Both the position numbers and the translations under genes were made by a program. From Clostridiales bacterium (GTDB taxonomy: Bacteria > Bacillota > Clostridia > Lachnospirales > Lachnospiraceae), in contig JAJQCD010000009.1 in NCBI GenBank assembly GCA_021202925.1, positions 1 through 64,000 of the forward strand: DNA of 64,000 bases, given 5' to 3'. Below, one piece after another: positions 1 through 64,000 of the stretch. A model generated the notes under the pieces. It did no database searches, was not told where the DNA came from, and was given only the letters and a program-made list of their open reading frames with translations. Every line of letters starts with the position of its first letter. Within the stretch, counting starts at the first letter, position 1.

Positions 1-1119
1 GGTTTCACTGTATCCCTGATCGGTCAATGCCTGATTGTATTCGTCCATGCTCTGTGTGGATATGCTCATCCACGAGCCAAAGACAAGGTCATCGACATCC
101 AGCGTTACCGTCCCGCTCTCCTGATCATACAATTCCGTATATTCCGTCCCATACCACTCTTCGTTTATATCGCCAGTCACATCGCCCCATGAGTAATCTC
201 TGGACACAGCCAATTTAATGGAAGTTATCGGATCGTCCTCATCCTGTACAACAGTGAATACAGCCTGTATCTCACCGGACCCATCCACACTTATTTGCAC
301 TTCTGATTTAAACAGATTATTCAAAATAGAAAGAGCTTCTGAGTGCCCTTCTTCTCTGCTCGTATAGCTTAAATTTCCTTTTACATAATTGCTCCAAAAA
401 AATCCCTTTATATAACTTCCTGCCTCCCATGAGAAACCTTCCGGTAGGCTGATCGCGCTTTCGACATCCAGGTTCATCAGGCTGGTTTGCTTTCGTCCAC
501 CCTGAGAATAATAATCACTCACATAAGTATTTATTAAAAAGGATTGCTCCGGGTTTTCCAGTTCAAAGGAAAGATATCCTACTCCCAACTCCTGGTCGCT
601 GTCCTTCTGGTAAATCTGAATCTGATCAGCAGAACGATAATACCCGTTAACTTCCTCGCTCAGATATCCATCCGCAAGATCCGTCTCCACATTTTCCTCA
701 TTACGAAAGGACTCCGGCATATCAAGCGTTCCCAAAGGAACCTGCGCCGGCTTCGTATATGTATTCTCAATCGCATCGATGCTCTCCGGCCCTGCCAGTT
801 GAATCATCTCATGATAGCCATAGGTGTGATACTGAATCGTAATAAGGTAACTATTTTCTCCTTGTTTTTCCACCAAGGCCCACGTGTTATTATTCCATCT
901 TGAACCAGAACTCGAACCATATTTGGAAATGTCTGAGTTCCACCGTGCATCTTCACGAAGACCATCTATATGCATCAGCCACGCAGTTCCTACATCCGAT
1001 GAAGCATAATCCGTTGTTGATTCCTCTGCTAAAACCGTACTTCCTGATATTAAAAAGTAAACCAGCAAAAAAATGGTTATTCCTGAAAACTTAATTATTT
1101 TCTTTACAGCATCAATCAT
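1..1119 (-). CDS. Large secreted protein, 3' end outside window
   Basis: An open frame of 373 codons runs from an ATG at 1119 (AAAGGA about 9 bases upstream) to the window edge without a stop. The N-terminus is a signal peptide: MIDAVKK, then a hydrophobic stretch, then a site after TVLAEE. The mature part is acidic, rich in Ser, Tyr and Asp, and looks beta-rich. I recognise no domain. It is probably the last visible gene of a minus-strand operon with the small secreted protein (1217-1669) and the sortase-like protein (1795-2853). That context suggests a surface protein of the heme/iron locus; this is inference only. A ligand-binding Ig-like fold is possible but not shown. Confidence 0.75.
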   Translation of the reverse strand, partial: MIDAVKKIIKFSGITIFLLVYFLISGSTVLAEESTTDYASSDVGTAWLMHIDGLREDARWNSDISKYGSSSGSRWNNNTWALVEKQGENSYLITIQYHTYGYHEMIQLAGPESIDAIENTYTKPAQVPLGTLDMPESFRNEENVETDLADGYLSEEVNGYYRSADQIQIYQKDSDQELGVGYLSFELENPEQSFLINTYVSDYYSQGGRKQTSLMNLDVESAISLPEGFSWEAGSYIKGFFWSNYVKGNLSYTSREEGHSEALSILNNLFKSEVQISVDGSGEIQAVFTVVQDEDDPITSIKLAVSRDYSWGDVTGDINEEWYGTEYTELYDQESGTVTLDVDDLVFGSWMSISTQSMDEYNQALTDQGYSET

Positions 1120-1216
1120 TTTTCACCATTCCTTTATGCAAACAATTCGCAATTATCATTCAGTAAGCGGACAGGGCACTCCTCACACCAAAAAGGAGCA
1201 CCCCATCCCTTTCCCG

Positions 1217-1669
1217 TTATGACTCAGGAATCTGGTTGATGTAAAGGACTCCATCTTGCGTTGTATGTTCACTCACTTCTCCATCTTCATCCGTCATCGT
1301 AATTGTAAAATCAACAGTAGTGTATTGAGAACTTGTCTCAAACACATAAGTAGAGCCATCGCTCAAACCCGTTTTGGCATCGTTTCCATCCGCCTGAATC
1401 GATGAAATATAGCCATCATATGTCTCACCAGTATAAGAGCTGGTATAACTCATCGACTGCAGATACAGTGTTACCTCATATTTCCCATCCCCTTTGTCTG
1501 TCAGGTCATAACTGGCAATGCAGTCATGTCCCATCGGAGCCGCCGTCAGTACCCCATTTTTGTAATAATAGAAATACGTCGACTGGGTGTAGGCAAACGC
1601 TGTGAGGGTCATCGCCATCATCATCACTGCTGCCAATACTACTGCTACTAAGTTCTTCGTGTTTTTCAT
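1217..1669 (-). CDS. Small secreted protein of the sortase-like locus
   Basis: A 150-residue protein with a clear Sec signal peptide (MKNTKNLVAVVLAAV..., cleavage likely after LTAFA). AAAGGAG lies well placed before the ATG. The mature part of about 125 residues has alternating strands typical of a small beta-sandwich, with GKYEVTLYLQSMSYTSSYTG and YDGYISSIQADG segments followed by a Thr-rich strand and an acidic end. There is no LPXTG, NPQTN-type sorting signal or C-terminal membrane segment, so it is released or held non-covalently. The pattern recalls NEAT/Shp-type ligand-binding domains. Placement beside a sortase B paralogue fits that, but I cannot assign the family. It lies between the dead sortase and the edge-truncated secreted gene, all on the minus strand. 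Confidence 0.8.
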   Translation of the reverse strand: MKNTKNLVAVVLAAVMMMAMTLTAFAYTQSTYFYYYKNGVLTAAPMGHDCIASYDLTDKGDGKYEVTLYLQSMSYTSSYTGETYDGYISSIQADGNDAKTGLSDGSTYVFETSSQYTTVDFTITMTDEDGEVSEHTTQDGVLYINQIPES

Positions 1670-1794
1670 AAAAACACTCCTTTCCGGGCTTTGCCCTGTT
1701 AGATTGATCCGGGAGTCGGACTCTCACCGACTCCCATATTGACCGGCTCTTTTCGTCCGGTATGGAAAAGCCGCGCAAGGCAGCATTTTCTTTC

Positions 1795-2853
1795 TTACTG
1801 TATCCTCCGCGCCATGATCACCAGACTCTCCCCGTCCTCGCTGCCGTTCCAGCCAGCCAGCGTCAGAAAATCATCTCCGTATGACAGGTCGACGCCGGTG
1901 TCATAGAGCGCCGCCTCCTGCATCCGCCCGATCGCCAGGTTTGCAGCCTCTTCATCCGGCGAAATAAACTCAAAGGGAACGCTTCCAACGTCGTCTGCCC
2001 ATGCCACCGCCGCGATCTCATATGTCCGGCTCTCATACAGCGTATCGAAGCGGATCGTGCCGTACTTCTCCCAGAAGGACATCTCCTCATAGTTCTGCAG
2101 ATCCGAAAACGGGGAATCGCTTTCTCCGTCCTGACCATAGATAATCAGGTTGCCGCCATAAGCGCTGATATTGGACTCTCCATCCATATAGAGCAGTCCG
2201 TTTCCGCTCTCCTGTCTGTCAAATCCCCTGTCCCTGTAATACTCCGGATCGTCCGGCGTCCACATCACCGGGTCGTCGATCTGCGTACCGTCGATGATCA
2301 GCCAGCCGATCAGATCCTCATTCTGCGAATATAAATTTTCATAGGTATTCAGAACCTTGCGCTGCGTGACCTCCAGCGGGCTGTTCGTCTCCGCCGTAGC
2401 CTCCGCTTCCTCGCGGATCTGGCGCAGCTCGTCGATGCTGTCATCTCTCCGCCCACTCTTCCCGGAACAGGCGCCAAGGCACAAGACGCCGGCCACGCAC
2501 GCGGCGACACCCGCAGCGCGAAGCCAGACACGCGGACCTCTCGGCTGCGCGTGGCTGAAGCCAACGCCTGTGTTTCCGCTGCTTCTTCTGCTTTCTTTAC
2601 TCTGATTCATGCAGAAGCTGTTTTCATCGCTTTCTCTGCCCCGGCTCTGCCGGAAGCTGTTCTCAACGCTTCCTCTGTCCCTGCTCTGACAGGGTCTGCT
2701 TCCGCCGCTTCCTCTGTCAAGACTCTGCCAGGACCTGCTTCCGCCGCTTCCTCTGTCAAGACTCTGCCAGGACCTACTTCCGCCGCTTCCTCTGTCTTGG
2801 CTCTGCCGGAAGCTGTTTTCACTGTCCAATTCGCATCCCTCCTCTATTTGCAC
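1795..2853 (-). CDS. Sortase B paralogue lacking catalytic His and Cys
   Basis: The last 220 residues align closely with the intact SrtB at 14432-15235 (DLIGWLIIDGTQIDDPVMWT, GNLIIYG, YGDDFLTLA, VIMARR). The sortase catalytic His (YGHN in the intact copy) is Gln241, and the Cys (TLATC) is Trp335. Only the Arg of MARR remains, so transpeptidation is not expected. A hydrophobic segment ends in LCLGAC (Cys129), a lipobox, where the intact copy has a plain membrane anchor. Residues 17-81 are five 13-residue tandem repeats. The start is uncertain: GTG at 2853, a TTG at 2829 that has a GGAGG eight bases upstream, or Met82 at 2610, which would give a conventional lipoprotein. It may act as a binding or scaffold protein rather than an enzyme. 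Confidence 0.85.
   Translation of the reverse strand: MQIEEGCELDSENSFRQSQDRGSGGSRSWQSLDRGSGGSRSWQSLDRGSGGSRPCQSRDRGSVENSFRQSRGRESDENSFCMNQSKESRRSSGNTGVGFSHAQPRGPRVWLRAAGVAACVAGVLCLGACSGKSGRRDDSIDELRQIREEAEATAETNSPLEVTQRKVLNTYENLYSQNEDLIGWLIIDGTQIDDPVMWTPDDPEYYRDRGFDRQESGNGLLYMDGESNISAYGGNLIIYGQDGESDSPFSDLQNYEEMSFWEKYGTIRFDTLYESRTYEIAAVAWADDVGSVPFEFISPDEEAANLAIGRMQEAALYDTGVDLSYGDDFLTLAGWNGSEDGESLVIMARRIQ
2611..2805 (-). repeat. Five 39-bp tandem repeats coding 13-residue units
   Basis: Five in-frame units of 13 codons (QSLDRGSGGSRSW and variants; the last two are QSRDRGSVENSFR and QSRGRESDENSFC) make up residues 17-81 of the sortase-like protein. The middle units are almost identical in DNA, which suggests recent slippage. 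If translation starts at 2853 or 2829, they form a charged cytoplasmic Ser/Gly/Arg tail before the membrane segment. Confidence 0.85.
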
Positions 2854-3257
2854 CTTGATTTCCCTTTTCTGCCTTCTTCCACGTCTCTGCTTTCAGTTTT
2901 TCATTTTTGACGTGCGCCATCTTAAAACGCAATACTTACAGTTCATTCTCTTTCATCTTGTTCCGGCCTTGCTTCGGCGTTATGCCGGAACAGCTATTTT
3001 GTTATCAATGTACATCCTTTCTATCATGCCGGGATCGCGAAACTACCCGGCGGCAATCTGACTACAAGGTCTTCTATGTGTCCTCCGAACTTCCCGAACA
3101 ACGGTTACGACCGTTGGCTCTCCCGCAGGCCGCGCCGGTAGTTAGAGTCGGCTAACCGTTCGGCAAAAATGATAGCAAACGGAAGCTTCCGTTTACCATT
3201 ACCTGCTTGACCGCCGCCCTGCGGCCCGGTTGAATTGTGTCCTTTTTGTGACCTGAC
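2854..3257 (-). promoter_or_regulatory. Long structured 5' leader of the left sortase-like operon
   Basis: No gene is supported in these 400 bases. Read on the minus strand from the promoter at 3264-3292, the leader holds several hairpins: a perfect palindrome AAACGGAAGCTTCCGTTT at 3177-3194, GTTAG/CTAAC at 3141-3156, CAACGGT/ACCGTTG at 3101-3118, and GTTCCGGC/GCCGGAAC at 2960-2991. The first two have counterparts in the leader of the intact srtB operon (GTAAAC/GTTTAC near 15300-15330 and GTTAGC/GCTAAC at 15267-15282), so they are probably functional or at least inherited together. Confidence 0.5.
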
Positions 3258-3263
3258 AGCTTT

Positions 3264-3292
3264 ACCATATCGTCACAGTAGGCATTCGTCAA
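3264..3292 (-). promoter_or_regulatory. Promoter of the left sortase-like operon
   Basis: On the minus strand, TTGACG (3292-3287) and TATGGT (3269-3264) are separated by 17 bases. The srtB operon has TTGACG-17-TAATGT at the same distance from its upstream palindromes, which supports the call. Confidence 0.6.
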
Positions 3293-3313
3293 GAAATATT
3301 TTTTGAAAACCCA

Positions 3314-3420
3314 TTCACCCTGGGTTAAAATTTGGGCCTTTTTTTGCCTCCAAAAACGCTGAGAACCCTTATAAAACCTCACTTTTTGCCTTCTGAAAAA
3401 GTGGTGCAACCCTGGGTTAA
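3314..3420 (-). promoter_or_regulatory. Twin palindromic sites upstream of the left promoter
   Basis: Two near-palindromes, TTCACCCTGGGTTAA (3314-3328) and GCAACCCTGGGTTAA (3406-3420), lie 92 bp apart, with a shared ATAAAACCT-like stretch between them. They sit upstream of the -35 at about -64 and -156. The srtB promoter carries TTTACCCATGGTTAA twice, 93 bp apart, at the same positions. Binding from upstream of -35 suggests an activator, or a looping pair, since 92 bp is about nine helical turns. The protein is unknown. Confidence 0.65.
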
Positions 3421-3455
3421 CACTATTTTTCTCAATAACGGTCTTTCTGCTAAAA

Positions 3456-3490
3456 ACAAAAAGGGGAAGCTGCCGCAAAGCAACTTCCTC
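3456..3490 (-). terminator. Rho-independent terminator downstream of the Rpn fragment
   Basis: On the minus strand GGAAGTTGC/GGCAGCTTCC forms a stem with a short TTTG loop, followed by CCCTTTTTG. The same hairpin recurs at 5385-5419, 6610-6640 and 8004-8029, each downstream of a member of the nuclease array. Confidence 0.75.
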
Positions 3491-3532
3491 TTTCCTTCTC
3501 ACCTGTATTTCGTTTTTCATTTGCCGCCATGT

Positions 3533-3968
3533 TTACTTTAACATCGACAGGTACTTCGGATATTCCTCCTCCGGCACCTTCAGCGCCGCCAGCGCCTGTT
3601 CCGCCGTCCACGACATCGTCTCCATCAGAGCACGCAGATTCTCAAGCAGTTTCTCAGCTTTTCCCTCAGCTCTTCCTTCAGCTTTTCCCTGATTCAAAAT
3701 CCGGGTTGCCTCTGTCATAATTACCCTTCCGCCCATAACGTCTCTCACCTCTTCCTTCAGGCGGTCGTACTTCACCGCAAGATTCACCAGCACCTTTACG
3801 GACATTTCCTGCGTGATCTTTTTGGAATATTCCTCCATCACACCCTGCTGCACCAGTTCATCCAGGCGCTGTCCGATCGTTACATATTCTGCTTTCAATG
3901 ACGCAAGCATCTTATCATTCGTATTGTATTCCGGAAACTGCTTCTCATAACGGAAAGGATAAAAAAAG
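3533..3968 (-). pseudogene. 5'-truncated Rpn-type nuclease gene (C-terminal part only)
   Basis: From about RYEKQFPEYNTNDKMLASLK to the stop, this matches the last 145 residues of the complete gene at 5462-6454, including the shared end KVPEEEYPKYLSMLK. The catalytic N-terminal half is missing: at about 3968 homology stops and the end of the neighbouring Rpn gene (stop at 3972) takes over. An ATG at 4006 inside that neighbour could give a 157-residue product, but it has no nuclease core. An internal AEGRAEGKAEKL stretch expands a short repeat relative to the complete copy. The terminator at 3456-3490 follows. Confidence 0.8.
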
Positions 3969-3971
3969 CTT

Positions 3972-4937
3972 TTAAACGCCAAGCCAGTCATTGACCTCTT
4001 CCTCACTGTAATTCAAAAGATCGGCAATCTCAGACAAATTCCAACCCTTTTTATAAAGTTTGAAAGCAGTCTCTTTCGCTTTTCTGAGTTCTCCACGACT
4101 TTCACCCGTCTTGATTCCTCGTTCGATCCCTCGTTCTAAAATCCCCTGGCTCAAATTACACATTGTATTCAACTCCTCTCCAAATTCACTCTCTGCCGGT
4201 ATCCAATACTCATTTTCCAGAATATCAATTCGTTCCCTGGATGACAGTCCGGTTGAAAACAGCGCACTGAGCATCCGATGCAGCGCGTATTTCTCCCCTT
4301 GCTCCGGAAGACTGTTTGGCAGACCCAAAAGGACGATATTGGTCATATCCAGCTTGCCCTTCCAGGTATGGTTCGCCATAATCGCATCGTTGATCAGGTG
4401 AACATGATTCCAAATGCATTCATCCATGTTCATACAGATCCAGATCGAATAAACGCGACGCAGGTCGTTATAATTCTCTCCCCGGAAATCCCGTTCCTTC
4501 TGCGACGAGATCAGCCGACTGACATAAAAAATTGCTCTGTTCAGAATATCATACCCGCCGGGGTCATCCTTTTGTGCTTCGATATTGATTATGATCTTTG
4601 AGCATTCCTCTCCGATCTTTACATAGAAAACGATATCAAAGATCGCCGCGCCTTCAAATTCTTCCGAGTGTACCGTGTTCAGGACGACAATCCGATCCCC
4701 CTGAATCCTCCGCGCCTTGTTTGTAAGTCCCGGCTCCGCCGGTACGTTTCCCACATAAATCTTTCCGTCTATCAGATCTTCGATTTCCTCTGGCGGAATG
4801 CCTTTCAATTCATCCACAGTCGCCGCCAGGATATGGGAAAGCACACTCCTTCGGGCCAATATATCTTTCGCAATTGTGTCGTACTGGGTGCTTTCGTCGC
4901 CTAACGCGGCAAGCAAATTTTTCAAATCGGTATTCAC
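3972..4937 (-). CDS. Rpn-family PD-(D/E)XK nuclease / putative transposase, copy A
   Basis: A 321-residue member of the Rpn (recombination-promoting nuclease, PF12784-like) group. The nuclease core is visible as FDIVFYVKIG (Asp101) followed by INIEAQ (Glu120, Gln122), the usual E-x-Q form of the PD-(D/E)XK site. The C-terminus has its own helix-turn-helix-like end (GWNLSEIADLLNYSEEEV) after a charged RGIERGIKTGESRGELRKAKE stretch. Translation starts at GTG (4937) with GAGGTGG upstream; the paralogue at 6684-7634 uses the same start. The first 280 residues are nearly identical to that paralogue, but the tails differ. Such proteins are linked to RecA-independent recombination; the role here is unproven. 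Confidence 0.85.
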   Translation of the reverse strand: MNTDLKNLLAALGDESTQYDTIAKDILARRSVLSHILAATVDELKGIPPEEIEDLIDGKIYVGNVPAEPGLTNKARRIQGDRIVVLNTVHSEEFEGAAIFDIVFYVKIGEECSKIIINIEAQKDDPGGYDILNRAIFYVSRLISSQKERDFRGENYNDLRRVYSIWICMNMDECIWNHVHLINDAIMANHTWKGKLDMTNIVLLGLPNSLPEQGEKYALHRMLSALFSTGLSSRERIDILENEYWIPAESEFGEELNTMCNLSQGILERGIERGIKTGESRGELRKAKETAFKLYKKGWNLSEIADLLNYSEEEVNDWLGV

Positions 4938-5265
4938 GAAAACAATCCACCTCTTTCCTTTCTTTGGCAGGAAAGCAGCCCATCCTCTGTTAAAAGGATA
5001 CCATAATCACGACTGCTTATCAAGCCGGCAATTTTTCTTTACTACTTTACATTTTGGAAATTGCTATCGTTTGGTGTTTCGGCTTGTTATCAATTCGTGT
5101 TTTGGTTTACTATTATCTGGTGCTTTAATAAGAACGTATCTTTCGTAGAAAAAAACTGACTGGCAGAATTAACAGGATCATTGTAAGTCTTCTTTCCTGT
5201 ATTCTGATGATTTTCATTATCTTACAATAAATTACATATGCTGACAAGCTTTTTTTAATTTTACA
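4938..5265 (-). repeat. Upstream block of Rpn copy A, duplicated at 7635-7985
   Basis: No gene. This non-coding stretch (TTTCTTTGGCAGGAAAGCAG, a Thr/Gly-free AT-rich segment, then CATATGCTGACAAGC) is closely repeated upstream of the paralogue, so the duplication covers the gene and about 330 bases of 5' flank. It presumably holds the promoter; I cannot place the -10 and -35 with confidence. Confidence 0.75.
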
Positions 5266-5315
5266 TTCTTTGTATGCTATAAATCCCAACTACCTGCATA
5301 GCAGGTGGTTTTTTT

Positions 5316-5367
5316 GTTCTCCAAAGCTCCGTTTTTCGGAACAACGAAAAACGGAGCTTTGGAGAAC
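5316..5367. repeat. Perfect 23-bp inverted repeat, 6-base spacer
   Basis: The arms 5316-5338 and 5345-5367 are exact reverse complements (they begin GTTCTCCAAAGCTCC). Immediately left is a second hairpin, ACCTGC-ATA-GCAGGT, followed by a T run on the plus strand (about 5288-5317), which looks like a plus-strand terminator with no plus-strand gene before it. This unit lies between the terminator of the 5462 gene and the duplicated block and has no counterpart at 7985, so it is an insertion or a remnant. Confidence 0.85.
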
Positions 5368-5384
5368 AGGGCCATGCCCTAACA

Positions 5385-5419
5385 ACAAAAAGGGGAAGCT
5401 GCCGCAAAGCAACTTCCTC
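5385..5419 (-). terminator. Rho-independent terminator after the 5462 nuclease gene
   Basis: Same hairpin as at 3456-3490: GGAAGTTGC pairs with GGCAGCTTCC, followed on the minus strand by CCCTTTTTGTTG. It lies about 45 bases past the stop codon. Confidence 0.75.
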
Positions 5420-5461
5420 TTTCATTCCCACCTGTATTTCGTTTTTCATTTGCCGCCATGT

Positions 5462-6454
5462 TTACTTTAACATTGACAGGTACTTTGGATATTCCTCCTC
5501 CGGCACCTTCAACGCCGCCAGCGCCTGCTCTGCTGTCAACGACATCGTCTCCATCAGCGCACGCAGATTCTCAAGCAGTTTCTCGGCTTTTCCCTCAACT
5601 TTGCCCTGATTCAAAATCCGGGTTGCCTCTGTCATAATCACTTTTCCGCCCATAACGTCTCTCACCTCTTCCTTCAGGCGGTCATACTTCGCCGCGAGAT
5701 TCACCAGCACCTTTACAGACATTTCCTGCGTGATCTTCTTGAAATATTCTTCCATCACACCCTGCTGAACCAGTTCGTCCAGGCGCTGTCCGATCGTTAC
5801 ATATTCTGCTTTCAATGACGCAAGCATCTTATCATTCGTATTGTATTCCGGAAACTGCTTCTCATACCAGAAAAGATAAAACGGTAATAAGATATACAGC
5901 TTCTTCCCGAAGATCTCATCCAAAGAGTAGTCGCCGACCCGCACAACCCGGACGTCGATATCCAGCGTTCCTTTCGGCGCTGCGATCCGCATTGTCATCG
6001 AATCAATATCTGTCCCCGGCGGTCTCAGAAAGATCACTGCACAATGCGGAATTGTCACTTTCAGAATATGATCTTCAAGGACTCCCTCATCCAGCGCCGT
6101 CTGCGTCGCATACTCGAACATCCGGATCAGGATGCTGCTGTCCGCATTTGTCTGGCACTCGCACAGATACTTCTTCTCTTTGACTGAGGTTTTCTCTTTT
6201 GTCTTTTCATCCCTGGCAATCAGCCGGAACGATTCGTCCGTAATTCGCTTCTCCTCTCGCCCGCCCTCATGGTTCATGAAATGAGTCTCTTTTGTGAATA
6301 CGACGTCATTGTATTCGTCCAGATTCTCCTGAAAAATCTCACTCACGAGCGGAATCAACCACTTTCTGCAGTCATTCTCCATCGTGCGATGTACATCGTC
6401 ATAAGGCGTACTGCTCAGAAGTTCATCTTTTGTTGAAGGGCGTTCCTGTCCCAT
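5462..6454 (-). CDS. Rpn-type PD-(D/E)XK nuclease / putative transposase, second subtype
   Basis: About 330 residues. The ATG at 6454 has GGAGG upstream, with TTG 6460 as an alternative. The N-terminal half holds the nuclease core: KEKKYLCECQTNADSSILIRM carries the E-x-Q element, preceded by FRLIARDEKT. The middle matches IDVRVVRVGDYSLDEIFGKKLYILLPFYLF, a stretch typical of this clostridial subtype. The C-terminal helical part is duplicated in the truncated neighbour at 3533-3968. The last 34 residues (LRALMET... to EEEYPKYLSMLK) are shared with the gene at 6684. The sequence is clearly different from copies A and C outside that tail. Likely a mobile-element-type nuclease; biological role not shown. 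Confidence 0.85.
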   Translation of the reverse strand: MGQERPSTKDELLSSTPYDDVHRTMENDCRKWLIPLVSEIFQENLDEYNDVVFTKETHFMNHEGGREEKRITDESFRLIARDEKTKEKTSVKEKKYLCECQTNADSSILIRMFEYATQTALDEGVLEDHILKVTIPHCAVIFLRPPGTDIDSMTMRIAAPKGTLDIDVRVVRVGDYSLDEIFGKKLYILLPFYLFWYEKQFPEYNTNDKMLASLKAEYVTIGQRLDELVQQGVMEEYFKKITQEMSVKVLVNLAAKYDRLKEEVRDVMGGKVIMTEATRILNQGKVEGKAEKLLENLRALMETMSLTAEQALAALKVPEEEYPKYLSMLK

Positions 6455-6609
6455 CAACAAATAATCCTCCTCTGTGTAGTTTTGAATTACATCTTTATCT
6501 TAACCCAGAAACCACGGTCATGCAAGGTTTTTCTACAACCTTCCCTCAAAACTAATACATTTCTGTAACAAAGCATTATTTTCCAATAATAGCAAAACAC
6601 CGAAACGCG

Positions 6610-6640
6610 AAAAGGGAAGCTGCCGCGTAGCAACTTCCTC
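6610..6640 (-). terminator. Rho-independent terminator after Rpn copy C
   Basis: Minus-strand hairpin GGAAGTTGC-TACGC-GGCAGCTTCC followed by CTTTTCG. It is the same array-associated terminator, with a slightly different loop. Confidence 0.7.
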
Positions 6641-6683
6641 TTTCATTCTCACCAGTATTTCATTTTTTCATTTACCGCAATGT

Positions 6684-7634
6684 TTACTTCAGCATCGACA
6701 GGTACTTCGGATATTCCTCCTCCGGCACCTTCAGCGCCGCCAGCGCCTGCTCCGCGGACCATGCGGTCGTCTCCATCAGAGCGCGCAGATTCTCAACTTT
6801 ACCTTCAATGATTCCCTGTTCAATTCCTCGTTCTAAAATCCCCTGACTCAAATTACACATCATATTCAACTCCTCTCCAAATTCACTCTCTGCCGGTATC
6901 CAATACTCCTTTTCCAGAATATCAATTCGTTCCCTGGATGACAGTCCGGTTGAAAACAGCGCACTGAGCATCCGATGCAGCGCGTATTTCTCCCCTTGCT
7001 CCGGAAGACTGTTTGGCAGACCCAAAAGGACGATATTGGTCATATCCAGCTTGCCCTTCCAGGTATGGTTCGCCATAATCGCATCGTTGATCAGGTGAAC
7101 ATGATTCCAAATGCATTCATCCATGTTCATACAGATCCAGATCGAATAAACGCGACGCAGGTCGTTATAATTCTCTCCCCGGAAATCCCGTTCCTTCTGC
7201 GACGAGATCAGCCGACTGACATAAAAAATTGCTCTGTTCAGAATATCATACCCGCCGGGGTCATCCTTTTGTGCTTCGATATTGATTATGATCTTTGAGC
7301 ATTCCTCTCCGATCTTTACATAGAAAACGATATCAAAGATCGCCGCGCCTTCAAATTCTTCCGAGTGTACCGTGTTCAGGACGACAATCCGATTCCCCTG
7401 AATCCTCCGCGCCTTGTTTGTAAGTCCCGGCTCCGCCGCTACGTTTCCCACGTAAACCTTTCCGTCTATCAGTTCTTCGATTTTCTCTGGCGGAATGCCT
7501 TTCAATTCATCCACAGTCGCCGCCAGGATATGAGAGAGCACACTACTTCTGGCCAAAATATTTTTCGCAATTGTGTCATACTGGGTGCTTTCGTCGCCTA
7601 ACGCGGCAAGCAGGTTTTTCAAATCGGTATTCAC
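6684..7634 (-). CDS. Rpn-family nuclease, copy C with exchanged C-terminal tail
   Basis: A paralogue of the 3972-4937 gene: the first 280 residues differ at only a handful of positions and keep FDIVFYVKIG and NIEAQ. After RGIEQGIIEGKVE the sequence switches to LRALMETTAWSAEQALAALK and ends EEEYPKYLSMLK. That is the tail of the other Rpn subtype at 5462 and of the fragment at 3533. Translation most likely begins at GTG 7634 (FVNTDLKN; GGAGGTGG upstream), as in copy A; the longer frame to 7679 has no separate support. The chimera probably arose by recombination in the charged EGIxEGKxE linker. Confidence 0.85.
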   Translation of the reverse strand: MNTDLKNLLAALGDESTQYDTIAKNILARSSVLSHILAATVDELKGIPPEKIEELIDGKVYVGNVAAEPGLTNKARRIQGNRIVVLNTVHSEEFEGAAIFDIVFYVKIGEECSKIIINIEAQKDDPGGYDILNRAIFYVSRLISSQKERDFRGENYNDLRRVYSIWICMNMDECIWNHVHLINDAIMANHTWKGKLDMTNIVLLGLPNSLPEQGEKYALHRMLSALFSTGLSSRERIDILEKEYWIPAESEFGEELNMMCNLSQGILERGIEQGIIEGKVENLRALMETTAWSAEQALAALKVPEEEYPKYLSMLK

Positions 7635-7985
7635 GAAACCGTCCACCTCCTTCCTTTCTTTGGCAGGAAAGCAGCCCATCCTCTGTTAAAAGGATACCAT
7701 AATCACAGCTGCTTATCAAGCCGACAATTTTTCTTTACTACTCCACATTTTGGAAATTGCTATCGTTTCGTATTTCGGCTTGTTATCGTTTCGTGTTTTG
7801 GTTTACTATCATCTGGTACTTTGATAAGAATTTGATAAGAACGAATTTTTCGCAGAAAATATCGGACTAACAGAATTAACAGGATCATCGTAAGTCTTCT
7901 TTTCTGTATCCGACTTTTATATCCTGAGAATTTCTATTATTTTACAACAAGTTTCATATGCTGACAAGTTTTTTTATTCTACATC
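7635..7985 (-). repeat. Upstream block of Rpn copy C, duplicate of 4938-5265
   Basis: Non-coding flank nearly identical to the block upstream of copy A, ending at CATATGCTGACAAG just before the next array hairpin. A small direct duplication (TTTGATAAGAA twice) distinguishes this copy. No other gene is seen between 7635 and 8037. Confidence 0.75.
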
Positions 7986-8003
7986 ATCTGTAAGAAGGGA
8001 AGA

Positions 8004-8029
8004 GGAAGCTGCCGCAAAGCAACTTCCTC
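8004..8029 (-). terminator. Array hairpin downstream of the AAA-ATPase gene
   Basis: GAGGAAGTTGC...GGCAGCTTCCTC hairpin on the minus strand, followed by a C/T-rich tract rather than a clean U run. It is the same stem as at the Rpn genes, so probably a terminator, weaker than the others. Confidence 0.5.
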
Positions 8030-8037
8030 GATCATAA

Positions 8038-9723
8038 TTATAACTCTTGTTCCATTACGACCCTACACTTTTTCTTATAACATGCTATCCCATACTTCAG
8101 GATGATCTGCATGTCGTCTTCCCTGAGTATAGATGCGTAATCATGCTTCCGAATCTGGTTCATTGCTTCCTCGCATGCTGCGTCAAATGTCTCATTCTCC
8201 GCATATTTCACTTCTATAATGATTCCAATTGACTCGTCTTCTATCTCAATTGCAATATCATAGTAACCATCGCCTGATTCTCTGTTCGAATCAACACTCC
8301 AGCCATCTTTAAATCCCAGAATACCGAGCAACAGACCGTGGTAAAAGCTTTCTTTAAATTCTTTCTTAACGGCAGTATCTCTGATGCTGATCGTATTCTT
8401 CATAAGATCTGTGAACGCTCTCTCAACTTTGGCAGCATCACCGTTTTTCAGAGCTTCGCAAAAGTCTGATACTGTCGTCCCATCCCCGGCGATTTTCTTT
8501 TCAAACAGCTTTAAGACAAAATCTCTGAATATACTGCGGACTTCCGTGTTTGGAATTGTCAGCCGCACCAGATTGCCAGATGGCGTTTCACTCTGGGTCA
8601 GATAACCGGTGGCATACAGCAGACTCCACATGTTTTCCACACTGTCGTACATCGTATCATAAGTAAGCTGCTCTTCTATCTTTTTCTGGACAGTCTCCCC
8701 TGAGATCAGTCTCTCCATCTGAGTCCTTGTGACACCGTTACCCATCCTTTGTATGAATCTCCGGACTTCTTCGTTTCCACTTGAGTTTGCCCAGTAACTC
8801 TTTGGCACTTTATTGGGGTTCGTCAGCAGCTGATCACACCAGTTGATCACATCCCAGGGATTATATACATTGGCGCGCCCGATTTTATATCCGTCATACC
8901 ATTCTTTTGTAATGTCGTAATATTCGCTCAGGTCATAGTACGCAAGCATTTCCCGGACTTCTTCATCGGTGAAACCGAACTGCTCGTCACACCTCGCATC
9001 AAGAAGTGTATACATCTTCGGATTGTTAAGTCCTGTAAAGATGCTCTCTCTGGACACCCGTAGACAACCTGTTAAAACTGCAAATTCCAGAGCAGAGTTA
9101 GTCTTCAATGCCTGTTCAAACAGATTTCGAATCAACAGCACCATTTCTTTATAATAATTCTGCTTACTTGCCTTTGCCAGCGGAACATCGTATTCATCAA
9201 TCAGTATGACGACCTTTTTTCCATAATGCTTCCGAAGCAGTCCCGACAATGTTTTCAGGCTTCTATACAGCGTCCCGTCATCTATATTTCTCTGAAGGAG
9301 GCTGTCGTAGGATTTCCTTTCACCTACGGTCAACTTATCACTCTCCGCCAGGAAGCTCATTCTTTCAGCCTCGTCACGGATCTCCATCGCAATCAGATTA
9401 CGGCTTGTCTCAAAATTGCCGGCTTCTGTCGCTTTCAATGTGATGGAGATCACCGGGTACTGCCCCATATATTCTTCACAGAGCCCTGTTTCCTTTGAAA
9501 TTGCCAGCCCATCAAACAGGCTTTTATCTGTGCCGACTTCAAAAAAACACTTGAGCATACTCATATTTATGCTTTTTCCAAAACGACGCGGGCGTGTAAA
9601 AAGATTCACCTTCCCCCAATTACTTAAGAGTTCTTTTATCATACCGGTCTTATCAACATAATAAAAACCTTGTGTGATAATATCCGCAAAGTCTTCTATG
9701 CCGATTGGCATCTTCTTCTCCAC
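8038..9723 (-). CDS. AAA-ATPase-like protein with C-terminal PD-(D/E)XK nuclease domain
   Basis: About 561 residues. It begins PIGIEDFADIITQGFYYVDKT, the hallmark of the AAA-ATPase_like (PF09820) family. The P-loop is FTRPRRFGKS and the Walker B region is VVILIDEYDVPL. The C-terminal domain (PDDEXK_9, PF08011) shows YYDIAIEIEDESIGIIIEVKYA, giving the D...ExK site. The best start is GTG 9723 (GGAGG eight bases upstream); a TTG at 9738 lies in the same frame. These proteins are abundant and multi-copy in gut Clostridia and Bacteroidetes; their function is not established. It belongs to the same accessory array as the Rpn genes. Confidence 0.9.
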   Translation of the reverse strand: MEKKMPIGIEDFADIITQGFYYVDKTGMIKELLSNWGKVNLFTRPRRFGKSINMSMLKCFFEVGTDKSLFDGLAISKETGLCEEYMGQYPVISITLKATEAGNFETSRNLIAMEIRDEAERMSFLAESDKLTVGERKSYDSLLQRNIDDGTLYRSLKTLSGLLRKHYGKKVVILIDEYDVPLAKASKQNYYKEMVLLIRNLFEQALKTNSALEFAVLTGCLRVSRESIFTGLNNPKMYTLLDARCDEQFGFTDEEVREMLAYYDLSEYYDITKEWYDGYKIGRANVYNPWDVINWCDQLLTNPNKVPKSYWANSSGNEEVRRFIQRMGNGVTRTQMERLISGETVQKKIEEQLTYDTMYDSVENMWSLLYATGYLTQSETPSGNLVRLTIPNTEVRSIFRDFVLKLFEKKIAGDGTTVSDFCEALKNGDAAKVERAFTDLMKNTISIRDTAVKKEFKESFYHGLLLGILGFKDGWSVDSNRESGDGYYDIAIEIEDESIGIIIEVKYAENETFDAACEEAMNQIRKHDYASILREDDMQIILKYGIACYKKKCRVVMEQEL

Positions 9724-9811
9724 AACACTCACCTCCAAACAAACCGCAAAAACACATGATTTATGATAGCTCTAACTTACCATAACTCAACCCGGATATA
9801 CAAGGAAATAA

Positions 9812-9995
9812 ATGAAAGAGGGGCTGCCGCGTAGCAACTTCCTCTTTCCTTCTCACCTGCATTTCGTTTTTCATTTGCCGCACTGTTTACTTCAATATCG
9901 ACAGATACTTCGGATACTCCTCTGTCTTGGTTCGAATTACATCTCTATCTTAACCCACAAACCACAGCCATGCAAGGTTTTTCTACAACTTTTTC
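9812..9995 (-). pseudogene. Deletion scar of an Rpn-type gene (ends only)
   Basis: Positions 9815-9922 carry the array hairpin, the common 3' flank and the last 12 codons of an Rpn gene (EEYPKYLSILK stop at 9887-9922). Directly joined to these, at about 9927-9995, is a sequence matching the 5' flank of the 5462 gene (ATTACATCT..ATCTTAACCCA..AAACCAC..CATGCAAGGTTTTTCTACAA, compare 6482-6536). The whole coding region between is missing, so this is the remains of a further array member. Confidence 0.8.
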
Positions 9996-9997
9996 TT

Positions 9998-10330
9998 TCA
10001 CAATCTCTCCAGAATTTCCTGCCCCACCTTTCGGGCAGCGTCCTCCCTGTAATACAACATATCGGTAACCGGCCGCCCTTTTCTGCTCCAGAATTCTTCC
10101 AGAAGTTTTCGATCCTCCGCGTCCAGTTCCGCGACCCGATAGCCGCCCATGACAAACCAGCTCGCGTCGGCCTTCCGCCCCATCGGCTCTTCGATGATCT
10201 TTAAAAATGCCGGGAGCGCCTGCTTCGCCAGGCCGACTCCGACAACGCCGATGGTGATCTTTGCCAGCTCTTCCTGCCGCGCCGCCAGATACGGTTTCAG
10301 TGTTTTTGCTGTGTCATACCGCAAGAACAT
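9998..10330 (-). CDS. Small uncharacterised protein at the end of the heme transport operon
   Basis: 110 residues starting at ATG 10330 (MFLRYDTAKTLKPYLAARQE) and overlapping the end of the ATPase gene by 17 bases, so it is translationally coupled. It is soluble, mixed alpha/beta: KITIGVVGVGLAKQALPAFLKIIEEP, WFVMGGYRVAELD, then a helical Arg/Glu-rich end. There is no signal peptide, no Cys pair and no nucleotide-binding loop. I do not recognise the family. The position in a heme-uptake operon invites a role in heme or porphyrin handling, but nothing in the sequence proves it. Confidence 0.7.
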   Translation of the reverse strand: MFLRYDTAKTLKPYLAARQEELAKITIGVVGVGLAKQALPAFLKIIEEPMGRKADASWFVMGGYRVAELDAEDRKLLEEFWSRKGRPVTDMLYYREDAARKVGQEILERL

Positions 10331-11108
10331 ACTTACGTCCATCGATCTGCGTAACCGGCAGTTCGATCCCATATAGAGTCCTGATCATCTCCGGAGTGAC
10401 GATCTCCTGAGGTTCGCCTTCCGCAATGATCCTGCCGTCCTTCATGCCGATCAGGACGTCTGCGTATGTCATCGCCTGATTGATGTCGTGCAGGATCATA
10501 ATAATCGTCATGCCATATTCTCGGTTGAGCTGTCGGACAAGCTTCATGATCCCAATCTGATAGCGAATATCCAGACTGTTGCACGGCTCATCGAGGAACA
10601 GGATATCGGTCATCATGGCAAGCGCCATGGCGATCCAGACGCGCTGACGCTGTCCGCCCGAGAGTTCTGACACCGGACGGTTGCGGTACGAATCAACATG
10701 AGTCACCTCCATCGCCCAGCGGATGGCCTCCTCGTCCTCCTTCGACCCGGCGGTCTGAAAGGCGTTCAGATACGGTGTCCGTCCATAGCCTACCAGCGTC
10801 TCCACCTTCCGGTCCGGAGGAGCGATGTTATTCTGATGAACGATCGCGACCTTTCTCGCGAATTCCTTTAAGCTGTATTCCTCCAGATCTTCGCCATAAA
10901 GGTTAACTCTGCCTTCGTCCGGATACAGATTTTTTGTCAGCAGTTTAAACAACGTACTCTTGCCGCAGCCGTTCGCGCCAAGCAGCACCGTGATCTTTCC
11001 CTTTAAAAATTTTACGTCCAGATGCTCCAGGACATTGACCTTCCCGTCATAGGAAAATGTCAGATCCCGCGCCTCCATCACATACTCCGCATTTTCTTTA
11101 TATTCCAT
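10314..11108 (-). CDS. ABC transporter ATP-binding protein, iron/heme type (FepC/FecE)
   Basis: About 264 residues. Walker A is LLGANGCGKSTL, the signature LSGGQRQRVWIA, Walker B ILFLDEP, the switch His in MILHDINQA. The order and length are those of iron-siderophore/heme/cobalamin importer ATPases. The ATG at 11108 has GGAGTG upstream and overlaps the permease stop by 11 bases. It would power the FecCD permease encoded just upstream, with the lipoprotein at 12220-13137 as substrate receptor. Heme is the likely cargo because the operon begins with srtB and a Shp-like heme-binding protein; cobalamin or siderophore remain possible. Confidence 0.95.
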   Translation of the reverse strand: MEYKENAEYVMEARDLTFSYDGKVNVLEHLDVKFLKGKITVLLGANGCGKSTLFKLLTKNLYPDEGRVNLYGEDLEEYSLKEFARKVAIVHQNNIAPPDRKVETLVGYGRTPYLNAFQTAGSKEDEEAIRWAMEVTHVDSYRNRPVSELSGGQRQRVWIAMALAMMTDILFLDEPCNSLDIRYQIGIMKLVRQLNREYGMTIIMILHDINQAMTYADVLIGMKDGRIIAEGEPQEIVTPEMIRTLYGIELPVTQIDGRKYVLAV

Positions 11109-12108
11109 ACGTCTTATCACTCCTCCGGATCAGAATAATCAGCATCGGTCCGCCCACGATGGACAGCAGGATCGAAGCCGAGATCTCATACGGCGCGGCG
11201 ATCGTCCGCCCCAGCGTATCGGCCAGCAGCAACAGAAACGCCCCGCCCAGCGCAGAAAACGGGATCAGCACTCTGTGATTCGAACCGACAAGGAGCCGCG
11301 CGACATGCGGCACGATCAGGCCGATAAAGGACACCACGCCCAGTTCTGCTGTGGAAATTGCCGCCAGCATCACCGCGATCAGGGAGACCCCGATCCGTGT
11401 ACCGGTCACATGCACTCCCAGACTCCTCGCGGTCTGATCGCTCAGGGAAAGGAGGTCGCACCGGTAACACATCATCCACGCCAGCACCAGTCCCAGCGCC
11501 ACATAACCGGAGATGATATACACGTCGTCCCAGGTTTTCTGTGAAATATTCGCATTCGCGATCGACGCCACCCCAGTCAGATTTCCACCGGTCATCGAGT
11601 TGAACGCCTGCGTCAGACCGGAAAACATCGCATTCACCGCAACGCCCACCAGAATCACCCGCAGCGGATTCAGCCCGTTCTTAAACGCCAGCAGATAGAC
11701 CAGGCCGCAGGCGGCCACGCCTCCGGCAAAGGCCAGCATCGGCGTAAAGAAATACAGCGACGGGAAAAGCCCCGCCACCAGAACCGCCGCAAAGCTCGAT
11801 CCGGAACTGACGCCGATAACGCCGGGATCCGCGATCGGATTCTTCATACAGGCCTGAAATAATACGCCGGACACCGACAGCGCCGCGCCGCCCAGCACCG
11901 CGATGATGATACGCGGAAAGCGCAGATCCCACACCGTCGCCACATCCGGATCATAAGCCACAAACAGCCCCTCATACAGCTGACTCATAGAGACCTTAAG
12001 ACTCCCTGTATTGATCGCCAGATCAATCATAATCAGGAGCAGCACGGCCACGCCGATGAGAGCCGGCGCTACCGGCTTCTTTTTCTCCTCTGTTAACTCT
12101 GTCCTCAT
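11098..12108 (-). CDS. ABC transporter permease, FecCD family
   Basis: A 336-residue polytopic membrane protein of the BtuC/FecCD type. It shows the family's LRFPRIIIAVLGGAALSVSGVLFQ..NPIADPGVIGVSSG segment, GLTQAFNSM, and the final FIGLIVPHVARLLVGSNHR loop that contacts the ATPase. One permease gene suggests a homodimeric channel. It sits between the substrate-binding lipoprotein and the ATPase in a tightly packed operon. The cargo is inferred to be heme from the adjoining Shp-like gene; the permease sequence alone does not define the substrate. Confidence 0.95.
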   Translation of the reverse strand: MRTELTEEKKKPVAPALIGVAVLLLIMIDLAINTGSLKVSMSQLYEGLFVAYDPDVATVWDLRFPRIIIAVLGGAALSVSGVLFQACMKNPIADPGVIGVSSGSSFAAVLVAGLFPSLYFFTPMLAFAGGVAACGLVYLLAFKNGLNPLRVILVGVAVNAMFSGLTQAFNSMTGGNLTGVASIANANISQKTWDDVYIISGYVALGLVLAWMMCYRCDLLSLSDQTARSLGVHVTGTRIGVSLIAVMLAAISTAELGVVSFIGLIVPHVARLLVGSNHRVLIPFSALGGAFLLLLADTLGRTIAAPYEISASILLSIVGGPMLIILIRRSDKTYGI

Positions 12109-12219
12109 GCTTCCTCCCCTTCTCTCACGCTGACCGTTCCGATATTTTCCCGGCAGCTTCTGATACGATGCCTTTCTGTTTTTTCTATTTTCTGTAAGAA
12201 GATTTTTCGAGAAGATTTT

Positions 12220-13137
12220 TCACTCTCCATACAACATCGGCTGCAGAGTCTCAAGCGCCGCCGGAAACTGAAAGTTCGCACTCATCCCAAACTGATCGTA
12301 AGGCAGATCATACACGCATTCATCCTGCACCGCGCGGAAATGTCTCCAGATGTCATTTGTCTCAAACTCCTCGGCAAACATTGCCACTACATCCTCCGGC
12401 ATCGCGTGCGCCGCGCGCAGTATGATGTCCGGGTCGCGCGAGAGCATATCTTCGGTATTTGCCGTGATGAAATCCGCATCCGCGTCTTCATAAACGTTCG
12501 TTCCGCCCGCCAGCCGCACCAGACTGCCGACATAACTCCTGCCTGTCGCCACCACATAGGAGCCGGGAAGTCCCATAAGGATCAGCACTGTCGGACTGCC
12601 TTTATCCAAATTTTCCTTACTGTACTCATAATAAAACGCGGAAAATTCATCAATCAGTTCCTGCGCCTCTGTCTGGCGGCCGAAAAGTTCGCCCAGCTGG
12701 CGGATGCCTTTGTACATTCCTTCCACACTTTCCAGATTCAGGAAGAGTCCGTTCAGCCCCGCCGCCTCCAGTTTTGGCTGCATATCCGACATCAGCGACG
12801 CCGGCCCGATCACATAGTCCGGATTCAGCGTACGAATGATCTCCATATCCGGCCCCATCGCCGTGCCCACACGCGTCGCGCTGTCATAACGGGAGGGGAT
12901 CGTAGATAACGTCGAGTCCGGCACTCCCACCAGGTCGATGTCCAGACGCGCCATGATCTCAGTGGTCGCAGGGCTCGTCGCCACGATACGCAGGTCATCC
13001 GCGTCGCCCACCAGCACCGTCTCAGCCGACGCGCCGCTCTGATCCACACAGCCCGTCATGGACAGCAGGAGTACTCCGGCCAGCAGCATGGCAGCGGGCC
13101 GCAGGCCTCTTCTGTCTTTTCTTCCCCGTCTACTCAC
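12220..13137 (-). CDS. Heme/iron ABC transporter substrate-binding lipoprotein
   Basis: About 305 residues of the periplasmic-binding class III (TroA/BtuF-like) fold: RIVATSPATTEIMARLDIDLVGVPDS, EIIRTLNPDYVIGPASL, and a C-terminal LSRDPDIILRAAH segment. The lipobox is LSMTGC. The GTG at 13137 (GGGGGCG upstream, overlapping the stop of the Shp-like gene by 8 bases) fits better than the upstream ATG at 13233, which would add 32 charged residues before the signal peptide. It should deliver the ligand to the FecCD permease. Gene order (SrtB, Shp-like, receptor, permease, ATPase) resembles streptococcal Shp-Hts heme relay systems. Confidence 0.9.
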   Translation of the reverse strand: MSRRGRKDRRGLRPAAMLLAGVLLLSMTGCVDQSGASAETVLVGDADDLRIVATSPATTEIMARLDIDLVGVPDSTLSTIPSRYDSATRVGTAMGPDMEIIRTLNPDYVIGPASLMSDMQPKLEAAGLNGLFLNLESVEGMYKGIRQLGELFGRQTEAQELIDEFSAFYYEYSKENLDKGSPTVLILMGLPGSYVVATGRSYVGSLVRLAGGTNVYEDADADFITANTEDMLSRDPDIILRAAHAMPEDVVAMFAEEFETNDIWRHFRAVQDECVYDLPYDQFGMSANFQFPAALETLQPMLYGE

Positions 13138-14431
13138 CCTTTTCGCCCCCTGTCTGTTTCCGGCTTCCCGCTTCAAGTTCTGTTTCTCCGCTTCTCCTGC
13201 CCGGTTGCACTCCCACCGCCGCAAACCACACAAAGAGCAGGACGGCCGCTCCCAGCAGGACCATCATGACCAGTTTATTTCCGTTCAGCTCTCTCTTCTC
13301 ACCGCCTGTCTCCGGCGTCTCAGCCAGCTCCAGATCTCCGGCGATACCGGCGATCCCCGTCGCCGCCTCCAGCATCGGTTCGGTCAGCTTCCTTGCTTCT
13401 TTCATAGAAACCGCAGACAGATTATAAGCGGTTTCCAGATGGTAATCTGTCGGACTTGTCTCTTTGCTGTCCGATGCAGCCGCAACAGCCGCAGCGCCTG
13501 ACGGGACCACGGACGCCGTCTCTGCGCCGGATGTCGGGTATTTTCCCATATTCTCACTCTGCACGGTCGGCTTCACCGGGATCCCGGTCACCGGATCGTC
13601 TGCGCTGCCGCTTCCGTTGATCCAGTCATCAGCCACATCAGTCCCATTTTCTGAGACAGATTTTGCAAGTTCTTCCCACTTACTCGTCTGTTCCCCCATC
13701 CCGTCTGTCACCTCACCGGCATCCGCTTCCTCTGTCAGAACATATTGTGTGCCGGATGATATCTGTGTACCCGTCTGCGGATCTGCCGCCTGTGCCGCCA
13801 TATTTCCCTGTCCGGTTCCCGTCTGCATGTCCTGACTCACATCTGTTACCTCCGTCTGCGCGGCCGTCCCTGAGCTTACAACAAAATCGCCGCTGCCACT
13901 CCTTGCGTCAGACACGGTAAAGAAAAATACCACATTCCGTCCCATCGCCTCGATATACGCTTTGCCGCGGAATACGGAATCCATACTGCCGATCGGAATG
14001 CGGTAATCCGTATAGCCGTATTTCTCCTCGATATCGTTGGAACCTTCGTTCGCCGCCCTGGACTGCATCGCCTGATAACTCCGCGAGACATAATCTCCGC
14101 CGATCCGCTCCTCAAATGATACGTCACGGATAAACTGGCTCAGATAGTACCGCACCGTCAGATACATCTCCCCGGAGTTTTCTACCTCCAGAAGCCCGGT
14201 CGAACCACACATCCGCTCTGTCATCCCCTGACCGATCGCCGCGTTATTGCCGGGGTCGTCCACAGAACCCGTCTCCGGGTCTTTATAACTCGGCGCTACC
14301 GTCACCAGATACGCGCCCGCGTCCATCGCCCAGGCTGTGCCGATGTTCATACATGTCAGGACCGCCGCCGTAACCAGTACAGAAACTATCGCCGACAGCT
14401 TCTTCCCGATCCTTTTTCTTTCATCCTCCAT
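13130..14431 (-). CDS. Shp-like heme-binding surface protein, membrane-anchored
   Basis: 433 residues with a signal peptide (cleavage near TAWAMDAG) and a first domain of about 150 residues. That domain starts DAGAYLVTVAPSYKDPETGSV...GQGMTERMCGSTGLLEVENSGEMYLTVRYYLS and matches my recollection of the HemeBinding_Shp family (PF11545). A long Ser/Thr/Gln-rich linker follows. The C-terminus is a hydrophobic helix (NKLVMMVLLGAAVLLFVWFAAVG) with a short Arg/Lys tail, as in Shp. I see no clear NPQTN/NPKxN sortase B motif before it. Start at 14431, directly abutting the srtB stop. Likely takes heme at the surface and hands it to the lipoprotein receptor. Confidence 0.8.
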   Translation of the reverse strand: MEDERKRIGKKLSAIVSVLVTAAVLTCMNIGTAWAMDAGAYLVTVAPSYKDPETGSVDDPGNNAAIGQGMTERMCGSTGLLEVENSGEMYLTVRYYLSQFIRDVSFEERIGGDYVSRSYQAMQSRAANEGSNDIEEKYGYTDYRIPIGSMDSVFRGKAYIEAMGRNVVFFFTVSDARSGSGDFVVSSGTAAQTEVTDVSQDMQTGTGQGNMAAQAADPQTGTQISSGTQYVLTEEADAGEVTDGMGEQTSKWEELAKSVSENGTDVADDWINGSGSADDPVTGIPVKPTVQSENMGKYPTSGAETASVVPSGAAAVAAASDSKETSPTDYHLETAYNLSAVSMKEARKLTEPMLEAATGIAGIAGDLELAETPETGGEKRELNGNKLVMMVLLGAAVLLFVWFAAVGVQPGRRSGETELEAGSRKQTGGEKGE

Positions 14432-15235
14432 CTACCGGATCCTCCTCGCCATGATCACCAGCCGTCCGTCGTCTTCACTGTAATCACAGGTGGCAAGCGT
14501 CAGGATATCGTCTCCGTAAGTCATCTCAACCCCGGTATCGTAAAGCGCCATCTCCTGCATCCGCCCGATCGCCAGATTGGCCGTCTCCTCATCCGGAGAG
14601 ACAAAATCAAAGGGGAACTCCTCGACGTCACTGCCCTTTGCCACCGCCGCGATCTGATAGATGCGGCTCTCGTATAAGGTATCAAAGCGGATCGTATTGT
14701 TTTCCTGCCAGAAAGACTCCTTCTCGTACTTCAGCAGATCCGCAAACATGGAGCCGTTTTTCATATTGTGTCCATAGATGATCAGGTTGCCTCCATAAGA
14801 ATTGATATTAGACGCGCCGTCCAGGAAAAGCAGGCCGTTCTGACTTTCCTGTTTATCAAATCCCTTATCGCTGTAATATTCCGGATCTTCCGGCGTCCAC
14901 ATCACCGGATAATCAATCTGTGTCCCGTCGATCATCAGCCAGCCGATGAGGTCCGGATTCTGCAGAAACAGATCCCGGTAGGTATTCAGGATCTCCCGCG
15001 ACGAGACGTCCAGCGGACTGGCGGTCTCCTCCGCGGTCTCCGCCTCCTGCCGGATCTGCCGCAGTGCATCCATGCTGTCTTCCTCCTGCTTTCCGCGCAT
15101 AAAATACGCTCCCAGACACGCCACACAGACCACGCACACGCCCATACATGCCAGACGAATCCTCTTTTTATACTTTCCCTGCTTCCAGTTCTTCTGAAAT
15201 TTACTCCAGTTACTCAAGTTACCTTCCTCCTCCAT
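14432..15235 (-). CDS. srtB: Class B sortase
   Basis: 267 residues with an N-terminal membrane anchor (residues 27-46) and a complete SrtB catalytic domain: His156 in IYGHNM, Cys250 in LTLATCDYS, Arg in VIMARRIR. Class B sortases attach heme-uptake proteins with NPQTN-like signals to peptidoglycan. It is the first gene of the heme operon and is followed without a gap by the Shp-like gene. An internal TTG at 15217 has GGAGG eight bases upstream and could be the true start. The paralogue at 1795 has an equivalent GGAGG/TTG pair. Regulated presumably through the promoter at 15371-15399 and its twin upstream sites. Confidence 0.95.
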   Translation of the reverse strand: MEEEGNLSNWSKFQKNWKQGKYKKRIRLACMGVCVVCVACLGAYFMRGKQEEDSMDALRQIRQEAETAEETASPLDVSSREILNTYRDLFLQNPDLIGWLMIDGTQIDYPVMWTPEDPEYYSDKGFDKQESQNGLLFLDGASNINSYGGNLIIYGHNMKNGSMFADLLKYEKESFWQENNTIRFDTLYESRIYQIAAVAKGSDVEEFPFDFVSPDEETANLAIGRMQEMALYDTGVEMTYGDDILTLATCDYSEDDGRLVIMARRIR

Positions 15236-15266
15236 TCCTTTTAATTTTCCGTAACAGCATCATTTT

Positions 15267-15330
15267 GTTAGCGATAGCTAACTCACGGGCAAAAAATATA
15301 GTAAACTTAACATTTCGTTTACCATGTGCC
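15267..15330 (-). promoter_or_regulatory. Hairpins in the srtB leader
   Basis: GTTAGC-GATA-GCTAAC (15267-15282) and a GTAAAC/GTTTAC pair (about 15300-15325) lie between the promoter and srtB. Similar paired hairpins occur in the leader of the left operon at 3141-3156 and 3177-3194. Their role is not known. Confidence 0.45.
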
Positions 15331-15370
15331 ATGTTGCCATTTTGCATCTGATTTGCAGTCTATCAGGTTT

Positions 15371-15399
15371 ACATTAACGCTACCAAAAATATTCGTCAA
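15371..15399 (-). promoter_or_regulatory. Promoter of the srtB heme operon
   Basis: Minus-strand TTGACG (15399-15394) and TAATGT (15376-15371) with 17-base spacing. The -35 and its flank (TTGACGAAT) are the same as at 3292. Confidence 0.6.
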
Positions 15400-15421
15400 G
15401 AAAAAATTTTCAGAAAGGTCA

Positions 15422-15529
15422 TTTACCCATGGTTAAAAAATACGTCTTTCCTTCCCCGTCCAAAACAGTAGAATCCCTTTTAAAACCTGGTTTTTCTGAC
15501 GTCCTGAGATATCCTTTACCCATGGTTAA
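15422..15529 (-). promoter_or_regulatory. Twin palindromic sites upstream of the srtB promoter
   Basis: TTTACCCATGGTTAA occurs exactly twice, at 15422-15436 and 15515-15529, starts 93 bp apart, with a TTTTAAAACCT stretch between. They are centred about 65 and 158 bases upstream of the expected transcription start. The same layout at 3314-3420 controls the left sortase-like operon. No other gene is seen from 15236 to 15651. Confidence 0.7.
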
Positions 15530-15597
15530 AACATTTTTTCTCAATAACCGACAGCGAATGTCATCGTCACAGCTTTCCAGCTACACGACAGCAAAAA

Positions 15598-15637
15598 GAT
15601 TCCGTTTCTCCGCCTTAAGCGCAAAGAAACGGAACCC
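15598..15637 (-). terminator. Terminator of the frameshifted regulator gene
   Basis: AGAAACGGAA pairs with TTCCGTTTCT across a 17-base loop, and on the minus strand TCTTTTTG follows. Lies 15 bases past the stop at 15652. Confidence 0.65.
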
Positions 15638-15651
15638 CGTCTGATTTTCTG

Positions 15652-16537
15652 TCAGAAGAACGCAGCATTCGTTCTCTGGATTTTCACACACATCATCGCC
15701 GAAGCCCTTGGCATATGTTGTTCCCCGGCCGTACAGGAAAACGACACTTCCAGTTCTCCGACCAGGCTGCTGTCATTCCCCTCCCAAATCTTCCATATCA
15801 TATCCTTCATCGGAATTCTCACAATGTCGTCCTGAATCTTCGGTTTCCTCGTCCGGGTTCCCACTTCGTATTCCAGACTCTTCATCTGCCCCCGCACATC
15901 GTAATCCTCCGTCATGGAATGATGAAGAATCATCTGCCTCTGCAGCCGGAGCTCGCTCCTGCCCGCTTCAATCACCATCATCCTTGTCTGACCAAACGCA
16001 CTTTCTGCCATGGAAGGCTCGTTGCCGTCCAGCTTACGAAATGTGACGTAAACCGAATAGCGGCCCTCCGGCAGCATATTAGCAAATTCCACGTTTCGGA
16101 ATTCCAGACAGCCATCCCTCTCCGATGAACTGATTCTGCGGTTTCCACGAAGCAGACAGATGATTCCCTGATTCATCATCATATCCAGAACCGGAACCGG
16201 CGCTCTCGCCAGAAGATCCCGCGTAACGTTCCGGGCATCCGTCTCCGATATTCCCATTGTCTGATACCAGACATGGATCCCTTTTTCCCATAACCGGCAC
16301 CACATATAAAATTCCGCCCCCAGAGACGTCATCTCATATCGTTCCGTCAGATACCCCCCGCTGTACGATGGCCTTCATTCGCTTCGTAACTGCTGCGGTC
16401 GAGACCTCCAGCTTGTGTCCCAGCATGGTGAGCGTCCGTCCACTCGCACTCATGGCCGCCCACGTCTCAAAATAAAGCAGTTCTGTTTCGGTCATCCGCT
16501 GTCTGCCGTCTGTCACCATATCCCTGCCAGTGATCAT
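15652..16537 (-). pseudogene. DtxR-like regulator gene, frameshifted in a C6 tract
   Basis: Two frames form one gene. The first (ATG 16537) encodes a winged-helix N-terminus: TETELLYFETWAAMSASGRT, LEVSTAAVTKRMKAIVQRG. The second continues exactly where DtxR/MntR proteins have GYLT: removing one base of the C6 run at 16354-16359 restores RGYLTERYEMTSLGAEFYMW. The rest (WEKGIHVWYQTMGISETDARNVTRDLL) fits the second helical domain. It is followed by about 150 residues of beta-rich sequence I do not recognise. The ATG overlaps the DUF1292 stop by 4 bases. It may be a true pseudogene, a slippage-switched gene or a sequencing error. Position next to the twin sites makes it a candidate regulator of the heme loci. 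Confidence 0.75.
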
Positions 16538-16857
16538 TCCAGTTCGTCCTCGCCGACCAGTTCATCGTATTCGCGGTCGTCCAGCAGCTCGTCGAAGGCT
16601 TCCTCGACAATCTCATATTCCTCATCGTCTCCGATATTGTCCAGGCTCGGATTGCCATCCGCATCCTCCTCATAGCGATACAGATAGACTTCTCCTTCTT
16701 CACTCTCGGCTCTGTCCATCGGAAGCAGTGCGATATAATCTCTTCCCCCCGCCTCAAAAATAGTCAGAACCACACATTCCATCGAGCTGCCGTCATCGAG
16801 CGCCAGGGTTACTGTCATCTCCTCCGGTTCCTGTTCTTCGTTTGGTCTTCTCGCCAT
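16534..16857 (-). CDS. DUF1292 family protein (YrzB-like)
   Basis: 107 acidic residues: MTVTLALDDGSSMECVVLTIFEAGGRDYIALLPMD, then VYLYRYEEDADGNPSLDNIGDDEEYEIVEEAFDELL, which is the DUF1292/UPF0473 pattern. ATG 16857 with AGGAGA upstream is preferred over 16911. Members are usually found beside yrrK and alaS; here it is not. The role is unknown. It overlaps the regulator gene by ATGA, so the two are coupled. Confidence 0.9.
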   Translation of the reverse strand: MARRPNEEQEPEEMTVTLALDDGSSMECVVLTIFEAGGRDYIALLPMDRAESEEGEVYLYRYEEDADGNPSLDNIGDDEEYEIVEEAFDELLDDREYDELVGEDELE

Positions 16858-16995
16858 ATCGTTCTCCTCTCTTCGCGGTCGCGCTTTGCAACCCGCACTG
16901 TCATGCTTCACACTCTACCAGAACCGCCCGGTAAAAGCAAGCGGATTTTATGCATTGCTGCGGGTGAACCGTTCGGCCAAATGCCCGCCGGATGA

Positions 16996-18840
16996 CTACA
17001 GGTACTCGTCAATGAACCGTGACCGTTCCTGCGGCTTCCCGTATCGTTCCCTGGCGTAGCAGATATGCAGCCGGTCCTTCGCGCGGGTCATTGCCACATA
17101 AAACATCCGTCTCTCCTCCTCCAGATCCGACTCCAGTACTGCCCGGTGATGGGGCGTCACCCGTTCGTTTGCGTCAAGAATATAGACAATCGGGAACTCC
17201 AGTCCTTTCGCACTGTGCATCGTCATCAGGGAGACACAGTCGAGTCCCCGTTCCCTCTGGCGAACCGCCTGCTCCTTCAGCTCCTCTCCGTACTCCTTCA
17301 TATGGGCAAACCAGGCATCCGCCGTATTGTAATTCGACCCGCTCTCCTGCAGCTGATCCGCCAGGCCGGACAGTTCCTCCGGCTTCATTCTCCGATACTC
17401 CGCGTACTCCCGCAGATACTCATCATAGCCGACTGCTTTTCGTATGTAATTGACTGCCGCGGTCGGCGCCATCTTTCCGATCATCCGCAGGTCGTATTCC
17501 AGCTGTTCAATCCGTTCCACCATCCAGTCCCGATCCTGATACCAGGCTTTCACACTGTCCCAGGAAATCACCTTCCCTTCCAGCGCGTCCCGGCTGACAT
17601 AGCGTTTCGGCCGGTTGATGATGCGCAGCACATCGGGCCGCGACGCCTGTCTTCTGGCCGCCAGTTCACTTTGCGCAATACGGATATAGGCAAGAATATC
17701 CTGCGTAATCCAGTGCTCATACAGATTCGGCAGAGTATCCCGCATCTGAAACGGCACATTGTATTCCATCAGGCGTTCCATCAGAAGCCGCGGCTCCATA
17801 TTCGTCCGGTAAAGCACGGCGATATCCGACAGGTGATAGCCCATTTTCACATAATCCTGAATCTCCTCCACGATTCCCTTTGTCTCCTCCCGCGCATCCG
17901 GCCACGCACAGGTCGCCACCGGCCGCCCTGCCCCTCTCGATGCCCGGATCTCTTTTTGAAACCGGGTCTTATTGTGGCGGATGAGACGTCCCGCCGCTTC
18001 CACAATCGTCGATGTGGAACGGTAATTGACCCCCAGAAGAACCTGTTCCATCTGCGGATAATCCTTGCCGAACCCCAGCATAATCTCCGGCTTCGCGCCC
18101 CGGAACCGGTAAATCGACTGATCGTCATCTCCCACAATAAAGAGATTGTCCTGCGGTTTCGCGAGCATCTTTACAATCTCATACTGCACCCGGTTGATGT
18201 CCTGAAACTCATCAATCAGAATATAACGATACTTCTGCTGCCATGCCACAAGGATGTCCTTTCTCTGCGTAAACAATTCATAACACATGACCAGCATATC
18301 GTCAAAATCAATCAGTCCCTTCTGCGACATGGCCGACTCGTAACCCTGATAGAGCTTCTTAAAAATCTCTTCTGAACAGTTTTTGGAGTAATAATGATCC
18401 AGGTTCAGCATTTCCCCCTTCACCATACTGATTTCCGACAGAATGGAACCGGTAAATTCCGCCTCGTCTTCCACTTCCACATGGTACCGGTCAATCAGTT
18501 CACGGACAATCCGCATCCGCTGTTCCTCCCGGACAATATTGGAGGCGTCATACCGATATGCGTGTTTTAAAATGCTGAAAAAGACAGCGTGAAAGGTTCC
18601 AAAGCTGACCGGTGGCCTGCTGCCGCCCATCAGACTCTGGAACCTGAGTTTCATCTCCTGCGCCGCTGCCTTTGTAAACGTAATCACCAGAATACTCCCC
18701 GGTTCTACGCCATATTCCTCGATCAGATACCGGACCCGGTGCGTGATGACCGTCGTCTTGCCCGATCCCGGGCCGGCCAGAACCATCATCGGTCCTTCAA
18801 AATGCCGGATCGCCTTTATCTGTGACTCATGAAACGCCAT
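16996..18840 (-). CDS. UvrD/Rep-family ATP-dependent DNA helicase
   Basis: 614 residues of a superfamily 1A 3'-5' helicase. Motif I is VLAGPGSGKTTVITHRV, motif II ILIDEFQDINRVQ, motif III VGDDDQSIYRFRGA, motif IV region LGVNYRSTSTIVEA, motifs V-VI LMTMHSAKGLEFPIVY and RRMFYVAMTRAKDRL. It is shorter than PcrA (about 730), with a compact 2B region and no C-terminal RNA polymerase-binding extension. It lies apart from its neighbours (cobA-type gene downstream, 60 bases away on the same strand, upstream in transcription). Confidence 0.95.
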   Translation of the reverse strand: MAFHESQIKAIRHFEGPMMVLAGPGSGKTTVITHRVRYLIEEYGVEPGSILVITFTKAAAQEMKLRFQSLMGGSRPPVSFGTFHAVFFSILKHAYRYDASNIVREEQRMRIVRELIDRYHVEVEDEAEFTGSILSEISMVKGEMLNLDHYYSKNCSEEIFKKLYQGYESAMSQKGLIDFDDMLVMCYELFTQRKDILVAWQQKYRYILIDEFQDINRVQYEIVKMLAKPQDNLFIVGDDDQSIYRFRGAKPEIMLGFGKDYPQMEQVLLGVNYRSTSTIVEAAGRLIRHNKTRFQKEIRASRGAGRPVATCAWPDAREETKGIVEEIQDYVKMGYHLSDIAVLYRTNMEPRLLMERLMEYNVPFQMRDTLPNLYEHWITQDILAYIRIAQSELAARRQASRPDVLRIINRPKRYVSRDALEGKVISWDSVKAWYQDRDWMVERIEQLEYDLRMIGKMAPTAAVNYIRKAVGYDEYLREYAEYRRMKPEELSGLADQLQESGSNYNTADAWFAHMKEYGEELKEQAVRQRERGLDCVSLMTMHSAKGLEFPIVYILDANERVTPHHRAVLESDLEEERRMFYVAMTRAKDRLHICYARERYGKPQERSRFIDEYL

Positions 18841-18902
18841 GAACAGGTTCCCTCACTTTCCTTACGGAACCATGATAACGAATTTCACTGCACTTTTCAA
18901 GT

Positions 18903-19427
18903 CTAATACTCAATTCCTTCTCTCGCGGCAATTCCCTTTTCATAAGGATGCCGGACCGCCCGGATCTCGGAGACATAATCTGCCATACCGATCAGGCTTT
19001 CCGACGGGCCGCGTCCGGTCATCACGACCTCCATGTTTTCCGGGCGGCCTTTCAGAAATGCCACCACCTGCCCTTCTTCCACCATTCCATAGGAACAGAC
19101 CGCCATCAGTTCGTCCAGAACCAGCACATCGTAGCAACCACGGGTCGCTTCCGCACAGGCCTCCTTAAAACGTTTCTGCATCGAAGCCGCCGCTTCCTTT
19201 TTCTCTTCCTGCGTCATGCGAAAAACAAAGCCAAAACTCCGGTCACAGACCGGCACCGTGATGCCGGGAATGCTTCGCAGCACTTCCACCTCCCCGGAAT
19301 CTTCGTTCTTTAAAAAACGGACAAAAAGAACCTTCCGCCCTCTGCCCGCCGCACGGACAGCCAGTCCGATGGCAGCCGAGGTTTTTCCTTTTCCGTCTCC
19401 GCAATAAATATGCACGCATCCTTCCAT
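18903..19427 (-). CDS. Cob(I)yrinic acid a,c-diamide adenosyltransferase (CobA/BtuR)
   Basis: 174 residues starting at ATG 19427 (GGAGGAGTGGAC upstream). P-loop HIYCGDGKGKTSAAIGLAVRA, then GRKVLFVRFLK, CYDVLVLDELM and VMTGRGPSESLIGMADYVSEI are diagnostic of the CobA family, which transfers the adenosyl group from ATP to cob(I)alamin. Length is slightly below the usual 180-200. No cobalamin riboswitch is seen upstream. Probably supplies adenosylcobalamin for B12-dependent enzymes; no other cobalamin gene is in the window. Confidence 0.92.
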   Translation of the reverse strand: MEGCVHIYCGDGKGKTSAAIGLAVRAAGRGRKVLFVRFLKNEDSGEVEVLRSIPGITVPVCDRSFGFVFRMTQEEKKEAAASMQKRFKEACAEATRGCYDVLVLDELMAVCSYGMVEEGQVVAFLKGRPENMEVVMTGRGPSESLIGMADYVSEIRAVRHPYEKGIAAREGIEY

Positions 19428-19562
19428 GTCCACTCCTCCAGATGTTTCATTCCATGGCAGTATCTTATCGGATTTCTGCCGTTTTTTCAAGGACTACGCA
19501 AAATAGCGGAATCTCCTTTTCCCCACTCGGTATCCCATACAGGAAAACCGGTACGAAAACAC

Positions 19563-19607
19563 GCAGAAAGCCCAGTATCCGGCTTTCGCCTTCGCTGGGC
19601 TTTCTGC
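19563..19607. terminator. 13-bp inverted repeat, probable bidirectional terminator
   Basis: GCAGAAAGCCCAG (19563-19575) and CTGGGCTTTCTGC (19595-19607) are perfect complements. It separates the lipoprotein gene ending at 19669 from the adenosyltransferase gene. Otherwise nothing is seen between 19428 and 19668. Confidence 0.5.
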
Positions 19608-19668
19608 TATAAAAGAAGGGGAAATCCCGCCCACCGGCAAACCGGCAGGCGAGAACAGGGGGCTTATG

Positions 19669-21918
19669 TTATTCGTTCTTCTGATAAGAATCCACCGTAA
19701 TCGTAAATGCACTGTCGCCATCCACATATACGGTTCCGTCCGTGCCAAGGATGGAAACTGCCTTTCCGCTTTCATCCTCAATCGTGCCCGCATTCACCAG
19801 GGCGGTCAATGTGCTGTCTCCGGTTACAATCCAGGACGTCCCCGTCTCCAGCGTCAGATTCGCATAGCCGCTTCCTCCGTTACCAGCGTTGGACTCATCC
19901 TGGATGAAGGCGCCGGTCAGCCGGCTGCTGCCGCTCATCGTAAAATCAAGCGTACTGATGCTGTCCCAGATCACGTCGCCGACCATCTCCTGATCCTCCG
20001 CCGTAAAGATGCAGTCCGCACCATTGGCCCCGGTGCTGCCCCAGCCACGCCCGTTCGCGTTGCCGGTCACCTTCAGGAAGAAATCATTTCCCTGCGAGGG
20101 CGTAATCGCCACCTGTTTCAGGTAAAACGTGCTTTCTGTATTTGTTGTATAGAACAGGCCGCCATTCTTTGAAGTCAGGGTTCCACCCTCCATATCAAAG
20201 GTGCTGTTGCCTACCTCGGAGTCACCCGACATGCTCTGGTACAGGATAACCGTCCAGTCGCAGTCATTCTGCTCATTTTCCGGAATGTCGCCGGAGAGGT
20301 CACAGTTTATCAGCTTCAGCGAATTGAGACCCTCAATGCAGATGGCCTCTGACTGGTTCGCCGTCAGGGTCGCATTCTGCACCGTGATATCCGCCGTCAC
20401 ATATACCGCCGACGAACCGGTTCCGTTCGTGACATAGGTTCCGCCATCCACAGTCATCGTCCCGCCGCCGCGGTCGCTTCGGATCGCGGCAGAGGAACCG
20501 CCGTTCGTCTCTACCGTCAGGTTTTCCGCGCTCAGCGTACCGCCACCCGCCACATGAATGCCGCCGGATGTGCCCTGCTCCGTCGTAATTGTCGTATCCG
20601 AGACATGGATCACGCCGTCCGCGTAAGCAAAAATACCTGCTGCGCCCTTCGCATCGGTCGCAATCGTCGCTCCACTGATATCCAGTGTGCCGCCGCTCGC
20701 CAGGATCGCGGCTCCAATCCCGTAAAAGCTCGAGCTGTCGCCACCGCTGCTGTCAGTGGATTCCCGCGTCAGGGTAAAATCACTCAGAGAAACGGTTCCC
20801 GCCGAAACATGGATCGCATTCTCATCGGTTCCGGTCGAGGAATACGTCTCCCCGGATGCCTCTGCGTCCTCATCAAAGGTAATCACTGCGTCATAGGAAT
20901 CCGGCGCGGACTGACTGCCGCCTCCCATCGGACCGCCGCCTCCAAAGCCGCCCTGGCCACCGCCAAAGCCGCCCTGCGTCATAGCGCCGACGGTCACCTT
21001 CACGGCTGTCTCGCCGTCAGACGCGAGTTCGATCGTCACGAAATCGCCCTCTTCAATATCCGAAATGGCCAACGCAGTTCCTTCCCCGTCAACGACCTCT
21101 GTATCCGCTGTCAGCCTGACCGTTACCGTCTCTGCCTCCGGCATGGCAGATGCATGATCGCCATCCTGGCCGTCTCCACCGTCCGGACGACTGCCGTCAA
21201 CCTCTCCATGATCCGGCTGTTCTCCGTCGCTTTCTTCATCCGGCTGCTTCCCGTCGCCAGGCTGACCGCCCGGACGACCTACACTCTGGCCACCTCCCTC
21301 TGACGGATTTTCACCCTGACCGCCTTCGCCCGGGCGACCATCTCTGCGGCCTGCTTCGCCGCCTCCCGGGCGACCGGTCCCGTCGGGCTGACCGTCTTTC
21401 TCTCCATCCGGCTTTTCCTGATCAGACTGACCATCCTTTTTTCTCTCTGGCTTATTTCCATCGTCTGCCTTACTTTCGCCATCCGGCTTATTTCCATCGT
21501 CCGGCATCTCCTCTCCGTCCGATCGGTCTCCGCCATCCGGCTTTTCCTTCTTCCTGTCTGAATCAGCCTGCCCGTCGCCCTCGGCCGTGTCTTCGTCACC
21601 GGACGGTCTTTCGCCTCCGGACGGTCTTTCGCCTCCGGGGCCGCCATTTCCGTTTCCCGGCCCACCGGCGCCACCCTGCATGCCGCCGCCCTGCATGGCA
21701 GCCACGACCAGTTCGCTGTCCGATACCGATTCCACCCATCCATTTATCGTCTCGCCGGACTCTTCCTCAGTCTTTTCTGCCTCGTCCTGCGTTTCTTCCG
21801 TATTCTCTACATTCTCTACGCTCTCCGCGCCTGTCTCAGTCGCAGTCTCTTTTGAACCGCATGCAGTCAGCGCCAGGCTGCCTGCCAATGCCAGATAAAC
21901 CAATGCTCTCTTTTTCAT
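19669..21918 (-). CDS. Surface lipoprotein: small OB-like domain, low-complexity region, beta-helix
   Basis: About 749 residues from ATG 21918 (GAGGACAG upstream). Lipobox ALTACG. After an acidic Glu/Thr stretch, a small domain begins INGWVESVSDSELVVAAMQGG. It is interrupted by about 190 residues rich in Gly, Pro, Asp and Lys (PGGERPSGGERPSGDED and similar). It then resumes as VTVRLTADTEVVDGEG..LAISDIEEGDFVTIELASDG, a pattern like DUF5666/OB folds. The C-terminal 420 residues are ladder-like short repeats (GTLDISGATIATD, GTLSAENLTVETNGG), consistent with a right-handed beta-helix and perhaps carbohydrate or surface binding. Related in its small domain and insert style to the next gene upstream. 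Confidence 0.8.
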   Translation of the reverse strand: MKKRALVYLALAGSLALTACGSKETATETGAESVENVENTEETQDEAEKTEEESGETINGWVESVSDSELVVAAMQGGGMQGGAGGPGNGNGGPGGERPSGGERPSGDEDTAEGDGQADSDRKKEKPDGGDRSDGEEMPDDGNKPDGESKADDGNKPERKKDGQSDQEKPDGEKDGQPDGTGRPGGGEAGRRDGRPGEGGQGENPSEGGGQSVGRPGGQPGDGKQPDEESDGEQPDHGEVDGSRPDGGDGQDGDHASAMPEAETVTVRLTADTEVVDGEGTALAISDIEEGDFVTIELASDGETAVKVTVGAMTQGGFGGGQGGFGGGGPMGGGSQSAPDSYDAVITFDEDAEASGETYSSTGTDENAIHVSAGTVSLSDFTLTRESTDSSGGDSSSFYGIGAAILASGGTLDISGATIATDAKGAAGIFAYADGVIHVSDTTITTEQGTSGGIHVAGGGTLSAENLTVETNGGSSAAIRSDRGGGTMTVDGGTYVTNGTGSSAVYVTADITVQNATLTANQSEAICIEGLNSLKLINCDLSGDIPENEQNDCDWTVILYQSMSGDSEVGNSTFDMEGGTLTSKNGGLFYTTNTESTFYLKQVAITPSQGNDFFLKVTGNANGRGWGSTGANGADCIFTAEDQEMVGDVIWDSISTLDFTMSGSSRLTGAFIQDESNAGNGGSGYANLTLETGTSWIVTGDSTLTALVNAGTIEDESGKAVSILGTDGTVYVDGDSAFTITVDSYQKNE

Positions 21919-21947
21919 AACCACTGTCCTCACTCACATCGATATCT

Positions 21948-21969
21948 GCCCCGCCGTCGCCGACGGGGC
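21948..21969 (-). terminator. GC-rich hairpin between the two secreted-protein genes
   Basis: GCCCCGCCG-TCGC-CGACGGGGC, one mismatch, lying just past the stop of the 22003 gene. There is no U run on the minus strand, so termination is weak or the hairpin acts as an mRNA processing/stability element. Confidence 0.35.
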
Positions 21970-22002
21970 GTTATTGTTTCTTTTCTTCTATCCGGCCGTT
22001 CT

Positions 22003-22659
22003 TTACTCCATTACTTCAATGCTCACCGCAGTCGTTTCATCCAGAACAACGCGAATCACGTCGTCAACCGAAAGATCTGAGATCGACAGCGTCTCTTCCC
22101 CACGATTCTTCGTAATCGTCGTAGAAGAATCAATGGTAATCGTCATCGTATCCGTTCCGAAATTCATCTCCATCTGGTGCCTTTCACCGGCTTCTCCGGT
22201 CTCACCCTCCGGTCTCTCCGGCGGCGTTTCGCCTTCTGCTGGGGTCTCGCCCTCCGGCTTCTCCGGCGGTGTCTCGCCCTCGGCCGGAGCCTCACCTTCC
22301 GGCTTCTCCGGTGGTGTCTCGCCCTCGGCCGGAGCCTCGCCCTCCGGCTTCTCCGGCGGTGTCTCACCCTCTGCCATGGTCTCGCCTTCCGGCAATTCCG
22401 GTGGTGTCTCGCCCTCGGCTGGAGCTTCGCCTCTGCGACCGCCGCCCTGCGGCTGATCCGCCGTCACTACCGTAATGCTGCTGGAACCGACTGCAGTAAT
22501 CTTCGCCATCACACTTCCGTCATTCTCCGGCTTCTCCGGTCTGGATTCTTCTGTCGTATCCGTCGACGTCGTGTCCGCATATGCAAACATCGCGCCACCT
22601 GCAATTGCTGCCGCGCACAATCCTGCGCAGAGCATCACTTTAATTGTCCGTCTTTTCAT
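22003..22659 (-). CDS. Secreted protein with DUF5666-like domain split by Pro/Glu repeats
   Basis: About 218 residues from ATG 22659 (GAGAGGGTG upstream). Signal peptide MKRRTIKVMLCAGLCAAAIA, cleavage near FAYA. The folded part begins VMAKITAVGSSSITVVTADQPQGG. It is interrupted by five 15-residue repeats (EGETPPEKPEGEAPA type). It resumes FGTDTMTITIDSSTTITK..EETLSISDLSVDDVIRVVLDETTAVSIEVME. The two halves together match the small domain of the lipoprotein at 19669-21918. No anchor is visible. Adjacent genes downstream in transcription (19669) and divergent (MATE, two-component system) suggest a shared envelope function, not shown directly. Confidence 0.8.
   Translation of the reverse strand: MKRRTIKVMLCAGLCAAAIAGGAMFAYADTTSTDTTEESRPEKPENDGSVMAKITAVGSSSITVVTADQPQGGGRRGEAPAEGETPPELPEGETMAEGETPPEKPEGEAPAEGETPPEKPEGEAPAEGETPPEKPEGETPAEGETPPERPEGETGEAGERHQMEMNFGTDTMTITIDSSTTITKNRGEETLSISDLSVDDVIRVVLDETTAVSIEVME
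22195..22430 (-). repeat. 45-bp tandem repeats coding GETPPEKPEGEAPAE units
   Basis: About five in-frame copies of a 15-codon unit, with variation mostly at one or two residues per unit (KPEGEAPA, KPEGETPA, LPEGETMA, RPEGETGE). High DNA similarity between the middle units predicts copy-number change between strains. Confidence 0.85.
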
Positions 22660-22824
22660 ATGAATCACCCTCTCTTTCTTTAGATGAAGGCAGTGTAACA
22701 TCCTTACCTTAAAGAAAACTGAAATTCACAAAATATTCAAATTTCATTTTATTTACATCCGCTCCCTTCCTGTGCTACACTGAATCCGGCATAAGAAAAG
22801 AAAACAGAACTGCAGGGGGCATAT

Positions 22825-24189
22825 ATGGACAACGGACAGGACTTTACCAGAGGAAGCATTCTGATAAAAATGATCTGGTTTATGACGCCGATCCTGGGGG
22901 CACTGATTCTCCAGGCTATGTATGGGGCGGTTGATCTGCTAATTGTCGGACAATTTGGCACCACAGCCGGTATCTCAGGCGTCTCAACCGGCAGCAACAT
23001 CATCAATATGATTACCTTCACCATCAGCGGACTTGCCATGGGCGTAACCGTACTGATCGGCCGATACCTCGGCGAAAACCGGCAGGAACGGATCGGAAAG
23101 GTCATTGGCGGCGTCATCAGCTTCTTTCTGGCGACCGCGATTGTGATGACGATCATCCTGCTGGTATTTGCGAGACCGGCCGCCATCCTGATGCAGGCGC
23201 CCGCAGAAGCGCTTGACCTGACCGTTCTTTATATCCGCATTTGCGGCGGAGGGATCGTCTTTGTGATCGCCTACAATGTGATCAGCAGTATTTTCCGGGG
23301 TCTGGGCAACTCCCGCCTGCCGCTTCTCTTTGTTGCGATTGCCTGTGTGGTCAATATCATCGGTGACCTGATTCTGGTGGCAGGACTGCATATGAATGTG
23401 GCGGGAGCCGCAATCGCAACGATCCTGGCTCAGGCGGTGAGTGTCGTCCTGTCTCTCATCATTATCCGTCGCCAGAAGCTTCCGTTTACCATGACGATCC
23501 GGGACATCGGCTTTTCCCATGAAGTAAAGAAATTTCTGATACTGGGCGCACCGTTGGCTTTTCAGGAGCTTCTGACCAATCTGTCCTTCCTGGCGCTGTG
23601 CGCGTTTATCAACCGGATCGGCCTGGAAGCATCCTCCGGTTATGGAATTGGACAGAAGGTGCAGTCCTTCGTCATGCTGATTCCCTCCTCCATCATGCAG
23701 TCGATGTCCTCCTTCGTGGCGCAGAACGTAGGCGCAGGAAAGGAGGATCGCGCAAAACAGGCAATGAAATGCGGCATCGGCATCGGAGCAGGCATCGGTG
23801 TATTTGTCTTTCTTCTGATTTTCTTCCGTGGAACTCTCATCGCCGGTCTTTTTACCGACAACGAAGCCGTTGTGATCCGGGCGGCGGAATACCTGCGGGG
23901 ATTCGCGCCGGAAGCCGTTGTGACCAGCATTCTCTTCAGCTTCTACGGCTACTTCAACGGACATTCCCGCTCGTTTTTTGTGATGGCGCAGGGACTTGCC
24001 CAATCGCTGCTCATCCGTCTTCCCATGTCGTATCTGATGAGCATCCGCCCCGGCGTTTCGCTGATGTGGATCGGGCTTGCAGCCCCATCCTCAACCGTAT
24101 TTGGTATCGCGCTGTGTCTGATCTACTACCAGAGGATCAATCGCCCAAAACAGGCCAGACATCCGGCAGGACATCATGACCCGGACTGA
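22825..24189 (+). CDS. MATE family efflux transporter
   Basis: 454 residues with about 12 membrane segments. It begins TRGSILIKMIWFMTPILGALILQAMYGAVDLLIVGQFGT, the standard MATE entry with the two-fold repeat; the second half starts FLILGAPLAFQELLTNLSFLALCAFINRIG. Closest in feel to the NorM/DinF-like clostridial multidrug and toxin exporters driven by Na+ or H+. The ATG is preceded by CAGGGGG. It is transcribed toward the two-component system, 63 bases upstream of it, and may be co-regulated. Substrate unknown. Confidence 0.95.
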   Translation: MDNGQDFTRGSILIKMIWFMTPILGALILQAMYGAVDLLIVGQFGTTAGISGVSTGSNIINMITFTISGLAMGVTVLIGRYLGENRQERIGKVIGGVISFFLATAIVMTIILLVFARPAAILMQAPAEALDLTVLYIRICGGGIVFVIAYNVISSIFRGLGNSRLPLLFVAIACVVNIIGDLILVAGLHMNVAGAAIATILAQAVSVVLSLIIIRRQKLPFTMTIRDIGFSHEVKKFLILGAPLAFQELLTNLSFLALCAFINRIGLEASSGYGIGQKVQSFVMLIPSSIMQSMSSFVAQNVGAGKEDRAKQAMKCGIGIGAGIGVFVFLLIFFRGTLIAGLFTDNEAVVIRAAEYLRGFAPEAVVTSILFSFYGYFNGHSRSFFVMAQGLAQSLLIRLPMSYLMSIRPGVSLMWIGLAAPSSTVFGIALCLIYYQRINRPKQARHPAGHHDPD

Positions 24190-24252
24190 GACATTCCATG
24201 GCCATGTGGCAACAGGAAGCACAGGATTCACAGGATTTAAGGAGGAAGAATC

Positions 24253-24927
24253 ATGCGTGTATTAATTGTTGAAGACGAAGAACGGCTGGCTTTGACGCTG
24301 GCTTCGCTTTTAAAGCGTTCCGGCTATACGACGACGATCGCCGGAGACGGTCTTGGCGGGCTGAAACTCGCCGGAGAAGGCACCTTTGACGCCATGATTC
24401 TGGACGTCATGCTTCCCGGCATGAACGGTTTCGACGTCCTGCGCCAGATGAGAGCCGACGGAAACGATACCCCCGTCCTGCTGCTGACCGCACGTTCCGA
24501 GCTCGCCGACCGGGTGCAGGGACTCAATGCCGGTGCGGATTATTACCTGACAAAGCCCTTTGAAAACGAAGAACTCCTGGCCTGCCTGCGCACCATCCTG
24601 CGGCGCAGCAATGCCTCCGTATCCGACGTTCTGCAGTTCGGTGACCTGACGCTGACTCCCTCCATCTCCTCTCTCGCCTGCAAAGACCGCAGCGTCTCCC
24701 TGAGCGCCAGAGAACTTCAGCTGATGGAACTGCTGATTCAGAACAGCGGACATCTGCTCTCCAAAGATACCATACTCAGCAAAGTCTGGGGATATGACTC
24801 CGATGCCGGCCCAAACAGTGTAGAAGCCTATCTCTCCTTTCTCCGCAAGAAACTGAACCTGCTCTCCTCCAATGTCCGCATCTGTGTGACACGAAACCTT
24901 GGATACAAACTGGAGGTAAAATCATGA
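24253..24927 (+). CDS. OmpR/PhoB-family response regulator
   Basis: 224 residues: an N-terminal receiver with acidic pocket VEDEE, phosphoacceptor Asp in MILDVMLPGMNGF, LLLTARSE and the Lys in YYLTKPF. A C-terminal winged helix follows (LSARELQLMELLIQNSG, GPNSVEAYLSFLRKKL, GYKLEVKS). AAGGAGGAAG precedes the ATG. The stop overlaps the ATG of the histidine kinase by 4 bases. Candidate targets are the MATE gene and the two divergent secreted-protein genes; no binding sites were identified. Confidence 0.97.
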   Translation: MRVLIVEDEERLALTLASLLKRSGYTTTIAGDGLGGLKLAGEGTFDAMILDVMLPGMNGFDVLRQMRADGNDTPVLLLTARSELADRVQGLNAGADYYLTKPFENEELLACLRTILRRSNASVSDVLQFGDLTLTPSISSLACKDRSVSLSARELQLMELLIQNSGHLLSKDTILSKVWGYDSDAGPNSVEAYLSFLRKKLNLLSSNVRICVTRNLGYKLEVKS

Positions 24928-26384
24928 TTCAAAAGCTTCAGCATAAGTTTATCCTGATTATGATGACGATTGTCACCATTCTGCTGGCCGCCATTTTTGT
25001 GAGCCTGTATCTGACGTCCAGATTCAACTACGAGCAACAGTGCATCGAGGATCTCCGCACCGCCGCGCGGGTCAACGATTCCCGCCAGTCGGATGCCGGC
25101 AAAGCACAGGAGCCCAGGCAGGACAATACTGACTCTGACCGGGAGCCATCCGCCAGGCCGGAGGACGATCCCCTGCCCGGATCCGATGCTCCGCCTGTGC
25201 CCGGAGAAGCAAGCCGGCAAAGCGAGCGGCTAGATGAACCGGAGCATCCTGCCAACGTGCCGGATGCTCCGGCTGATACACCCGCGCTGCCACAGAACAG
25301 TCCATCCGGCCTCCTGCCAGGCGAAGACGAACGTGCCCTGATGATTGTCGACCGCATGCAGGACGGCAGTCTGAATGTTGTCCGGAATCAGCTGTATCGC
25401 TTCGAGCAGGAGGATGCCGAACAGCTCGTCGCCCTCGCAGACGAAACCGGCACGTCGATGGGTGTTCTCGCCGACCAGCACCTCCGCTACCTGTGGGAAC
25501 CGCGCGGGCCACAACAGGTGACCCGCTATGTCTTCGCGGATACACTGTCCGAAGAAATCTCTCTGCGGGCGCAGATGACCAATTCTGTCATCATCGGTAT
25601 CATCGCCTTCGCCCTCTTTCTCCTCTGTTCCATCCTGCTCGCACGATGGATCACCGCGCCCGTCGAGGATGCCTGGAACCGGCAGCAGCAGTTCGTCGCC
25701 GATGCCTCTCACGAACTCAAAACGCCGTTAACGGTCATCCTGGCCAATGTCAACCTGCTGCAGACATCGCCCCTGGCTCTGGCGCCGGAAAACGCCGTCT
25801 ATGTCGAACACATCCATGCGGAAGCTGACCGCATGAAAGAACTCATAGAAAGCCTGCTCACTCTCGCCAGAAGCGACTCCGGCCATTCCCAGACGGTCTT
25901 CGAACCGCTGGACTTCAGCTACCTGGTGACAAACAGTACCCTGACCTTCGAACCGGTCGCTTTCGAACAGGGCAAGACCATTACCGGCGAAATCGAAAAC
26001 GGCCTTATGGTGATGGGCGACAAAACCAGGCTCCGCCGCCTGATCGACATCCTGTTAGACAACGCGTGTAAATATTCCGATTCCGGAAGCGAGATTCGCG
26101 CGGACCTCACCCGTTGTCCGCCCCGAAAGCATTCTGCTGAGGCCAGAGCCCTCCTCCTCACCGTCACCAGCGAAGGAACGCCGCTTAAAAAAGAAGAAAT
26201 TGACCGCGTTTTCCTGCGCTTTTACCGTGCCGATCCATCCCGCGCCACCACCCCCGGATACGGTCTTGGCCTTCCGATCGCGCAGGCCATTGCCGAAGAA
26301 CATGGCGGCGAAATTCAGGCCTTTTCAGACGGCGTAAATAAAAACACCTTCTGCGTGCAGCTGCCGCTGTACAGAAAAGAATAG
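24924..26384 (+). CDS. Sensor histidine kinase with proline-rich extracellular region
   Basis: 486 residues. Membrane helix 1 at about 9-30; an extracellular region of about 170 residues, of which some 80 are a disordered Pro/Asp/Glu stretch (EDDPLPGSDAPPVPGEASRQ); membrane helix 2 at about 218-240. HisKA follows with the phosphoacceptor in FVADASHELKTPLTVILANV, N box LIDILLDNACKYSD, and G2 box GYGLGLPIAQAIAEEHGG. The G1 box is unusual: SEGTPLKKEEIDRVF where DxGxGI is usual, as in some clostridial kinases. Forms an operon with the response regulator. The signal is unknown; the disordered loop recalls the neighbouring secreted proteins. Confidence 0.95.
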   Translation: MIQKLQHKFILIMMTIVTILLAAIFVSLYLTSRFNYEQQCIEDLRTAARVNDSRQSDAGKAQEPRQDNTDSDREPSARPEDDPLPGSDAPPVPGEASRQSERLDEPEHPANVPDAPADTPALPQNSPSGLLPGEDERALMIVDRMQDGSLNVVRNQLYRFEQEDAEQLVALADETGTSMGVLADQHLRYLWEPRGPQQVTRYVFADTLSEEISLRAQMTNSVIIGIIAFALFLLCSILLARWITAPVEDAWNRQQQFVADASHELKTPLTVILANVNLLQTSPLALAPENAVYVEHIHAEADRMKELIESLLTLARSDSGHSQTVFEPLDFSYLVTNSTLTFEPVAFEQGKTITGEIENGLMVMGDKTRLRRLIDILLDNACKYSDSGSEIRADLTRCPPRKHSAEARALLLTVTSEGTPLKKEEIDRVFLRFYRADPSRATTPGYGLGLPIAQAIAEEHGGEIQAFSDGVNKNTFCVQLPLYRKE

Positions 26385-26443
26385 CTTCTGATACGCCGCC
26401 AGAGAAAAAATCTGAATTCGTAACAACATGGCGCATGACAGAC

Positions 26444-26485
26444 AAAAGGCAGGTTCCCTGACAAAGTCAGAACAACCTGCCTTTT
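26444..26485. terminator. Bidirectional terminator between the kinase and gltX
   Basis: AAAAGGCAGGTT (26444-26455) and AACCTGCCTTTT (26474-26485) form a perfect 12-bp stem with A and T runs on both sides, serving the convergent kinase and gltX genes. Confidence 0.85.
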
Positions 26486-26488
26486 GAT

Positions 26489-27952
26489 TTACTGTTCCAG
26501 ATTCGCCTCCAGTTTTTCCATTCCCCGCCGGATGCGGCTGACTGACTCTTCCCTGCCCAGTACCTCCAGAATCTCCGTCGCTCCCGCCGGAGTCATCACC
26601 TTCCCGGACACAGCGATGCGGATCGGCCACATCACAAAGCCTGTCTTAAACCCTTTCTCCGCACCATATTCCTGCAGTCTCGCGTAAAGCGCATCGTTGC
26701 TGAAATCCTCCTGCGCCTCGAGAATCGGCAGTACCTCGCACAACAGCGCCAGCGATTTTTTGGAATTCGTTTTGCTCTTCTTATTCGTGTAAAGCGCTGC
26801 GTCATACTCTGGCAGTTCCTCAAAGAAATCAATGTGAGCCGCGATATCCGGGAAAATCTCAATCCTCGTCTTCACCATCGCCGCAATCTTTCTCAGATCC
26901 AGGTCTTTCGTGATGACCTTGCGGATGTATGGTTCCGCCATCCGGTAGAAGGTTTCAAAATCCATCGCTTTCAGATATTCGCCGTTCATCCATTTCAGCT
27001 TTGTCATATCGAAAACGGCCGGTGATTTGCTGATATTATGATAATCAAATGCCTCCACCAGCTCCTGCAGCGTATAGATTTCCCGGTTTTCCGCCGGCGA
27101 CCAGCCGAGAAGCGCCACAAAATTGACCACTGCCTCTGCCACAAATCCCTGCTCCAGCAGATCTTCAAACGAAGAATGTCCGCTTCTCTTGGACAGCTTT
27201 TTGTGATTCTCATCGGTGATCAGCGGGCAGTGTACATAGACCGGAATCTTCCATCCAAACGCTTCATACAGACGATTGTATTTCGGCGCGGAGGACAGAT
27301 ATTCATTGCCCCGGACCACATGCGTAATCCCCATCAGATGATCATCCACCACGTTTGCAAAATTGTAAGTCGGATAACCGTCCGTCTTGATCAGCACCAT
27401 ATCGTCCAGTTCATCATTGTTCACCGTGATATCACCGTAAATATCATCCTGAAAGGTGGTCGTCCCCTCCGTTGGATTGTTCTGACGGATGACATACGGC
27501 ATTCCCGCAGCGAGATTCGCCTCGACTTCCTCCTTTGACAGGCCCAGGCAATGCTTGTCGTAAGTCATGATCTCCTCGCCATTCACCACCCGGCGCAGAG
27601 AATTCAGCCGCTCCTGCGTACAGAAGCAGTAGTATGCCTCCCCTTTGTCCACCAGTTCCTGCGCGTATTTCAGGTAAATTCCTTCCTTCTGGCGCTCACT
27701 CTGGACATACGGGCCGCAGCCGCCATCCTTATCCGGACCCTCATCGTGAATCAGGCCGGTATCCGCAAGGGTCTGATAAATGATCTCCGTCGCCCCTTCC
27801 ATATAACGCTCCTGATCGGTGTCCTCGATTCGCAGGAGAAAATCTCCTCCCTCATGCTTCGCAATCAGATACGCGTAAAGCGCCGTCCGCAAATTGCCCA
27901 CATGCATCCGGCCGGTCGGGCTCGGAGCGTATCTGGTTCTGATCTTTTCCAT
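26489..27952 (-). CDS. gltX: Glutamyl-tRNA synthetase
   Basis: 487 residues, class I synthetase. It begins [21 protein letters not shown], where HVGN is the HIGH motif; [12 protein letters not shown] follows, and the KMSKS loop is [13 protein letters not shown]. The C-terminal helical anticodon-binding part ends [19 protein letters not shown]. Length is typical of bacterial GluRS. Charges tRNA-Glu with glutamate in the cytoplasm; in Firmicutes it may also charge tRNA-Gln. Transcribed after the M18 peptidase gene, 27 bases away. Confidence 0.97.
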
Positions 27953-27979
27953 CTCGTTTAAGCTCCTTTTTTGTTCGTC

Positions 27980-29302
27980 TTAATACAATCGGTAATTTCC
28001 GTCTCCCATCGCCTGAATCGAAGACGAAAAGAACTCTCTCGCCGCCTGAATCAGATATCCGGTATCCCGGCTTCCGGCTGTCTCATAGCAGGAATGCATC
28101 GCCAGCTGCGCCAGGCCGATATCCACGCAGTTCAGCGATACCTGACGGGTGGAAATGTTGCCTAACGTCGATCCCCCTTCCATATCCGAGCGGTTGTGGA
28201 AGGTCTGGTAAGGAACGCCCGCACGCGTACAGATTTCCCGGAAAATCGCCCCCGAAACCGCGTCCGTCGTATACTTCTGATTCGCGCTGTACTTGATTAC
28301 AATCCCGCCATTCATATACGGACGGTTCGTCGGATCTGCCTTCTCTGCATAATTCGGATGAAAGCTGTGCGCATTGTCCGCCGACACCATGAAACTCGAA
28401 GCAACTGCCTTCCGGTATGCTTCCCCGTCGCGTCCCAGCCCGGCGTTGATCCGCTCCAGCACATCCCGCAGGAAGGTCGAAGCCGCACCCTGCTTCGTCT
28501 GGCTGCCCACCTCCTCGTTATCCAGGACACAGTGAACCGCCACACTGTCCTTCGGCGTCGCGGCAAGAAGACCATTCAGCGAAGAAAACGCACATTGCAG
28601 ATCGTCCAGGTGCGGCGCCGCGATAAACTCTCCGTTCATTCCATATACCGTTCCCTTCATCCGGTTATACAGGAACAGATCCATATCCAGAATATCCTCT
28701 GCGGCCACGCCCGCCTCTCCGGCAATCAGCCGGCTCAGCGCATCCTTCGCCGTCTCCGCACCGCCCTCGCCCAGAAGCGGAAGCAGATCCTTCTGCGCAT
28801 TGTATGCATACCCGTCATTTACCTGACGGTTCATGTGAATCGCCAGATTCGGAATCATCATCAGATCCCGGTCTACATTCACCAGCTGCGAACGCACGCC
28901 CTCCGGCGTCCGCAGCACGATCCGCCCCGCCACCGAAAGCGGCCGGTCGAGCCAGGGCGCGCAGAGCATCCCGCCATACTTCTCCACATTCAGCTTCAGA
29001 TACCGCTTCTCCACCTCGATTTCCGCGTTCGTCTTCACCCGAAACGCAGGAGAATCGCTGTGGCTCGCCATCACCTGAAAGCCCACAAAATCACGCTTCG
29101 GAATGAAAAAGGCGATCAGCGCCGACTCATTGCGTGTGACATAATATCCCTGCCCGGCCTGAAGGCGCCAGCTTTCCCCCTCGAACAGCTTTGTGTAGCC
29201 TGCCCGTTCCAGTCTGTCCTGCATATTTGCCGACGCATGAAACGCCGTCGGACTCGCATCCAGGAAACTCAGCAGTTCCCTGTTGATTTCATCAAAATTC
29301 AT
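27980..29302 (-). CDS. M18 family aminopeptidase
   Basis: 440 residues from ATG 29302 (GAGGATGG upstream; the longer frame to 29458 would run into the upstream gene). M18 landmarks: FQVMASHSDSPAFRVK with the metal-binding His and Asp, YGGMLCAPWLDRPLSVAGRI, CVLDNEEVGSQTKQGA with the catalytic Glu pair, SADNAHSFHPNY, and near the end the His in LAQLAMHSCYE. It removes N-terminal residues from peptides, usually acidic or neutral ones, using two metal ions in a dodecameric cytoplasmic enzyme. Sits between gltX and an acyltransferase gene on the same strand. Confidence 0.95.
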   Translation of the reverse strand: MNFDEINRELLSFLDASPTAFHASANMQDRLERAGYTKLFEGESWRLQAGQGYYVTRNESALIAFFIPKRDFVGFQVMASHSDSPAFRVKTNAEIEVEKRYLKLNVEKYGGMLCAPWLDRPLSVAGRIVLRTPEGVRSQLVNVDRDLMMIPNLAIHMNRQVNDGYAYNAQKDLLPLLGEGGAETAKDALSRLIAGEAGVAAEDILDMDLFLYNRMKGTVYGMNGEFIAAPHLDDLQCAFSSLNGLLAATPKDSVAVHCVLDNEEVGSQTKQGAASTFLRDVLERINAGLGRDGEAYRKAVASSFMVSADNAHSFHPNYAEKADPTNRPYMNGGIVIKYSANQKYTTDAVSGAIFREICTRAGVPYQTFHNRSDMEGGSTLGNISTRQVSLNCVDIGLAQLAMHSCYETAGSRDTGYLIQAAREFFSSSIQAMGDGNYRLY

Positions 29303-29388
29303 TTTTCCATCCTCATCTTTTTTCTGCTTTTCCTGGTCTGCGGTCTCCAGTATAGCATATTCGTTTTCATTTTTCCACCCGCAGCCAT

Positions 29389-30459
29389 TCAATTTCGTCC
29401 ACCGTTCAGAAGCCTCCAGAGGAGTGGAACCCGGCGCTTCAGAATTCGCGCCAGACATGTGCTGACTGCCAATGCCAGAAACGGCATCAGCAGATACAAC
29501 GCAAACGGCTCCCAGCCCGTCGCCGGAATCAGCCTGGCGCCGGCCTTATTGATCAGGCGGACAATCGCAAAATGAACCGCATACAGGAAGAAATTGTTCC
29601 TCATAAAATCCCGCGTCCTGGGCAGCCGTTCCCCCGGCACCGCCAGCCATAACCCACTCACGGCCAGCACGCGGCACGACACAAAACCTGGCACATACGC
29701 GAAACGCAGTCCGCACCAGTATGTGAGCACTGCCAGAAGAAGCATCGCCGCTCCGATCATCCCGCTCCCCCGGCTTCCCGCCTGCTCCGCAACCGGTATC
29801 CCGCCACGTTTCTCCCGGGCAGCCCCTCCGCCAAGCGCGACCGCAGCCGCCGTCGCGTAATACACCAGCGCATCCTCATTGAGAAGCGGCAGATTTACGT
29901 TCATCAACACCAGGCACCAGGCCACGAACAGAAACAGCCACCGACTCCAGCACCGCTTCAGCACCGGATACAGAAGCGGCGCCAGCAAAATCAGCAAAAT
30001 CAGCTGATACAGATACCAGAAGACATAATTGTAAGTATAATGAAGCACTGCATCCACCGCTGACTCGACGGTAAACGGAATCGTCCCCTTCCCGACCACA
30101 TCACGAACCCAGGGCAGCCGGCTCGCAACCACATATCCCAGATAATACAGAAAATTCCACAGAATATAAGGAACGAGTACGCTTCGAATCCGGCGTCTCC
30201 ATTTGCCCGCAAGCGTATCCCGCCATTCCTCTCCCGATCCAAAATTCCGATAAAACAGATATCCGGATATCATGAAAAATCCCGGCACCGCGACCTGCCC
30301 CAGCAGATCGCCGATCGCGTGCTCTGCCCGGTATACCTGTTCCATCCCCTCTGTCATGCCCAGAAACAGCTGCGCATTATACGAATGCTGCCAGATCACC
30401 AGGAGACTGAACGCAAACGAAAACCAGGTCACCTTGTTGCGAAACTGCTTCTCATTCAC
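29389..30459 (-). CDS. Acyltransferase 3 family membrane protein
   Basis: 356 residues, about 10 membrane segments, starting at GTG 30459 with GGGAGG upstream. The family shows WFSFAFSLLVIWQHSYNAQLF with the catalytic His of the first helix, then VPGFFMISGYLFYRNF and RIRSVLVPYILWNFLYYLGY. Acyltransferase_3 proteins (PF01757) move acyl groups to carbohydrates or cell envelope polymers. Nothing nearby names the acceptor. Lies 86 bases upstream of the aminopeptidase start on the same strand. Confidence 0.9.
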   Translation of the reverse strand: MNEKQFRNKVTWFSFAFSLLVIWQHSYNAQLFLGMTEGMEQVYRAEHAIGDLLGQVAVPGFFMISGYLFYRNFGSGEEWRDTLAGKWRRRIRSVLVPYILWNFLYYLGYVVASRLPWVRDVVGKGTIPFTVESAVDAVLHYTYNYVFWYLYQLILLILLAPLLYPVLKRCWSRWLFLFVAWCLVLMNVNLPLLNEDALVYYATAAAVALGGGAAREKRGGIPVAEQAGSRGSGMIGAAMLLLAVLTYWCGLRFAYVPGFVSCRVLAVSGLWLAVPGERLPRTRDFMRNNFFLYAVHFAIVRLINKAGARLIPATGWEPFALYLLMPFLALAVSTCLARILKRRVPLLWRLLNGGRN

Positions 30460-30540
30460 CGTCTGGTCCCCCTCCCTGTTCCCGATTATGCCATGATCGG
30501 TTTTCTTCCATTCCGGGCAATGACGTCAATGCGTTCAACG

Positions 30541-31242
30541 TCACAGCAGGAAATCCCAGGAGAACATATTTTCACTGCCCTGCTCCTTCATCAGCCAGTC
30601 AAGTGTCTTCATATAATGTTCCGATATCGCCCTGCAAATGACATGAGTCTCTCCGGTATAGCAGGCATCCATGATCTCCTTATGGAGCAGATGCTGACGT
30701 GACGCCACAACCCCTCTGTCCAGATCCTGACCGTACCCGGTCAGGATATTCCCATAACTCAGCTGATTCCAGGCATGATACAGCCGGGGCATGTTTACCA
30801 TACGCACCAGTTCTCCGTGAAATTCGTTGTCGCATAAAAATACCGCTTCATAATGCTCTGCGTCGAGTCCTTTCATGCGTTCCAGGACCGTTTCCATGCG
30901 CCCGATCGTTTCCGCAGGCACCTTCCCGTCCAACAGTTTTACCGCCATCGTCTCATAACCGGTTTTCATGAGATAGATTTCGTAAGTGTCCTCTATGGTG
31001 ATCGTTTTCACAGAACATCCCACATTTCTTGTATACTCGATCAGCCCCTCATTCTCCAGCTGGCGCAACGCCTCCCGAATCGGTCCCCGGCTTGCCTCAA
31101 ATTCCTTTGCCATCTCCGCCTCGATGATCCGATCACCCGGCTTCAGCTCCTGACTGATGATTTTCATGCGTATGGCGTCCGTAACATTCTCCCGCAGTGT
31201 GCGATATCCAGTCTTTCCCATCATTTCCCTCTGTCCTGACAA
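30541..31242 (-). CDS. GntR-family transcriptional regulator, FCD type
   Basis: About 233 residues. N-terminal winged helix TLRENVTDAIRMKIISQELKPGDRIIEAEMAKEFEASRGPIREALRQLENEGLIEY is classic GntR. The C-terminal all-helical FCD domain has the metal-binding Asp and His residues in CDNEFHGELV and HLLHKEIMDAC. Start is TTG 31242 or ATG 31224/31221. It lies next to the APC permease and close to the ior operon. A palindrome ATTGT-TG-ACAAT between those two (33021-33044) is the kind of site such regulators bind, so it probably controls both. Confidence 0.93.
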   Translation of the reverse strand: MSGQREMMGKTGYRTLRENVTDAIRMKIISQELKPGDRIIEAEMAKEFEASRGPIREALRQLENEGLIEYTRNVGCSVKTITIEDTYEIYLMKTGYETMAVKLLDGKVPAETIGRMETVLERMKGLDAEHYEAVFLCDNEFHGELVRMVNMPRLYHAWNQLSYGNILTGYGQDLDRGVVASRQHLLHKEIMDACYTGETHVICRAISEHYMKTLDWLMKEQGSENMFSWDFLL

Positions 31243-31296
31243 ACATCCCTCATATGGGATCTCACCTCATCTTCCGCCATCTGAATCCTTACGAAG

Positions 31297-31440
31297 ATAT
31301 TGGCAGCGGTTCCGGACGTCGTCTTCCCACGCAACCCGAATCGCTGCCAATATTATATCATGAACTTCGTTCATGATCGACATTCGCCGTTCGCCGCGAG
31401 TGAGCAAGCTCCCTCGGGCTCACTTGCGCTCATTATATCA
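31297..31440. repeat. Cluster of inverted repeats between the regulator and the APC permease
   Basis: ATATTGGCAGCG (31297-31308) pairs with CGCTGCCAATAT (31342-31353). ATCATGAAC-TTC-GTTCATGAT (31357-31377) is a perfect palindrome. A GAGTGAGC/GCTCACTT pair follows at about 31398-31428, and TTATATCAT occurs on both sides. No coding potential. It could be terminator and operator sequence, or a small non-coding element. Confidence 0.6.
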
Positions 31441-31460
31441 TAAAGGTAACCCGAGGTAAA

Positions 31461-32909
31461 TTATCCGGACACTTTTTTTCTTTCATTTTCTGCCAGCTTC
31501 GGCATGATCAGCCCCAGAGCAGTCAGCACAATCGGCGTAATGACATTCAGGGCGAAAGTGAACAGATCGCTGCTGTACATTCCCATGATACAGCAGACCG
31601 CGGTGATCAGAAAACACCAGCCACCAAAGAACTTCGCCGTCTTCTGACTCCTGACAAAACGATATTCCGCCGGGAAACGATTCAACGACTTTCTGAGCGC
31701 CAGATAAGCGACGAAAACCCACAGATACCGCAGCGGCATACACACGGAATTCAGCTTCGTCAGCTGCTGCAGCACCGCGGCAGCGCCCGGAACAAATGAC
31801 TGGATCAGGATGATTGCGCCCGACAGAACCATCACCAGAAGAATCCCGTTGCTGTATGCCCCATATTCGTTTTTCCGGCGCAGTTTCGAAGGAATGAAAT
31901 CCTTTGTCTTCTCGTTATCCAGAAGCATGCGAAGCGGAGCGTCAATACTCAGAATCAAAACGGCAAACTGGCTGATCATATTGCAGATCGCGTAAACGAT
32001 CAGGAACAGATCTCCTACATGATAGTACTCTCCGATTTTCTGAAACGCCCAGTAGGATCCGTTTGCCGCATAAGAGTTAAACGATTCCCGGCTCTCGTTG
32101 ATCACTGCCGGATCAAACATCCGCCCCATGGCAATGCTGCCGAGCATGGCGCATCCCAGCACCATCACCGCCATGGCAATGATTCCCTTTGGAAAATTCC
32201 GGCTCGGTTCCTCCATCTTATTGACATACGGCGAAACCTTCTCGCATCCTCCTACGGCAAACACCAGAATCGAAAGCGAGGTAAAATATCCGAGATTGAA
32301 ATTCGGAATCAGGTTTTTCAGACTCAAATCCATTGTCACATATTCGGCGTCCGGATTGACGGCCGGTGCGGCGAGCATCATCAGAATATACAAAAATGAC
32401 ATCACGAACATGCTTGTTCCCGCCACTGTAAGAATCTTCTTCAGCGGATTAATCCCCCGGCTGGCAATCAGACAGCCAATCAGAAACACAGCCAGCGTCC
32501 CCAGCTGTATGTACAGCGTCGGAAAAGAATCATACGTCTCCGCATTGCGGAATACCGTCCAGCTTAACGCCTTTAAAAATCCGCTTCCCTTACTCGCAAT
32601 ATAGGTAATGTGACACGCCCAGTAGGTCCAGCCCGCATAATACGCAAGCTTCGGGCCGGTTGTCTCATAGATCCATGCATTCACACCGCTTCCGCTGTTC
32701 TTAAACGCAGAGCCAAGTTCTCCTACCATCAGGGCATACGGAATAAAATACAGCGCAAACATCAGAATCCAGCTGAATATAACCTGAATTCCATTAAAAT
32801 AGACATACCCGTTCACCACATTGCCGAACCCCCACACAGTGGAAAACGCCATGAAGGCAAGACCATACCATTTGATCTTTTCCGCCTTCGAGTTCCTTTC
32901 TTCTGACAT
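31461..32909 (-). CDS. APC superfamily amino acid permease
   Basis: 482 residues and about 12 membrane segments. It begins KIKWYGLAFMAFSTVWGFGNVVNGYVYFNG, resembling the glutamate:GABA-antiporter-like branch, then ALMVGELGSAFKNSGSGVNAWIYETTG. AAGGAGGAGGA precedes the ATG. Divergent from the iorAB operon with a shared control region, so aromatic amino acids are plausible substrates; the sequence itself does not fix specificity. Confidence 0.93.
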   Translation of the reverse strand: MSEERNSKAEKIKWYGLAFMAFSTVWGFGNVVNGYVYFNGIQVIFSWILMFALYFIPYALMVGELGSAFKNSGSGVNAWIYETTGPKLAYYAGWTYWACHITYIASKGSGFLKALSWTVFRNAETYDSFPTLYIQLGTLAVFLIGCLIASRGINPLKKILTVAGTSMFVMSFLYILMMLAAPAVNPDAEYVTMDLSLKNLIPNFNLGYFTSLSILVFAVGGCEKVSPYVNKMEEPSRNFPKGIIAMAVMVLGCAMLGSIAMGRMFDPAVINESRESFNSYAANGSYWAFQKIGEYYHVGDLFLIVYAICNMISQFAVLILSIDAPLRMLLDNEKTKDFIPSKLRRKNEYGAYSNGILLVMVLSGAIILIQSFVPGAAAVLQQLTKLNSVCMPLRYLWVFVAYLALRKSLNRFPAEYRFVRSQKTAKFFGGWCFLITAVCCIMGMYSSDLFTFALNVITPIVLTALGLIMPKLAENERKKVSG

Positions 32910-32991
32910 GCTTTTCGTCCTCCTCCTTCATTTTTCAGCCAGATTGTCAGATATTCTCTGCACGATTTTCCATGGCTGTCCTGTCTTCCTC

Positions 32992-33044
32992 ATTTTAAAT
33001 CATTTTTCGTCGAATGTAAATTGTAAATTGTTGACAATCTACAA
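32992..33044 (-). promoter_or_regulatory. Permease promoter with adjacent palindromic operator
   Basis: On the minus strand TTTACA (33020-33015) and TAAAAT (32997-32992) are 17 bases apart. Touching the -35 is the palindrome TTGTAAATTGT-TG-ACAATCTACAA (33021-33044; 11-base arms, one mismatch), a size and core typical of FCD-type GntR operators. The remaining bases to 33235 hold only the divergent ior promoter. Confidence 0.6.
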
Positions 33045-33138
33045 TTTGTTGGCCAAAAAACACCCGGTTTTCTCTCTGTTTCCATACCCCACCTGTCCGT
33101 TTTGTCTGCAATCCGCTTACATTTTATCCAAACCCGGA

Positions 33139-33167
33139 TTGAAAAAACAGTTTGAATATGTCATAAT
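33139..33167 (+). promoter_or_regulatory. Promoter of the iorAB-CoA ligase operon
   Basis: TTGAAA (33139-33144) and CATAAT (33162-33167) with 17-base spacing, about 70 bases before the iorA ATG. Confidence 0.6.
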
Positions 33168-33235
33168 AAAGTATCTGATTGCGGAACGATTGCAGATACA
33201 GGATTGTTGTTACAAACAGGAAGGAAGTACAGGAT

Positions 33236-35065
33236 ATGCACAGAGAATTTGTGATGGGGAACGAGGCAATCGCCCTCGGTGCGCTTGCCGCAGGCGTCAA
33301 TCTCGTTGCCGGATACCCCGGGACACCCTCGACAGAGGTGCTGGAGACGGTCTCCGCACGCCGGACGGAGGCGACCTATGTGGAGTGGTCGGTAAATGAA
33401 AAAGCCGGCATGGAAGTGGCAGCCGGAGCGGCATACGCCGGAGCGAGGTCAATGGTGACCATGAAACAGGTCGGCCTCAACGTAGCCTCCGATCCGCTGA
33501 TGAGTCTTGCCTACATCGGTGTGAAGGGCGGCATGGTCGTAATGGTGGCGGACGACCCCGGGCCGATTTCCTCACAGACAGAACAGGATACACGCACCTT
33601 CGCCGCTTATTCCAAGCTGCCGGTCTTCGATCCGACCGGCGTGCAGGAAGCCTACGATATGATACAGGAAGCCTTTGCTTTCTCAGAGAAGCATCACACG
33701 CCGGTGCTGTTCCGGCCAACGACACGAATCTGCCACGGCTACGCGAGCATTGACGTGAAAGACCCGGAAGATTATGTCCGCAACAACCCGGAGGGCTTTG
33801 TCAAGGGACCGAACTGGGTCATCTTCCCGCGGCTTTCCTTTGCCAACCATAAGAAGATCGAGGAGCGAAATGTCGCCATCGGCGAGGAGTTTTCCTCCTA
33901 TGCCCGCAACGTGCTCCTGCCGGCGAGCGGAACCTTTTCGGGCTGCCGCAAAGGAATCGCGACCCATGGCATCAGCTTTGACTACACGATGGAGAATCTG
34001 GAGCAGGGGAATTCTCCCAGACTGCTGAAGATCGTTACACCATTCCCCTTCCCGGAGCAGCTTGCCGTCGAATTTCTGAACGGTCTCGACGAAGTGCTCT
34101 GTATCGAGGAGCTCGATCCGGTGATTGAACGGGCACTCATCTATGTGTGTGGCAAGTACCATCTGAACGTAAAGATCTGCGGCAAACTGACCGGGCATGT
34201 CGCCTCCTCCGGAGAGAATTCGATCGAGTCAGTCGCGGCCTCCCTGAAGAAATTTTTCGGCAGCGCCTTCGCAAAGACGGACATCATTGACATCTCCGAC
34301 GCGCCGCCTCTGCCGGTCCGGCCACCGGTACTCTGTGCCGGCTGTCCGCACCGCGCTGCATTCTATGCGGTGAAATGCGCCGCCAAAGGACAGAAAGCGC
34401 TCTACAGTGGCGACATCGGCTGCTACACGCTGGGCAACGCCATGCCCCTCGATATGACGGACACCTGTCTCTGCATGGGAGCCGGTATCACGCTGGCGCA
34501 GGGAATCGGCCGCATCGAACCGGATACCCTGTGCTTCTCCTTCACCGGCGACTCCACCTTCTTCGCGTCCGGCATGACCGGCATCGTCAATGCCTTTTAC
34601 AATCAGGCCAATATGACAGCCGTGATTCTGGACAATTCCACCACAGCCATGACCGGACACCAGCCGCATCCCGGAACCGGTAAGACCATGATGGGAGAGA
34701 TTGTAGAAAAGGTCAGCATTGAAAAGGTTCTTCACGCCATCGGCCTTGAGACCGTGGAGACGGTAAACCCACTTGATCTGCCGCTCGCCATTGAGACCGT
34801 GAAACGCGTCAGCGCGCAGCCAGGCGTCAAGGCAATCATCTTCCGCTCTCCCTGTGTCGCTATCACCAGACCAAAGGGCTGCGCCGCGATCGACCCGGAT
34901 GCCTGCATCAACTGCAAGCGGTGCATCCGCGAACTCGGCTGCCCCGGCATTGTCCTCGATGGCGGAACCGTTGCCATCGATCCGTCACTCTGCACGGGAT
35001 GCGGACTGTGTGCCCAGGTTTGCCCGGTTCACGCCATTGAGAACGGAGGTGTTCAGAATGAGTAA
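33236..35065 (+). CDS. iorA: Indolepyruvate ferredoxin oxidoreductase, alpha subunit
   Basis: 609 residues from ATG 33236 (AGGAAGGAAG upstream; the frame to 33179 is extra). N-terminal pyrimidine domain GNEAIALGALAAGVNLVAGYPGTPSTEVLE; TPP-binding half with CPHRAAFYAVK, GDIGCYTLGN, FTGDSTFFASGMTGIVNA. C-terminal ferredoxin domain has two 4Fe-4S sets, CINCKRCIRELGCPG and CTGCGLCAQVCPVHAI. Oxidatively decarboxylates arylpyruvates (from Trp, Phe, Tyr) to arylacetyl-CoA and reduces ferredoxin. Overlaps iorB by 8 bases and is followed by a CoA ligase gene. Confidence 0.96.
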   Translation: MHREFVMGNEAIALGALAAGVNLVAGYPGTPSTEVLETVSARRTEATYVEWSVNEKAGMEVAAGAAYAGARSMVTMKQVGLNVASDPLMSLAYIGVKGGMVVMVADDPGPISSQTEQDTRTFAAYSKLPVFDPTGVQEAYDMIQEAFAFSEKHHTPVLFRPTTRICHGYASIDVKDPEDYVRNNPEGFVKGPNWVIFPRLSFANHKKIEERNVAIGEEFSSYARNVLLPASGTFSGCRKGIATHGISFDYTMENLEQGNSPRLLKIVTPFPFPEQLAVEFLNGLDEVLCIEELDPVIERALIYVCGKYHLNVKICGKLTGHVASSGENSIESVAASLKKFFGSAFAKTDIIDISDAPPLPVRPPVLCAGCPHRAAFYAVKCAAKGQKALYSGDIGCYTLGNAMPLDMTDTCLCMGAGITLAQGIGRIEPDTLCFSFTGDSTFFASGMTGIVNAFYNQANMTAVILDNSTTAMTGHQPHPGTGKTMMGEIVEKVSIEKVLHAIGLETVETVNPLDLPLAIETVKRVSAQPGVKAIIFRSPCVAITRPKGCAAIDPDACINCKRCIRELGCPGIVLDGGTVAIDPSLCTGCGLCAQVCPVHAIENGGVQNE

Positions 35066-35660
35066 GAATGTTTTGCTTTGCGGAGTCGGCGGCCAGGGAA
35101 CCGTCCTCTCGTCCAAACTCCTGGCAGCTGCCGCGATGGCAAAGGGTATCCCCGTGCTCACCGCGGAGACCATCGGCATGGCGCAGCGCGGCGGCAGCGT
35201 GACGAGCCATCTGCGAATGGGAGAAAACATGTACTCCCCCCTGATTGGGAAGGGACAGGCAGACCTTCTGCTCGCCTTTGAACCAGGGGAAGCCGTGCGA
35301 AACCTTCCCTACCTGAAAAAAGGAGGCATCGTCGTCACAAACACGCGGCCGGTACGCCCGGTAACAGGGACGCTCACCGGTGTGGACTACACCGGCATGG
35401 AGATGGTCGACTTCCTGAAGGCCAAAGCAAGGCGGGTCATTGTCGTGGACGGCGACCAGGCAGCCGCAGATCTGAGCTCTTCCAGAGTGCTCAACGTCGT
35501 CCTGCTGGGCGCGGCAGTCGAAAGCGGCGTTCTGGCAATCACCAAAGAGGATATCAGGGCTGCGATCCTTGCAAAGATTGCGCCGCGATTCCACGAACTG
35601 AATATGCGGGCCATCGATTACATCAAAACAGAGGAGAATGAAAACCATGAAGATCAATGA
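35058..35660 (+). CDS. iorB: Indolepyruvate ferredoxin oxidoreductase, beta subunit
   Basis: 200 residues, ATG 35058 with GGAGGTG upstream. The gamma-domain pattern of 2-oxoacid:ferredoxin oxidoreductases is clear: NVLLCGVGGQGTVLSSKLLAAAA, ETIGMAQRGGSVTSHLRMG, DLLLAFEPGEAVRNLPYLKKGG, VVLLGAAVESGVL. It partners IorA in the cytoplasmic complex. Its 3' end overlaps the start of the CoA ligase gene by 14 bases, so the three genes are co-translated. Confidence 0.95.
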   Translation: MSKNVLLCGVGGQGTVLSSKLLAAAAMAKGIPVLTAETIGMAQRGGSVTSHLRMGENMYSPLIGKGQADLLLAFEPGEAVRNLPYLKKGGIVVTNTRPVRPVTGTLTGVDYTGMEMVDFLKAKARRVIVVDGDQAAADLSSSRVLNVVLLGAAVESGVLAITKEDIRAAILAKIAPRFHELNMRAIDYIKTEENENHEDQ

Positions 35661-36882
35661 AACACAGATTGCGCAGGTGAACGACCGGATCGCCGCGCTT
35701 CGGAAAGCAGATAATTTTTACGGAAAAAAACTGAAAGCACTCGGTATTACGGAAATCCACACCGCAGAGGAGTTTGAGTCTCTCCCATTCTCGGAGAAGG
35801 CCGATCTGCGCGAAGCGTACCCGCTCGGCCTGATGACCGTCCCGGAGGAAGAGATCGTCCGCATTCACTCTTCTTCCGGCACGACCGGGACGCCTGTCGT
35901 CATTCCCTACACCGCAAAAGACGTCGCTGACTGGGCAACCATGTTCGCACGTTGCTATGAGACCGCCGGCATTACAAAAGAAGACCGGATTCAGATCACG
36001 CCCGCCTATGGACTCTGGACCGCCGGCATCGGTTTCCAGGCCGGCGTAGAAAAGCTGGGGGCAATGGCCATTCCGATGGGTCCCGGCAACACCGACAAAC
36101 AGCTTCAGTTCATGCAGGACATGAAATCCACCGTGATCTGCGCGACCTCCTCCTATGCTCTCCTTCTCGCAGAAGAAGTAGAAAAGAGAGGACTCAAGGA
36201 CAAAATTTACCTGAAAAAGGGCGTCATCGGCTCAGAGCGCTGGGGCGCAAAGATGCGGCAGCGGATCCAGTCCATCCTCGGCATCGAGCTGTACGACATC
36301 TACGGTCTGACCGAAATCTATGGCCCCGGCATCGGCGTCAACTGTAAATACGATACCGGCATGCATTACTGGGATGATTATATTTACATTGAAATCATCG
36401 ACCCCACCACCTTAAAGCCCGTACCGGACGGCGAAGAAGGCGAAATCGTCATCACGACACTGGTCAAGGAAGGCGCGCCGCTGATCCGTTACCGCACACA
36501 CGACATCAGCCGCATCATGCCAGGCGAATGCCCGTGCGGACGCTCCTATCCACGTCTCGACACCATCGTCGGCCGCTCGGACGATATGATGAAGATCAAG
36601 GGCGTCAATGTATTCCCGGCTCAGATCGAAGAGATTCTGCGCACCTTCCCGGAGGTATCCAGCGAATACCAGATCCGTATTTCCCATCTCGACGGCAAAG
36701 ACACGATGCGTCTCTATGTCGAGACGACCGGCAATATCGATTTTGCAGACCTCGGGGAGCGCATCGCCGCAAAGGTGAAGAGCAAAATCGGTTTCACGCC
36801 GATTGTCAAGGTCGTCGAAATCGGCCTGCTTCCGAGAAGCGAGAAGAAGACCAAACGCGTCATCGACGAGAGATACGACTAA
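35647..36882 (+). CDS. paaK: Phenylacetate-CoA ligase family (AMP-forming)
   Basis: 411 residues. ATG 35647 is preferred (GAGGAG ten bases upstream), not ATG 35638. AMP-binding motif HSSSGTTGTPVVIPYT, LYDIYGLTEIYGPG, and the C-terminal RSDDMMKIKGVNVFPAQIEEIL hinge match PaaK. It interconverts arylacetates and arylacetyl-CoA with ATP. In this operon it probably acts after IorAB, either releasing arylacetate or activating it for reductive use; the direction is inference. Confidence 0.93.
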   Translation: MKINETQIAQVNDRIAALRKADNFYGKKLKALGITEIHTAEEFESLPFSEKADLREAYPLGLMTVPEEEIVRIHSSSGTTGTPVVIPYTAKDVADWATMFARCYETAGITKEDRIQITPAYGLWTAGIGFQAGVEKLGAMAIPMGPGNTDKQLQFMQDMKSTVICATSSYALLLAEEVEKRGLKDKIYLKKGVIGSERWGAKMRQRIQSILGIELYDIYGLTEIYGPGIGVNCKYDTGMHYWDDYIYIEIIDPTTLKPVPDGEEGEIVITTLVKEGAPLIRYRTHDISRIMPGECPCGRSYPRLDTIVGRSDDMMKIKGVNVFPAQIEEILRTFPEVSSEYQIRISHLDGKDTMRLYVETTGNIDFADLGERIAAKVKSKIGFTPIVKVVEIGLLPRSEKKTKRVIDERYD

Positions 36883-36981
36883 ATGACAGCATAACGCGCA
36901 TAGAAAAGGGGGCGTTGCGGATCTGCCGCGGCACTCCCTTTTCAGAGTAGCACTAAAACGCAAGCAGCCGACATAAAATAA

Positions 36982-37656
<675 letters not shown>

Positions 37657-37813
37657 AGAAGGAGCATGATCGACCAGGTACCGACGGAATAAACGGACAA
37701 AATCAGCCTTATAAAGCATGGAAAAACGGACAAATTTGAGTAAAAATATATTGTAAAAACGGACATCTGAGGATATACTGTAATCAGAAAACGTATTCCT
37801 CAGGAGGTTCTGT

Positions 37814-39169
37814 ATGATTTCCAGAAAAATAGAGAAAGAGCTTCAACACTTTTTCTCCAAAAAAGAAAAGAAAGCGCTGCTTGTGACCGGAGCACGACAA
37901 GTAGGGAAAACCTATATCATTGAGAAAGCGGGGAGGGCGGCCTTTGAATCCTTTGTGGAGATCAATTTTATTGAAAATGTACAAGCTCGCGAGCTTTTTG
38001 AGAACGCTGCAGATACAGAGGCGCTGCTGTTGCGTATTTCTGCACTTGCGAACGTACCCCTGATACCCGGAAAGACGCTAATTTTTCTGGACGAGGTGCA
38101 GGAGTGCGAGGAGATTGTCACAGCCATCAAATTTCTGGTAGAGGAAGGAAGTTACCGCTATATTCTCAGCGGTTCTCTGCTGGGTGTGGATCGGAAGGAT
38201 ATCCGATCTGTACCGGTCGGCTACATGGATATTCTGGAAATGTATCCGCTCGATCTGGAGGAGTTCGCTCGGGCGAATGGAGTATCTGATCGCGTACTGG
38301 GGGCGCTTCACACCGCCTTTGATGAGCGAACACCAGTTGATTCGCTGATCCATGAAAAAATGATGGAGCTTTTTCGGCTTTACCTGATCGTTGGCGGGAT
38401 GCCGGCGGCAGTCGAGGTCTATCGGGAAACAAAAAATTTACAGGAGGTCGTGCGTGTTCAGCAGTCGATCATCACGCTTTACAAGAAGGATATCGCAAAA
38501 TATGACCCGGAAAATAAACTCTATCTGGAAGAAATATTCGATCTGATTCCGAGTGAACTGAATGCGAAAAATAAACGATTCATTTTAAAAAGACTGAATG
38601 AGAACTTTAAATTTTCCCGTTATCATCACAGCTTTCTGTGGCTTGCGGATGCCGGAGTTGCTTTGCCCGTGTTTTGTGTGGAAGAACCGATGGTTCCGCT
38701 TTTGCTCTCGCGGTCCACGAACCTTTTTAAACTTTTTCTGGCAGATGTGGGTCTTCTGGCATCCATGTATATGGACGGTATTCAGGTCAAAATACTGAAC
38801 CGGCAGACAGAGATCAATTTTGGAGCCGTCTACGAAAATGCGGTCGCGCAAGAGCTGAAGGCGCATGGATTCGACCTCTATTATTTTAACAGTAAAAAGC
38901 AGGGAGAGCTTGACTTCGTTATCGAACAAGGCGGGGAAGTCCTTCCGATTGAAGTGAAGTCAGGGAAGGATTATGGTCGGCATGCGGCGCTTGGAAATGT
39001 TATGAAAAATGAACATTACCATATTCCGGCTGCCTGTGTGTTTCACAATGGAAATGTGAGCGCATCCGGCAGAGTGATCTATTATCCAGTTTATATGCTA
39101 ATGTTTCTGGAAAAAAAGAATCTTCCGGAAAAGCTGATCTATGATCCGGATTTTTCGGCACTGGTATAG
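37814..39169 (+). CDS. DUF4143-type AAA ATPase
   Basis: 451 residues. Walker A LVTGARQVGKTYIIEKAG, Walker B TLIFLDEVQECEEIVTAIKFL, sensor YILSGSLLGV, then the C-terminal DUF4143 / nuclease-like part with YYFNSKKQGELDFVIEQGGEVLPIEVKSGK (D..E-x-K). AGGAGG precedes the ATG. Such ATPases are common in accessory islands of anaerobes; function unknown, often suggested to relate to defence or toxin-antitoxin systems. It sits between two remains of hsdM 3' ends, with its own promoter likely at 37730-37790 (AT-rich). Confidence 0.93.
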   Translation: MISRKIEKELQHFFSKKEKKALLVTGARQVGKTYIIEKAGRAAFESFVEINFIENVQARELFENAADTEALLLRISALANVPLIPGKTLIFLDEVQECEEIVTAIKFLVEEGSYRYILSGSLLGVDRKDIRSVPVGYMDILEMYPLDLEEFARANGVSDRVLGALHTAFDERTPVDSLIHEKMMELFRLYLIVGGMPAAVEVYRETKNLQEVVRVQQSIITLYKKDIAKYDPENKLYLEEIFDLIPSELNAKNKRFILKRLNENFKFSRYHHSFLWLADAGVALPVFCVEEPMVPLLLSRSTNLFKLFLADVGLLASMYMDGIQVKILNRQTEINFGAVYENAVAQELKAHGFDLYYFNSKKQGELDFVIEQGGEVLPIEVKSGKDYGRHAALGNVMKNEHYHIPAACVFHNGNVSASGRVIYYPVYMLMFLEKKNLPEKLIYDPDFSALV

Positions 39170-39184
39170 AGGTGATCATGCTCA

Positions 39185-39244
39185 ATCGAAAATCTCCAGA
39201 GTGCTGAGATCTTGCAAGAGTTGCAAGCGCAACTAAGTAAATAA
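39185..39244 (+). pseudogene. hsdM tail fossil (last 19 codons)
   Basis: Reads IENLQSAEILQELQAQLSK then a stop. It matches the end of the fragment at 37591-37656 ([20 protein letters not shown]) but differs by a two-codon gap and several substitutions, so it comes from another hsdM allele and is not an exact duplication. Confidence 0.75.
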
Positions 39245-39257
39245 GCATAAAAAACAA

Positions 39258-39316
39258 CCCACCAAGTTACTATCCTGCTGCATTGGATTTGCACAGTTGG
39301 ATAGCAACCTGGTGGG
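39258..39316 (-). terminator. Terminator of Rpn copy D
   Basis: CCCACCAAGTTACTATCC and GGATAGCAACCTGGTGGG form an 18-bp stem with two G-U-type pairs. On the minus strand it is followed by TTGTTTTTTATG. Confidence 0.75.
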
Positions 39317-39357
39317 CCTATACCTGCTTTCCTTATTGTCAGAACCTTCTGATTTTT

Positions 39358-40371
39358 TTATGCCAATTGTAATCCGATCCACTTCCTGACAACCTCAACG
39401 CTGACATTCGCGGCCTTAGCAATTAAATCCTCAGCCACACCAGATTCATGCAGGCTAATCGCCATAGCTTTTGCATTTTCCATTTTCCCTTGCTCAATGC
39501 CCTTCTCAATGCCCTTCTCAATACCCTTCTCAATACCTTTTTCATAAATACCCTGGCTCAAATTACACATAACATCTAACTCCTTTCTAAAATCAGGCTC
39601 AACCGTTATGCCATACTCATTCTCTAATATATCCAAACGCTCATTCACGCTAAGATCCACCGAAAACATGGTACTGAGCAGACGATGCAACTCATATTTT
39701 TCTCCCTGCTGTGGAAGATCATTCGGTATCCCCAATAATACGATATTCAGTAAGTCAATCTTACCTTTCCATTCGTGATTTGCCATGATAGCCTCATTTG
39801 TAAGATGCACATAGTTCCAAATACATTCATCCATGTTCATGCAAATCCATATAGAATAAACCTTTTTCAAATCATTATACCGTTTCCCGGTGAAATCCCT
39901 CTCTTTTTGAGAAGAAACAAGCCTGCTTACATAGAATATCGCTCTATTCAAAATATCGTATCCTGACGGATCATCTTTCTGAGCTTCTACATTGATAATA
40001 ATCTGCGAAAGCCCATCACACATTCTTACATAGAAAATAATATCAAACGTTACATAGCCTTCCCTTATTTCTGGCCGTATCGTGTTTAATCCAACAATCC
40101 GTTCTCCACTTACCGTTTGTTCCGAATTTGTCATTCCAGGTTCAACAGGGATTCTTCCTACATGAATGTCTCCCTCAATGTACTTTTCAACTGTTTCAGG
40201 CGACATCCTTTTAAACTCCTCTACAGTGGCGGTCAATATGCGCGATAGAATGCTTTTATGTGCCAAAAGAACCTTTGCAGCTGTATCGTACTGTGAATGA
40301 TCCTCTGCGGCTTCCACCGTATTCTTCAAATCATTGCCTATTTCAACCACATCCTCTCTAATCAACATCAA
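39358..40371 (-). CDS. Rpn-family nuclease, diverged copy D
   Basis: 337 residues. It aligns along its length with copies A and C: FDIIFYVRMCDGLSQIIINVEAQKDDPSGYDILNRAIFYVSRL, with the Asp and E-x-Q of the PD-(D/E)XK site, and ECIWNYVHLTNEAIMANHEWKGKIDL. Divergence is much greater than between A and C. The linker before the tail is an EKGI tandem repeat, and the tail (MAISLHESGVAEDLIAKAANVSVEVVRKWIG) is helix-turn-helix-like, as in copy A. The shorter start at 40368 (second residue Met) is possible. Neighbours are a DUF4143 ATPase and hsdM remains, so this is another accessory spot. Confidence 0.88.
   Translation of the reverse strand: MMLIREDVVEIGNDLKNTVEAAEDHSQYDTAAKVLLAHKSILSRILTATVEEFKRMSPETVEKYIEGDIHVGRIPVEPGMTNSEQTVSGERIVGLNTIRPEIREGYVTFDIIFYVRMCDGLSQIIINVEAQKDDPSGYDILNRAIFYVSRLVSSQKERDFTGKRYNDLKKVYSIWICMNMDECIWNYVHLTNEAIMANHEWKGKIDLLNIVLLGIPNDLPQQGEKYELHRLLSTMFSVDLSVNERLDILENEYGITVEPDFRKELDVMCNLSQGIYEKGIEKGIEKGIEKGIEQGKMENAKAMAISLHESGVAEDLIAKAANVSVEVVRKWIGLQLA
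39493..39540 (-). repeat. Four 12-bp repeats coding EKGI
   Basis: CTCAATGCCCTT and variants repeat four times, giving GIEKGIEKGIEKGIE in the linker of Rpn copy D. It is a site for slippage or recombination, at the same place where tails were exchanged in other copies. Confidence 0.85.
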
Positions 40372-40539
40372 AATACACTACACCTGTTGTACCTGTAGCT
40401 TACCACAAAGTCATCCCACTAATCAAGGTATGTTTCGAGAACATTTTATTAACATTATCTGGCATCCATCAGGGGGCAACCGGTATTGCCCGATTGCCCC
40501 CTGATATGCTCCCGGATTTTTCATCCGCCACGTTTTCCA

Positions 40540-41670
40540 TCATCTCATCCATGCCCCGTCCGGCCCGACACGGTATCCGTCCGGCGTCGTGGTATCCGTC
40601 AGCATCTCTCCACTTTCGTTACAGTAATACCACTTGTCGCCATCCTGAATCCAGCCGGTCTTCATCTCACCGTCACTGTTGCAGTAATACCATTTTCCAT
40701 TATTCTGGAACCAGCCGGTCTTCATATAACCATCGTCATCAAAGAAATACCACTTATTTCCGATCGACTTCCACTGTTTTTTCAGCGTGTTATTATTGGT
40801 ATCGCGATAGGTCCAGCCCTTTCCATCCTTCGACCAGCCGGTGTTGCCGCCATTCTGCTGTCCGCCGGGCTGATTCCCCGGCTGATTTCCTGGCTGCTGA
40901 TTCGGCACATTGCCTGGCTGATTACCGGAATTGTAAGAACTGCCGGACGACACTCCGCCGTTCTCTACGATTGCCGCTGCCTGATCAGAATCCACCGTCA
41001 GTTCATCCGACTCCACCCAGCTTCCCGTGTGAGAGGAATCGTAGATAGCCCTCACCTTGAAGGTATAAGTCCCGCTCTTTGTAAAATAACTGCTGAAATT
41101 GTAATAGGTATTCGTTGTCGTCATAACGGAAGTTACCGAACTACTACCCCGGTAAAGGCGTACTTCATAACTCTGTGCGTCCCTCGCTCCGTTCCAGCTC
41201 GCAACGCCGGTATTCGAACCCAGATTCAGGCCGGATACTGTTAAATCATAATTCTTTCCTTCGATCTCCGCCAGTGTAATTTTCACAGTCAGGGTCGAAT
41301 TGCTCTTTTTACTGACGGATGTCACGGTTCCCTCGTCGCCGTTCAGCGTCACGTCGCTCTTAGACATACTGCTGAATTTATAATCGTCCGTGTCTGTCGT
41401 CAGCGTTACCTCGATCTTCGGCTTATCGCCCTCGTCCCAGCCATCACTCGGCTCATTCGTCACTTCCACCTCGTCCACTTCATACTTACCGGAATTGGCG
41501 GTAACACGCACATTTGTATCCGTATCATCCTCCTTAATCCGATAGGACAGATTCAGAGAAACGCTGTCAATACTTGTCGTCGAAGCCATAGCCGGAAATA
41601 CCATCGCCACGCTCAGCATCGCGGCCAGGCACGCCAGCCAGGCTTTTCTCTTCAAAAGATTCTTAAACAT
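40540..41670 (-). CDS. Secreted protein with choline-binding-type cell wall repeats
   Basis: About 376 residues from ATG 41670 (GGAGTG upstream). Signal peptide ends near FPAMA. The middle is a beta-rich domain followed by a fibronectin-like segment (VASWNGARDAQSYEVRLYRG ... GTYTFKVRAIY), then a QPGNQPGN low-complexity linker. The C-terminus has four or five repeats: KGWTYRDTNNN, NKWYFFDDDGYMKTGWFQNN, GKWYYCNSDGEMKTGWIQDG, DKWYYCNESGEM. These bind teichoic-acid choline or the cell wall non-covalently. It is probably displayed on the surface; the ligand of the first domain is unknown. Confidence 0.88.
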   Translation of the reverse strand: MFKNLLKRKAWLACLAAMLSVAMVFPAMASTTSIDSVSLNLSYRIKEDDTDTNVRVTANSGKYEVDEVEVTNEPSDGWDEGDKPKIEVTLTTDTDDYKFSSMSKSDVTLNGDEGTVTSVSKKSNSTLTVKITLAEIEGKNYDLTVSGLNLGSNTGVASWNGARDAQSYEVRLYRGSSSVTSVMTTTNTYYNFSSYFTKSGTYTFKVRAIYDSSHTGSWVESDELTVDSDQAAAIVENGGVSSGSSYNSGNQPGNVPNQQPGNQPGNQPGGQQNGGNTGWSKDGKGWTYRDTNNNTLKKQWKSIGNKWYFFDDDGYMKTGWFQNNGKWYYCNSDGEMKTGWIQDGDKWYYCNESGEMLTDTTTPDGYRVGPDGAWMR

Positions 41671-41911
41671 CACGATCACTCCTTTTTCCAACACATTCGA
41701 TTTCTTGTAATCAGGTTTCTACAGTAGTATCATACCATGAATTCCCCGTAAGAAAACTTACAATTCCCGAACGATTCCGTGATCATTTTGTGTTCTTTCT
41801 GAATCATCAAAGCATTGAGGCGAAGGTTCATTCATTTTTTGTTTACAATTTTGTCAAAAATCATTTACACCGCTATCATGATTTCTTCATGATTCCAAAA
41901 TATACTAATAC

Positions 41912-41994
41912 CATAAACAACAAGCCAAGTTGTTTATGAAGTGCTTACAAGATTTTTTTCATAATACTCGAGCTGATAACGAGGTTATCAGCTC
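41912..41994. other. Two hairpins in a gene-free region
   Basis: CATAAACAAC/GTTGTTTATG (41912-41938) and GAGCTGATAAC-GAG-GTTATCAGCTC (41970-41994) stand close together. A T run at 41952-41958 lies between them, and the second hairpin is followed by TCCTCCCTTTTT. Upstream are promoter-like AT-rich stretches. There is no ORF. Possible small plus-strand RNA with terminator, or just terminators; the rest of 41671-42020 shows nothing else. Confidence 0.4.
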
Positions 41995-42020
41995 TCCTCC
42001 CTTTTTACCTCTTATATTTT

Positions 42021-42057
42021 AAGAAAGCGTCTCTCAGCTGCGGAGAGGCGCTTTCTT
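42021..42057 (-). terminator. Terminator of the AGCS symporter gene
   Basis: AAGAAAGCG-CTCTC / GAGAG-CGCTTTCTT hairpin; on the minus strand the stem ends in GCTTTCTTAAAATA. Ten bases past the stop at 42067. Confidence 0.7.
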
Positions 42058-42066
42058 TCTGTCCCG

Positions 42067-43515
42067 CTACTGCATACGGGCCGGACCGTCTATCTCAGAC
42101 TTCTTCGTTGTACTCCGGGCTGCATCGTTCACCCAATCCACTTTCGGGGATAGAAGCCAGAGTGCCAGCAGATTCGGACAGGCCATCAGGCCATTGCAGA
42201 AATCCGCAAGCAGCCAGACCGGATCCAGACGACAGATACACCCGAAATATACGGCACCCAGATACAGCAGGCGATAATACCACACCAGCTGCTGACAGCT
42301 GATCAAGAGGTGCTGTGTGACGTACCAGGCCGCCTGCCATCCGGTATAATACCAGGCAATGATCGTCGCAAACGCAAAAACAATCAGCGCAGCAGAGACC
42401 AGAATTTCTCCCGGACGCCCCAAGCGCCCGGCAAAACACCAGGCGGCAAGCTGCGCGCCATCGATTCCTGCCGGAATTCCCATCTGCCGTTCCACGCACA
42501 GAATGACAAACGCCGTCAGCGTGCAGAGCACGATCGTATCAAAGAACACTTCGAACATTGCCCACATGCCCTGCTGTTCCGGCGTCGTCTCCTCTGCCGA
42601 CCCATGCAGAATTGCAAGCGTCCCCAGCCCGGCTTCATTGGAAAACACCCCGCGCGACAGACCGTAACGGATGCTCCGGCTCATCAGAAAGCCGACGAGT
42701 CCTCCTCCGGCGGATTCCGGCGCAAACGCGTCCGACAGGATATCCCACAGCACGCATGGAACAGACGACCAGCACGACAGGATCACAAGTAGCGAAACCG
42801 TCAGATAGATACCGGCCGCAGGCGGCATCAGACGCTCGGTCACCCGGGCGATCCGGTCAGTCCCGCCGATCAGAATCATCGCAACCAGAGCCGTCAGAAC
42901 CAGAGCAACGGCCATAGCCGGAACAGCCGCCATATCCTTGAGCGCCGCACAGATCGAATTTGCCTGAACCATAGCGCCCATCCCCATGGACGCCAGCACC
43001 GCCAGCCCTGCATAGAAAACGCCCAGTGTGCGGCTGCGAAGCCCCAGCTCCATATAGAGCATCGGCCCGCACAGCCAATGTCCCTCTTTCGTCTGTCTGC
43101 GGTACTTCAGTCCCAGGCAGGTTTCCGCATAGGCCGTCATCATTCCCACTGCCGCCGAAACCCACATCCAGAAGACGGCTCCCGGACCTCCCACAGTCAG
43201 GGCCGTCGCTACCCCGACGATGTTGCCGGTTCCGACCGTCGCCGCAAGCGCCGTACAGGCGGACTGAATCTGTGTCATCCGACCGCCAGCCGTCTGTTCT
43301 GCATACCGTTTTCTGCGGAAAGCATCCACCGGCGAGACCATTTTTTCATCCGCCTTTCGGTTCCGGAACTGTCCCACCGTCGCGCCCAGCCAGCATTTCC
43401 AGCACCGGATCTGAAACCCTCCGGAACACACCGTAAACCAGATTCCCGTCCCCAGAAACAGAACCAGTGTCCACGGACCCCAGACCATCCGGTGAAGCGC
43501 CTGAATGACTGACAT
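42067..43515 (-). CDS. Sodium:alanine symporter family (AGCS) transporter
   Basis: 482 residues with about 11 membrane segments. Family signatures: FLGTGIWFTVCSGGFQIR near the start, ALAATVGTGNIVGVATALTVGGPGAVFWMWVSAAVGM, AYAETCLGLKYR, GVFSNEAGLGTLAILHG. Imports alanine or glycine with Na+. The N-terminus is complete; the C-terminus after FATIIAWYYTGWQAAW is somewhat divergent. It is a single gene with its own terminator, divergent from the phospholipase-like gene. Confidence 0.95.
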   Translation of the reverse strand: MSVIQALHRMVWGPWTLVLFLGTGIWFTVCSGGFQIRCWKCWLGATVGQFRNRKADEKMVSPVDAFRRKRYAEQTAGGRMTQIQSACTALAATVGTGNIVGVATALTVGGPGAVFWMWVSAAVGMMTAYAETCLGLKYRRQTKEGHWLCGPMLYMELGLRSRTLGVFYAGLAVLASMGMGAMVQANSICAALKDMAAVPAMAVALVLTALVAMILIGGTDRIARVTERLMPPAAGIYLTVSLLVILSCWSSVPCVLWDILSDAFAPESAGGGLVGFLMSRSIRYGLSRGVFSNEAGLGTLAILHGSAEETTPEQQGMWAMFEVFFDTIVLCTLTAFVILCVERQMGIPAGIDGAQLAAWCFAGRLGRPGEILVSAALIVFAFATIIAWYYTGWQAAWYVTQHLLISCQQLVWYYRLLYLGAVYFGCICRLDPVWLLADFCNGLMACPNLLALWLLSPKVDWVNDAARSTTKKSEIDGPARMQ

Positions 43516-43711
43516 AAAAACACCGCCGCACAGAACATTTCTACATTCTATGCAGCGGCCGCGTCATATTTCCCTTTTCGTCTCGCATTTTCCGGACAGA
43601 TATGTTATGATGAAACCTGTCCGGGGCAGACCCAGAGACCGTCTCTGCCACATCTCTGACAGCCGCATTCATCCCGAACCCATTTCGCATTTCACCAAAA
43701 GGAGGAGACTT

Positions 43712-44692
43712 ATGCCCGGATTCACCACCCATTACATTCTGGGAATGAAGGCATATAACGACATGCCCGCCAATTCCCTCAAGGCCATTATCGCCAAATA
43801 CCGCTGGCTTTATCAGCTTGGCCTCCAGGGACCAGACATGTTCTTTTACTATATTCCGATTCTGCGCCACCGGGATTACCGCAACGTTGGTTCCTACATG
43901 CACGAACATCACATCAGTGATTTTTTTGACACCTACCTGCGCCACATGAACACCATTCCGTCCAAACAGCAGCGGGAGGAGTGCCTGTCCTACTTCTGTG
44001 GCTATGTCTGCCATTATATTGGAGACTCGATCTGCCATCCATACGTCTATGGCCGGATCGGTCACGACACGGAGCACCCCGCCGGACGCATTCACGGCAT
44101 GCACGCTGCTCTGGAGAATGACATTGACGCCATTCTCCTCATGCATTACAAACACAAGAAGCCTTCCGAATTCAACCAGGCGGCTACCATCTGTCTCAAC
44201 GGCATGGAGACCCAGTTCATCTCCCGCTTCCTGGCCGACGTGATCAATGAGACCTACTACCCGATCACCTACCGCAACAACTTCCAGGTAACGCCGGCCA
44301 TGGTTCACCGCTCCATCGTCGCCATGCGCTTCGGCTGCCGGACGCTGGCAGATCCCAACGACTCCAAGCGCAATAAGATCGCTTATGTGGAATCTCTGTT
44401 CCGACGTAATCACATCGCTTCCAAAAAGCTTGTCACCGACCACATCAGCAACCCGCGCAGGGTCCTGAACCTCGACCACGAAATCTGGTGCAATCCCTGG
44501 GATCGCAGCCAGGCTTCCGACGCCTCCTTCCCGGAACTGTTCCGTAAATGTCTGGCGAAATTAAGCGATGTGTACGGCATCATCAACAACGGCATGGCTA
44601 ATGGCAGACCCACACCGGATTACGACCGTTCACGGTTGCTCCACGAGCTCGGAAGCCATTCCTACCACAGCGGACTGGAAGTCCGGGACTAA
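43712..44692 (+). CDS. Zinc-dependent phospholipase C family protein
   Basis: 326 residues from ATG 43712 (GGAGGAG upstream). It begins MPGFTTHYILGMKAY and carries the His/Asp cluster of the Zn_dep_PLPC family: LGLQGPDMFFYY, YMHEHHISDFF, YFCGYVCHYIGDSICHPYVY, HGMHAALENDIDAIL. There is no signal peptide, so unlike secreted PLCs it is probably cytoplasmic. The substrate is unknown. It ends in a 4-base convergent overlap with the AEC transporter gene. Confidence 0.88.
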   Translation: MPGFTTHYILGMKAYNDMPANSLKAIIAKYRWLYQLGLQGPDMFFYYIPILRHRDYRNVGSYMHEHHISDFFDTYLRHMNTIPSKQQREECLSYFCGYVCHYIGDSICHPYVYGRIGHDTEHPAGRIHGMHAALENDIDAILLMHYKHKKPSEFNQAATICLNGMETQFISRFLADVINETYYPITYRNNFQVTPAMVHRSIVAMRFGCRTLADPNDSKRNKIAYVESLFRRNHIASKKLVTDHISNPRRVLNLDHEIWCNPWDRSQASDASFPELFRKCLAKLSDVYGIINNGMANGRPTPDYDRSRLLHELGSHSYHSGLEVRD

Positions 44693-45630
44693 AAGATTCC
44701 CATCTGACTGAGGGCAAAGATCCACAGGAAAATCGTTCCCAGTGAGCAGATAGAGGTAAATACTACCAGCTGCGCCGCCAGATCTGCATCGGAGTCCATC
44801 GCGCTGGCCAGGTTAAAGGATGTTGTCGCGCACGGCGCGATAAAGATGCACATCAGCGCAATAAACGCATCGTTTCTGAACCCAAGGGCAATCGTAATCG
44901 CGATCATGATTGCCGGCACGATAAGCAGGCGGGTCACACAGCCGACAACAATCGGCTTCAGATTGTCCTTCACTGCTCCGAAATTGAAAAGACCGCCCAT
45001 GACAATCAACGCCACCGGAGTTCCGCATCGTCCAAGGTCACGGAATACGCCAGACAGCACATCCGGCCACTGGAAATGCAGAAGCTGCGTCGCAAAGCCC
45101 AAAATCGCCGCGACCACATAGGGGTTGGTAATAACGCCGCTCAGTGTTTTTTTGAGGTTAAGCTGACTGTCCTCCCGGAACATCTCCAGCAGAATAACCG
45201 ACAGCACATTCTGAATTGGCACGATGATCGCGATCAGCAGCGAAATCGCGCCGATATTTCCTTCCCCACACAGCGCCGTACCAATCAGTGTACCGAAAAT
45301 AACAAAGTTCGTGTGAAAAATTCCGTGCGAAAGCGCTCCCCTCCGCTTTTTGGTCTTTTCTGTCGGAAATGCCACCAGCAGCGAAATCGCAAGAATCACA
45401 AACTGGGTGATGATCGCATAAAGCAGCAATTCCCCGTTAAAGACGCTGGCAATATCCACTTTACAGATGTTGTAATAGACATTGATCGCCAGAAATGTCC
45501 TGAAACACATTTTATTCATCTTGTTCAGGGAATGCTCATCCAGCAGATTGATTCGCCGCAGGAAACATCCCAGCGCCAGCATGATAAACATGGGAAGTAC
45601 CGCGCTTAAAGCCGTTTGAAAACTACTCAT
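44689..45630 (-). CDS. AEC family transporter
   Basis: 313 residues with about 10 membrane segments in two five-helix halves: ALSAVLPMFIMLALGCFLRRINLLDEHS, the middle FHTNFVIFGTLIGTALCGE, and the second half TNPYVVAAILGFATQLL. These are auxin-efflux-carrier-type permeases; bacterial members move malate and other organic acids. It sits 19 bases downstream of ilvD on the same strand and may be cotranscribed. A second AEC gene occurs at 51324 in the divergent catabolic operon. Confidence 0.93.
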   Translation of the reverse strand: MSSFQTALSAVLPMFIMLALGCFLRRINLLDEHSLNKMNKMCFRTFLAINVYYNICKVDIASVFNGELLLYAIITQFVILAISLLVAFPTEKTKKRRGALSHGIFHTNFVIFGTLIGTALCGEGNIGAISLLIAIIVPIQNVLSVILLEMFREDSQLNLKKTLSGVITNPYVVAAILGFATQLLHFQWPDVLSGVFRDLGRCGTPVALIVMGGLFNFGAVKDNLKPIVVGCVTRLLIVPAIMIAITIALGFRNDAFIALMCIFIAPCATTSFNLASAMDSDADLAAQLVVFTSICSLGTIFLWIFALSQMGIF

Positions 45631-45649
45631 TTTCCAACCCTTCTTTCTC

Positions 45650-47323
45650 TTATTGTTCTTTCAACGGAAGCAGAATCGCTCCACGACTTCCTGATGTCAC
45701 ATGATCTGCATACCTCGCCAGATAACCGGACGTAATTCTCGGCTCTCTTGGCTGCCACTTTTTCTTCCTTTCCGCCAGGATTTCATCCGAAACTTTGACG
45801 TGAATCGAATGATTGGGAATATCGATGGAAATGATATCGCCTTCCTCAACCAGTGCAATCGGTCCGCCAACCGCCGCCTCGGGAGACACATGCCCGATCG
45901 CCGCTCCGCTGGAAGCGCCGGAAAAACGACCGTCCGTAATCAACGCCACACTCGATCCCAGCCCCATGCCAACAATCGCCGACGTCGGATTCAGCATTTC
46001 ACGCATTCCCGGTCCGCCCTTCGGTCCTTCATAACGGATGATGACAACATCTCCTGGCACAATCGTACCGTCCTTAATCGCCACGATCGCCTCATCCTCG
46101 CAGTCAAATACACGCGCCGGGCCCTCATGCACCAGCATCTCCGGCACTACCGCCGACTGCTTGACCACGCAGCCATCCGGTGCGATGTTGCCATTCAGAA
46201 TCGCAAGACCTCCGGTCGCGCTGTATGGGTTGTCAATCGGACGTATCACCTCCGGGTTTTTATTAACCGCACCGGCAATATTTTCTCCGACCGTCCTGCC
46301 GGTCACCGTCCTGGCGTCAAGCCTGATCAGATCCTTTTTCGTCAATTCATGCATAACCGCGGCAATCCCGCCTGCCTCATTCAATTCTTCAATATAATGG
46401 TATCCCGCCGGAGCCAGGTGGCACAGATTTGGTACGACACGGCTCACCTGATTGATCAGCTCCAGATCGAAATCCACATGTGCCTCATGTGCGATCGCCG
46501 GCAGATGAAGCATGCTGTTGGTCGAGCACCCCATCGCCATATCCACTGCCAATGCGTTGAGGAACGCATCCTTTGTCATGATATCTCTCGCGCAAACCTG
46601 ATCACGGTACAGCTCCATGATCTTCATGCCTGCATGCTTGGCCAGCCGGATGCGCTCGGAGTAAACCGCCGGTATCGTACCATTGCCCGGAAGACCCATT
46701 CCCAGTGCCTCCGTCAGGCAATTCATGGAATTCGCCGTATACATCCCCGCGCAGGAGCCACAGGTCGGACAGATATTCTGCTCAAATTCTTCCATATCCT
46801 GATCGTTCAGTTTACCGGCCGCATAAGCGCCTGCCGCCTGAAAGATACTCGATAAGCTCCGTTTCTCCCCGTAGACCTTTCCCGCCAGCATCGGGCCACC
46901 GCTCACAAAAATCGTCGGCAGATTCAGCCGGGCTGCCGCCATCAGCAATCCCGGAACATTCTTATCACAATTCGGAACCATGACGAGCGCGTCAAACTGA
47001 TGCGCCATCACCATCGCTTCCGTCGAATCCGCAATCAGTTCTCTGGTAACCAGCGAATACTTCATCCCCTGATGTCCCATGGCGATTCCATCACAGACTG
47101 CGATTGCCGGGAAGACAATCGGCGTTCCGCCCGCCATACTGACGCCGGTCTTTACCGCATCCACGATCTGATTGAGGTGCATATGTCCCGGCACAATCTC
47201 ATTCTGCGAACTGACAATACCAACTAACGGCTTCTCCAGTTCTTCCTTCGTCAGCCCCAGCGCGTAAAATAACGAACGATGAGGCGCCTGCTGCATCCCT
47301 TTCTTTACACAATCACTTCTCAT
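45650..47323 (-). CDS. ilvD: Dihydroxy-acid dehydratase
   Basis: 557 residues, IlvD/Edd family: [37 protein letters not shown] with a cluster Cys, [67 protein letters not shown]. The Fe-S ligand cysteines are present. The usual substrate is 2,3-dihydroxyisovalerate in branched-chain amino acid synthesis, but no other ilv gene is nearby. Its promoter carries the same palindrome as the gntR and ridA promoters, so it may instead serve the catabolic regulon, perhaps on a sugar-acid-like substrate. Confidence 0.93.
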
Positions 47324-47375
47324 TCAACCCATCTCCTTACATAGAATTCCAGTCTTTGTATTATCAACATATTTC

Positions 47376-47432
47376 ATGCGATATATCGCATGTTATGTAT
47401 TGCATTATAGCCTTATTCTTCCTCTTTGTCAA
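47376..47432 (-). promoter_or_regulatory. ilvD promoter with GntR-type operator
   Basis: Minus-strand TTGACA (47432-47427) and TATAAT (47409-47404), 17 bases apart, both perfect. The 16-base palindrome ATGCGATATATCGCAT (47376-47391) lies across the expected start of transcription. Confidence 0.8.
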
Positions 47433-47514
47433 CAGAAAAGTGAACGCAAAAAAATAAAGAGGAGCTCCAGGTTCCTCTTTATCCGTTTCTTCTGTATTTT
47501 CCTGTTTTCCCGTT

Positions 47515-48192
47515 TCACATTTCCGAAGACTTCAATTTCCCCAGCACATTCAGCGTACTCAGCCAGTTTTCTCTCATATACTCCTTTGCTGACGCCAGAT
47601 TGCTCTCTTCGAGCGCAGCAATAATCCGTTGATGCTCCTCGACGGAATTGGAATCATCGTCCGTAATACAACTGTAAAAAAGATTCTCGATCCGACGAAT
47701 ATGATTTTCCAGCGTATCCTCAAATTCTGTCAGGAAATGGTTGTCCGCCAGTTTAAGAAATGTCTGGTGAAATTCCTGATCATAAATGCTGGAATTCCGG
47801 ACATCCTTCTTTTTCGTTGCACCCGCAAACCGTTCATTAATCTTTTTCAGATTTTCGATCACCTGTGGCGTAATCCCCGGATAAGAAAATTCCACCGCCA
47901 GTGCATGAAGTTCCGCCATAATTTTATAGATTGAAAATGCTCCGTCCAGATCAATTGGCGCCACACGGGTCTCTTTTCCTGGATAAACATTAACCAGCTT
48001 CTGATCCGCCAGCATCTGCACCGCTTCCCGCACCGGCGTCCGGCTGACTTCAAAATACTGGGAAATTTCCTGATCCGAAATTTTCTCCTCCGGCTTTAAG
48101 GTTCCCTCTACGATCCATTTCCTCAGTTCTATGTAAACACGCTCCTTGGCGGTCTTTGGGGTCTCCTCCAATGGTTTCTGTGGAATCGGCAT
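47515..48192 (-). CDS. GntR-family regulator of the diaminopropionate-type locus (FCD type)
   Basis: 225 residues. Winged helix VYIELRKWIVEGTLKPEEKISDQEISQYFEVSRTPVREAVQMLADQKLVNVYPGKETRV; FCD domain with YDQEFHQTFLKLADN and HQRIIAALEE. GGGAG precedes the ATG. It is divergent from ridA and followed by ilvD. Near-identical palindromes (core TGCRATATATCGC) sit on its own promoter, the ilvD promoter and the ridA promoter, so it is almost surely an autoregulating repressor of this locus. The effector is unknown. Confidence 0.95.
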   Translation of the reverse strand: MPIPQKPLEETPKTAKERVYIELRKWIVEGTLKPEEKISDQEISQYFEVSRTPVREAVQMLADQKLVNVYPGKETRVAPIDLDGAFSIYKIMAELHALAVEFSYPGITPQVIENLKKINERFAGATKKKDVRNSSIYDQEFHQTFLKLADNHFLTEFEDTLENHIRRIENLFYSCITDDDSNSVEEHQRIIAALEESNLASAKEYMRENWLSTLNVLGKLKSSEM

Positions 48193-48262
48193 AATTTTTC
48201 TCCCTTTCTAAGTCCTTCCTCATTCGATCACAACAGTCAAACTGTCTGTATCTGTCTCCTGT

Positions 48263-48301
48263 ATTATAACTCGCAAAAATCAAAAATGCAATATATCGCG
48301 T
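48263..48301 (-). promoter_or_regulatory. gntR promoter with operator over -35
   Basis: Minus-strand TTGCAT (48291-48286) and TATAAT (48268-48263), 17 bases apart. ATGCAATATATCGCGT (48286-48301) overlaps the -35. Confidence 0.7.
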
Positions 48302-48335
48302 ACAGGTGATCGGAACAAATTTTTTCATATTTCTC

Positions 48336-48406
48336 TTGACAATCCTCTCATTGCTCTTTATAATACGATATATCAAGTGCAATATATCGCATGCAGTATA
48401 TTGTAG
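48336..48406 (+). promoter_or_regulatory. ridA operon promoter with tandem operators
   Basis: TTGACA (48336-48341), 17 bases, TATAAT (48359-48364), a full consensus promoter. Directly after it come ACGATATATC (48365-48374), GTGCAATATATCGCAT (48377-48392) and ATGCAGTATATTGTAG (48391-48406), so the start of transcription is covered by overlapping copies of the GntR site. Confidence 0.8.
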
Positions 48407-48451
48407 AAGGATGCTCAGGTAACAAATTTCAACAAAAAGGAGGAGATTCAC

Positions 48452-48829
48452 ATGAATCAAAACGTATTTACCGAGGATGCTCCCAAAGCAATCGGCCCCT
48501 ACTCTCAGGGAATTCGCGGCGGCTCCACACTTTATGTGTCTGGACAGCTCCCGATCGACCCAAAGACCGGTGTTTTCCCATCCGACAATATTGCGGATCA
48601 GACAAAAATGTCTCTGGAAAATGTCGGCGCAATCCTGAAAGCCGCCGGATATGATTTCAACGATGTCGTCAAGACCACCGTATTACTGGACGACATTCAG
48701 GACTTCGGCGCCATGAATGCCGTCTACGGAACCTATTTTTCGGAGCCCTATCCCGCGAGAGCTGCTTTCGAAGTTGGAAAACTCCCGAAGAATGCAAAGG
48801 TTGAAATCGAAGTAGTGGCAGTAAAATAA
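48452..48829 (+). CDS. ridA: RidA family protein (reactive enamine/imine deaminase)
   Basis: 125 residues: TEDAPKAIGPYSQGIRGGSTLYVSGQLPIDPKTG, NVGAILKAAGYDFNDVVKTTVLLDDI, YPARAAFEVGKLPKNAKVEIEVVAVK, with the Arg of ARAAF. RidA hydrolyses 2-aminoacrylate and similar enamines, which PLP lyases such as diaminopropionate ammonia-lyase (the next gene) release. The ATG has AAGGAGGAG upstream. First gene of the GntR-controlled operon. Confidence 0.96.
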   Translation: MNQNVFTEDAPKAIGPYSQGIRGGSTLYVSGQLPIDPKTGVFPSDNIADQTKMSLENVGAILKAAGYDFNDVVKTTVLLDDIQDFGAMNAVYGTYFSEPYPARAAFEVGKLPKNAKVEIEVVAVK

Positions 48830-48846
48830 TTCGAGCGAGGTATGAT

Positions 48847-50070
48847 ATGAATGAAAGTATGAAACTGGTTCATTTTTCTGACAAAGACAGAAACACAAAC
48901 GAAAAAACGTCTGGTGTTTCTTTTGGCGTTAAGGAAGCCAAGCAGGCAATCCGTTATCACGAAGCCTTTCCCGGTTACAGTCAGACACCGCTCGCAGACC
49001 TCTCCACCCTTGCAAAAGAAGTTGGCGTAGATGGAATCTACGTAAAGGACGAAAGCTACCGGTTTGGCCTGAATGCGTTTAAAGGACTTGGCGGAAGCTA
49101 TTGCATCGGACGCTACATTGCGAATCAGCTCGGCATCGATATCAGTGAACTTTCCTATGAGAAGATCACCAGCGAGGAGAGTAAAAAGAAGATCGGTGAA
49201 CTCACCTTCGTCACCGCTACCGATGGAAACCATGGAAGGGGCATCGCCTGGACCGCACATATACTCGGCCAGAAAGCTGTCGTCTTCATGCCAAAGGGAA
49301 GCGCTCAGGAACGCCTGCAAAACATCCGTGCCCTCGGCGCAGATGCCTCTATCACGGAGCTCAACTACGATCAGACCGTAGCCTATGCCGCGGAATGTGA
49401 AAAGAAATATGGCTGGGTTCTGGTTCAGGATACCGCATGGGATGGATATGAGACGATTCCAGGCTGGATCATGCAGGGTTATACCACCATGGCCTATGAA
49501 GCGGTACGACAGCTTGGCGAAGTAAAGCCGACTCACATTTTTCTCCAGGCCGGTGTCGGCGCCATGTCCGGAGCGCTGACCGGATTCTTCGCCGATTACT
49601 ATGGGAAAGAAGATATGCCTGTCATCACAATCGTTGAACCGACCAAAGCGGACTGCATCTACCGCACCGCCGAAGCAAATGACGGAACCCTTCATATTGT
49701 CGAAGGCAATATGAATACGATTATGGCCGGTCTCGCATGCGGTGTTCCCTGCACAATCGGATGGGACGTGCTTTCAAGATACGCAAGCAATTTTGCTGCA
49801 ATTCCGGATTGCATCGCGGCAGAGGGGATGCGAATTCTTGGCAATCCGTTGGGAACCGACACCAGAGTCATTTCCGGGGAAAGCGGCGCATCCACCTTTG
49901 GATTTGCGATGGAAGTGCTGCGTAACCCGTCTTACGAAGATTTTAAAAAGCAACTGAAAATCGACAGCAATTCCCGTCTTCTCTTCTTCTCCACCGAAGG
50001 AGATACCAACAGGGAAAATTACCGTAACATCGTATGGGACGGCAAATACCCATCTCACACCGAGCGGTAA
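48847..50070 (+). CDS. dpaL: Diaminopropionate ammonia-lyase
   Basis: 407 residues of a fold-type II PLP enzyme. The PLP lysine is in FGLNAFKGLGGSY; phosphate loop TATDGNHGRGIAW; AVVFMPKGSAQERLQNIRALGA; FLQAGVGAMSGALTGF. The family (YgeX) converts 2,3-diaminopropionate to pyruvate and ammonia, with an aminoacrylate intermediate. Downstream is the M20 peptidase (YgeY-like), as in E. coli ygeX-ygeY. The ATG at 48847 or 48859 (MKLVHF) is possible. Confidence 0.95.
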   Translation: MNESMKLVHFSDKDRNTNEKTSGVSFGVKEAKQAIRYHEAFPGYSQTPLADLSTLAKEVGVDGIYVKDESYRFGLNAFKGLGGSYCIGRYIANQLGIDISELSYEKITSEESKKKIGELTFVTATDGNHGRGIAWTAHILGQKAVVFMPKGSAQERLQNIRALGADASITELNYDQTVAYAAECEKKYGWVLVQDTAWDGYETIPGWIMQGYTTMAYEAVRQLGEVKPTHIFLQAGVGAMSGALTGFFADYYGKEDMPVITIVEPTKADCIYRTAEANDGTLHIVEGNMNTIMAGLACGVPCTIGWDVLSRYASNFAAIPDCIAAEGMRILGNPLGTDTRVISGESGASTFGFAMEVLRNPSYEDFKKQLKIDSNSRLLFFSTEGDTNRENYRNIVWDGKYPSHTER

Positions 50071-50115
50071 CGGATAAAACAATAAACAAAAATAGAAAGA
50101 GAAGGATTTCAAACC

Positions 50116-51288
50116 ATGAAAAATCAATATTATGAGGATGTCTGCCGGTTTATTGACGATCACAGAGACGAGATCATCGAAAAATGGAAACAGTTTGTCA
50201 ATCTGGAGGGTCACTATGACGAAAAGGAAAACGTCGAAAAGGCACAGGCATGGTTCCGTCATGAACTGGAGGAGACCGGTTTCCGCACCTGGACAGTAGA
50301 GTCAAGACCGGATCGCTGCAGCGTGCTGCTTGGTATTCTCGGTGAGGATCGCCCAGGCAAACCGATTCTCTTTGGCGGCCATCTGGACACGGTTCATCCG
50401 AAGGGCAGCTTTGGAAAGGAAAATCCCTTCCATATTGAGGATGGCAAAGCCTTCGGTCCCGGTGTACTGGATATGAAAGGTGGCCTTGTGATGGCACTCT
50501 ACATCACCAAGGCTCTGCAGTCGCTGAATTTTGACAGAAATCCTATCAAATTTGTCGTTGCAGGAGAAGAAGAAGGCGACCATGTAGGAACCGACGTTGA
50601 TCTTCTCTACACAGAGGAAAGTAAAGGCGCACTCTGCGCATTCAACATGGAAACCGGCCACATTACAAACAGCCTGTGTGTAGGCCGCAAGACCCAGTAT
50701 ACCTTCTTTGCAACCGTGCATGGAAAAGGCGGACACGCGGGAAATGAGTTCACCAAAGGTCACAACGCACTCACGGAAGCGGTCTTAAAGATCAATGAGA
50801 TGTTGAAATCCATTGACCTCGACAAGGGTACCACCGTCACCCCCAGCGTTATGCACTGTGGAAAGAATACCACCTCGATCCCGGATCTCTGCGAATTTGC
50901 GGTAGATGTCCGTATCATGAACCAGGCAGAGGGGCAGCGCGTGAAGGATGCTTTCGACGAGATCATGAATCATTCCTATGTGCCGGGTACCACAACAGAA
51001 TACACGCTGGAATTTGCAAAGCTCCTCGAATTCGAGCCGAACGAAAAAATCCTCGGACTGTACGAATTTGTCAACAAAACTGCAGTAGACAATGGTTTTG
51101 AACCGTTTGGAAAGATCATCCTCGGCGGCGCCTCCGACACCGGCGCTATCGCCAGAGCCGATATTCCGGTTCTCTGTTCCTGTGGCGTAGTCGGCGAATT
51201 TAACCATAACATCCGCGAATATGCCGTTGTCGAATCCATGTTCAACCGGGCAAAAATCTATACACTTGCCATTCTGGACATGAAATAA
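50116..51288 (+). CDS. M20 family metallopeptidase (YgeY/ArgE-like)
   Basis: 390 residues. Metal ligands in FGGHLDTVHP, GPGVLDMKGGLVMAL and AGEEEGDHVG (catalytic Glu pair), dimerisation domain FATVHGKGGHAG, and a final GGASDTGAIA region with a HN motif near EFNHNIREYAV. Next to diaminopropionate ammonia-lyase this is probably the partner deacylase/dipeptidase that frees the diamino acid substrate, cytoplasmic. AGAAGG lies before the ATG. Confidence 0.93.
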   Translation: MKNQYYEDVCRFIDDHRDEIIEKWKQFVNLEGHYDEKENVEKAQAWFRHELEETGFRTWTVESRPDRCSVLLGILGEDRPGKPILFGGHLDTVHPKGSFGKENPFHIEDGKAFGPGVLDMKGGLVMALYITKALQSLNFDRNPIKFVVAGEEEGDHVGTDVDLLYTEESKGALCAFNMETGHITNSLCVGRKTQYTFFATVHGKGGHAGNEFTKGHNALTEAVLKINEMLKSIDLDKGTTVTPSVMHCGKNTTSIPDLCEFAVDVRIMNQAEGQRVKDAFDEIMNHSYVPGTTTEYTLEFAKLLEFEPNEKILGLYEFVNKTAVDNGFEPFGKIILGGASDTGAIARADIPVLCSCGVVGEFNHNIREYAVVESMFNRAKIYTLAILDMK

Positions 51289-51323
51289 AACATGCTGACA
51301 TGGGATACAAAGGAGGGTGAACG

Positions 51324-52241
51324 ATGCTGGTATTTATTCTGATCAAACAGATTATCATCATGGCGCTTTTAGCAGGAGTCGGATTGGTCTTATGCAGGAA
51401 AGGGCTGCTTTCACCCTCCGGAACCAAAGATCTGGGAGGCATTCTTCTGAAGGTTGTCATTCCGTGTGTAATCGTCAAATCCTACCTCGTGGATTTCTCA
51501 CAGGAACGATTCAACGGACTGATTGTCTCAGCCGGACTGGCGCTCACCGGATTCATTCTGGCAATGCTGATTTCCTGGATTGTCTATGGGAAACGTCGTC
51601 CAATCGAGAATTTCGCCGCATCCTTCTGCAATGCCGGATTCATCGGCATTCCTCTGGTACAGGCGGTTGTTGGCGAGGAAGGCGTCTTCTACGTCGCGAT
51701 TTCCATTGCGTTGCTGAACCTGTTTCAGTGGACCTATGGCGTCTATGTCATCACCGACTGCAAGGATGCCATCTCACTGAAAACAATTGCCCGCAATCCA
51801 GTCGTGATTGCAATTGTCATCGGACTGGTACTGTTTCTGACGCCGATACAGGTTCCGGAAATTCTGGTCAGTACGCTTGGATATATCGCGGGTATGAATA
51901 CACCGGTTGCGATGCTCCTTATGGGAACCTACATGGCCCGGCTGTCCATCGGTAAAATTCTGGGAGCAACAAGAGCCTACAGCTGTGTCCTGTTCCGTCT
52001 GATTGTGATTCCTGCCGTCATTCTGCTGATATACCGGATTCTGCCAGTATCCAATTATCAGGCGGTCATGACCTCCTATCTCGCAGCTATCACGCCGGTC
52101 GGAGCCAATATCTGTATCTTCGCGCAGCAGAATAACTGCGATTATGAATTAAGCGTCATTACCGTATGTCTGAGTACGATTCTGTCTGTGATTACCATAC
52201 CAGTCCTGTTCATGGCGGCCCAGACAATATTAGTCCGATAA
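51324..52241 (+). CDS. AEC family transporter (catabolic operon)
   Basis: 305 residues, 10 membrane segments: FILIKQIIIMALLAGVGLVLCRKGLL, CNAGFIGIPLVQAVVGEEGVFYVA, and in the second half LGYIAGMNTPVAMLLMGTYMARL, VGANICIFAQQNNCD. The AEC fold. GGAGGGTG is upstream. Fourth gene of the operon; probably imports or exports an acid substrate or product of the pathway. Confidence 0.93.
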   Translation: MLVFILIKQIIIMALLAGVGLVLCRKGLLSPSGTKDLGGILLKVVIPCVIVKSYLVDFSQERFNGLIVSAGLALTGFILAMLISWIVYGKRRPIENFAASFCNAGFIGIPLVQAVVGEEGVFYVAISIALLNLFQWTYGVYVITDCKDAISLKTIARNPVVIAIVIGLVLFLTPIQVPEILVSTLGYIAGMNTPVAMLLMGTYMARLSIGKILGATRAYSCVLFRLIVIPAVILLIYRILPVSNYQAVMTSYLAAITPVGANICIFAQQNNCDYELSVITVCLSTILSVITIPVLFMAAQTILVR

Positions 52242-52279
52242 TAAAAATTATTTGTAAAAAACAAGGGGGAAACTTATTT

Positions 52280-53701
52280 ATGGAACGAGAGAAAAAAACA
52301 CCCACATTCGGGTACGCATTATTTGTCACGTTACTTGCCTTTGCAGTTATCATGATCCCGGCAGTATTTCTGGGCGCAAAAACACAGCCGCTTTTCCTGA
52401 TCTCCTGGATCGTTTCCATTCCGTTCTGTATGCGGCTCGGATATACTTATAAGGAGCTTCAGCAAGGACTCCTGGCCTACTGCGCCAAGTCACTGGTTCC
52501 GATGACGATTGTTCTCTGCGTCGGATCCCTGATCGGAACCTGGAATGCCTGCGGAACCGTACCTATGATCACCAAGCTCGGCCTGATGACCATCAACCCG
52601 AAGTATTTCCTGGTAATCAGCTTCTTTATCTGTATTGTGTTTTCACTGTTTACCGGTACATCCTTCGGAACCTGCGGCACTGCCGGCGTCGCGCTGATGG
52701 GTGTTGGTCTCTCCATGGGGCTGAATCCTCTGGTTATCGCGGCTCCCATCATCGGCGGTGCTTACTTTGGTGACGCGATCTCTCCCCTCTCCGACAGCAC
52801 CAACTGTGCGGCAGGATCGGTAGGCGTCGATCTTTTTACCAGTATCGGTTATCAGGTATTTACCACTGCTCCGGCGGCATTGATCAGCGCAGCCATTTAC
52901 CTGATCTGGGGCATGAATATTGATACCAGCAGCATTGACCTCAGCAGCATCAATGAGGTTATCGTCGGAATCGAAGCCAATTACAAGCTGGGTATCGTAA
53001 CCCTGCTTCCCATGCTTGTTGTCCTGGTCATGCTTCTGAAGCGGATTCCGTCTATCCCCTCTATCCTCTGCGGCAGCATCTCCGGTCTGCTTGTCGCATG
53101 GCTGTATCAGGGACAGAGCTTAAAAAGTGTCATTCTCAGCATGTGGAGCGGATATACGCTGGAGTCCGACAATACCTTTATTGCCACGATCTTCAGCCGC
53201 GGTGGTATCACAAGCATGCAGGGAACCGCGTTTCTGTTCATCTTCGCCTTCGGGCTCTTTGGCATCCTGAGTACCGCCGGCATTATCGACAAAGTCGTAG
53301 AGCCTTTAATGAAGCGGGTAACCGGCCGCCTGAGCGGCACCATCTGTACGGTCATTCTTGGCTTTATTGCCAATGCCACCTCTGCATCCGGCAACTTCTC
53401 CTTCGTATTTACCGGCAACCTGATGACGCCGATTTACGAAAGAAACAATCTGAACAAATGGGACCTGACCCGCGCGATGTCGGTTGGCTGCCTTCTGAGC
53501 GGACTCCTGATTCCCTGGAACTCCAACCCGCTGACTGTAACCGGCTTCCTCGGAGTCGAAGCAGCAGACATGCTTCCATATATGTTCACCCCCATCATCA
53601 CCTGTGCTGTGCTTCTCTTCTTTACGAGTACAAACATCGACAAGAAGTTTTCAAAGCTTGCAAGGGAAACCGGGGAACAGCAGAAAAATTATTCAAATTA
53701 G
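52280..53701 (+). CDS. NhaC-family Na+/H+ antiporter-type transporter
   Basis: 473 residues from ATG 52280 (AAGGGGG upstream; the longer frame to 52166 overlaps the previous gene). Signature GGAYFGDAISPLSDSTNCAAG and FSLFTGTSFGTCGTAGVALMGVG identify the NhaC branch. Some members exchange organic acids or amino acids with Na+ or malate, so the catabolic setting suggests a substrate/product exchanger. Last gene of the operon; a strong hairpin follows. Confidence 0.93.
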   Translation: MEREKKTPTFGYALFVTLLAFAVIMIPAVFLGAKTQPLFLISWIVSIPFCMRLGYTYKELQQGLLAYCAKSLVPMTIVLCVGSLIGTWNACGTVPMITKLGLMTINPKYFLVISFFICIVFSLFTGTSFGTCGTAGVALMGVGLSMGLNPLVIAAPIIGGAYFGDAISPLSDSTNCAAGSVGVDLFTSIGYQVFTTAPAALISAAIYLIWGMNIDTSSIDLSSINEVIVGIEANYKLGIVTLLPMLVVLVMLLKRIPSIPSILCGSISGLLVAWLYQGQSLKSVILSMWSGYTLESDNTFIATIFSRGGITSMQGTAFLFIFAFGLFGILSTAGIIDKVVEPLMKRVTGRLSGTICTVILGFIANATSASGNFSFVFTGNLMTPIYERNNLNKWDLTRAMSVGCLLSGLLIPWNSNPLTVTGFLGVEAADMLPYMFTPIITCAVLLFFTSTNIDKKFSKLARETGEQQKNYSN

Positions 53702-53712
53702 TTTATGATGAA

Positions 53713-53750
53713 GGAGTACCCGGCCATTCTTTGGGATGGCCGGGTACTCC
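53713..53750 (+). terminator. 15-bp perfect hairpin after the catabolic operon
   Basis: GGAGTACCCGGCCAT (53713-53727) pairs exactly with ATGGCCGGGTACTCC (53736-53750). No T run follows, but the stem is strong and sits 12 bases past the stop. Confidence 0.7.
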
Positions 53751-53820
53751 TGCGTGATAGCACTGCCGTTTACGATCTCAATGTGAAGGAATACCTGAAG
53801 TCTCTCGCCTGCCCATCCAC

Positions 53821-54999
53821 TCAGCGGATCGTCTGATCCCCGTCCTTCGTGCAGTAATGCTTCTGCACCTGCAGCTTCTGCATCCATTCCTTCGTCTCTG
53901 GCGTCCGGTATGCGCCGCCCTCATTGTCCCAGAGCCATTGCGGACAGGGCCAGAGACAGACAGACGGGGCGATGGCCTGATAGACGTCTTCCTCCACACC
54001 GTTTTGTCCGTGATGCGCCATCTGCACCAGATCTGATTTCAGATCGCCGTTCGTCTCCGCAAGCAGCCACTCGCCGCCCAACTTCTGCAGATCCCCCAGA
54101 AACAGGATCGAAACGTCGTTCACGACCATGCGGTAGGCGATGGAAGCATCGTTGCCATCCCGTTCACCGACATGCTCCGCATCCGGCTCATAGCGGTCAT
54201 TCATGACCGTCACCGTCACATCGTCAATGGTGATGACGTCGCCCTTTGCGACTGTCTGTCGCTTTTCTGCGGGAATCTCATCCAGGTAACTGAGAATCGA
54301 TCCCGCTGTACCGATATCGCCGAGTTCATGCACCATGTACCAGTCCAGATCGGCAAAATTATAATAGATATGGTCGATCGTAATCCCCGTATCCGTGCCC
54401 TCGTATTCCTCCGTCAGGAGTTTGAGCAGAGCGCCTACATGATCGGTATGCGCGTGGGTCAGAAACCAGGCGCTGACACGGCCACCGCGCGCGCGAATGT
54501 TCTCCATCAGATAATCGCCGTCCTCCCAGCGCCCGCCATCCACAACAATCAGACTGCCCGCCGCCGTCTCCAGGAGAAAGGACATCATCTGCCCCTCCGT
54601 CCGGGAGGCCAGCATGGTGAGCGTCGCTCCGCCAAGCATGGGAATGTCGTCCCGCTCTGACTCCGGCTTCTCTCCCTCTGTGATGATCTCTGTGGCAAAC
54701 GCATCGCCAGTTTCTCCATCCGACTCTGTAATCGCCGCATCATCCACTGCCGTTTCCGTATTTGTTGCCGCCACAGCAACCGTTCGCTCTGCGAAGATCC
54801 CCTCCCCCGCCTGCCTGCCGAACCGTGTGCCGATACAGACCATTCCCGCTCCAGCCAAAAGCAGTGCCGCCAAAAGCAATCCTGCTTGGACTGGCACTCT
54901 TTTCCCTCTCCGTCCCGCGCGTCTCCGGCTGCGCCCTCTGTTTTGCCGGTCTCTCATCCTGTCTCCCATATATCCTGTACTCCTGCTCTCGTCATTCAT
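53821..54999 (-). CDS. MBL-fold hydrolase with N-terminal membrane anchor
   Basis: About 392 residues. After a basic Arg-rich start comes one membrane segment (AGLLLAALLLAGAGMVCIG), then an acidic linker. The metallo-beta-lactamase domain follows: SLIVVDGGRWEDGDYL, metal site LTHAHTDHVGALLKL, ILFLGDLQKLGGEWL, and MAHHGQNG. It resembles the C-terminal domain of ComEC, but alone and extracellular. The start is uncertain between 54999, 54966 (AGGAG upstream) and 54954. No late competence genes are adjacent. Function unknown; secreted nuclease or phosphodiesterase is possible. Confidence 0.85.
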   Translation of the reverse strand: MNDESRSTGYMGDRMRDRQNRGRSRRRAGRRGKRVPVQAGLLLAALLLAGAGMVCIGTRFGRQAGEGIFAERTVAVAATNTETAVDDAAITESDGETGDAFATEIITEGEKPESERDDIPMLGGATLTMLASRTEGQMMSFLLETAAGSLIVVDGGRWEDGDYLMENIRARGGRVSAWFLTHAHTDHVGALLKLLTEEYEGTDTGITIDHIYYNFADLDWYMVHELGDIGTAGSILSYLDEIPAEKRQTVAKGDVITIDDVTVTVMNDRYEPDAEHVGERDGNDASIAYRMVVNDVSILFLGDLQKLGGEWLLAETNGDLKSDLVQMAHHGQNGVEEDVYQAIAPSVCLWPCPQWLWDNEGGAYRTPETKEWMQKLQVQKHYCTKDGDQTIR

Positions 55000-55165
55000 C
55001 CCGCCGTCTCATCATACCAGAAATCTGCCCGTTCGGATACCCTCTTCATAAAATCGCAAACAAATTCTTCTTGCAATTTCTCCCACATCATGATACGATG
55101 TTCAGGAAATTATTTATTTCAATATTTTTGAACACGGCTGTTGCCGTGGCCGGAGGTGCCCGTAC

Positions 55166-56731
55166 ATGAAACATAACGACAGATCACATTCCCTGTTCGA
55201 TCAGCTCGACCTCTTTGATACGGTCATTCCTTTTCTGGTCATCCTCGCGCTGTGCGCCTGGTTCGTCGCCAATCCGGAAGGCTCTTCCCGGATGCTGGCG
55301 TCCATCCGCTTCTTCCTCGGCGACCGGATGGGCAGCTACTACCTGATCATCGGCCTGGGGGTCTTTCTCTGTTCTCTGTATCTCGCATATTCCAGATACG
55401 GTGCAATCCGGCTGGGGGACCAGAAAAAGCCCCGCTATTCCACCTTCCAGTGGGGATCCATGATGTTCACTGCCGGTCTTGCGGCTGATATTCTCTTTTA
55501 TTCCTGCTGTGAATGGATGCTTTATGCCACAGATCCGCACATCGCCGAAATGGGCGCCATGCAGGACTGGGCCGCCACATATCCGCTGTTTCACTGGGGA
55601 CCGATCCCATGGGCGTTCTATCTGGTTCTCTCCGTGGCCTTTGGTTTCATGCTGCACGTCCGCAAGCGCGACAAACAGAAATACTCCGAATCCTGCCGGG
55701 CGATTCTGGGCGCACGCGTCGACGGCTGGGCCGGACGCCTCATCGACCTGATCGCCGTATTCGCACTGTTAGCCGGAACCGCTACGACCTTTTCCCTGGC
55801 GACGCCCCTGCTCTCAACCGCAATCAGCCGCGTCACCGGCCTCAAACAGACCACCATGCTGACAATTGTCATTCTGATCCTGATCTGCGCCATCTACACC
55901 TTCGCCGTCTACTTCGGCATGAAGGGCGTACAGGTAGCAGCGGCGTCCTGCACCTATCTGTTCTTTGCCCTGCTGGCCTATGTGTTTCTGTTCGGCGGAG
56001 AGACACGCTTCATCGTCGAAACCACCATCACCGCCATCGGCAACCTGACACAGAATTTCATCCATCTGGCCACCTGGACAGACACGCTCCGCACCACCTC
56101 ATTCCCCCAGAACTGGACGATTTTCTACTGGGCATACTGGATGGTCTGGTGCGTCGCCGTCCCCTTCTTCATCGGTTATATCAGCCAGGGGCGCACCATC
56201 CGCCAGACCATTCTGGGCGGCTACCTCTACTGTCTCGCGAGCACTTTTACCTCCTTCTCCATCATGGGAGATTACGGACTCGCTCTCCAGATGCAGGGGA
56301 AGCTCGACGTGCTGACACATTATGCCGAGACCGGCGATCTGAATACCTCCATCATCTGTGTGCTGGAACAGCTTCCCTTGTCCGGTCTGGTGCTCATCCT
56401 GCTGATCCTGTGTATGGTCACCTTCTACGCCACATCCTTTGACTCCATCACCATGGTCGCTTCCGCCTACACCTACCGGCAGCTTCATTATGGAGAAGAA
56501 CCAGATAAACGGGTGCGACTGTTCTGGTCCGTATTTCTGATCCTCCTGCCGCTCGCCCTGATCTTCTCAGAGAACTCCATGGCGAATCTGCAGAGCGTAT
56601 CGATCATCGCCGCCTTTCCCGTCGGAATCATCATGATCCTGATCATGGCCAGCTTCTTTAAGGACGCCAACGCATATCTCCGGGAGACCGGCTCTGCATC
56701 CCGGGGGCCAGATTCCGGCGACAGGGAATAA
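55166..56731 (+). CDS. BCCT family transporter
   Basis: 521 residues, 12 membrane segments. BCCT features: RYGAIRLGDQKKPRYSTFQWGSMMFTAGLAADILFYSCCEWM, FHWGPIPWAFYL, and WTIFYWAYWMVWCVAVPFFIGYISQGRTIRQ, which is the conserved substrate-site region. Imports betaine, carnitine or choline-type compounds. It is rather short at the N- and C-termini, without a long osmosensing tail. GGAGGTG is upstream of the ATG. Single gene. Confidence 0.95.
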   Translation: MKHNDRSHSLFDQLDLFDTVIPFLVILALCAWFVANPEGSSRMLASIRFFLGDRMGSYYLIIGLGVFLCSLYLAYSRYGAIRLGDQKKPRYSTFQWGSMMFTAGLAADILFYSCCEWMLYATDPHIAEMGAMQDWAATYPLFHWGPIPWAFYLVLSVAFGFMLHVRKRDKQKYSESCRAILGARVDGWAGRLIDLIAVFALLAGTATTFSLATPLLSTAISRVTGLKQTTMLTIVILILICAIYTFAVYFGMKGVQVAAASCTYLFFALLAYVFLFGGETRFIVETTITAIGNLTQNFIHLATWTDTLRTTSFPQNWTIFYWAYWMVWCVAVPFFIGYISQGRTIRQTILGGYLYCLASTFTSFSIMGDYGLALQMQGKLDVLTHYAETGDLNTSIICVLEQLPLSGLVLILLILCMVTFYATSFDSITMVASAYTYRQLHYGEEPDKRVRLFWSVFLILLPLALIFSENSMANLQSVSIIAAFPVGIIMILIMASFFKDANAYLRETGSASRGPDSGDRE

Positions 56732-56742
56732 GCAGTCAGACG

Positions 56743-56794
56743 ATGCGCCGCAGTCTCCATATGGCCAGTATTCCGACAGGGGACTGCGGCGCAT
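56743..56794 (+). terminator. Hairpin downstream of the BCCT gene
   Basis: ATGCGCCGCAGTC (56743-56755) pairs with GACTGCGGCGCAT (56782-56794), perfect 13 bp with a long loop. Confidence 0.55.
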
Positions 56795-56956
56795 GAACGC
56801 TTATCCGGACACAGGCCCGTCAGGAAACGTCCTCTCTCCTCCTGTCAAAACTGCCCCCTGTCTCAGTATAACAAATCACAAAAACCCTGGCAAGATACTC
56901 CGCACGGACAGGACGTTTTTCCTGCTGGAAGATATCGGAACTTTTCTCGATTCCGC

Positions 56957-56985
56957 TTGACAGAAAGAATAATCAGTGCTAAACT
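56957..56985 (+). promoter_or_regulatory. Cold shock gene promoter
   Basis: TTGACA (56957-56962), 17 bases, TAAACT (56980-56985). The resulting leader would be about 150 bases long. Confidence 0.65.
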
Positions 56986-57015
56986 AAATGCGTATTTTGA
57001 TTTGAGCTTTTGATT

Positions 57016-57067
57016 CACATATTTTTGTAAGTCATGAAGACCAATTCACGACTTACAAAAATATGTG
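57016..57067 (+). terminator. 18-bp hairpin with U tract in the cold shock leader
   Basis: CACATATTTTTGTAAGTC (57016-57033) and GACTTACAAAAATATGTG (57050-57067) are perfect complements and are followed by ATTTTTTATT. In the leader RNA this looks like a terminator or attenuator ahead of the coding region. Confidence 0.7.
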
Positions 57068-57093
57068 ATTTTTTATTACAGGCCGTTTTTTAA

Positions 57094-57140
57094 ACCTCCT
57101 GTAGTAAGATACATATTTATTTTTATCTTTTATAGGAGGT
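57094..57140 (+). promoter_or_regulatory. Anti-Shine-Dalgarno element of the cold shock mRNA
   Basis: ACCTCCT (57094-57100) can pair with the Shine-Dalgarno AGGAGGT (57134-57140), with extra T-A pairs beyond, and would hide the ribosome site of the gene at 57147. This is a plausible temperature-dependent switch. Confidence 0.5.
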
Positions 57141-57146
57141 AGTACC

Positions 57147-57353
57147 ATGAACAAGGGTACCGTAAAGTGGTTCAATGCAACTAAGGGATATGGATTCATC
57201 ACGAATGATGAGACCGGTGAGGAAGTATTCGTACATTTCTCCGGCATCATCGCTGATGGCTATAAGACTCTGGACGATGGCCAGAAGGTAACCTTCGATA
57301 CTGCAGAGGGAAATCGTGGCCTGCAGGCGGTTAACGTTCGCGTTCAGGCTTAA
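57147..57353 (+). CDS. Cold shock protein, CspA family
   Basis: 68 residues with RNP1 KGYGFITN and RNP2 VFVHFSGI on the five-stranded OB fold ([15 protein letters not shown]). Acts as an RNA chaperone. A strong TATAGGAGG site lies before the ATG. The leader contains an upstream hairpin with U tract and an anti-Shine-Dalgarno sequence, so expression is probably controlled after transcription starts. A terminator follows at 57377-57419. Confidence 0.96.
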
Positions 57354-57376
57354 AAGTAGATATTTGCTGGCAACCG

Positions 57377-57419
57377 GAAAAAAGGTGTCTGAAAACAATA
57401 CTTTTCAGACACCTTTTTT
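57377..57419 (+). terminator. Terminator of the cold shock gene
   Basis: AAAAAGGTGTCTGAAAA pairs with TTTTCAGACACCTTTTTT; strong stem with T run on both strands. Confidence 0.9.
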
Positions 57420-57475
57420 GTTTGTCATGGGAAACGACTATGCCAGACTCCGTGAACCGGAGAGGGACTCGATTT

Positions 57476-57513
57476 AAAAAGGCGGGATACATCAATCGGT
57501 ATCCCGCCTTTTT
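57476..57513 (-). terminator. Terminator of the rplJL operon
   Basis: AAAAAGGCGGGATAC (57476-57490) and GTATCCCGCCTTTTT (57499-57513), perfect 15-bp stem, T run on the minus strand; lies 20 bases past the rplL stop. Confidence 0.9.
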
Positions 57514-57532
57514 ATCTTCCGGTTGCAATCGC

Positions 57533-57907
57533 TTACTTCAGGGTAACCTTCGCGCCCTCAGCCTCCAGCTTGGTCTTCAGACCCTCAGCCTCTTCCTTGG
57601 AAACGCCTTCCTTGATGACCTTCGGAGCGTTGTCAACAACATCCTTCGCTTCCTTCAGGCCAAGACCAGTTGCCTCACGGACAGCCTTGATGACCTTAAC
57701 CTTGTTCGGGCCGATCTCAGTCAGCTCAACGTCAAACTCGGTCTTCTCCTCAGCCGCCTCTGCTGCCGGGCCTGCTGCCGCTACGACAACGCCTGCTGCT
57801 GCAGATACGCCAAACTCTTCCTCACAAGCCTTAACCAGCTCGTTCAGTTCCAATACAGACAGTTCCTTGATAGCTTCGATAAACTCAGCGGTAGTTAACT
57901 TTGCCAT
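57533..57907 (-). CDS. rplL: Ribosomal protein L7/L12
   Basis: 124 residues from ATG 57907 (GGAGG upstream). N-terminal dimerisation part [30 protein letters not shown], Ala-rich hinge, and the C-terminal factor-binding domain [38 protein letters not shown]. Forms the stalk that recruits translation factors, bound to L10. Cotranscribed with rplJ. Confidence 0.98.
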
Positions 57908-57993
57908 TTCATTTTCCTCCATTTAAAAATTGAATACATTTTGTCGGGACGGGACAACCCCGCCCGGAATCGCAATAAATCGCAATAAGGACA

Positions 57994-58515
57994 TTAAGCC
58001 TCGGCTGCTGCCTCCGGCTCTGCCGCGCCGCCGCCCTGCTTCTCGGCGATCTGGTTCAGTACGCGGGCAAGATTCGTAATCGGGGACTGCATGCTGCCAA
58101 ACAGACGACCCAGAAGAACTTCTCTGGACGGAATGGTTGCAATCACCTGCATGCCGGCCGCGTCATAATAGGTACCTTCCACAACGCCGCCCTTGATCTC
58201 CAGCTTGTCTGCCTTCTTCGCGAACTCAGCGAGAAGTCTGGCCGGAATGGTTGCGTCATCTTTGGAAACAGCGATTGCCGTCGGTCCCTCAAGATTCGGA
58301 GCCAGGGCAGAAAATGCAGTTCCCTCGGCAGCACGCTTGATCAGGGTGTTCTTATAAACCTTATAAGAAACACCGGCTTCTCTGAGCGTCTTGCGCAGCT
58401 CGGTATCCTGGGCAACGGTAAGTCCGCGATAGTCAACGACCACTGCAGTTGCAGCGCCGTCCAGCAGCGCAGAGATCTCATCAACGATCGGCTGCTTTAA
58501 CTCTACTTTTGCCAT
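57994..58515 (-). CDS. rplJ: Ribosomal protein L10
   Basis: 173 residues: [56 protein letters not shown] is typical. The C-terminal helix for L12 dimers ends [21 protein letters not shown]. It carries the L7/L12 stalk and in Firmicutes represses its own operon by binding the leader RNA. A leader with a terminator-like hairpin lies upstream. Confidence 0.98.
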
Positions 58516-58552
58516 GAATAAGTCTACCTCCTGTAATAATTTGCAGACTGCA

Positions 58553-58588
58553 GAAAAAAGGTCTCTCCATCCGCAGACGGAGAGACCC
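58553..58588 (-). terminator. Attenuator-like hairpin in the L10 leader
   Basis: GGTCTCTCC (58561-58569) pairs with GGAGAGACC (58580-58588), followed on the minus strand by TTTTTTCTGC. It lies between the rplJ promoter (58682-58710) and rplJ, as expected for an L10 leader with attenuation. Confidence 0.8.
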
Positions 58589-58675
58589 TACAAACTCTTC
58601 ATAAGATTGTATGTTCCTCGGCAGGCGGTGATAACCTTACGCCTTACGGCGCCTGCTGTCTTCGACAGTCAATAC
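58589..58675 (-). ncRNA. L10 leader RNA, upstream part
   Basis: The stretch between the rplJ promoter and the attenuator contains GGCGCCGTAAGGCGTAAGG and CCGCCTGCC-type pairing, with ATGTTCCTCGG. This matches the position and general make-up of the L10-L12 binding leader in Firmicutes; the exact fold was not computed. Confidence 0.5.
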
Positions 58676-58681
58676 TTGTGT

Positions 58682-58710
58682 ATGATAACATACTATATCT
58701 GGATTGTCAA
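58682..58710 (-). promoter_or_regulatory. rplJ-rplL promoter
   Basis: Minus-strand TTGACA (58710-58705) and TATCAT (58687-58682), 17-base spacing. Confidence 0.7.
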
Positions 58711-58725
58711 TCACAAGTTTTTCGA

Positions 58726-59421
58726 TCAGTTCGTGATCTTCAGGACATTCAGCTTGACGCCCGGTCCCATCGTCGCGCTCAGAGTCGCGTTCTTGATAAA
58801 CGCACCCTTTACAGCGGCCGGTCTTGCCTTGTTGATTGCATCCATAAGCGCCTGGAAGTTGTCCGCTAACTGTTCTTCTGTGAAAGAAGCTTTGCCCACT
58901 GGCACGTGGATAATATTGGTCTTGTCAAGTCTGTACTCAACCTTACCGGCTTTGATATCGTTGATCGCCTTGGTCACATCCTGGGTGACTGTGCCGGCCT
59001 TCGGGTTCGGCATCAGGCCCTTCGGTCCAAGGATACGACCCAGACGTCCGACGACGCCCATCATGTCCGGTGTGGCAACCGCCACATCGAAATCCAGCCA
59101 GCCTTCATGCTGAATCTTCGGAACCAGCTCTTCCGCACCCACATAGTCCGCACCGGCAGCCAGAGCCTCATCCGCCTTCACGCCTTTTGCGAACACAAGG
59201 ATACGAACCTTCTTGCCGGTACCGTGCGGCAGAACAACTGCGCCACGGATCTGCTGATCCGCATGACGTCCGTCGCAACCGGTTCTCAGGTGAACTTCAA
59301 TGGTCTCATCAAATTTTGCAACCGCGGTCTTCTTGACCAGCGCGATCGCTTCCGCTACATCATAAGCAGTGGAACGGTCGACTGCCTTCGCCGCCTCTGC
59401 ATATCTCTTTCCATGTTTCAT
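58726..59421 (-). CDS. rplA: Ribosomal protein L1
   Basis: 231 residues: [80 protein letters not shown] and the C-terminal STTMGPG-like [19 protein letters not shown]. Binds 23S rRNA at the L1 stalk and usually represses the rplK-rplA mRNA. Separated from rplK by a short spacer that contains a 29-base repeat. Confidence 0.98.
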
Positions 59422-59437
59422 GATAAATAACCTCCTA

Positions 59438-59466
59438 GTGGTATTGTCGGGGATGTCCCTCCCACG
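59438..59466 (-). repeat. 29-base leader element upstream of rplA
   Basis: Identical to the element at 59918-59946 upstream of rplK. On the mRNA it can fold as GTGG...CCAC around GGGACATCCC and ends next to the Shine-Dalgarno sequence, so it may be a control site for L1 or simply a conserved duplication. Confidence 0.75.
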
Positions 59467-59472
59467 TGTATA

Positions 59473-59898
59473 TTACTCTTCTACGGTGATGCCCATGCTT
59501 CTCGCGGTGCCTGCGATCATGCTCATCGCCGCTTCCAGGCTTGCCGCGTTCAAATCGGGCATCTTGGTCTCAGCGATCTTCTGCAGGTCAGCCTTGGAAA
59601 TCGAAGCCACCTTCGTCTTGTTCGGGGTTGCGGAACCGGATTTGATCTTGCATGCTTTCTTCAGCAAAACAGCTGCCGGCGGAGTCTTGGTAATGAAGCT
59701 GAAGCTTCTGTCCGCGTAAACCGTGATCACAACCGGGATAATCAGATCACCCTGGTCAGCGGTTCTCGCGTTGAACTCCTTGGTAAACTGCACAATGTTC
59801 ACACCGTGCTGGCCCAGCGCCGGACCAACTGGCGGAGCCGGAGTCGCCTTGCCTGCCGGAATCTGTAATTTGATGTAACCAGTTACTTTCTTTGCCAT
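59473..59898 (-). CDS. rplK: Ribosomal protein L11
   Basis: 141 residues: [44 protein letters not shown] with the proline-rich switch, and the C-terminal RNA-binding [25 protein letters not shown] and ARSMGITV. Binds the GTPase-associated region of 23S rRNA. AGGAGGT lies before the ATG. Confidence 0.98.
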
Positions 59899-59917
59899 GA
59901 TAATGACCTCCTATAAT

Positions 59918-59946
59918 GTGGTATTGTCGGGGATGTCCCTCCCACG
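59918..59946 (-). repeat. 29-base leader element upstream of rplK
   Basis: Exact copy of 59438-59466, at the same distance from the Shine-Dalgarno site. No ORF between 59899 and 60009. Confidence 0.75.
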
Positions 59947-60009
59947 GACCGGTATCGCACCGGCCTCCTTCATTTCCTGTGACGCCTGCGCTGCGGACAC
60001 AGCCTGTCG

Positions 60010-60525
60010 TCACTTTCTGCGAACTTCTGTGAAGTTCAACTCGACCGGTGTCTCACGGCCGAACATTTCGACACTGATTGTCAGGGTCTTCTTCGCTTCG
60101 TTGATCGACTTGATTGCACCGACGGTATCCTTCCATGCGCCGCCTGTCACCACGATGACATCGCCAACCTCATAGCTGGAAATCGTCTCTTTCCTTGCAA
60201 ATCCAAGACTCTCCATCTCTGCCTCGCTCAAGGGTACCGGTTTCGAGCCCGGGCCGACAAAACCGGTCACGCCGCGGGTGTTGCGCACGACATACCAGGT
60301 GTCGTCATTCATTACCATATGAATGAGCACATAGCCGGGAAACATCTTGTGATCCGCCAGCTTCTCTACCCCGTTCTTCAGTTCGGAGACCTCAAGCATC
60401 GGGACAGAGACCTCCAGGATCTGATCCTGCAGCTTCCGGTTCTCGATCGTCTTCTCAAGATCGACCTTTACCTTGTTCTCATAGCCTGAATAGGTATGCA
60501 CGACATACCATTTCGCGTCTGCCAT
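60010..60525 (-). CDS. nusG: Transcription termination/antitermination protein NusG
   Basis: 171 residues: AKWYVVHTYSGYENKVKVDLEKTIENR at the start, MFPGYVLIHMVMNDDTWYVVRNTRGVTGFVG, and a C-terminal KOW domain FEVGDVIVVTGGAWKDTVGAIKSINEAKKTLTISVEMFGRETPVELNF. Modulates RNA polymerase elongation and couples to ribosome or Rho. Between secE and rplK as usual in Firmicutes. Confidence 0.98.
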   Translation of the reverse strand: MADAKWYVVHTYSGYENKVKVDLEKTIENRKLQDQILEVSVPMLEVSELKNGVEKLADHKMFPGYVLIHMVMNDDTWYVVRNTRGVTGFVGPGSKPVPLSEAEMESLGFARKETISSYEVGDVIVVTGGAWKDTVGAIKSINEAKKTLTISVEMFGRETPVELNFTEVRRK

Positions 60526-60546
60526 CTCACATCACCCTCACATTCA

Positions 60547-60777
60547 TCAAATAATGAAACTGAAACCATACTTGAAGATGAGATCCAGGATCGCAATCAC
60601 GACACCCAATACCAGGGTAATCGCCACCACGACAGCCGTCTGCTTGCCGACGGTCACCCGGTCAGGCCATATGACTTTCTTGAACTCAGTTTTGAAACCC
60701 TTCCAAAAACTCACGACCACGTTCGGTTTCGCAGCCTTCTCGTTTTTGTTCTCAGTCTTTTCTGTAGCCTCTGCCAT
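60547..60777 (-). CDS. secE: Preprotein translocase subunit SecE
   Basis: 76 residues with a charged N-terminus and one membrane helix. Signature VVSFWKGFKTEFKKVIWPDRVTVGKQTAVVVAITLVLGVVIAILDLIF is the SecE pattern. It clamps SecY. Between rpmG and nusG. Confidence 0.97.
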   Translation of the reverse strand: MAEATEKTENKNEKAAKPNVVVSFWKGFKTEFKKVIWPDRVTVGKQTAVVVAITLVLGVVIAILDLIFKYGFSFII

Positions 60778-60789
60778 TGCTCACACTCC

Positions 60790-60939
60790 TTACTTCGTTT
60801 CCTTGTGTAAAGTATGTCTCTTGCAGAATCTACAATACTTTTTTGTCTCCATGCGATCCGGATGGGTTTTCTTATCCTTCGTCATGTTGTAGTTACGTTG
60901 CTTGCACTCCGTACATGCCAGTGTAATCCTTGTGCGCAC
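60790..60939 (-). CDS. rpmG: Ribosomal protein L33
   Basis: 49 residues from GTG 60939 with GGAGGTGG upstream: [17 protein letters not shown], then [17 protein letters not shown]. The four Cys (CTEC, CRFC) make this a zinc-binding form of L33, the usual partner of secE-nusG in Firmicutes. Stop at 60790; secE follows after 12 bases. Confidence 0.97.
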
Positions 60940-61054
60940 GACTTCCACCTCCACTTAATTTTTGGTTTTTCAGCCGTTTTTCCATGCCAGTCTTCTCCCT
61001 GCCGGGACAATTTTTGCGCATAAAAAAGACCTGAGCTCTTCCATTCGCCACATT

Positions 61055-61083
61055 ACTATAACATAGATAGAAATATCCGTCAA
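61055..61083 (-). promoter_or_regulatory. rpmG-secE-nusG promoter
   Basis: Minus-strand TTGACG (61083-61078) and TATAGT (61060-61055), 17-base spacing. The region 60940-61245 otherwise contains only the hairpin at 61151-61244. Confidence 0.7.
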
Positions 61084-61150
61084 GCCCTGATTTTCTGTAG
61101 CCATTCAAAAATCCTCATCTGTAAAGTTAAACTCTATCCAGGAGAACGGA

Positions 61151-61244
61151 ATGCTCAGACATGAAATTTATTGATTCAAGCCTCCCGCACCATTTGATGC
61201 GGGAAGCTTGAATTGCAGATTCAATCTGACAATATCCTGAGCAT
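61151..61244 (-). terminator. Nested hairpins after the amidohydrolase gene
   Basis: Outer arms ATGCTCAG (61151-61158) and CTGAGCAT (61237-61244); inner arms ATTCAAGC...GCTTGAAT (61174-61213) enclosing CCCGCA/TGCGGG. It follows the amidohydrolase stop directly. No U run, so termination is likely but not certain. Confidence 0.5.
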
Positions 61245-61245
61245 G

Positions 61246-62154
61246 TCAGTCATCTTCTTTCCCATGCTCATCGGCCGATTCGATCTTCAGTTTTAAAATT
61301 TTCACAGCGTTATCCCGGCATATTTTGCGATATGCTGACAATGAGAGCCGATTTTTCCTCACCGCATCATCCAGAAAATCACCCAGTGGGAAGTACATTT
61401 CTGCGTGGATCATATCTGTTCCGAACATTAAGCGATCCTGATATTTTTCAAGGAATTCATATCCAAATTCCGGATCTCGCATAATAGCATTCCCCGCGCT
61501 GTTTGCAGACAAATCTGCATACAGATTCGGATATTTATCCAGAAGTTCAGGCAGCCGTCCTCCCGGTTCCACTTTCCCCTCCGGATAGCTGTTTCTGCTT
61601 TCCAAATCCGACGGCATTCCGCCTCCTATCTCATACCAGAACGGCTGACTATGCCCAATAAAAATCAAGTCCGGATACTGCTTCAGCACCCGCTCCAGCC
61701 TGGGGAGCCCGGCATCATCACTAATTCCGTAATGAAAACCTTCCTTCGGACTCATATGAAACAGAACCGGAAGTTCCGCCTTTTGTGCCGCAGCCAGCAC
61801 AGCCAGTATTCTCGGGTGATCAAGCCAGTAATTATAAAAGAACTCTCCTACTCCCACTGCTCCAAGATTTTTATAATGCAGCATTCTCTCAAACAAGGTG
61901 TCCGTCTTATATTCAGGGTCGAGATTACACATCCAGGAGAATGTTCCCGGATATTTCTGTGCAAGCGCACAACAATCGATATTGCTGCTGTTGACCTTGT
62001 CTGCCATAAAGTTTTCAAACTCTCCACCGCTCATCAATACACCATGTTCCACCTCGTGCTGCTCCATATACCGCTTCATAAGTATTCCATCTGCATGCTT
62101 TTCGTCGTTCTGTCCGTCAAAAACCAGATGCAGATGAATATCTACTTTCTTCAT
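61246..62154 (-). CDS. Amidohydrolase family protein (Amidohydro_2-like)
   Basis: 302 residues, TIM barrel. VDIHLHLVFDG carries the first HxH metal site; AVGVGEFFYNY, LFHMSPKEGFHYG, LIFIGHSQPFWYE and LMFGTDMIHAEMYF give the other ligands (Glu/His/Asp). The family includes decarboxylases and lactonases for aromatic or organic acids. Downstream of the TRAP permeases in the same operon, so the transported acid is the likely substrate, not known. Confidence 0.9.
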   Translation of the reverse strand: MKKVDIHLHLVFDGQNDEKHADGILMKRYMEQHEVEHGVLMSGGEFENFMADKVNSSNIDCCALAQKYPGTFSWMCNLDPEYKTDTLFERMLHYKNLGAVGVGEFFYNYWLDHPRILAVLAAAQKAELPVLFHMSPKEGFHYGISDDAGLPRLERVLKQYPDLIFIGHSQPFWYEIGGGMPSDLESRNSYPEGKVEPGGRLPELLDKYPNLYADLSANSAGNAIMRDPEFGYEFLEKYQDRLMFGTDMIHAEMYFPLGDFLDDAVRKNRLSLSAYRKICRDNAVKILKLKIESADEHGKEDD

Positions 62155-62200
62155 GCTGTCTTTCTCCTCGTCTGCAACTTCTTCTCAACATTCGTGCCTG

Positions 62201-63493
62201 TTATTCAACCAGTCCCGGTAAAGTCATGGTAATTGCCGGAATGTATGTAATCAGCATCAACGTGATAAACATAATCACGAGCCATGGAACCAATGACTTT
62301 GCCAGATGCTCCATCTTAATCCCCGATACGATAGAACCAATCATAAGTGCTCCACCTACAGGAGGCGTCATCATTCCGATTGCCAGATTGAAAATCATGA
62401 TAATACCAAAATGTACCGGATCAACCCCAACGCTCTGAGCCAACGGAAGAAGAATGGGAGTCGTAATTACAAGCAGAGAGCCCATGTCCATAATCATTCC
62501 AAGGAAAATCAGGATCACGTTAATCAGAAGAAGAATCATGTAACGATTCGTCGTAAAACCGGTTACCAAAGAGGTCAGCATAAGAGGAACCTTCAAAAAT
62601 GCAAGCATCCATCCAAAAATCGCTGAAAAACCCATTGCCAGCATGACTACAGCGATTATCTTTACCGCACGCCCGAGCAATGCCCAGAAACGTTTCCATG
62701 TCATATCTTTATAAATAAACCTTGTAACCAGTAATGCCCACAGAATAGAAACGGCCGCCGCTTCCGTCGCCGTGCAAATCCCCGTAGTGCAGCCTATGAT
62801 AATGATCGCCAGGGTCATCAGCCCCCAAAAAGAGGTGAAAAATGTTTTTGCCACTTTTTTCAACTGGAAGGCATCACCCTTCGGATAGTGGCGCTTGACT
62901 GACAGGTAATAAGAGTACACCATCAGAACCAGCGCCAACAGAAGTCCCGGCGCAATCCCGGCCATGAACAGCTTTGCGATACTGGCAGATCCGCCCGCTG
63001 CCATAGCATAAATAATCATGTTATGACTTGGTGGAATTAAAAGTCCCTGCTGTGCACTGGTAATCGTCACATCCGTCGCAAAGTCTGCGTCATAACCTTG
63101 TTTTTTCATCATCGGAATCAACACGGTTCCCAAAGAGGAAATGTCAGCAAGCGGCGAACCGGAAATACCTCCGAAAAAAGTGCTTGCCAGAATATTTACT
63201 ATTGCCATGCCACCGCGCATCCATCCTACCAGCGCATCTACGAATTCGATAATGCGCTCTGACAGACTGCCATCTGACAGGATTTCTCCCGCCACAATAA
63301 ACAACGGAATCGCGAGAAGATTATAGGTCTGAAGCGTTGCTCCCGCCCGGGCAATCGCCATTGTCACCGGCATACCCATATAAAGCAAGGCTGCCACGCT
63401 TGCTGCCAGTACGGATACAGGAATCTCGAATCCTACAATCAGACATATTACAAAAATACCGAGCAGCAATACCACCGCCATTGTCATATTCAT
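62201..63493 (-). CDS. TRAP transporter large permease (DctM)
   Basis: 430 residues, 12 membrane helices: GFEIPVSVLAASVAALLYMGMPV, ASTFFGGISGSPLADISSLGTVLIPMMKKQGYDADFA, PPSHNMIIYAMAAGGSASIAKLFMAG and TPPVGGALMIGS are DctM signatures. Works with DctQ and a periplasmic-type lipoprotein (DctP, outside the window) to take up organic acids using Na+. Starts one base after the DctQ stop. Confidence 0.97.
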   Translation of the reverse strand: MNMTMAVVLLLGIFVICLIVGFEIPVSVLAASVAALLYMGMPVTMAIARAGATLQTYNLLAIPLFIVAGEILSDGSLSERIIEFVDALVGWMRGGMAIVNILASTFFGGISGSPLADISSLGTVLIPMMKKQGYDADFATDVTITSAQQGLLIPPSHNMIIYAMAAGGSASIAKLFMAGIAPGLLLALVLMVYSYYLSVKRHYPKGDAFQLKKVAKTFFTSFWGLMTLAIIIIGCTTGICTATEAAAVSILWALLVTRFIYKDMTWKRFWALLGRAVKIIAVVMLAMGFSAIFGWMLAFLKVPLMLTSLVTGFTTNRYMILLLINVILIFLGMIMDMGSLLVITTPILLPLAQSVGVDPVHFGIIMIFNLAIGMMTPPVGGALMIGSIVSGIKMEHLAKSLVPWLVIMFITLMLITYIPAITMTLPGLVE

Positions 63494-63991
63494 CTAAGCT
63501 TCCTCCTTGCCGTTTCTGCATTTCTTATTGTAACGGACAATGTACTTATCCACTTTTGCCAGCATGCTCAACACGAAACTGACCGGAAAACTCAAAAATA
63601 CCCACATTTTACTCAGTTTCAAGCCTGTATACATGATTGAGACATTCATAATCACTTCCTCAATTCCATATCGAATCAGCCATGCAAAGAAAACTACGGT
63701 AATAATATCCAGAAATACATTCAGGCAGGCTCTCGGCCTTTCCGGAATCATATTCTGAAAAATGGTAATGCGCAGATGCGCATCTCTCCGGAAAGCTTCT
63801 GCGCCACTCAGCATAACAAGCCAGCACATGGAAAATAAAATCAAATCCTCGCTCCAGATCGGCGTATGGGAAAACAGATATCTTCCAAACACCACCACCC
63901 ACATGACGCCAAAAATCATACAAACCAGAATTTTACTGATTGCTTCCGACAGCCAAAACACCTTATCAATCAGCATCTCTGCTTTTTTCAT
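63494..63991 (-). CDS. TRAP transporter small permease (DctQ)
   Basis: 165 residues with four membrane helices: SKILVCMIFGVMWVVVFGRYLFSHTPIWSEDLILFSMCWLVMLSGAEAFRRDAHLRI matches DctQ. The ATG is at 63991, nine bases from the window edge; any Shine-Dalgarno site or upstream gene lies outside. Its TAG touches the DctM start. Confidence 0.93.
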   Translation of the reverse strand: MKKAEMLIDKVFWLSEAISKILVCMIFGVMWVVVFGRYLFSHTPIWSEDLILFSMCWLVMLSGAEAFRRDAHLRITIFQNMIPERPRACLNVFLDIITVVFFAWLIRYGIEEVIMNVSIMYTGLKLSKMWVFLSFPVSFVLSMLAKVDKYIVRYNKKCRNGKEEA

Positions 63992-64000
63992 CTGCTTCCA

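Follow-up and report, generated by a model that had tools for sequence, protein, structure and literature searches.

Which protein acts at the paired palindromes that precede two sortase loci in a Lachnospiraceae genome, and to what effect? The window, i.e. the whole stretch of DNA that was analysed, comprises 64,000 nucleotides. We consider it likely that each pair is the operator of a heme-loaded activator, a DtxR/MntR-like protein with a fused NEAT domain, that is encoded directly upstream of a heme-import operon. The anatomy of the loci, the folds of the regulator, the recurrence of the pairs, their near-fixed placement and their covariation with the protein are supported by computation.

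The genes served by both twin pairs lie on the minus strand. Locus 2 descends from 15529 to 10314, and contains in this order:

15515..15529, minus strand, distal operator-like palindrome (pattern match; aligned with relatives)
15422..15436, minus strand, proximal operator-like palindrome (pattern match; aligned with relatives)
15371..15399 (15399 to 15371), minus strand, promoter TTGACG-N17-TAATGT (read by hand; aligned)
15267..15282, minus strand, GTTAG-N6-CTAAC box, a putative DtxR-like iron box (alignment; box search)
14432..15235, minus strand, sortase B (PF04203, 6e-14; class B sortase 147.6 bits, just under the NCBIfam cut-off)
13130..14431, minus strand, Shp-type heme-binding surface protein (PF11545, 5e-39)
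12220..13233, minus strand, substrate-binding protein (PF01497, 2e-36)
11098..12108, minus strand, FecCD permease (PF01032, 8e-83)
10314..11120, minus strand, ABC ATPase (PF00005, 5e-31)

Locus 1 runs from 3420 down to 1, and has the same kind of box followed by other genes:

3406..3420, minus strand, distal operator-like palindrome (pattern match; aligned with relatives)
3314..3328, minus strand, proximal operator-like palindrome (pattern match; aligned with relatives)
3264..3292 (3292 to 3264), minus strand, promoter TTGACG-N17-TATGGT (read by hand; aligned)
3141..3156, minus strand, GTTAG-N6-CTAAC box, a putative DtxR-like iron box (alignment)
1795..2853, minus strand, sortase B paralogue (NCBIfam class B sortase 81.5 bits, below the cut-off of 153.75)
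1217..1669, minus strand, 150-aa small protein (in other heme clusters its relatives come after the ATPase gene)
1..1119, minus strand, beginning of a giant surface-type protein, truncated at the contig end (profile match 4e-50)

Pattern matching finds the four palindromes where the original prediction had placed them, with start-to-start spacings of 92 bp (locus 1) and 93 bp (locus 2). The matching TTGACG-N17 promoters can likewise both be read in the sequence, starting 21 bp (locus 1) and 22 bp (locus 2) from the proximal palindrome. The sequence TTWACCCNNGGTTAA with up to two mismatches has 12 matches in the window compared with 1.47 expected, and none of 100 shuffles reaches 12. Ten of these are the four palindromes, counted on both strands or in two registers, and a single site at 31446 accounts for the remaining two. 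Across the 3.17-Mb genome there are eight matches to TTNACCCNNGGTTAA when up to one mismatch is allowed. Four rows are at the two loci and correspond to three distinct sites (the site at 3406 requires two mismatches), while four are single sites elsewhere, which we regard as background because the reversed-pattern control yields six matches in the same genome. Within its host the palindrome hardly occurs beyond the two loci, and frequent occurrence genome-wide, which would have told against a dedicated operator, is not seen. The operator core that is conserved on alignment with relatives is AACC-N3-GGTT. At gathering thresholds the only Rfam match in the whole window is a ribosomal protein L10 leader (58546-58683, minus strand), far from both loci. 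We do not read the twins as plain hairpins or terminators, since their sequence varies along with that of the regulator.

The gene directly upstream of the locus 2 operon encodes a DtxR/MntR-like winged helix fused to a C-terminal NEAT domain, in two pieces:

16334..16537, minus strand, winged-helix piece of the regulator (in a different frame from the NEAT piece)
15652..16332, minus strand, dimerisation helices and NEAT piece of the regulator

The frame (15652-16537, minus strand) is broken near a run of G and is intact in the relative L076; this may be a real break, phase variation or an assembly error. There is no second full copy of the regulator in the window's genome at 1e-5. Matching to PDB sequences needed a family profile, since a single regulator sequence gave nothing at 0.01. 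The profile and fold matching reveal a DtxR-type winged helix and dimerisation fold, which would bind the DNA, and a NEAT beta-sandwich whose sequence and fold closely match those of heme-bound NEAT structures. The Ser-Met signature of NEAT domains is conserved in 30 of 34 members. The Pfam NEAT cut-off is passed by L077 only, the other members being weaker matches or none, and the NEAT piece of the window has no Pfam NEAT match at 1e-3. At the column equivalent to His77, which we take to be a metal ligand of MntR (the residue number also appears in a PDB title), only two of 34 regulators have histidine; the remaining ligands lie outside this column check. The NEAT domain most likely binds heme inside the cell, and would replace the metal sensing of MntR.

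Tyrosine is the usual heme ligand in NEAT domains, and is so named in a review passage. Within residues 250-278 (L077 numbering), a range that we take to cover the position of the tyrosine ligand, no column is tyrosine at 70% or more in 28 regulators. The conserved residues there are C258, G261, H264, M265 and P266. Seven rows were dropped from this count (the window piece, L219 and L221, incomplete, and L222-L225, with a diverged signature). Without a conserved tyrosine column of the usual kind, heme may be bound differently or not at all, and it is conceivable, if unlikely, that the regulator binds the twins while its NEAT domain senses another tetrapyrrole, redox state via a CxxC motif, or a protein partner. 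That motif is found in seven of the eight regulators of alignment A2, its second cysteine being lost in L076, and is not seen in most others. The match to heme-bound structures and the Ser-Met signature argue instead for heme, as do the neighbourhoods of heme genes at many loci.

At 1e-8 the regulator profile has matches in 41 of the 397 genomes from the window's family, whose named relatives are mostly Lachnospiraceae; the 12 weakest mostly span just the winged helix, in frames 131-254 aa long. Some 28 genomes match at 1.4e-13 or better, and 16 of them are among the 26 with Shp (p 9e-15, without phylogeny correction). In a sample of the phylum, five of 398 genomes match at 1e-12, including that of the window. 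The genes downstream of the regulator are for heme uptake or are ABC half-transporter pairs in many loci, though there are exceptions such as L211 and L218, which lead into other genes. The half-transporter pairs (about 550-605 aa) follow the regulator in L200, L201, L202, L210, L213, L215, L216, L217 and L220, in place of the Shp operon or close to it.

The two loci of the window are related by descent. Their upstream regions, described in the original prediction as otherwise diverged DNA, align over their full length with 56.5% identity over 324 columns (global alignment score 148.5, compared with at most 43.5 in 200 mononucleotide shuffles), and that description was wrong: they are an old duplication. 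Since the loci are paralogous copies, their common spacing is not independent evidence. The dedicated regulator that had been deduced from two separate loci loses that reasoning; it is still well supported by a DtxR-NEAT gene adjoining the locus 2 sites, whose homologues recur with twins. A very recent duplication was rejected: locus 1 is as distant from L076 as from locus 2 (57.6 and 56.5% for DNA, 63.6 and 64.0% for protein), while the sortases of L076 and locus 2 are 92% identical. From this equidistance the duplication is probably older than the split of L076 and locus 2, unless locus 1 evolved fast.

The sortase paralogue of locus 1, 64% identical to the sortase of locus 2, has YGQD for YGHN and TLAGWNG for TLATCDY, replacing what we take to be the catalytic His and Cys positions, and it matches no Pfam family at 1e-3. 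It also carries a long low-complexity N-terminal extension. In seven of eight relatives the ATPase gene is followed, within one cluster, by relatives of the small protein and then by long surface-type open frames; in the eighth, L076, the contig ends too early. A block of other genes (3533-9738, minus strand) separates the two loci in the window. We infer that an insertion split the heme cluster, and that the old duplicate of its front end, comprising twins, promoter and a sortase that has since decayed, now precedes the stranded genes for the small and giant surface proteins. The block contains five repeated-looking genes, of which the one tested carries AAA and PD-(D/E)XK nuclease domains; contig C4 has a seemingly similar gene (L242 1086-2753). 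On contig C5 of the same genome a 2380-aa open frame (L240 1310-8449) matches the regulator profile, presumably via NEAT repeats, and may continue the cluster that is cut at the window start. Small proteins with signal-like starts are found near heme clusters in the window (1217-1669, minus strand), L077 (15236-15712) and others; the two members scanned have no confident Pfam or NCBIfam match.

Locus 1 could be a decaying relic of the duplication, with twins that no longer work. The altered sortase would fit this, and one arm of each locus 1 operator has drifted. We find it doubtful, because at an overall identity of 56.5% the two operator cores, the -35 box, the iron box and the spacing have all been retained, and because members of the heme cluster come next.

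The twins recur in other genomes. The sample comprised 36 regions downstream of regulators, L197 (the same locus as L080) and L205 (which stops inside the regulator) having been removed beforehand; in L219 the downstream stretch starts inside the gene. The pattern GTxGC-N6 to N8-GCxAC with at most one mismatch in ten occurs at 40 sites in the 36 regions, compared with a mean of 4.4 and a maximum of 10 in 50 shuffles, and 18 regions have at least two sites (0.3 in shuffles, maximum 2). As the motif was derived from the same data, the shuffles test its recurrence and not its discovery. Discounting L198 leaves 17 twin loci (dropped pairs: L198, 238.5 bp, and L224, 192.5 bp, second site inside the next gene). 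In the window, L076, L077 and L081 the pairs are AACC-N3-GGTT-like and 91-93 bp apart. L210 has TGTTCC-N6-GGAACA twice, 65 bp apart, and L078 has two copies, 111 bp apart, of a hardly palindromic element of ~22 bp; this repeat is not significant in a motif-free test. Altogether 23 of the 36 loci have clear twins, mostly GTTGC-N6/7-GCAAC with AACC-N3-GGTT in the window's clade, and 13 regions have no clear pair. Looser or other pairs seen by eye in L207, L212, L223 and L225 were left out of the count.

The motif-free test was swamped by A/T runs. None of 100 shuffles scored as high only for win2, L076, L082 and L216; the numbers were one for L210, two for L223, three for L079 and 23 for the L078 repeat, and the top pairs of L210, L220 and others are not the twins. 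A strict twin pattern finds only locus 2 and its G018 counterpart in 24 genomes of the genus, and is too narrow as a count because it misses locus 1 and the variants of L077 and L081. Among Shp loci of genomes lacking the regulator, none of five has a pair of the common type anywhere in the 12-15 kb taken. L226, a Shp operon with its regulator on another contig, has one upstream, 81 bp apart. The scan of the Shp loci was for the GTxGC type alone, also at L227, whose genome encodes a GTTCC-type regulator at another place. Outside the window's family two of five loci (L243 and L244) have a pair before the next gene, which in L245, L246 and L247 is not preceded by twins.

The spacing had been taken to indicate a looped or cooperative pair. 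A fixed 91-93 bp is found only in the window's clade; in the 17 loci of GTxGC type the twins are 44-103.5 bp apart with no evident phase. With spacing that varies in this way (44-104 bp) phased looping is not supported. Cooperative binding of the twins is plausible, and within the DtxR family MntR offers a precedent for it.

The position of the proximal site is more constant. Promoters were predicted, and transcription was assumed to start 6 bp after the -10 box. On this basis the site is centred at -52.5 to -55.5 in 13 loci, at -59 or -60 in L079, L080 and L082, and at -65 or -66 in L076, L077, L081, L201 and the window (by hand). L223, where the pair is 256 bp apart and the placement meaningless, and the automatic promoter of win2 (-79; by hand -65) were left out. 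Using the -10 and extended -10 alone, 12 of 17 loci have the proximal site at distances from the -10 that agree to within 4 bp, a number reached by none of 1000 shuffles (mean 4.5, maximum 9). In the 13 loci at -52.5 to -55.5 the -35 box matches at four or fewer of six positions in 11, and nine have an extended -10. A weak promoter behind a site at fixed distance is usual for activators. Activation is preferred mainly because weak promoters follow the site at a near-fixed distance. Heme-loaded dimers would occupy both twin sites. The proximal site, with its centre at about -53 to -66 relative to the inferred start, would help RNA polymerase, and the distal site would raise occupancy.

The same regulator might instead be a repressor, the heme-free protein binding both sites cooperatively or with a small loop until released by heme, as with HrtR or PefR. 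Good -35 boxes (5-6 of 6) in the window's clade (by hand in the window), L079, L080, L082 and L201 are in keeping with this, so these loci do not demand an activator, and several known heme regulators act by derepression in the passages available on them. Repression nevertheless seems unlikely, given that the sites are upstream of the -35 at a near-fixed distance and do not cover the promoter, that the promoters of the 13 loci are weak, and that the spacing is unphased.

A third conserved palindrome, GTTAG-N6-CTAAC, lies downstream of both promoters in the window and was absent from the original prediction. Exact TTAG-N6-CTAA is present in 22 of the 36 regions, compared with 0.3 in shuffles, and also upstream of two of the five Shp loci from regulator-free genomes (L228 and L231). 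We take the box to resemble a DtxR operator. There are true DtxR proteins too, one in L206, where its gene immediately precedes that of the regulator, and one in the window's genome. The box would provide iron control separate from the twins, adding iron repression between promoter and start codon. Heme activator and iron box combined would turn the operon on at low iron with heme present.

The operators change with the protein. In 20 loci (L078, L216, L223, L225 and the window being excluded) operator similarity tracks that of the recognition helix with the rest of the protein allowed for (partial r 0.44, permutation p 0.0008). At one helix position all three AACC loci have Lys and all 17 others Arg (p 0.0009); this switch of operator with Arg to Lys was probably one evolutionary event. 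L211 and L218 have Lys and no twin. Among operators of the common type, VHRSTV helices (L080 and L083) go with GTCGC and VNRSTV helices (L079, L082 and L201) with GTTGC; L225 has one GTCGC-like site and a helix other than VHRSTV. These matches are correlations among related sequences. That the twins belong to another protein, e.g. the DtxR-type partner whose gene adjoins the regulator in L206 and L201 (with related frames in L080, L082 and L083), is very improbable, since the window, L076, L077, L078 and L081 have twins and no adjoining partner, the operators covary with the helix of the NEAT regulator, and a separate DtxR-like box exists.

The regulator shares its DtxR-type winged helix and dimerisation helices with MntR, which senses Mn and has no NEAT domain. 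In the passages available, MntR of B. subtilis activates mneP and mneS by cooperative binding at several 18-bp upstream sites, a precedent for DtxR-type activation, and two separated sites precede E. coli mntP (PMC11275975). The mneP sites are 1 bp apart in that account, compared with 44-104 bp for the twins. The NEAT domains of Isd and Hbp2 share the fold and the Ser-Met-Ala helix region, but have the usual conserved tyrosine at the domain end, which is not conserved among the regulators. They are surface-displayed or secreted in the passages cited, whereas the NEAT domain here is joined to a DNA-binding domain and presumably cytosolic. HrtR, FhtR, HatR, PefR, HsmR, HssRS, ChrSA and HrrSA probably share the job of coupling heme to heme-handling genes, but belong to the TetR, MarR and two-component families, and several control efflux, detoxification or storage; the passages describe no NEAT domain in them (PMC7815599, PMC4143258, PMC11442138, PMC12670364). 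At the level of listings and abstracts of the open-access literature no NEAT-domain transcription factor was found. By word search, the main text of a 2014 survey of NEAT evolution lacks 'helix-turn-helix', 'HTH' and 'regulator', and a 2021 NEAT review lacks 'DNA-binding', 'transcription' and 'cytoplasm'. The parts are known, and the DtxR-NEAT combination is apparently undescribed in the open-access literature.

On balance these proteins probably form a family of cytosolic NEAT transcription factors, in which a surface heme fold and a DtxR-like module make a direct heme sensor that activates import from twin operators, helix and operators co-evolving into different specificities. If so, DNA-binding proteins with NEAT as their sensor would add a new class to the known heme sensors, and would account for the way in which heme import could be linked to heme in many relatives of this bacterium. 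With operators, helix variants and target operons identified, the idea can be tested directly, and the natural helix-operator pairs are on offer for studying change of DtxR-type specificity.

The partner genes that adjoin the regulator in L206 and L201 carry a DtxR dimerisation domain, and the related open frames of L080, L082 and L083 are upstream of it. This arrangement, with the partner gene directly upstream of the regulator, is at 4490-5670 in L206, 7928-9599 in L201, 4888-6635 in L080, 7801-9602 in L082 and 4718-7221 in L083, which suggests two-regulator cassettes.
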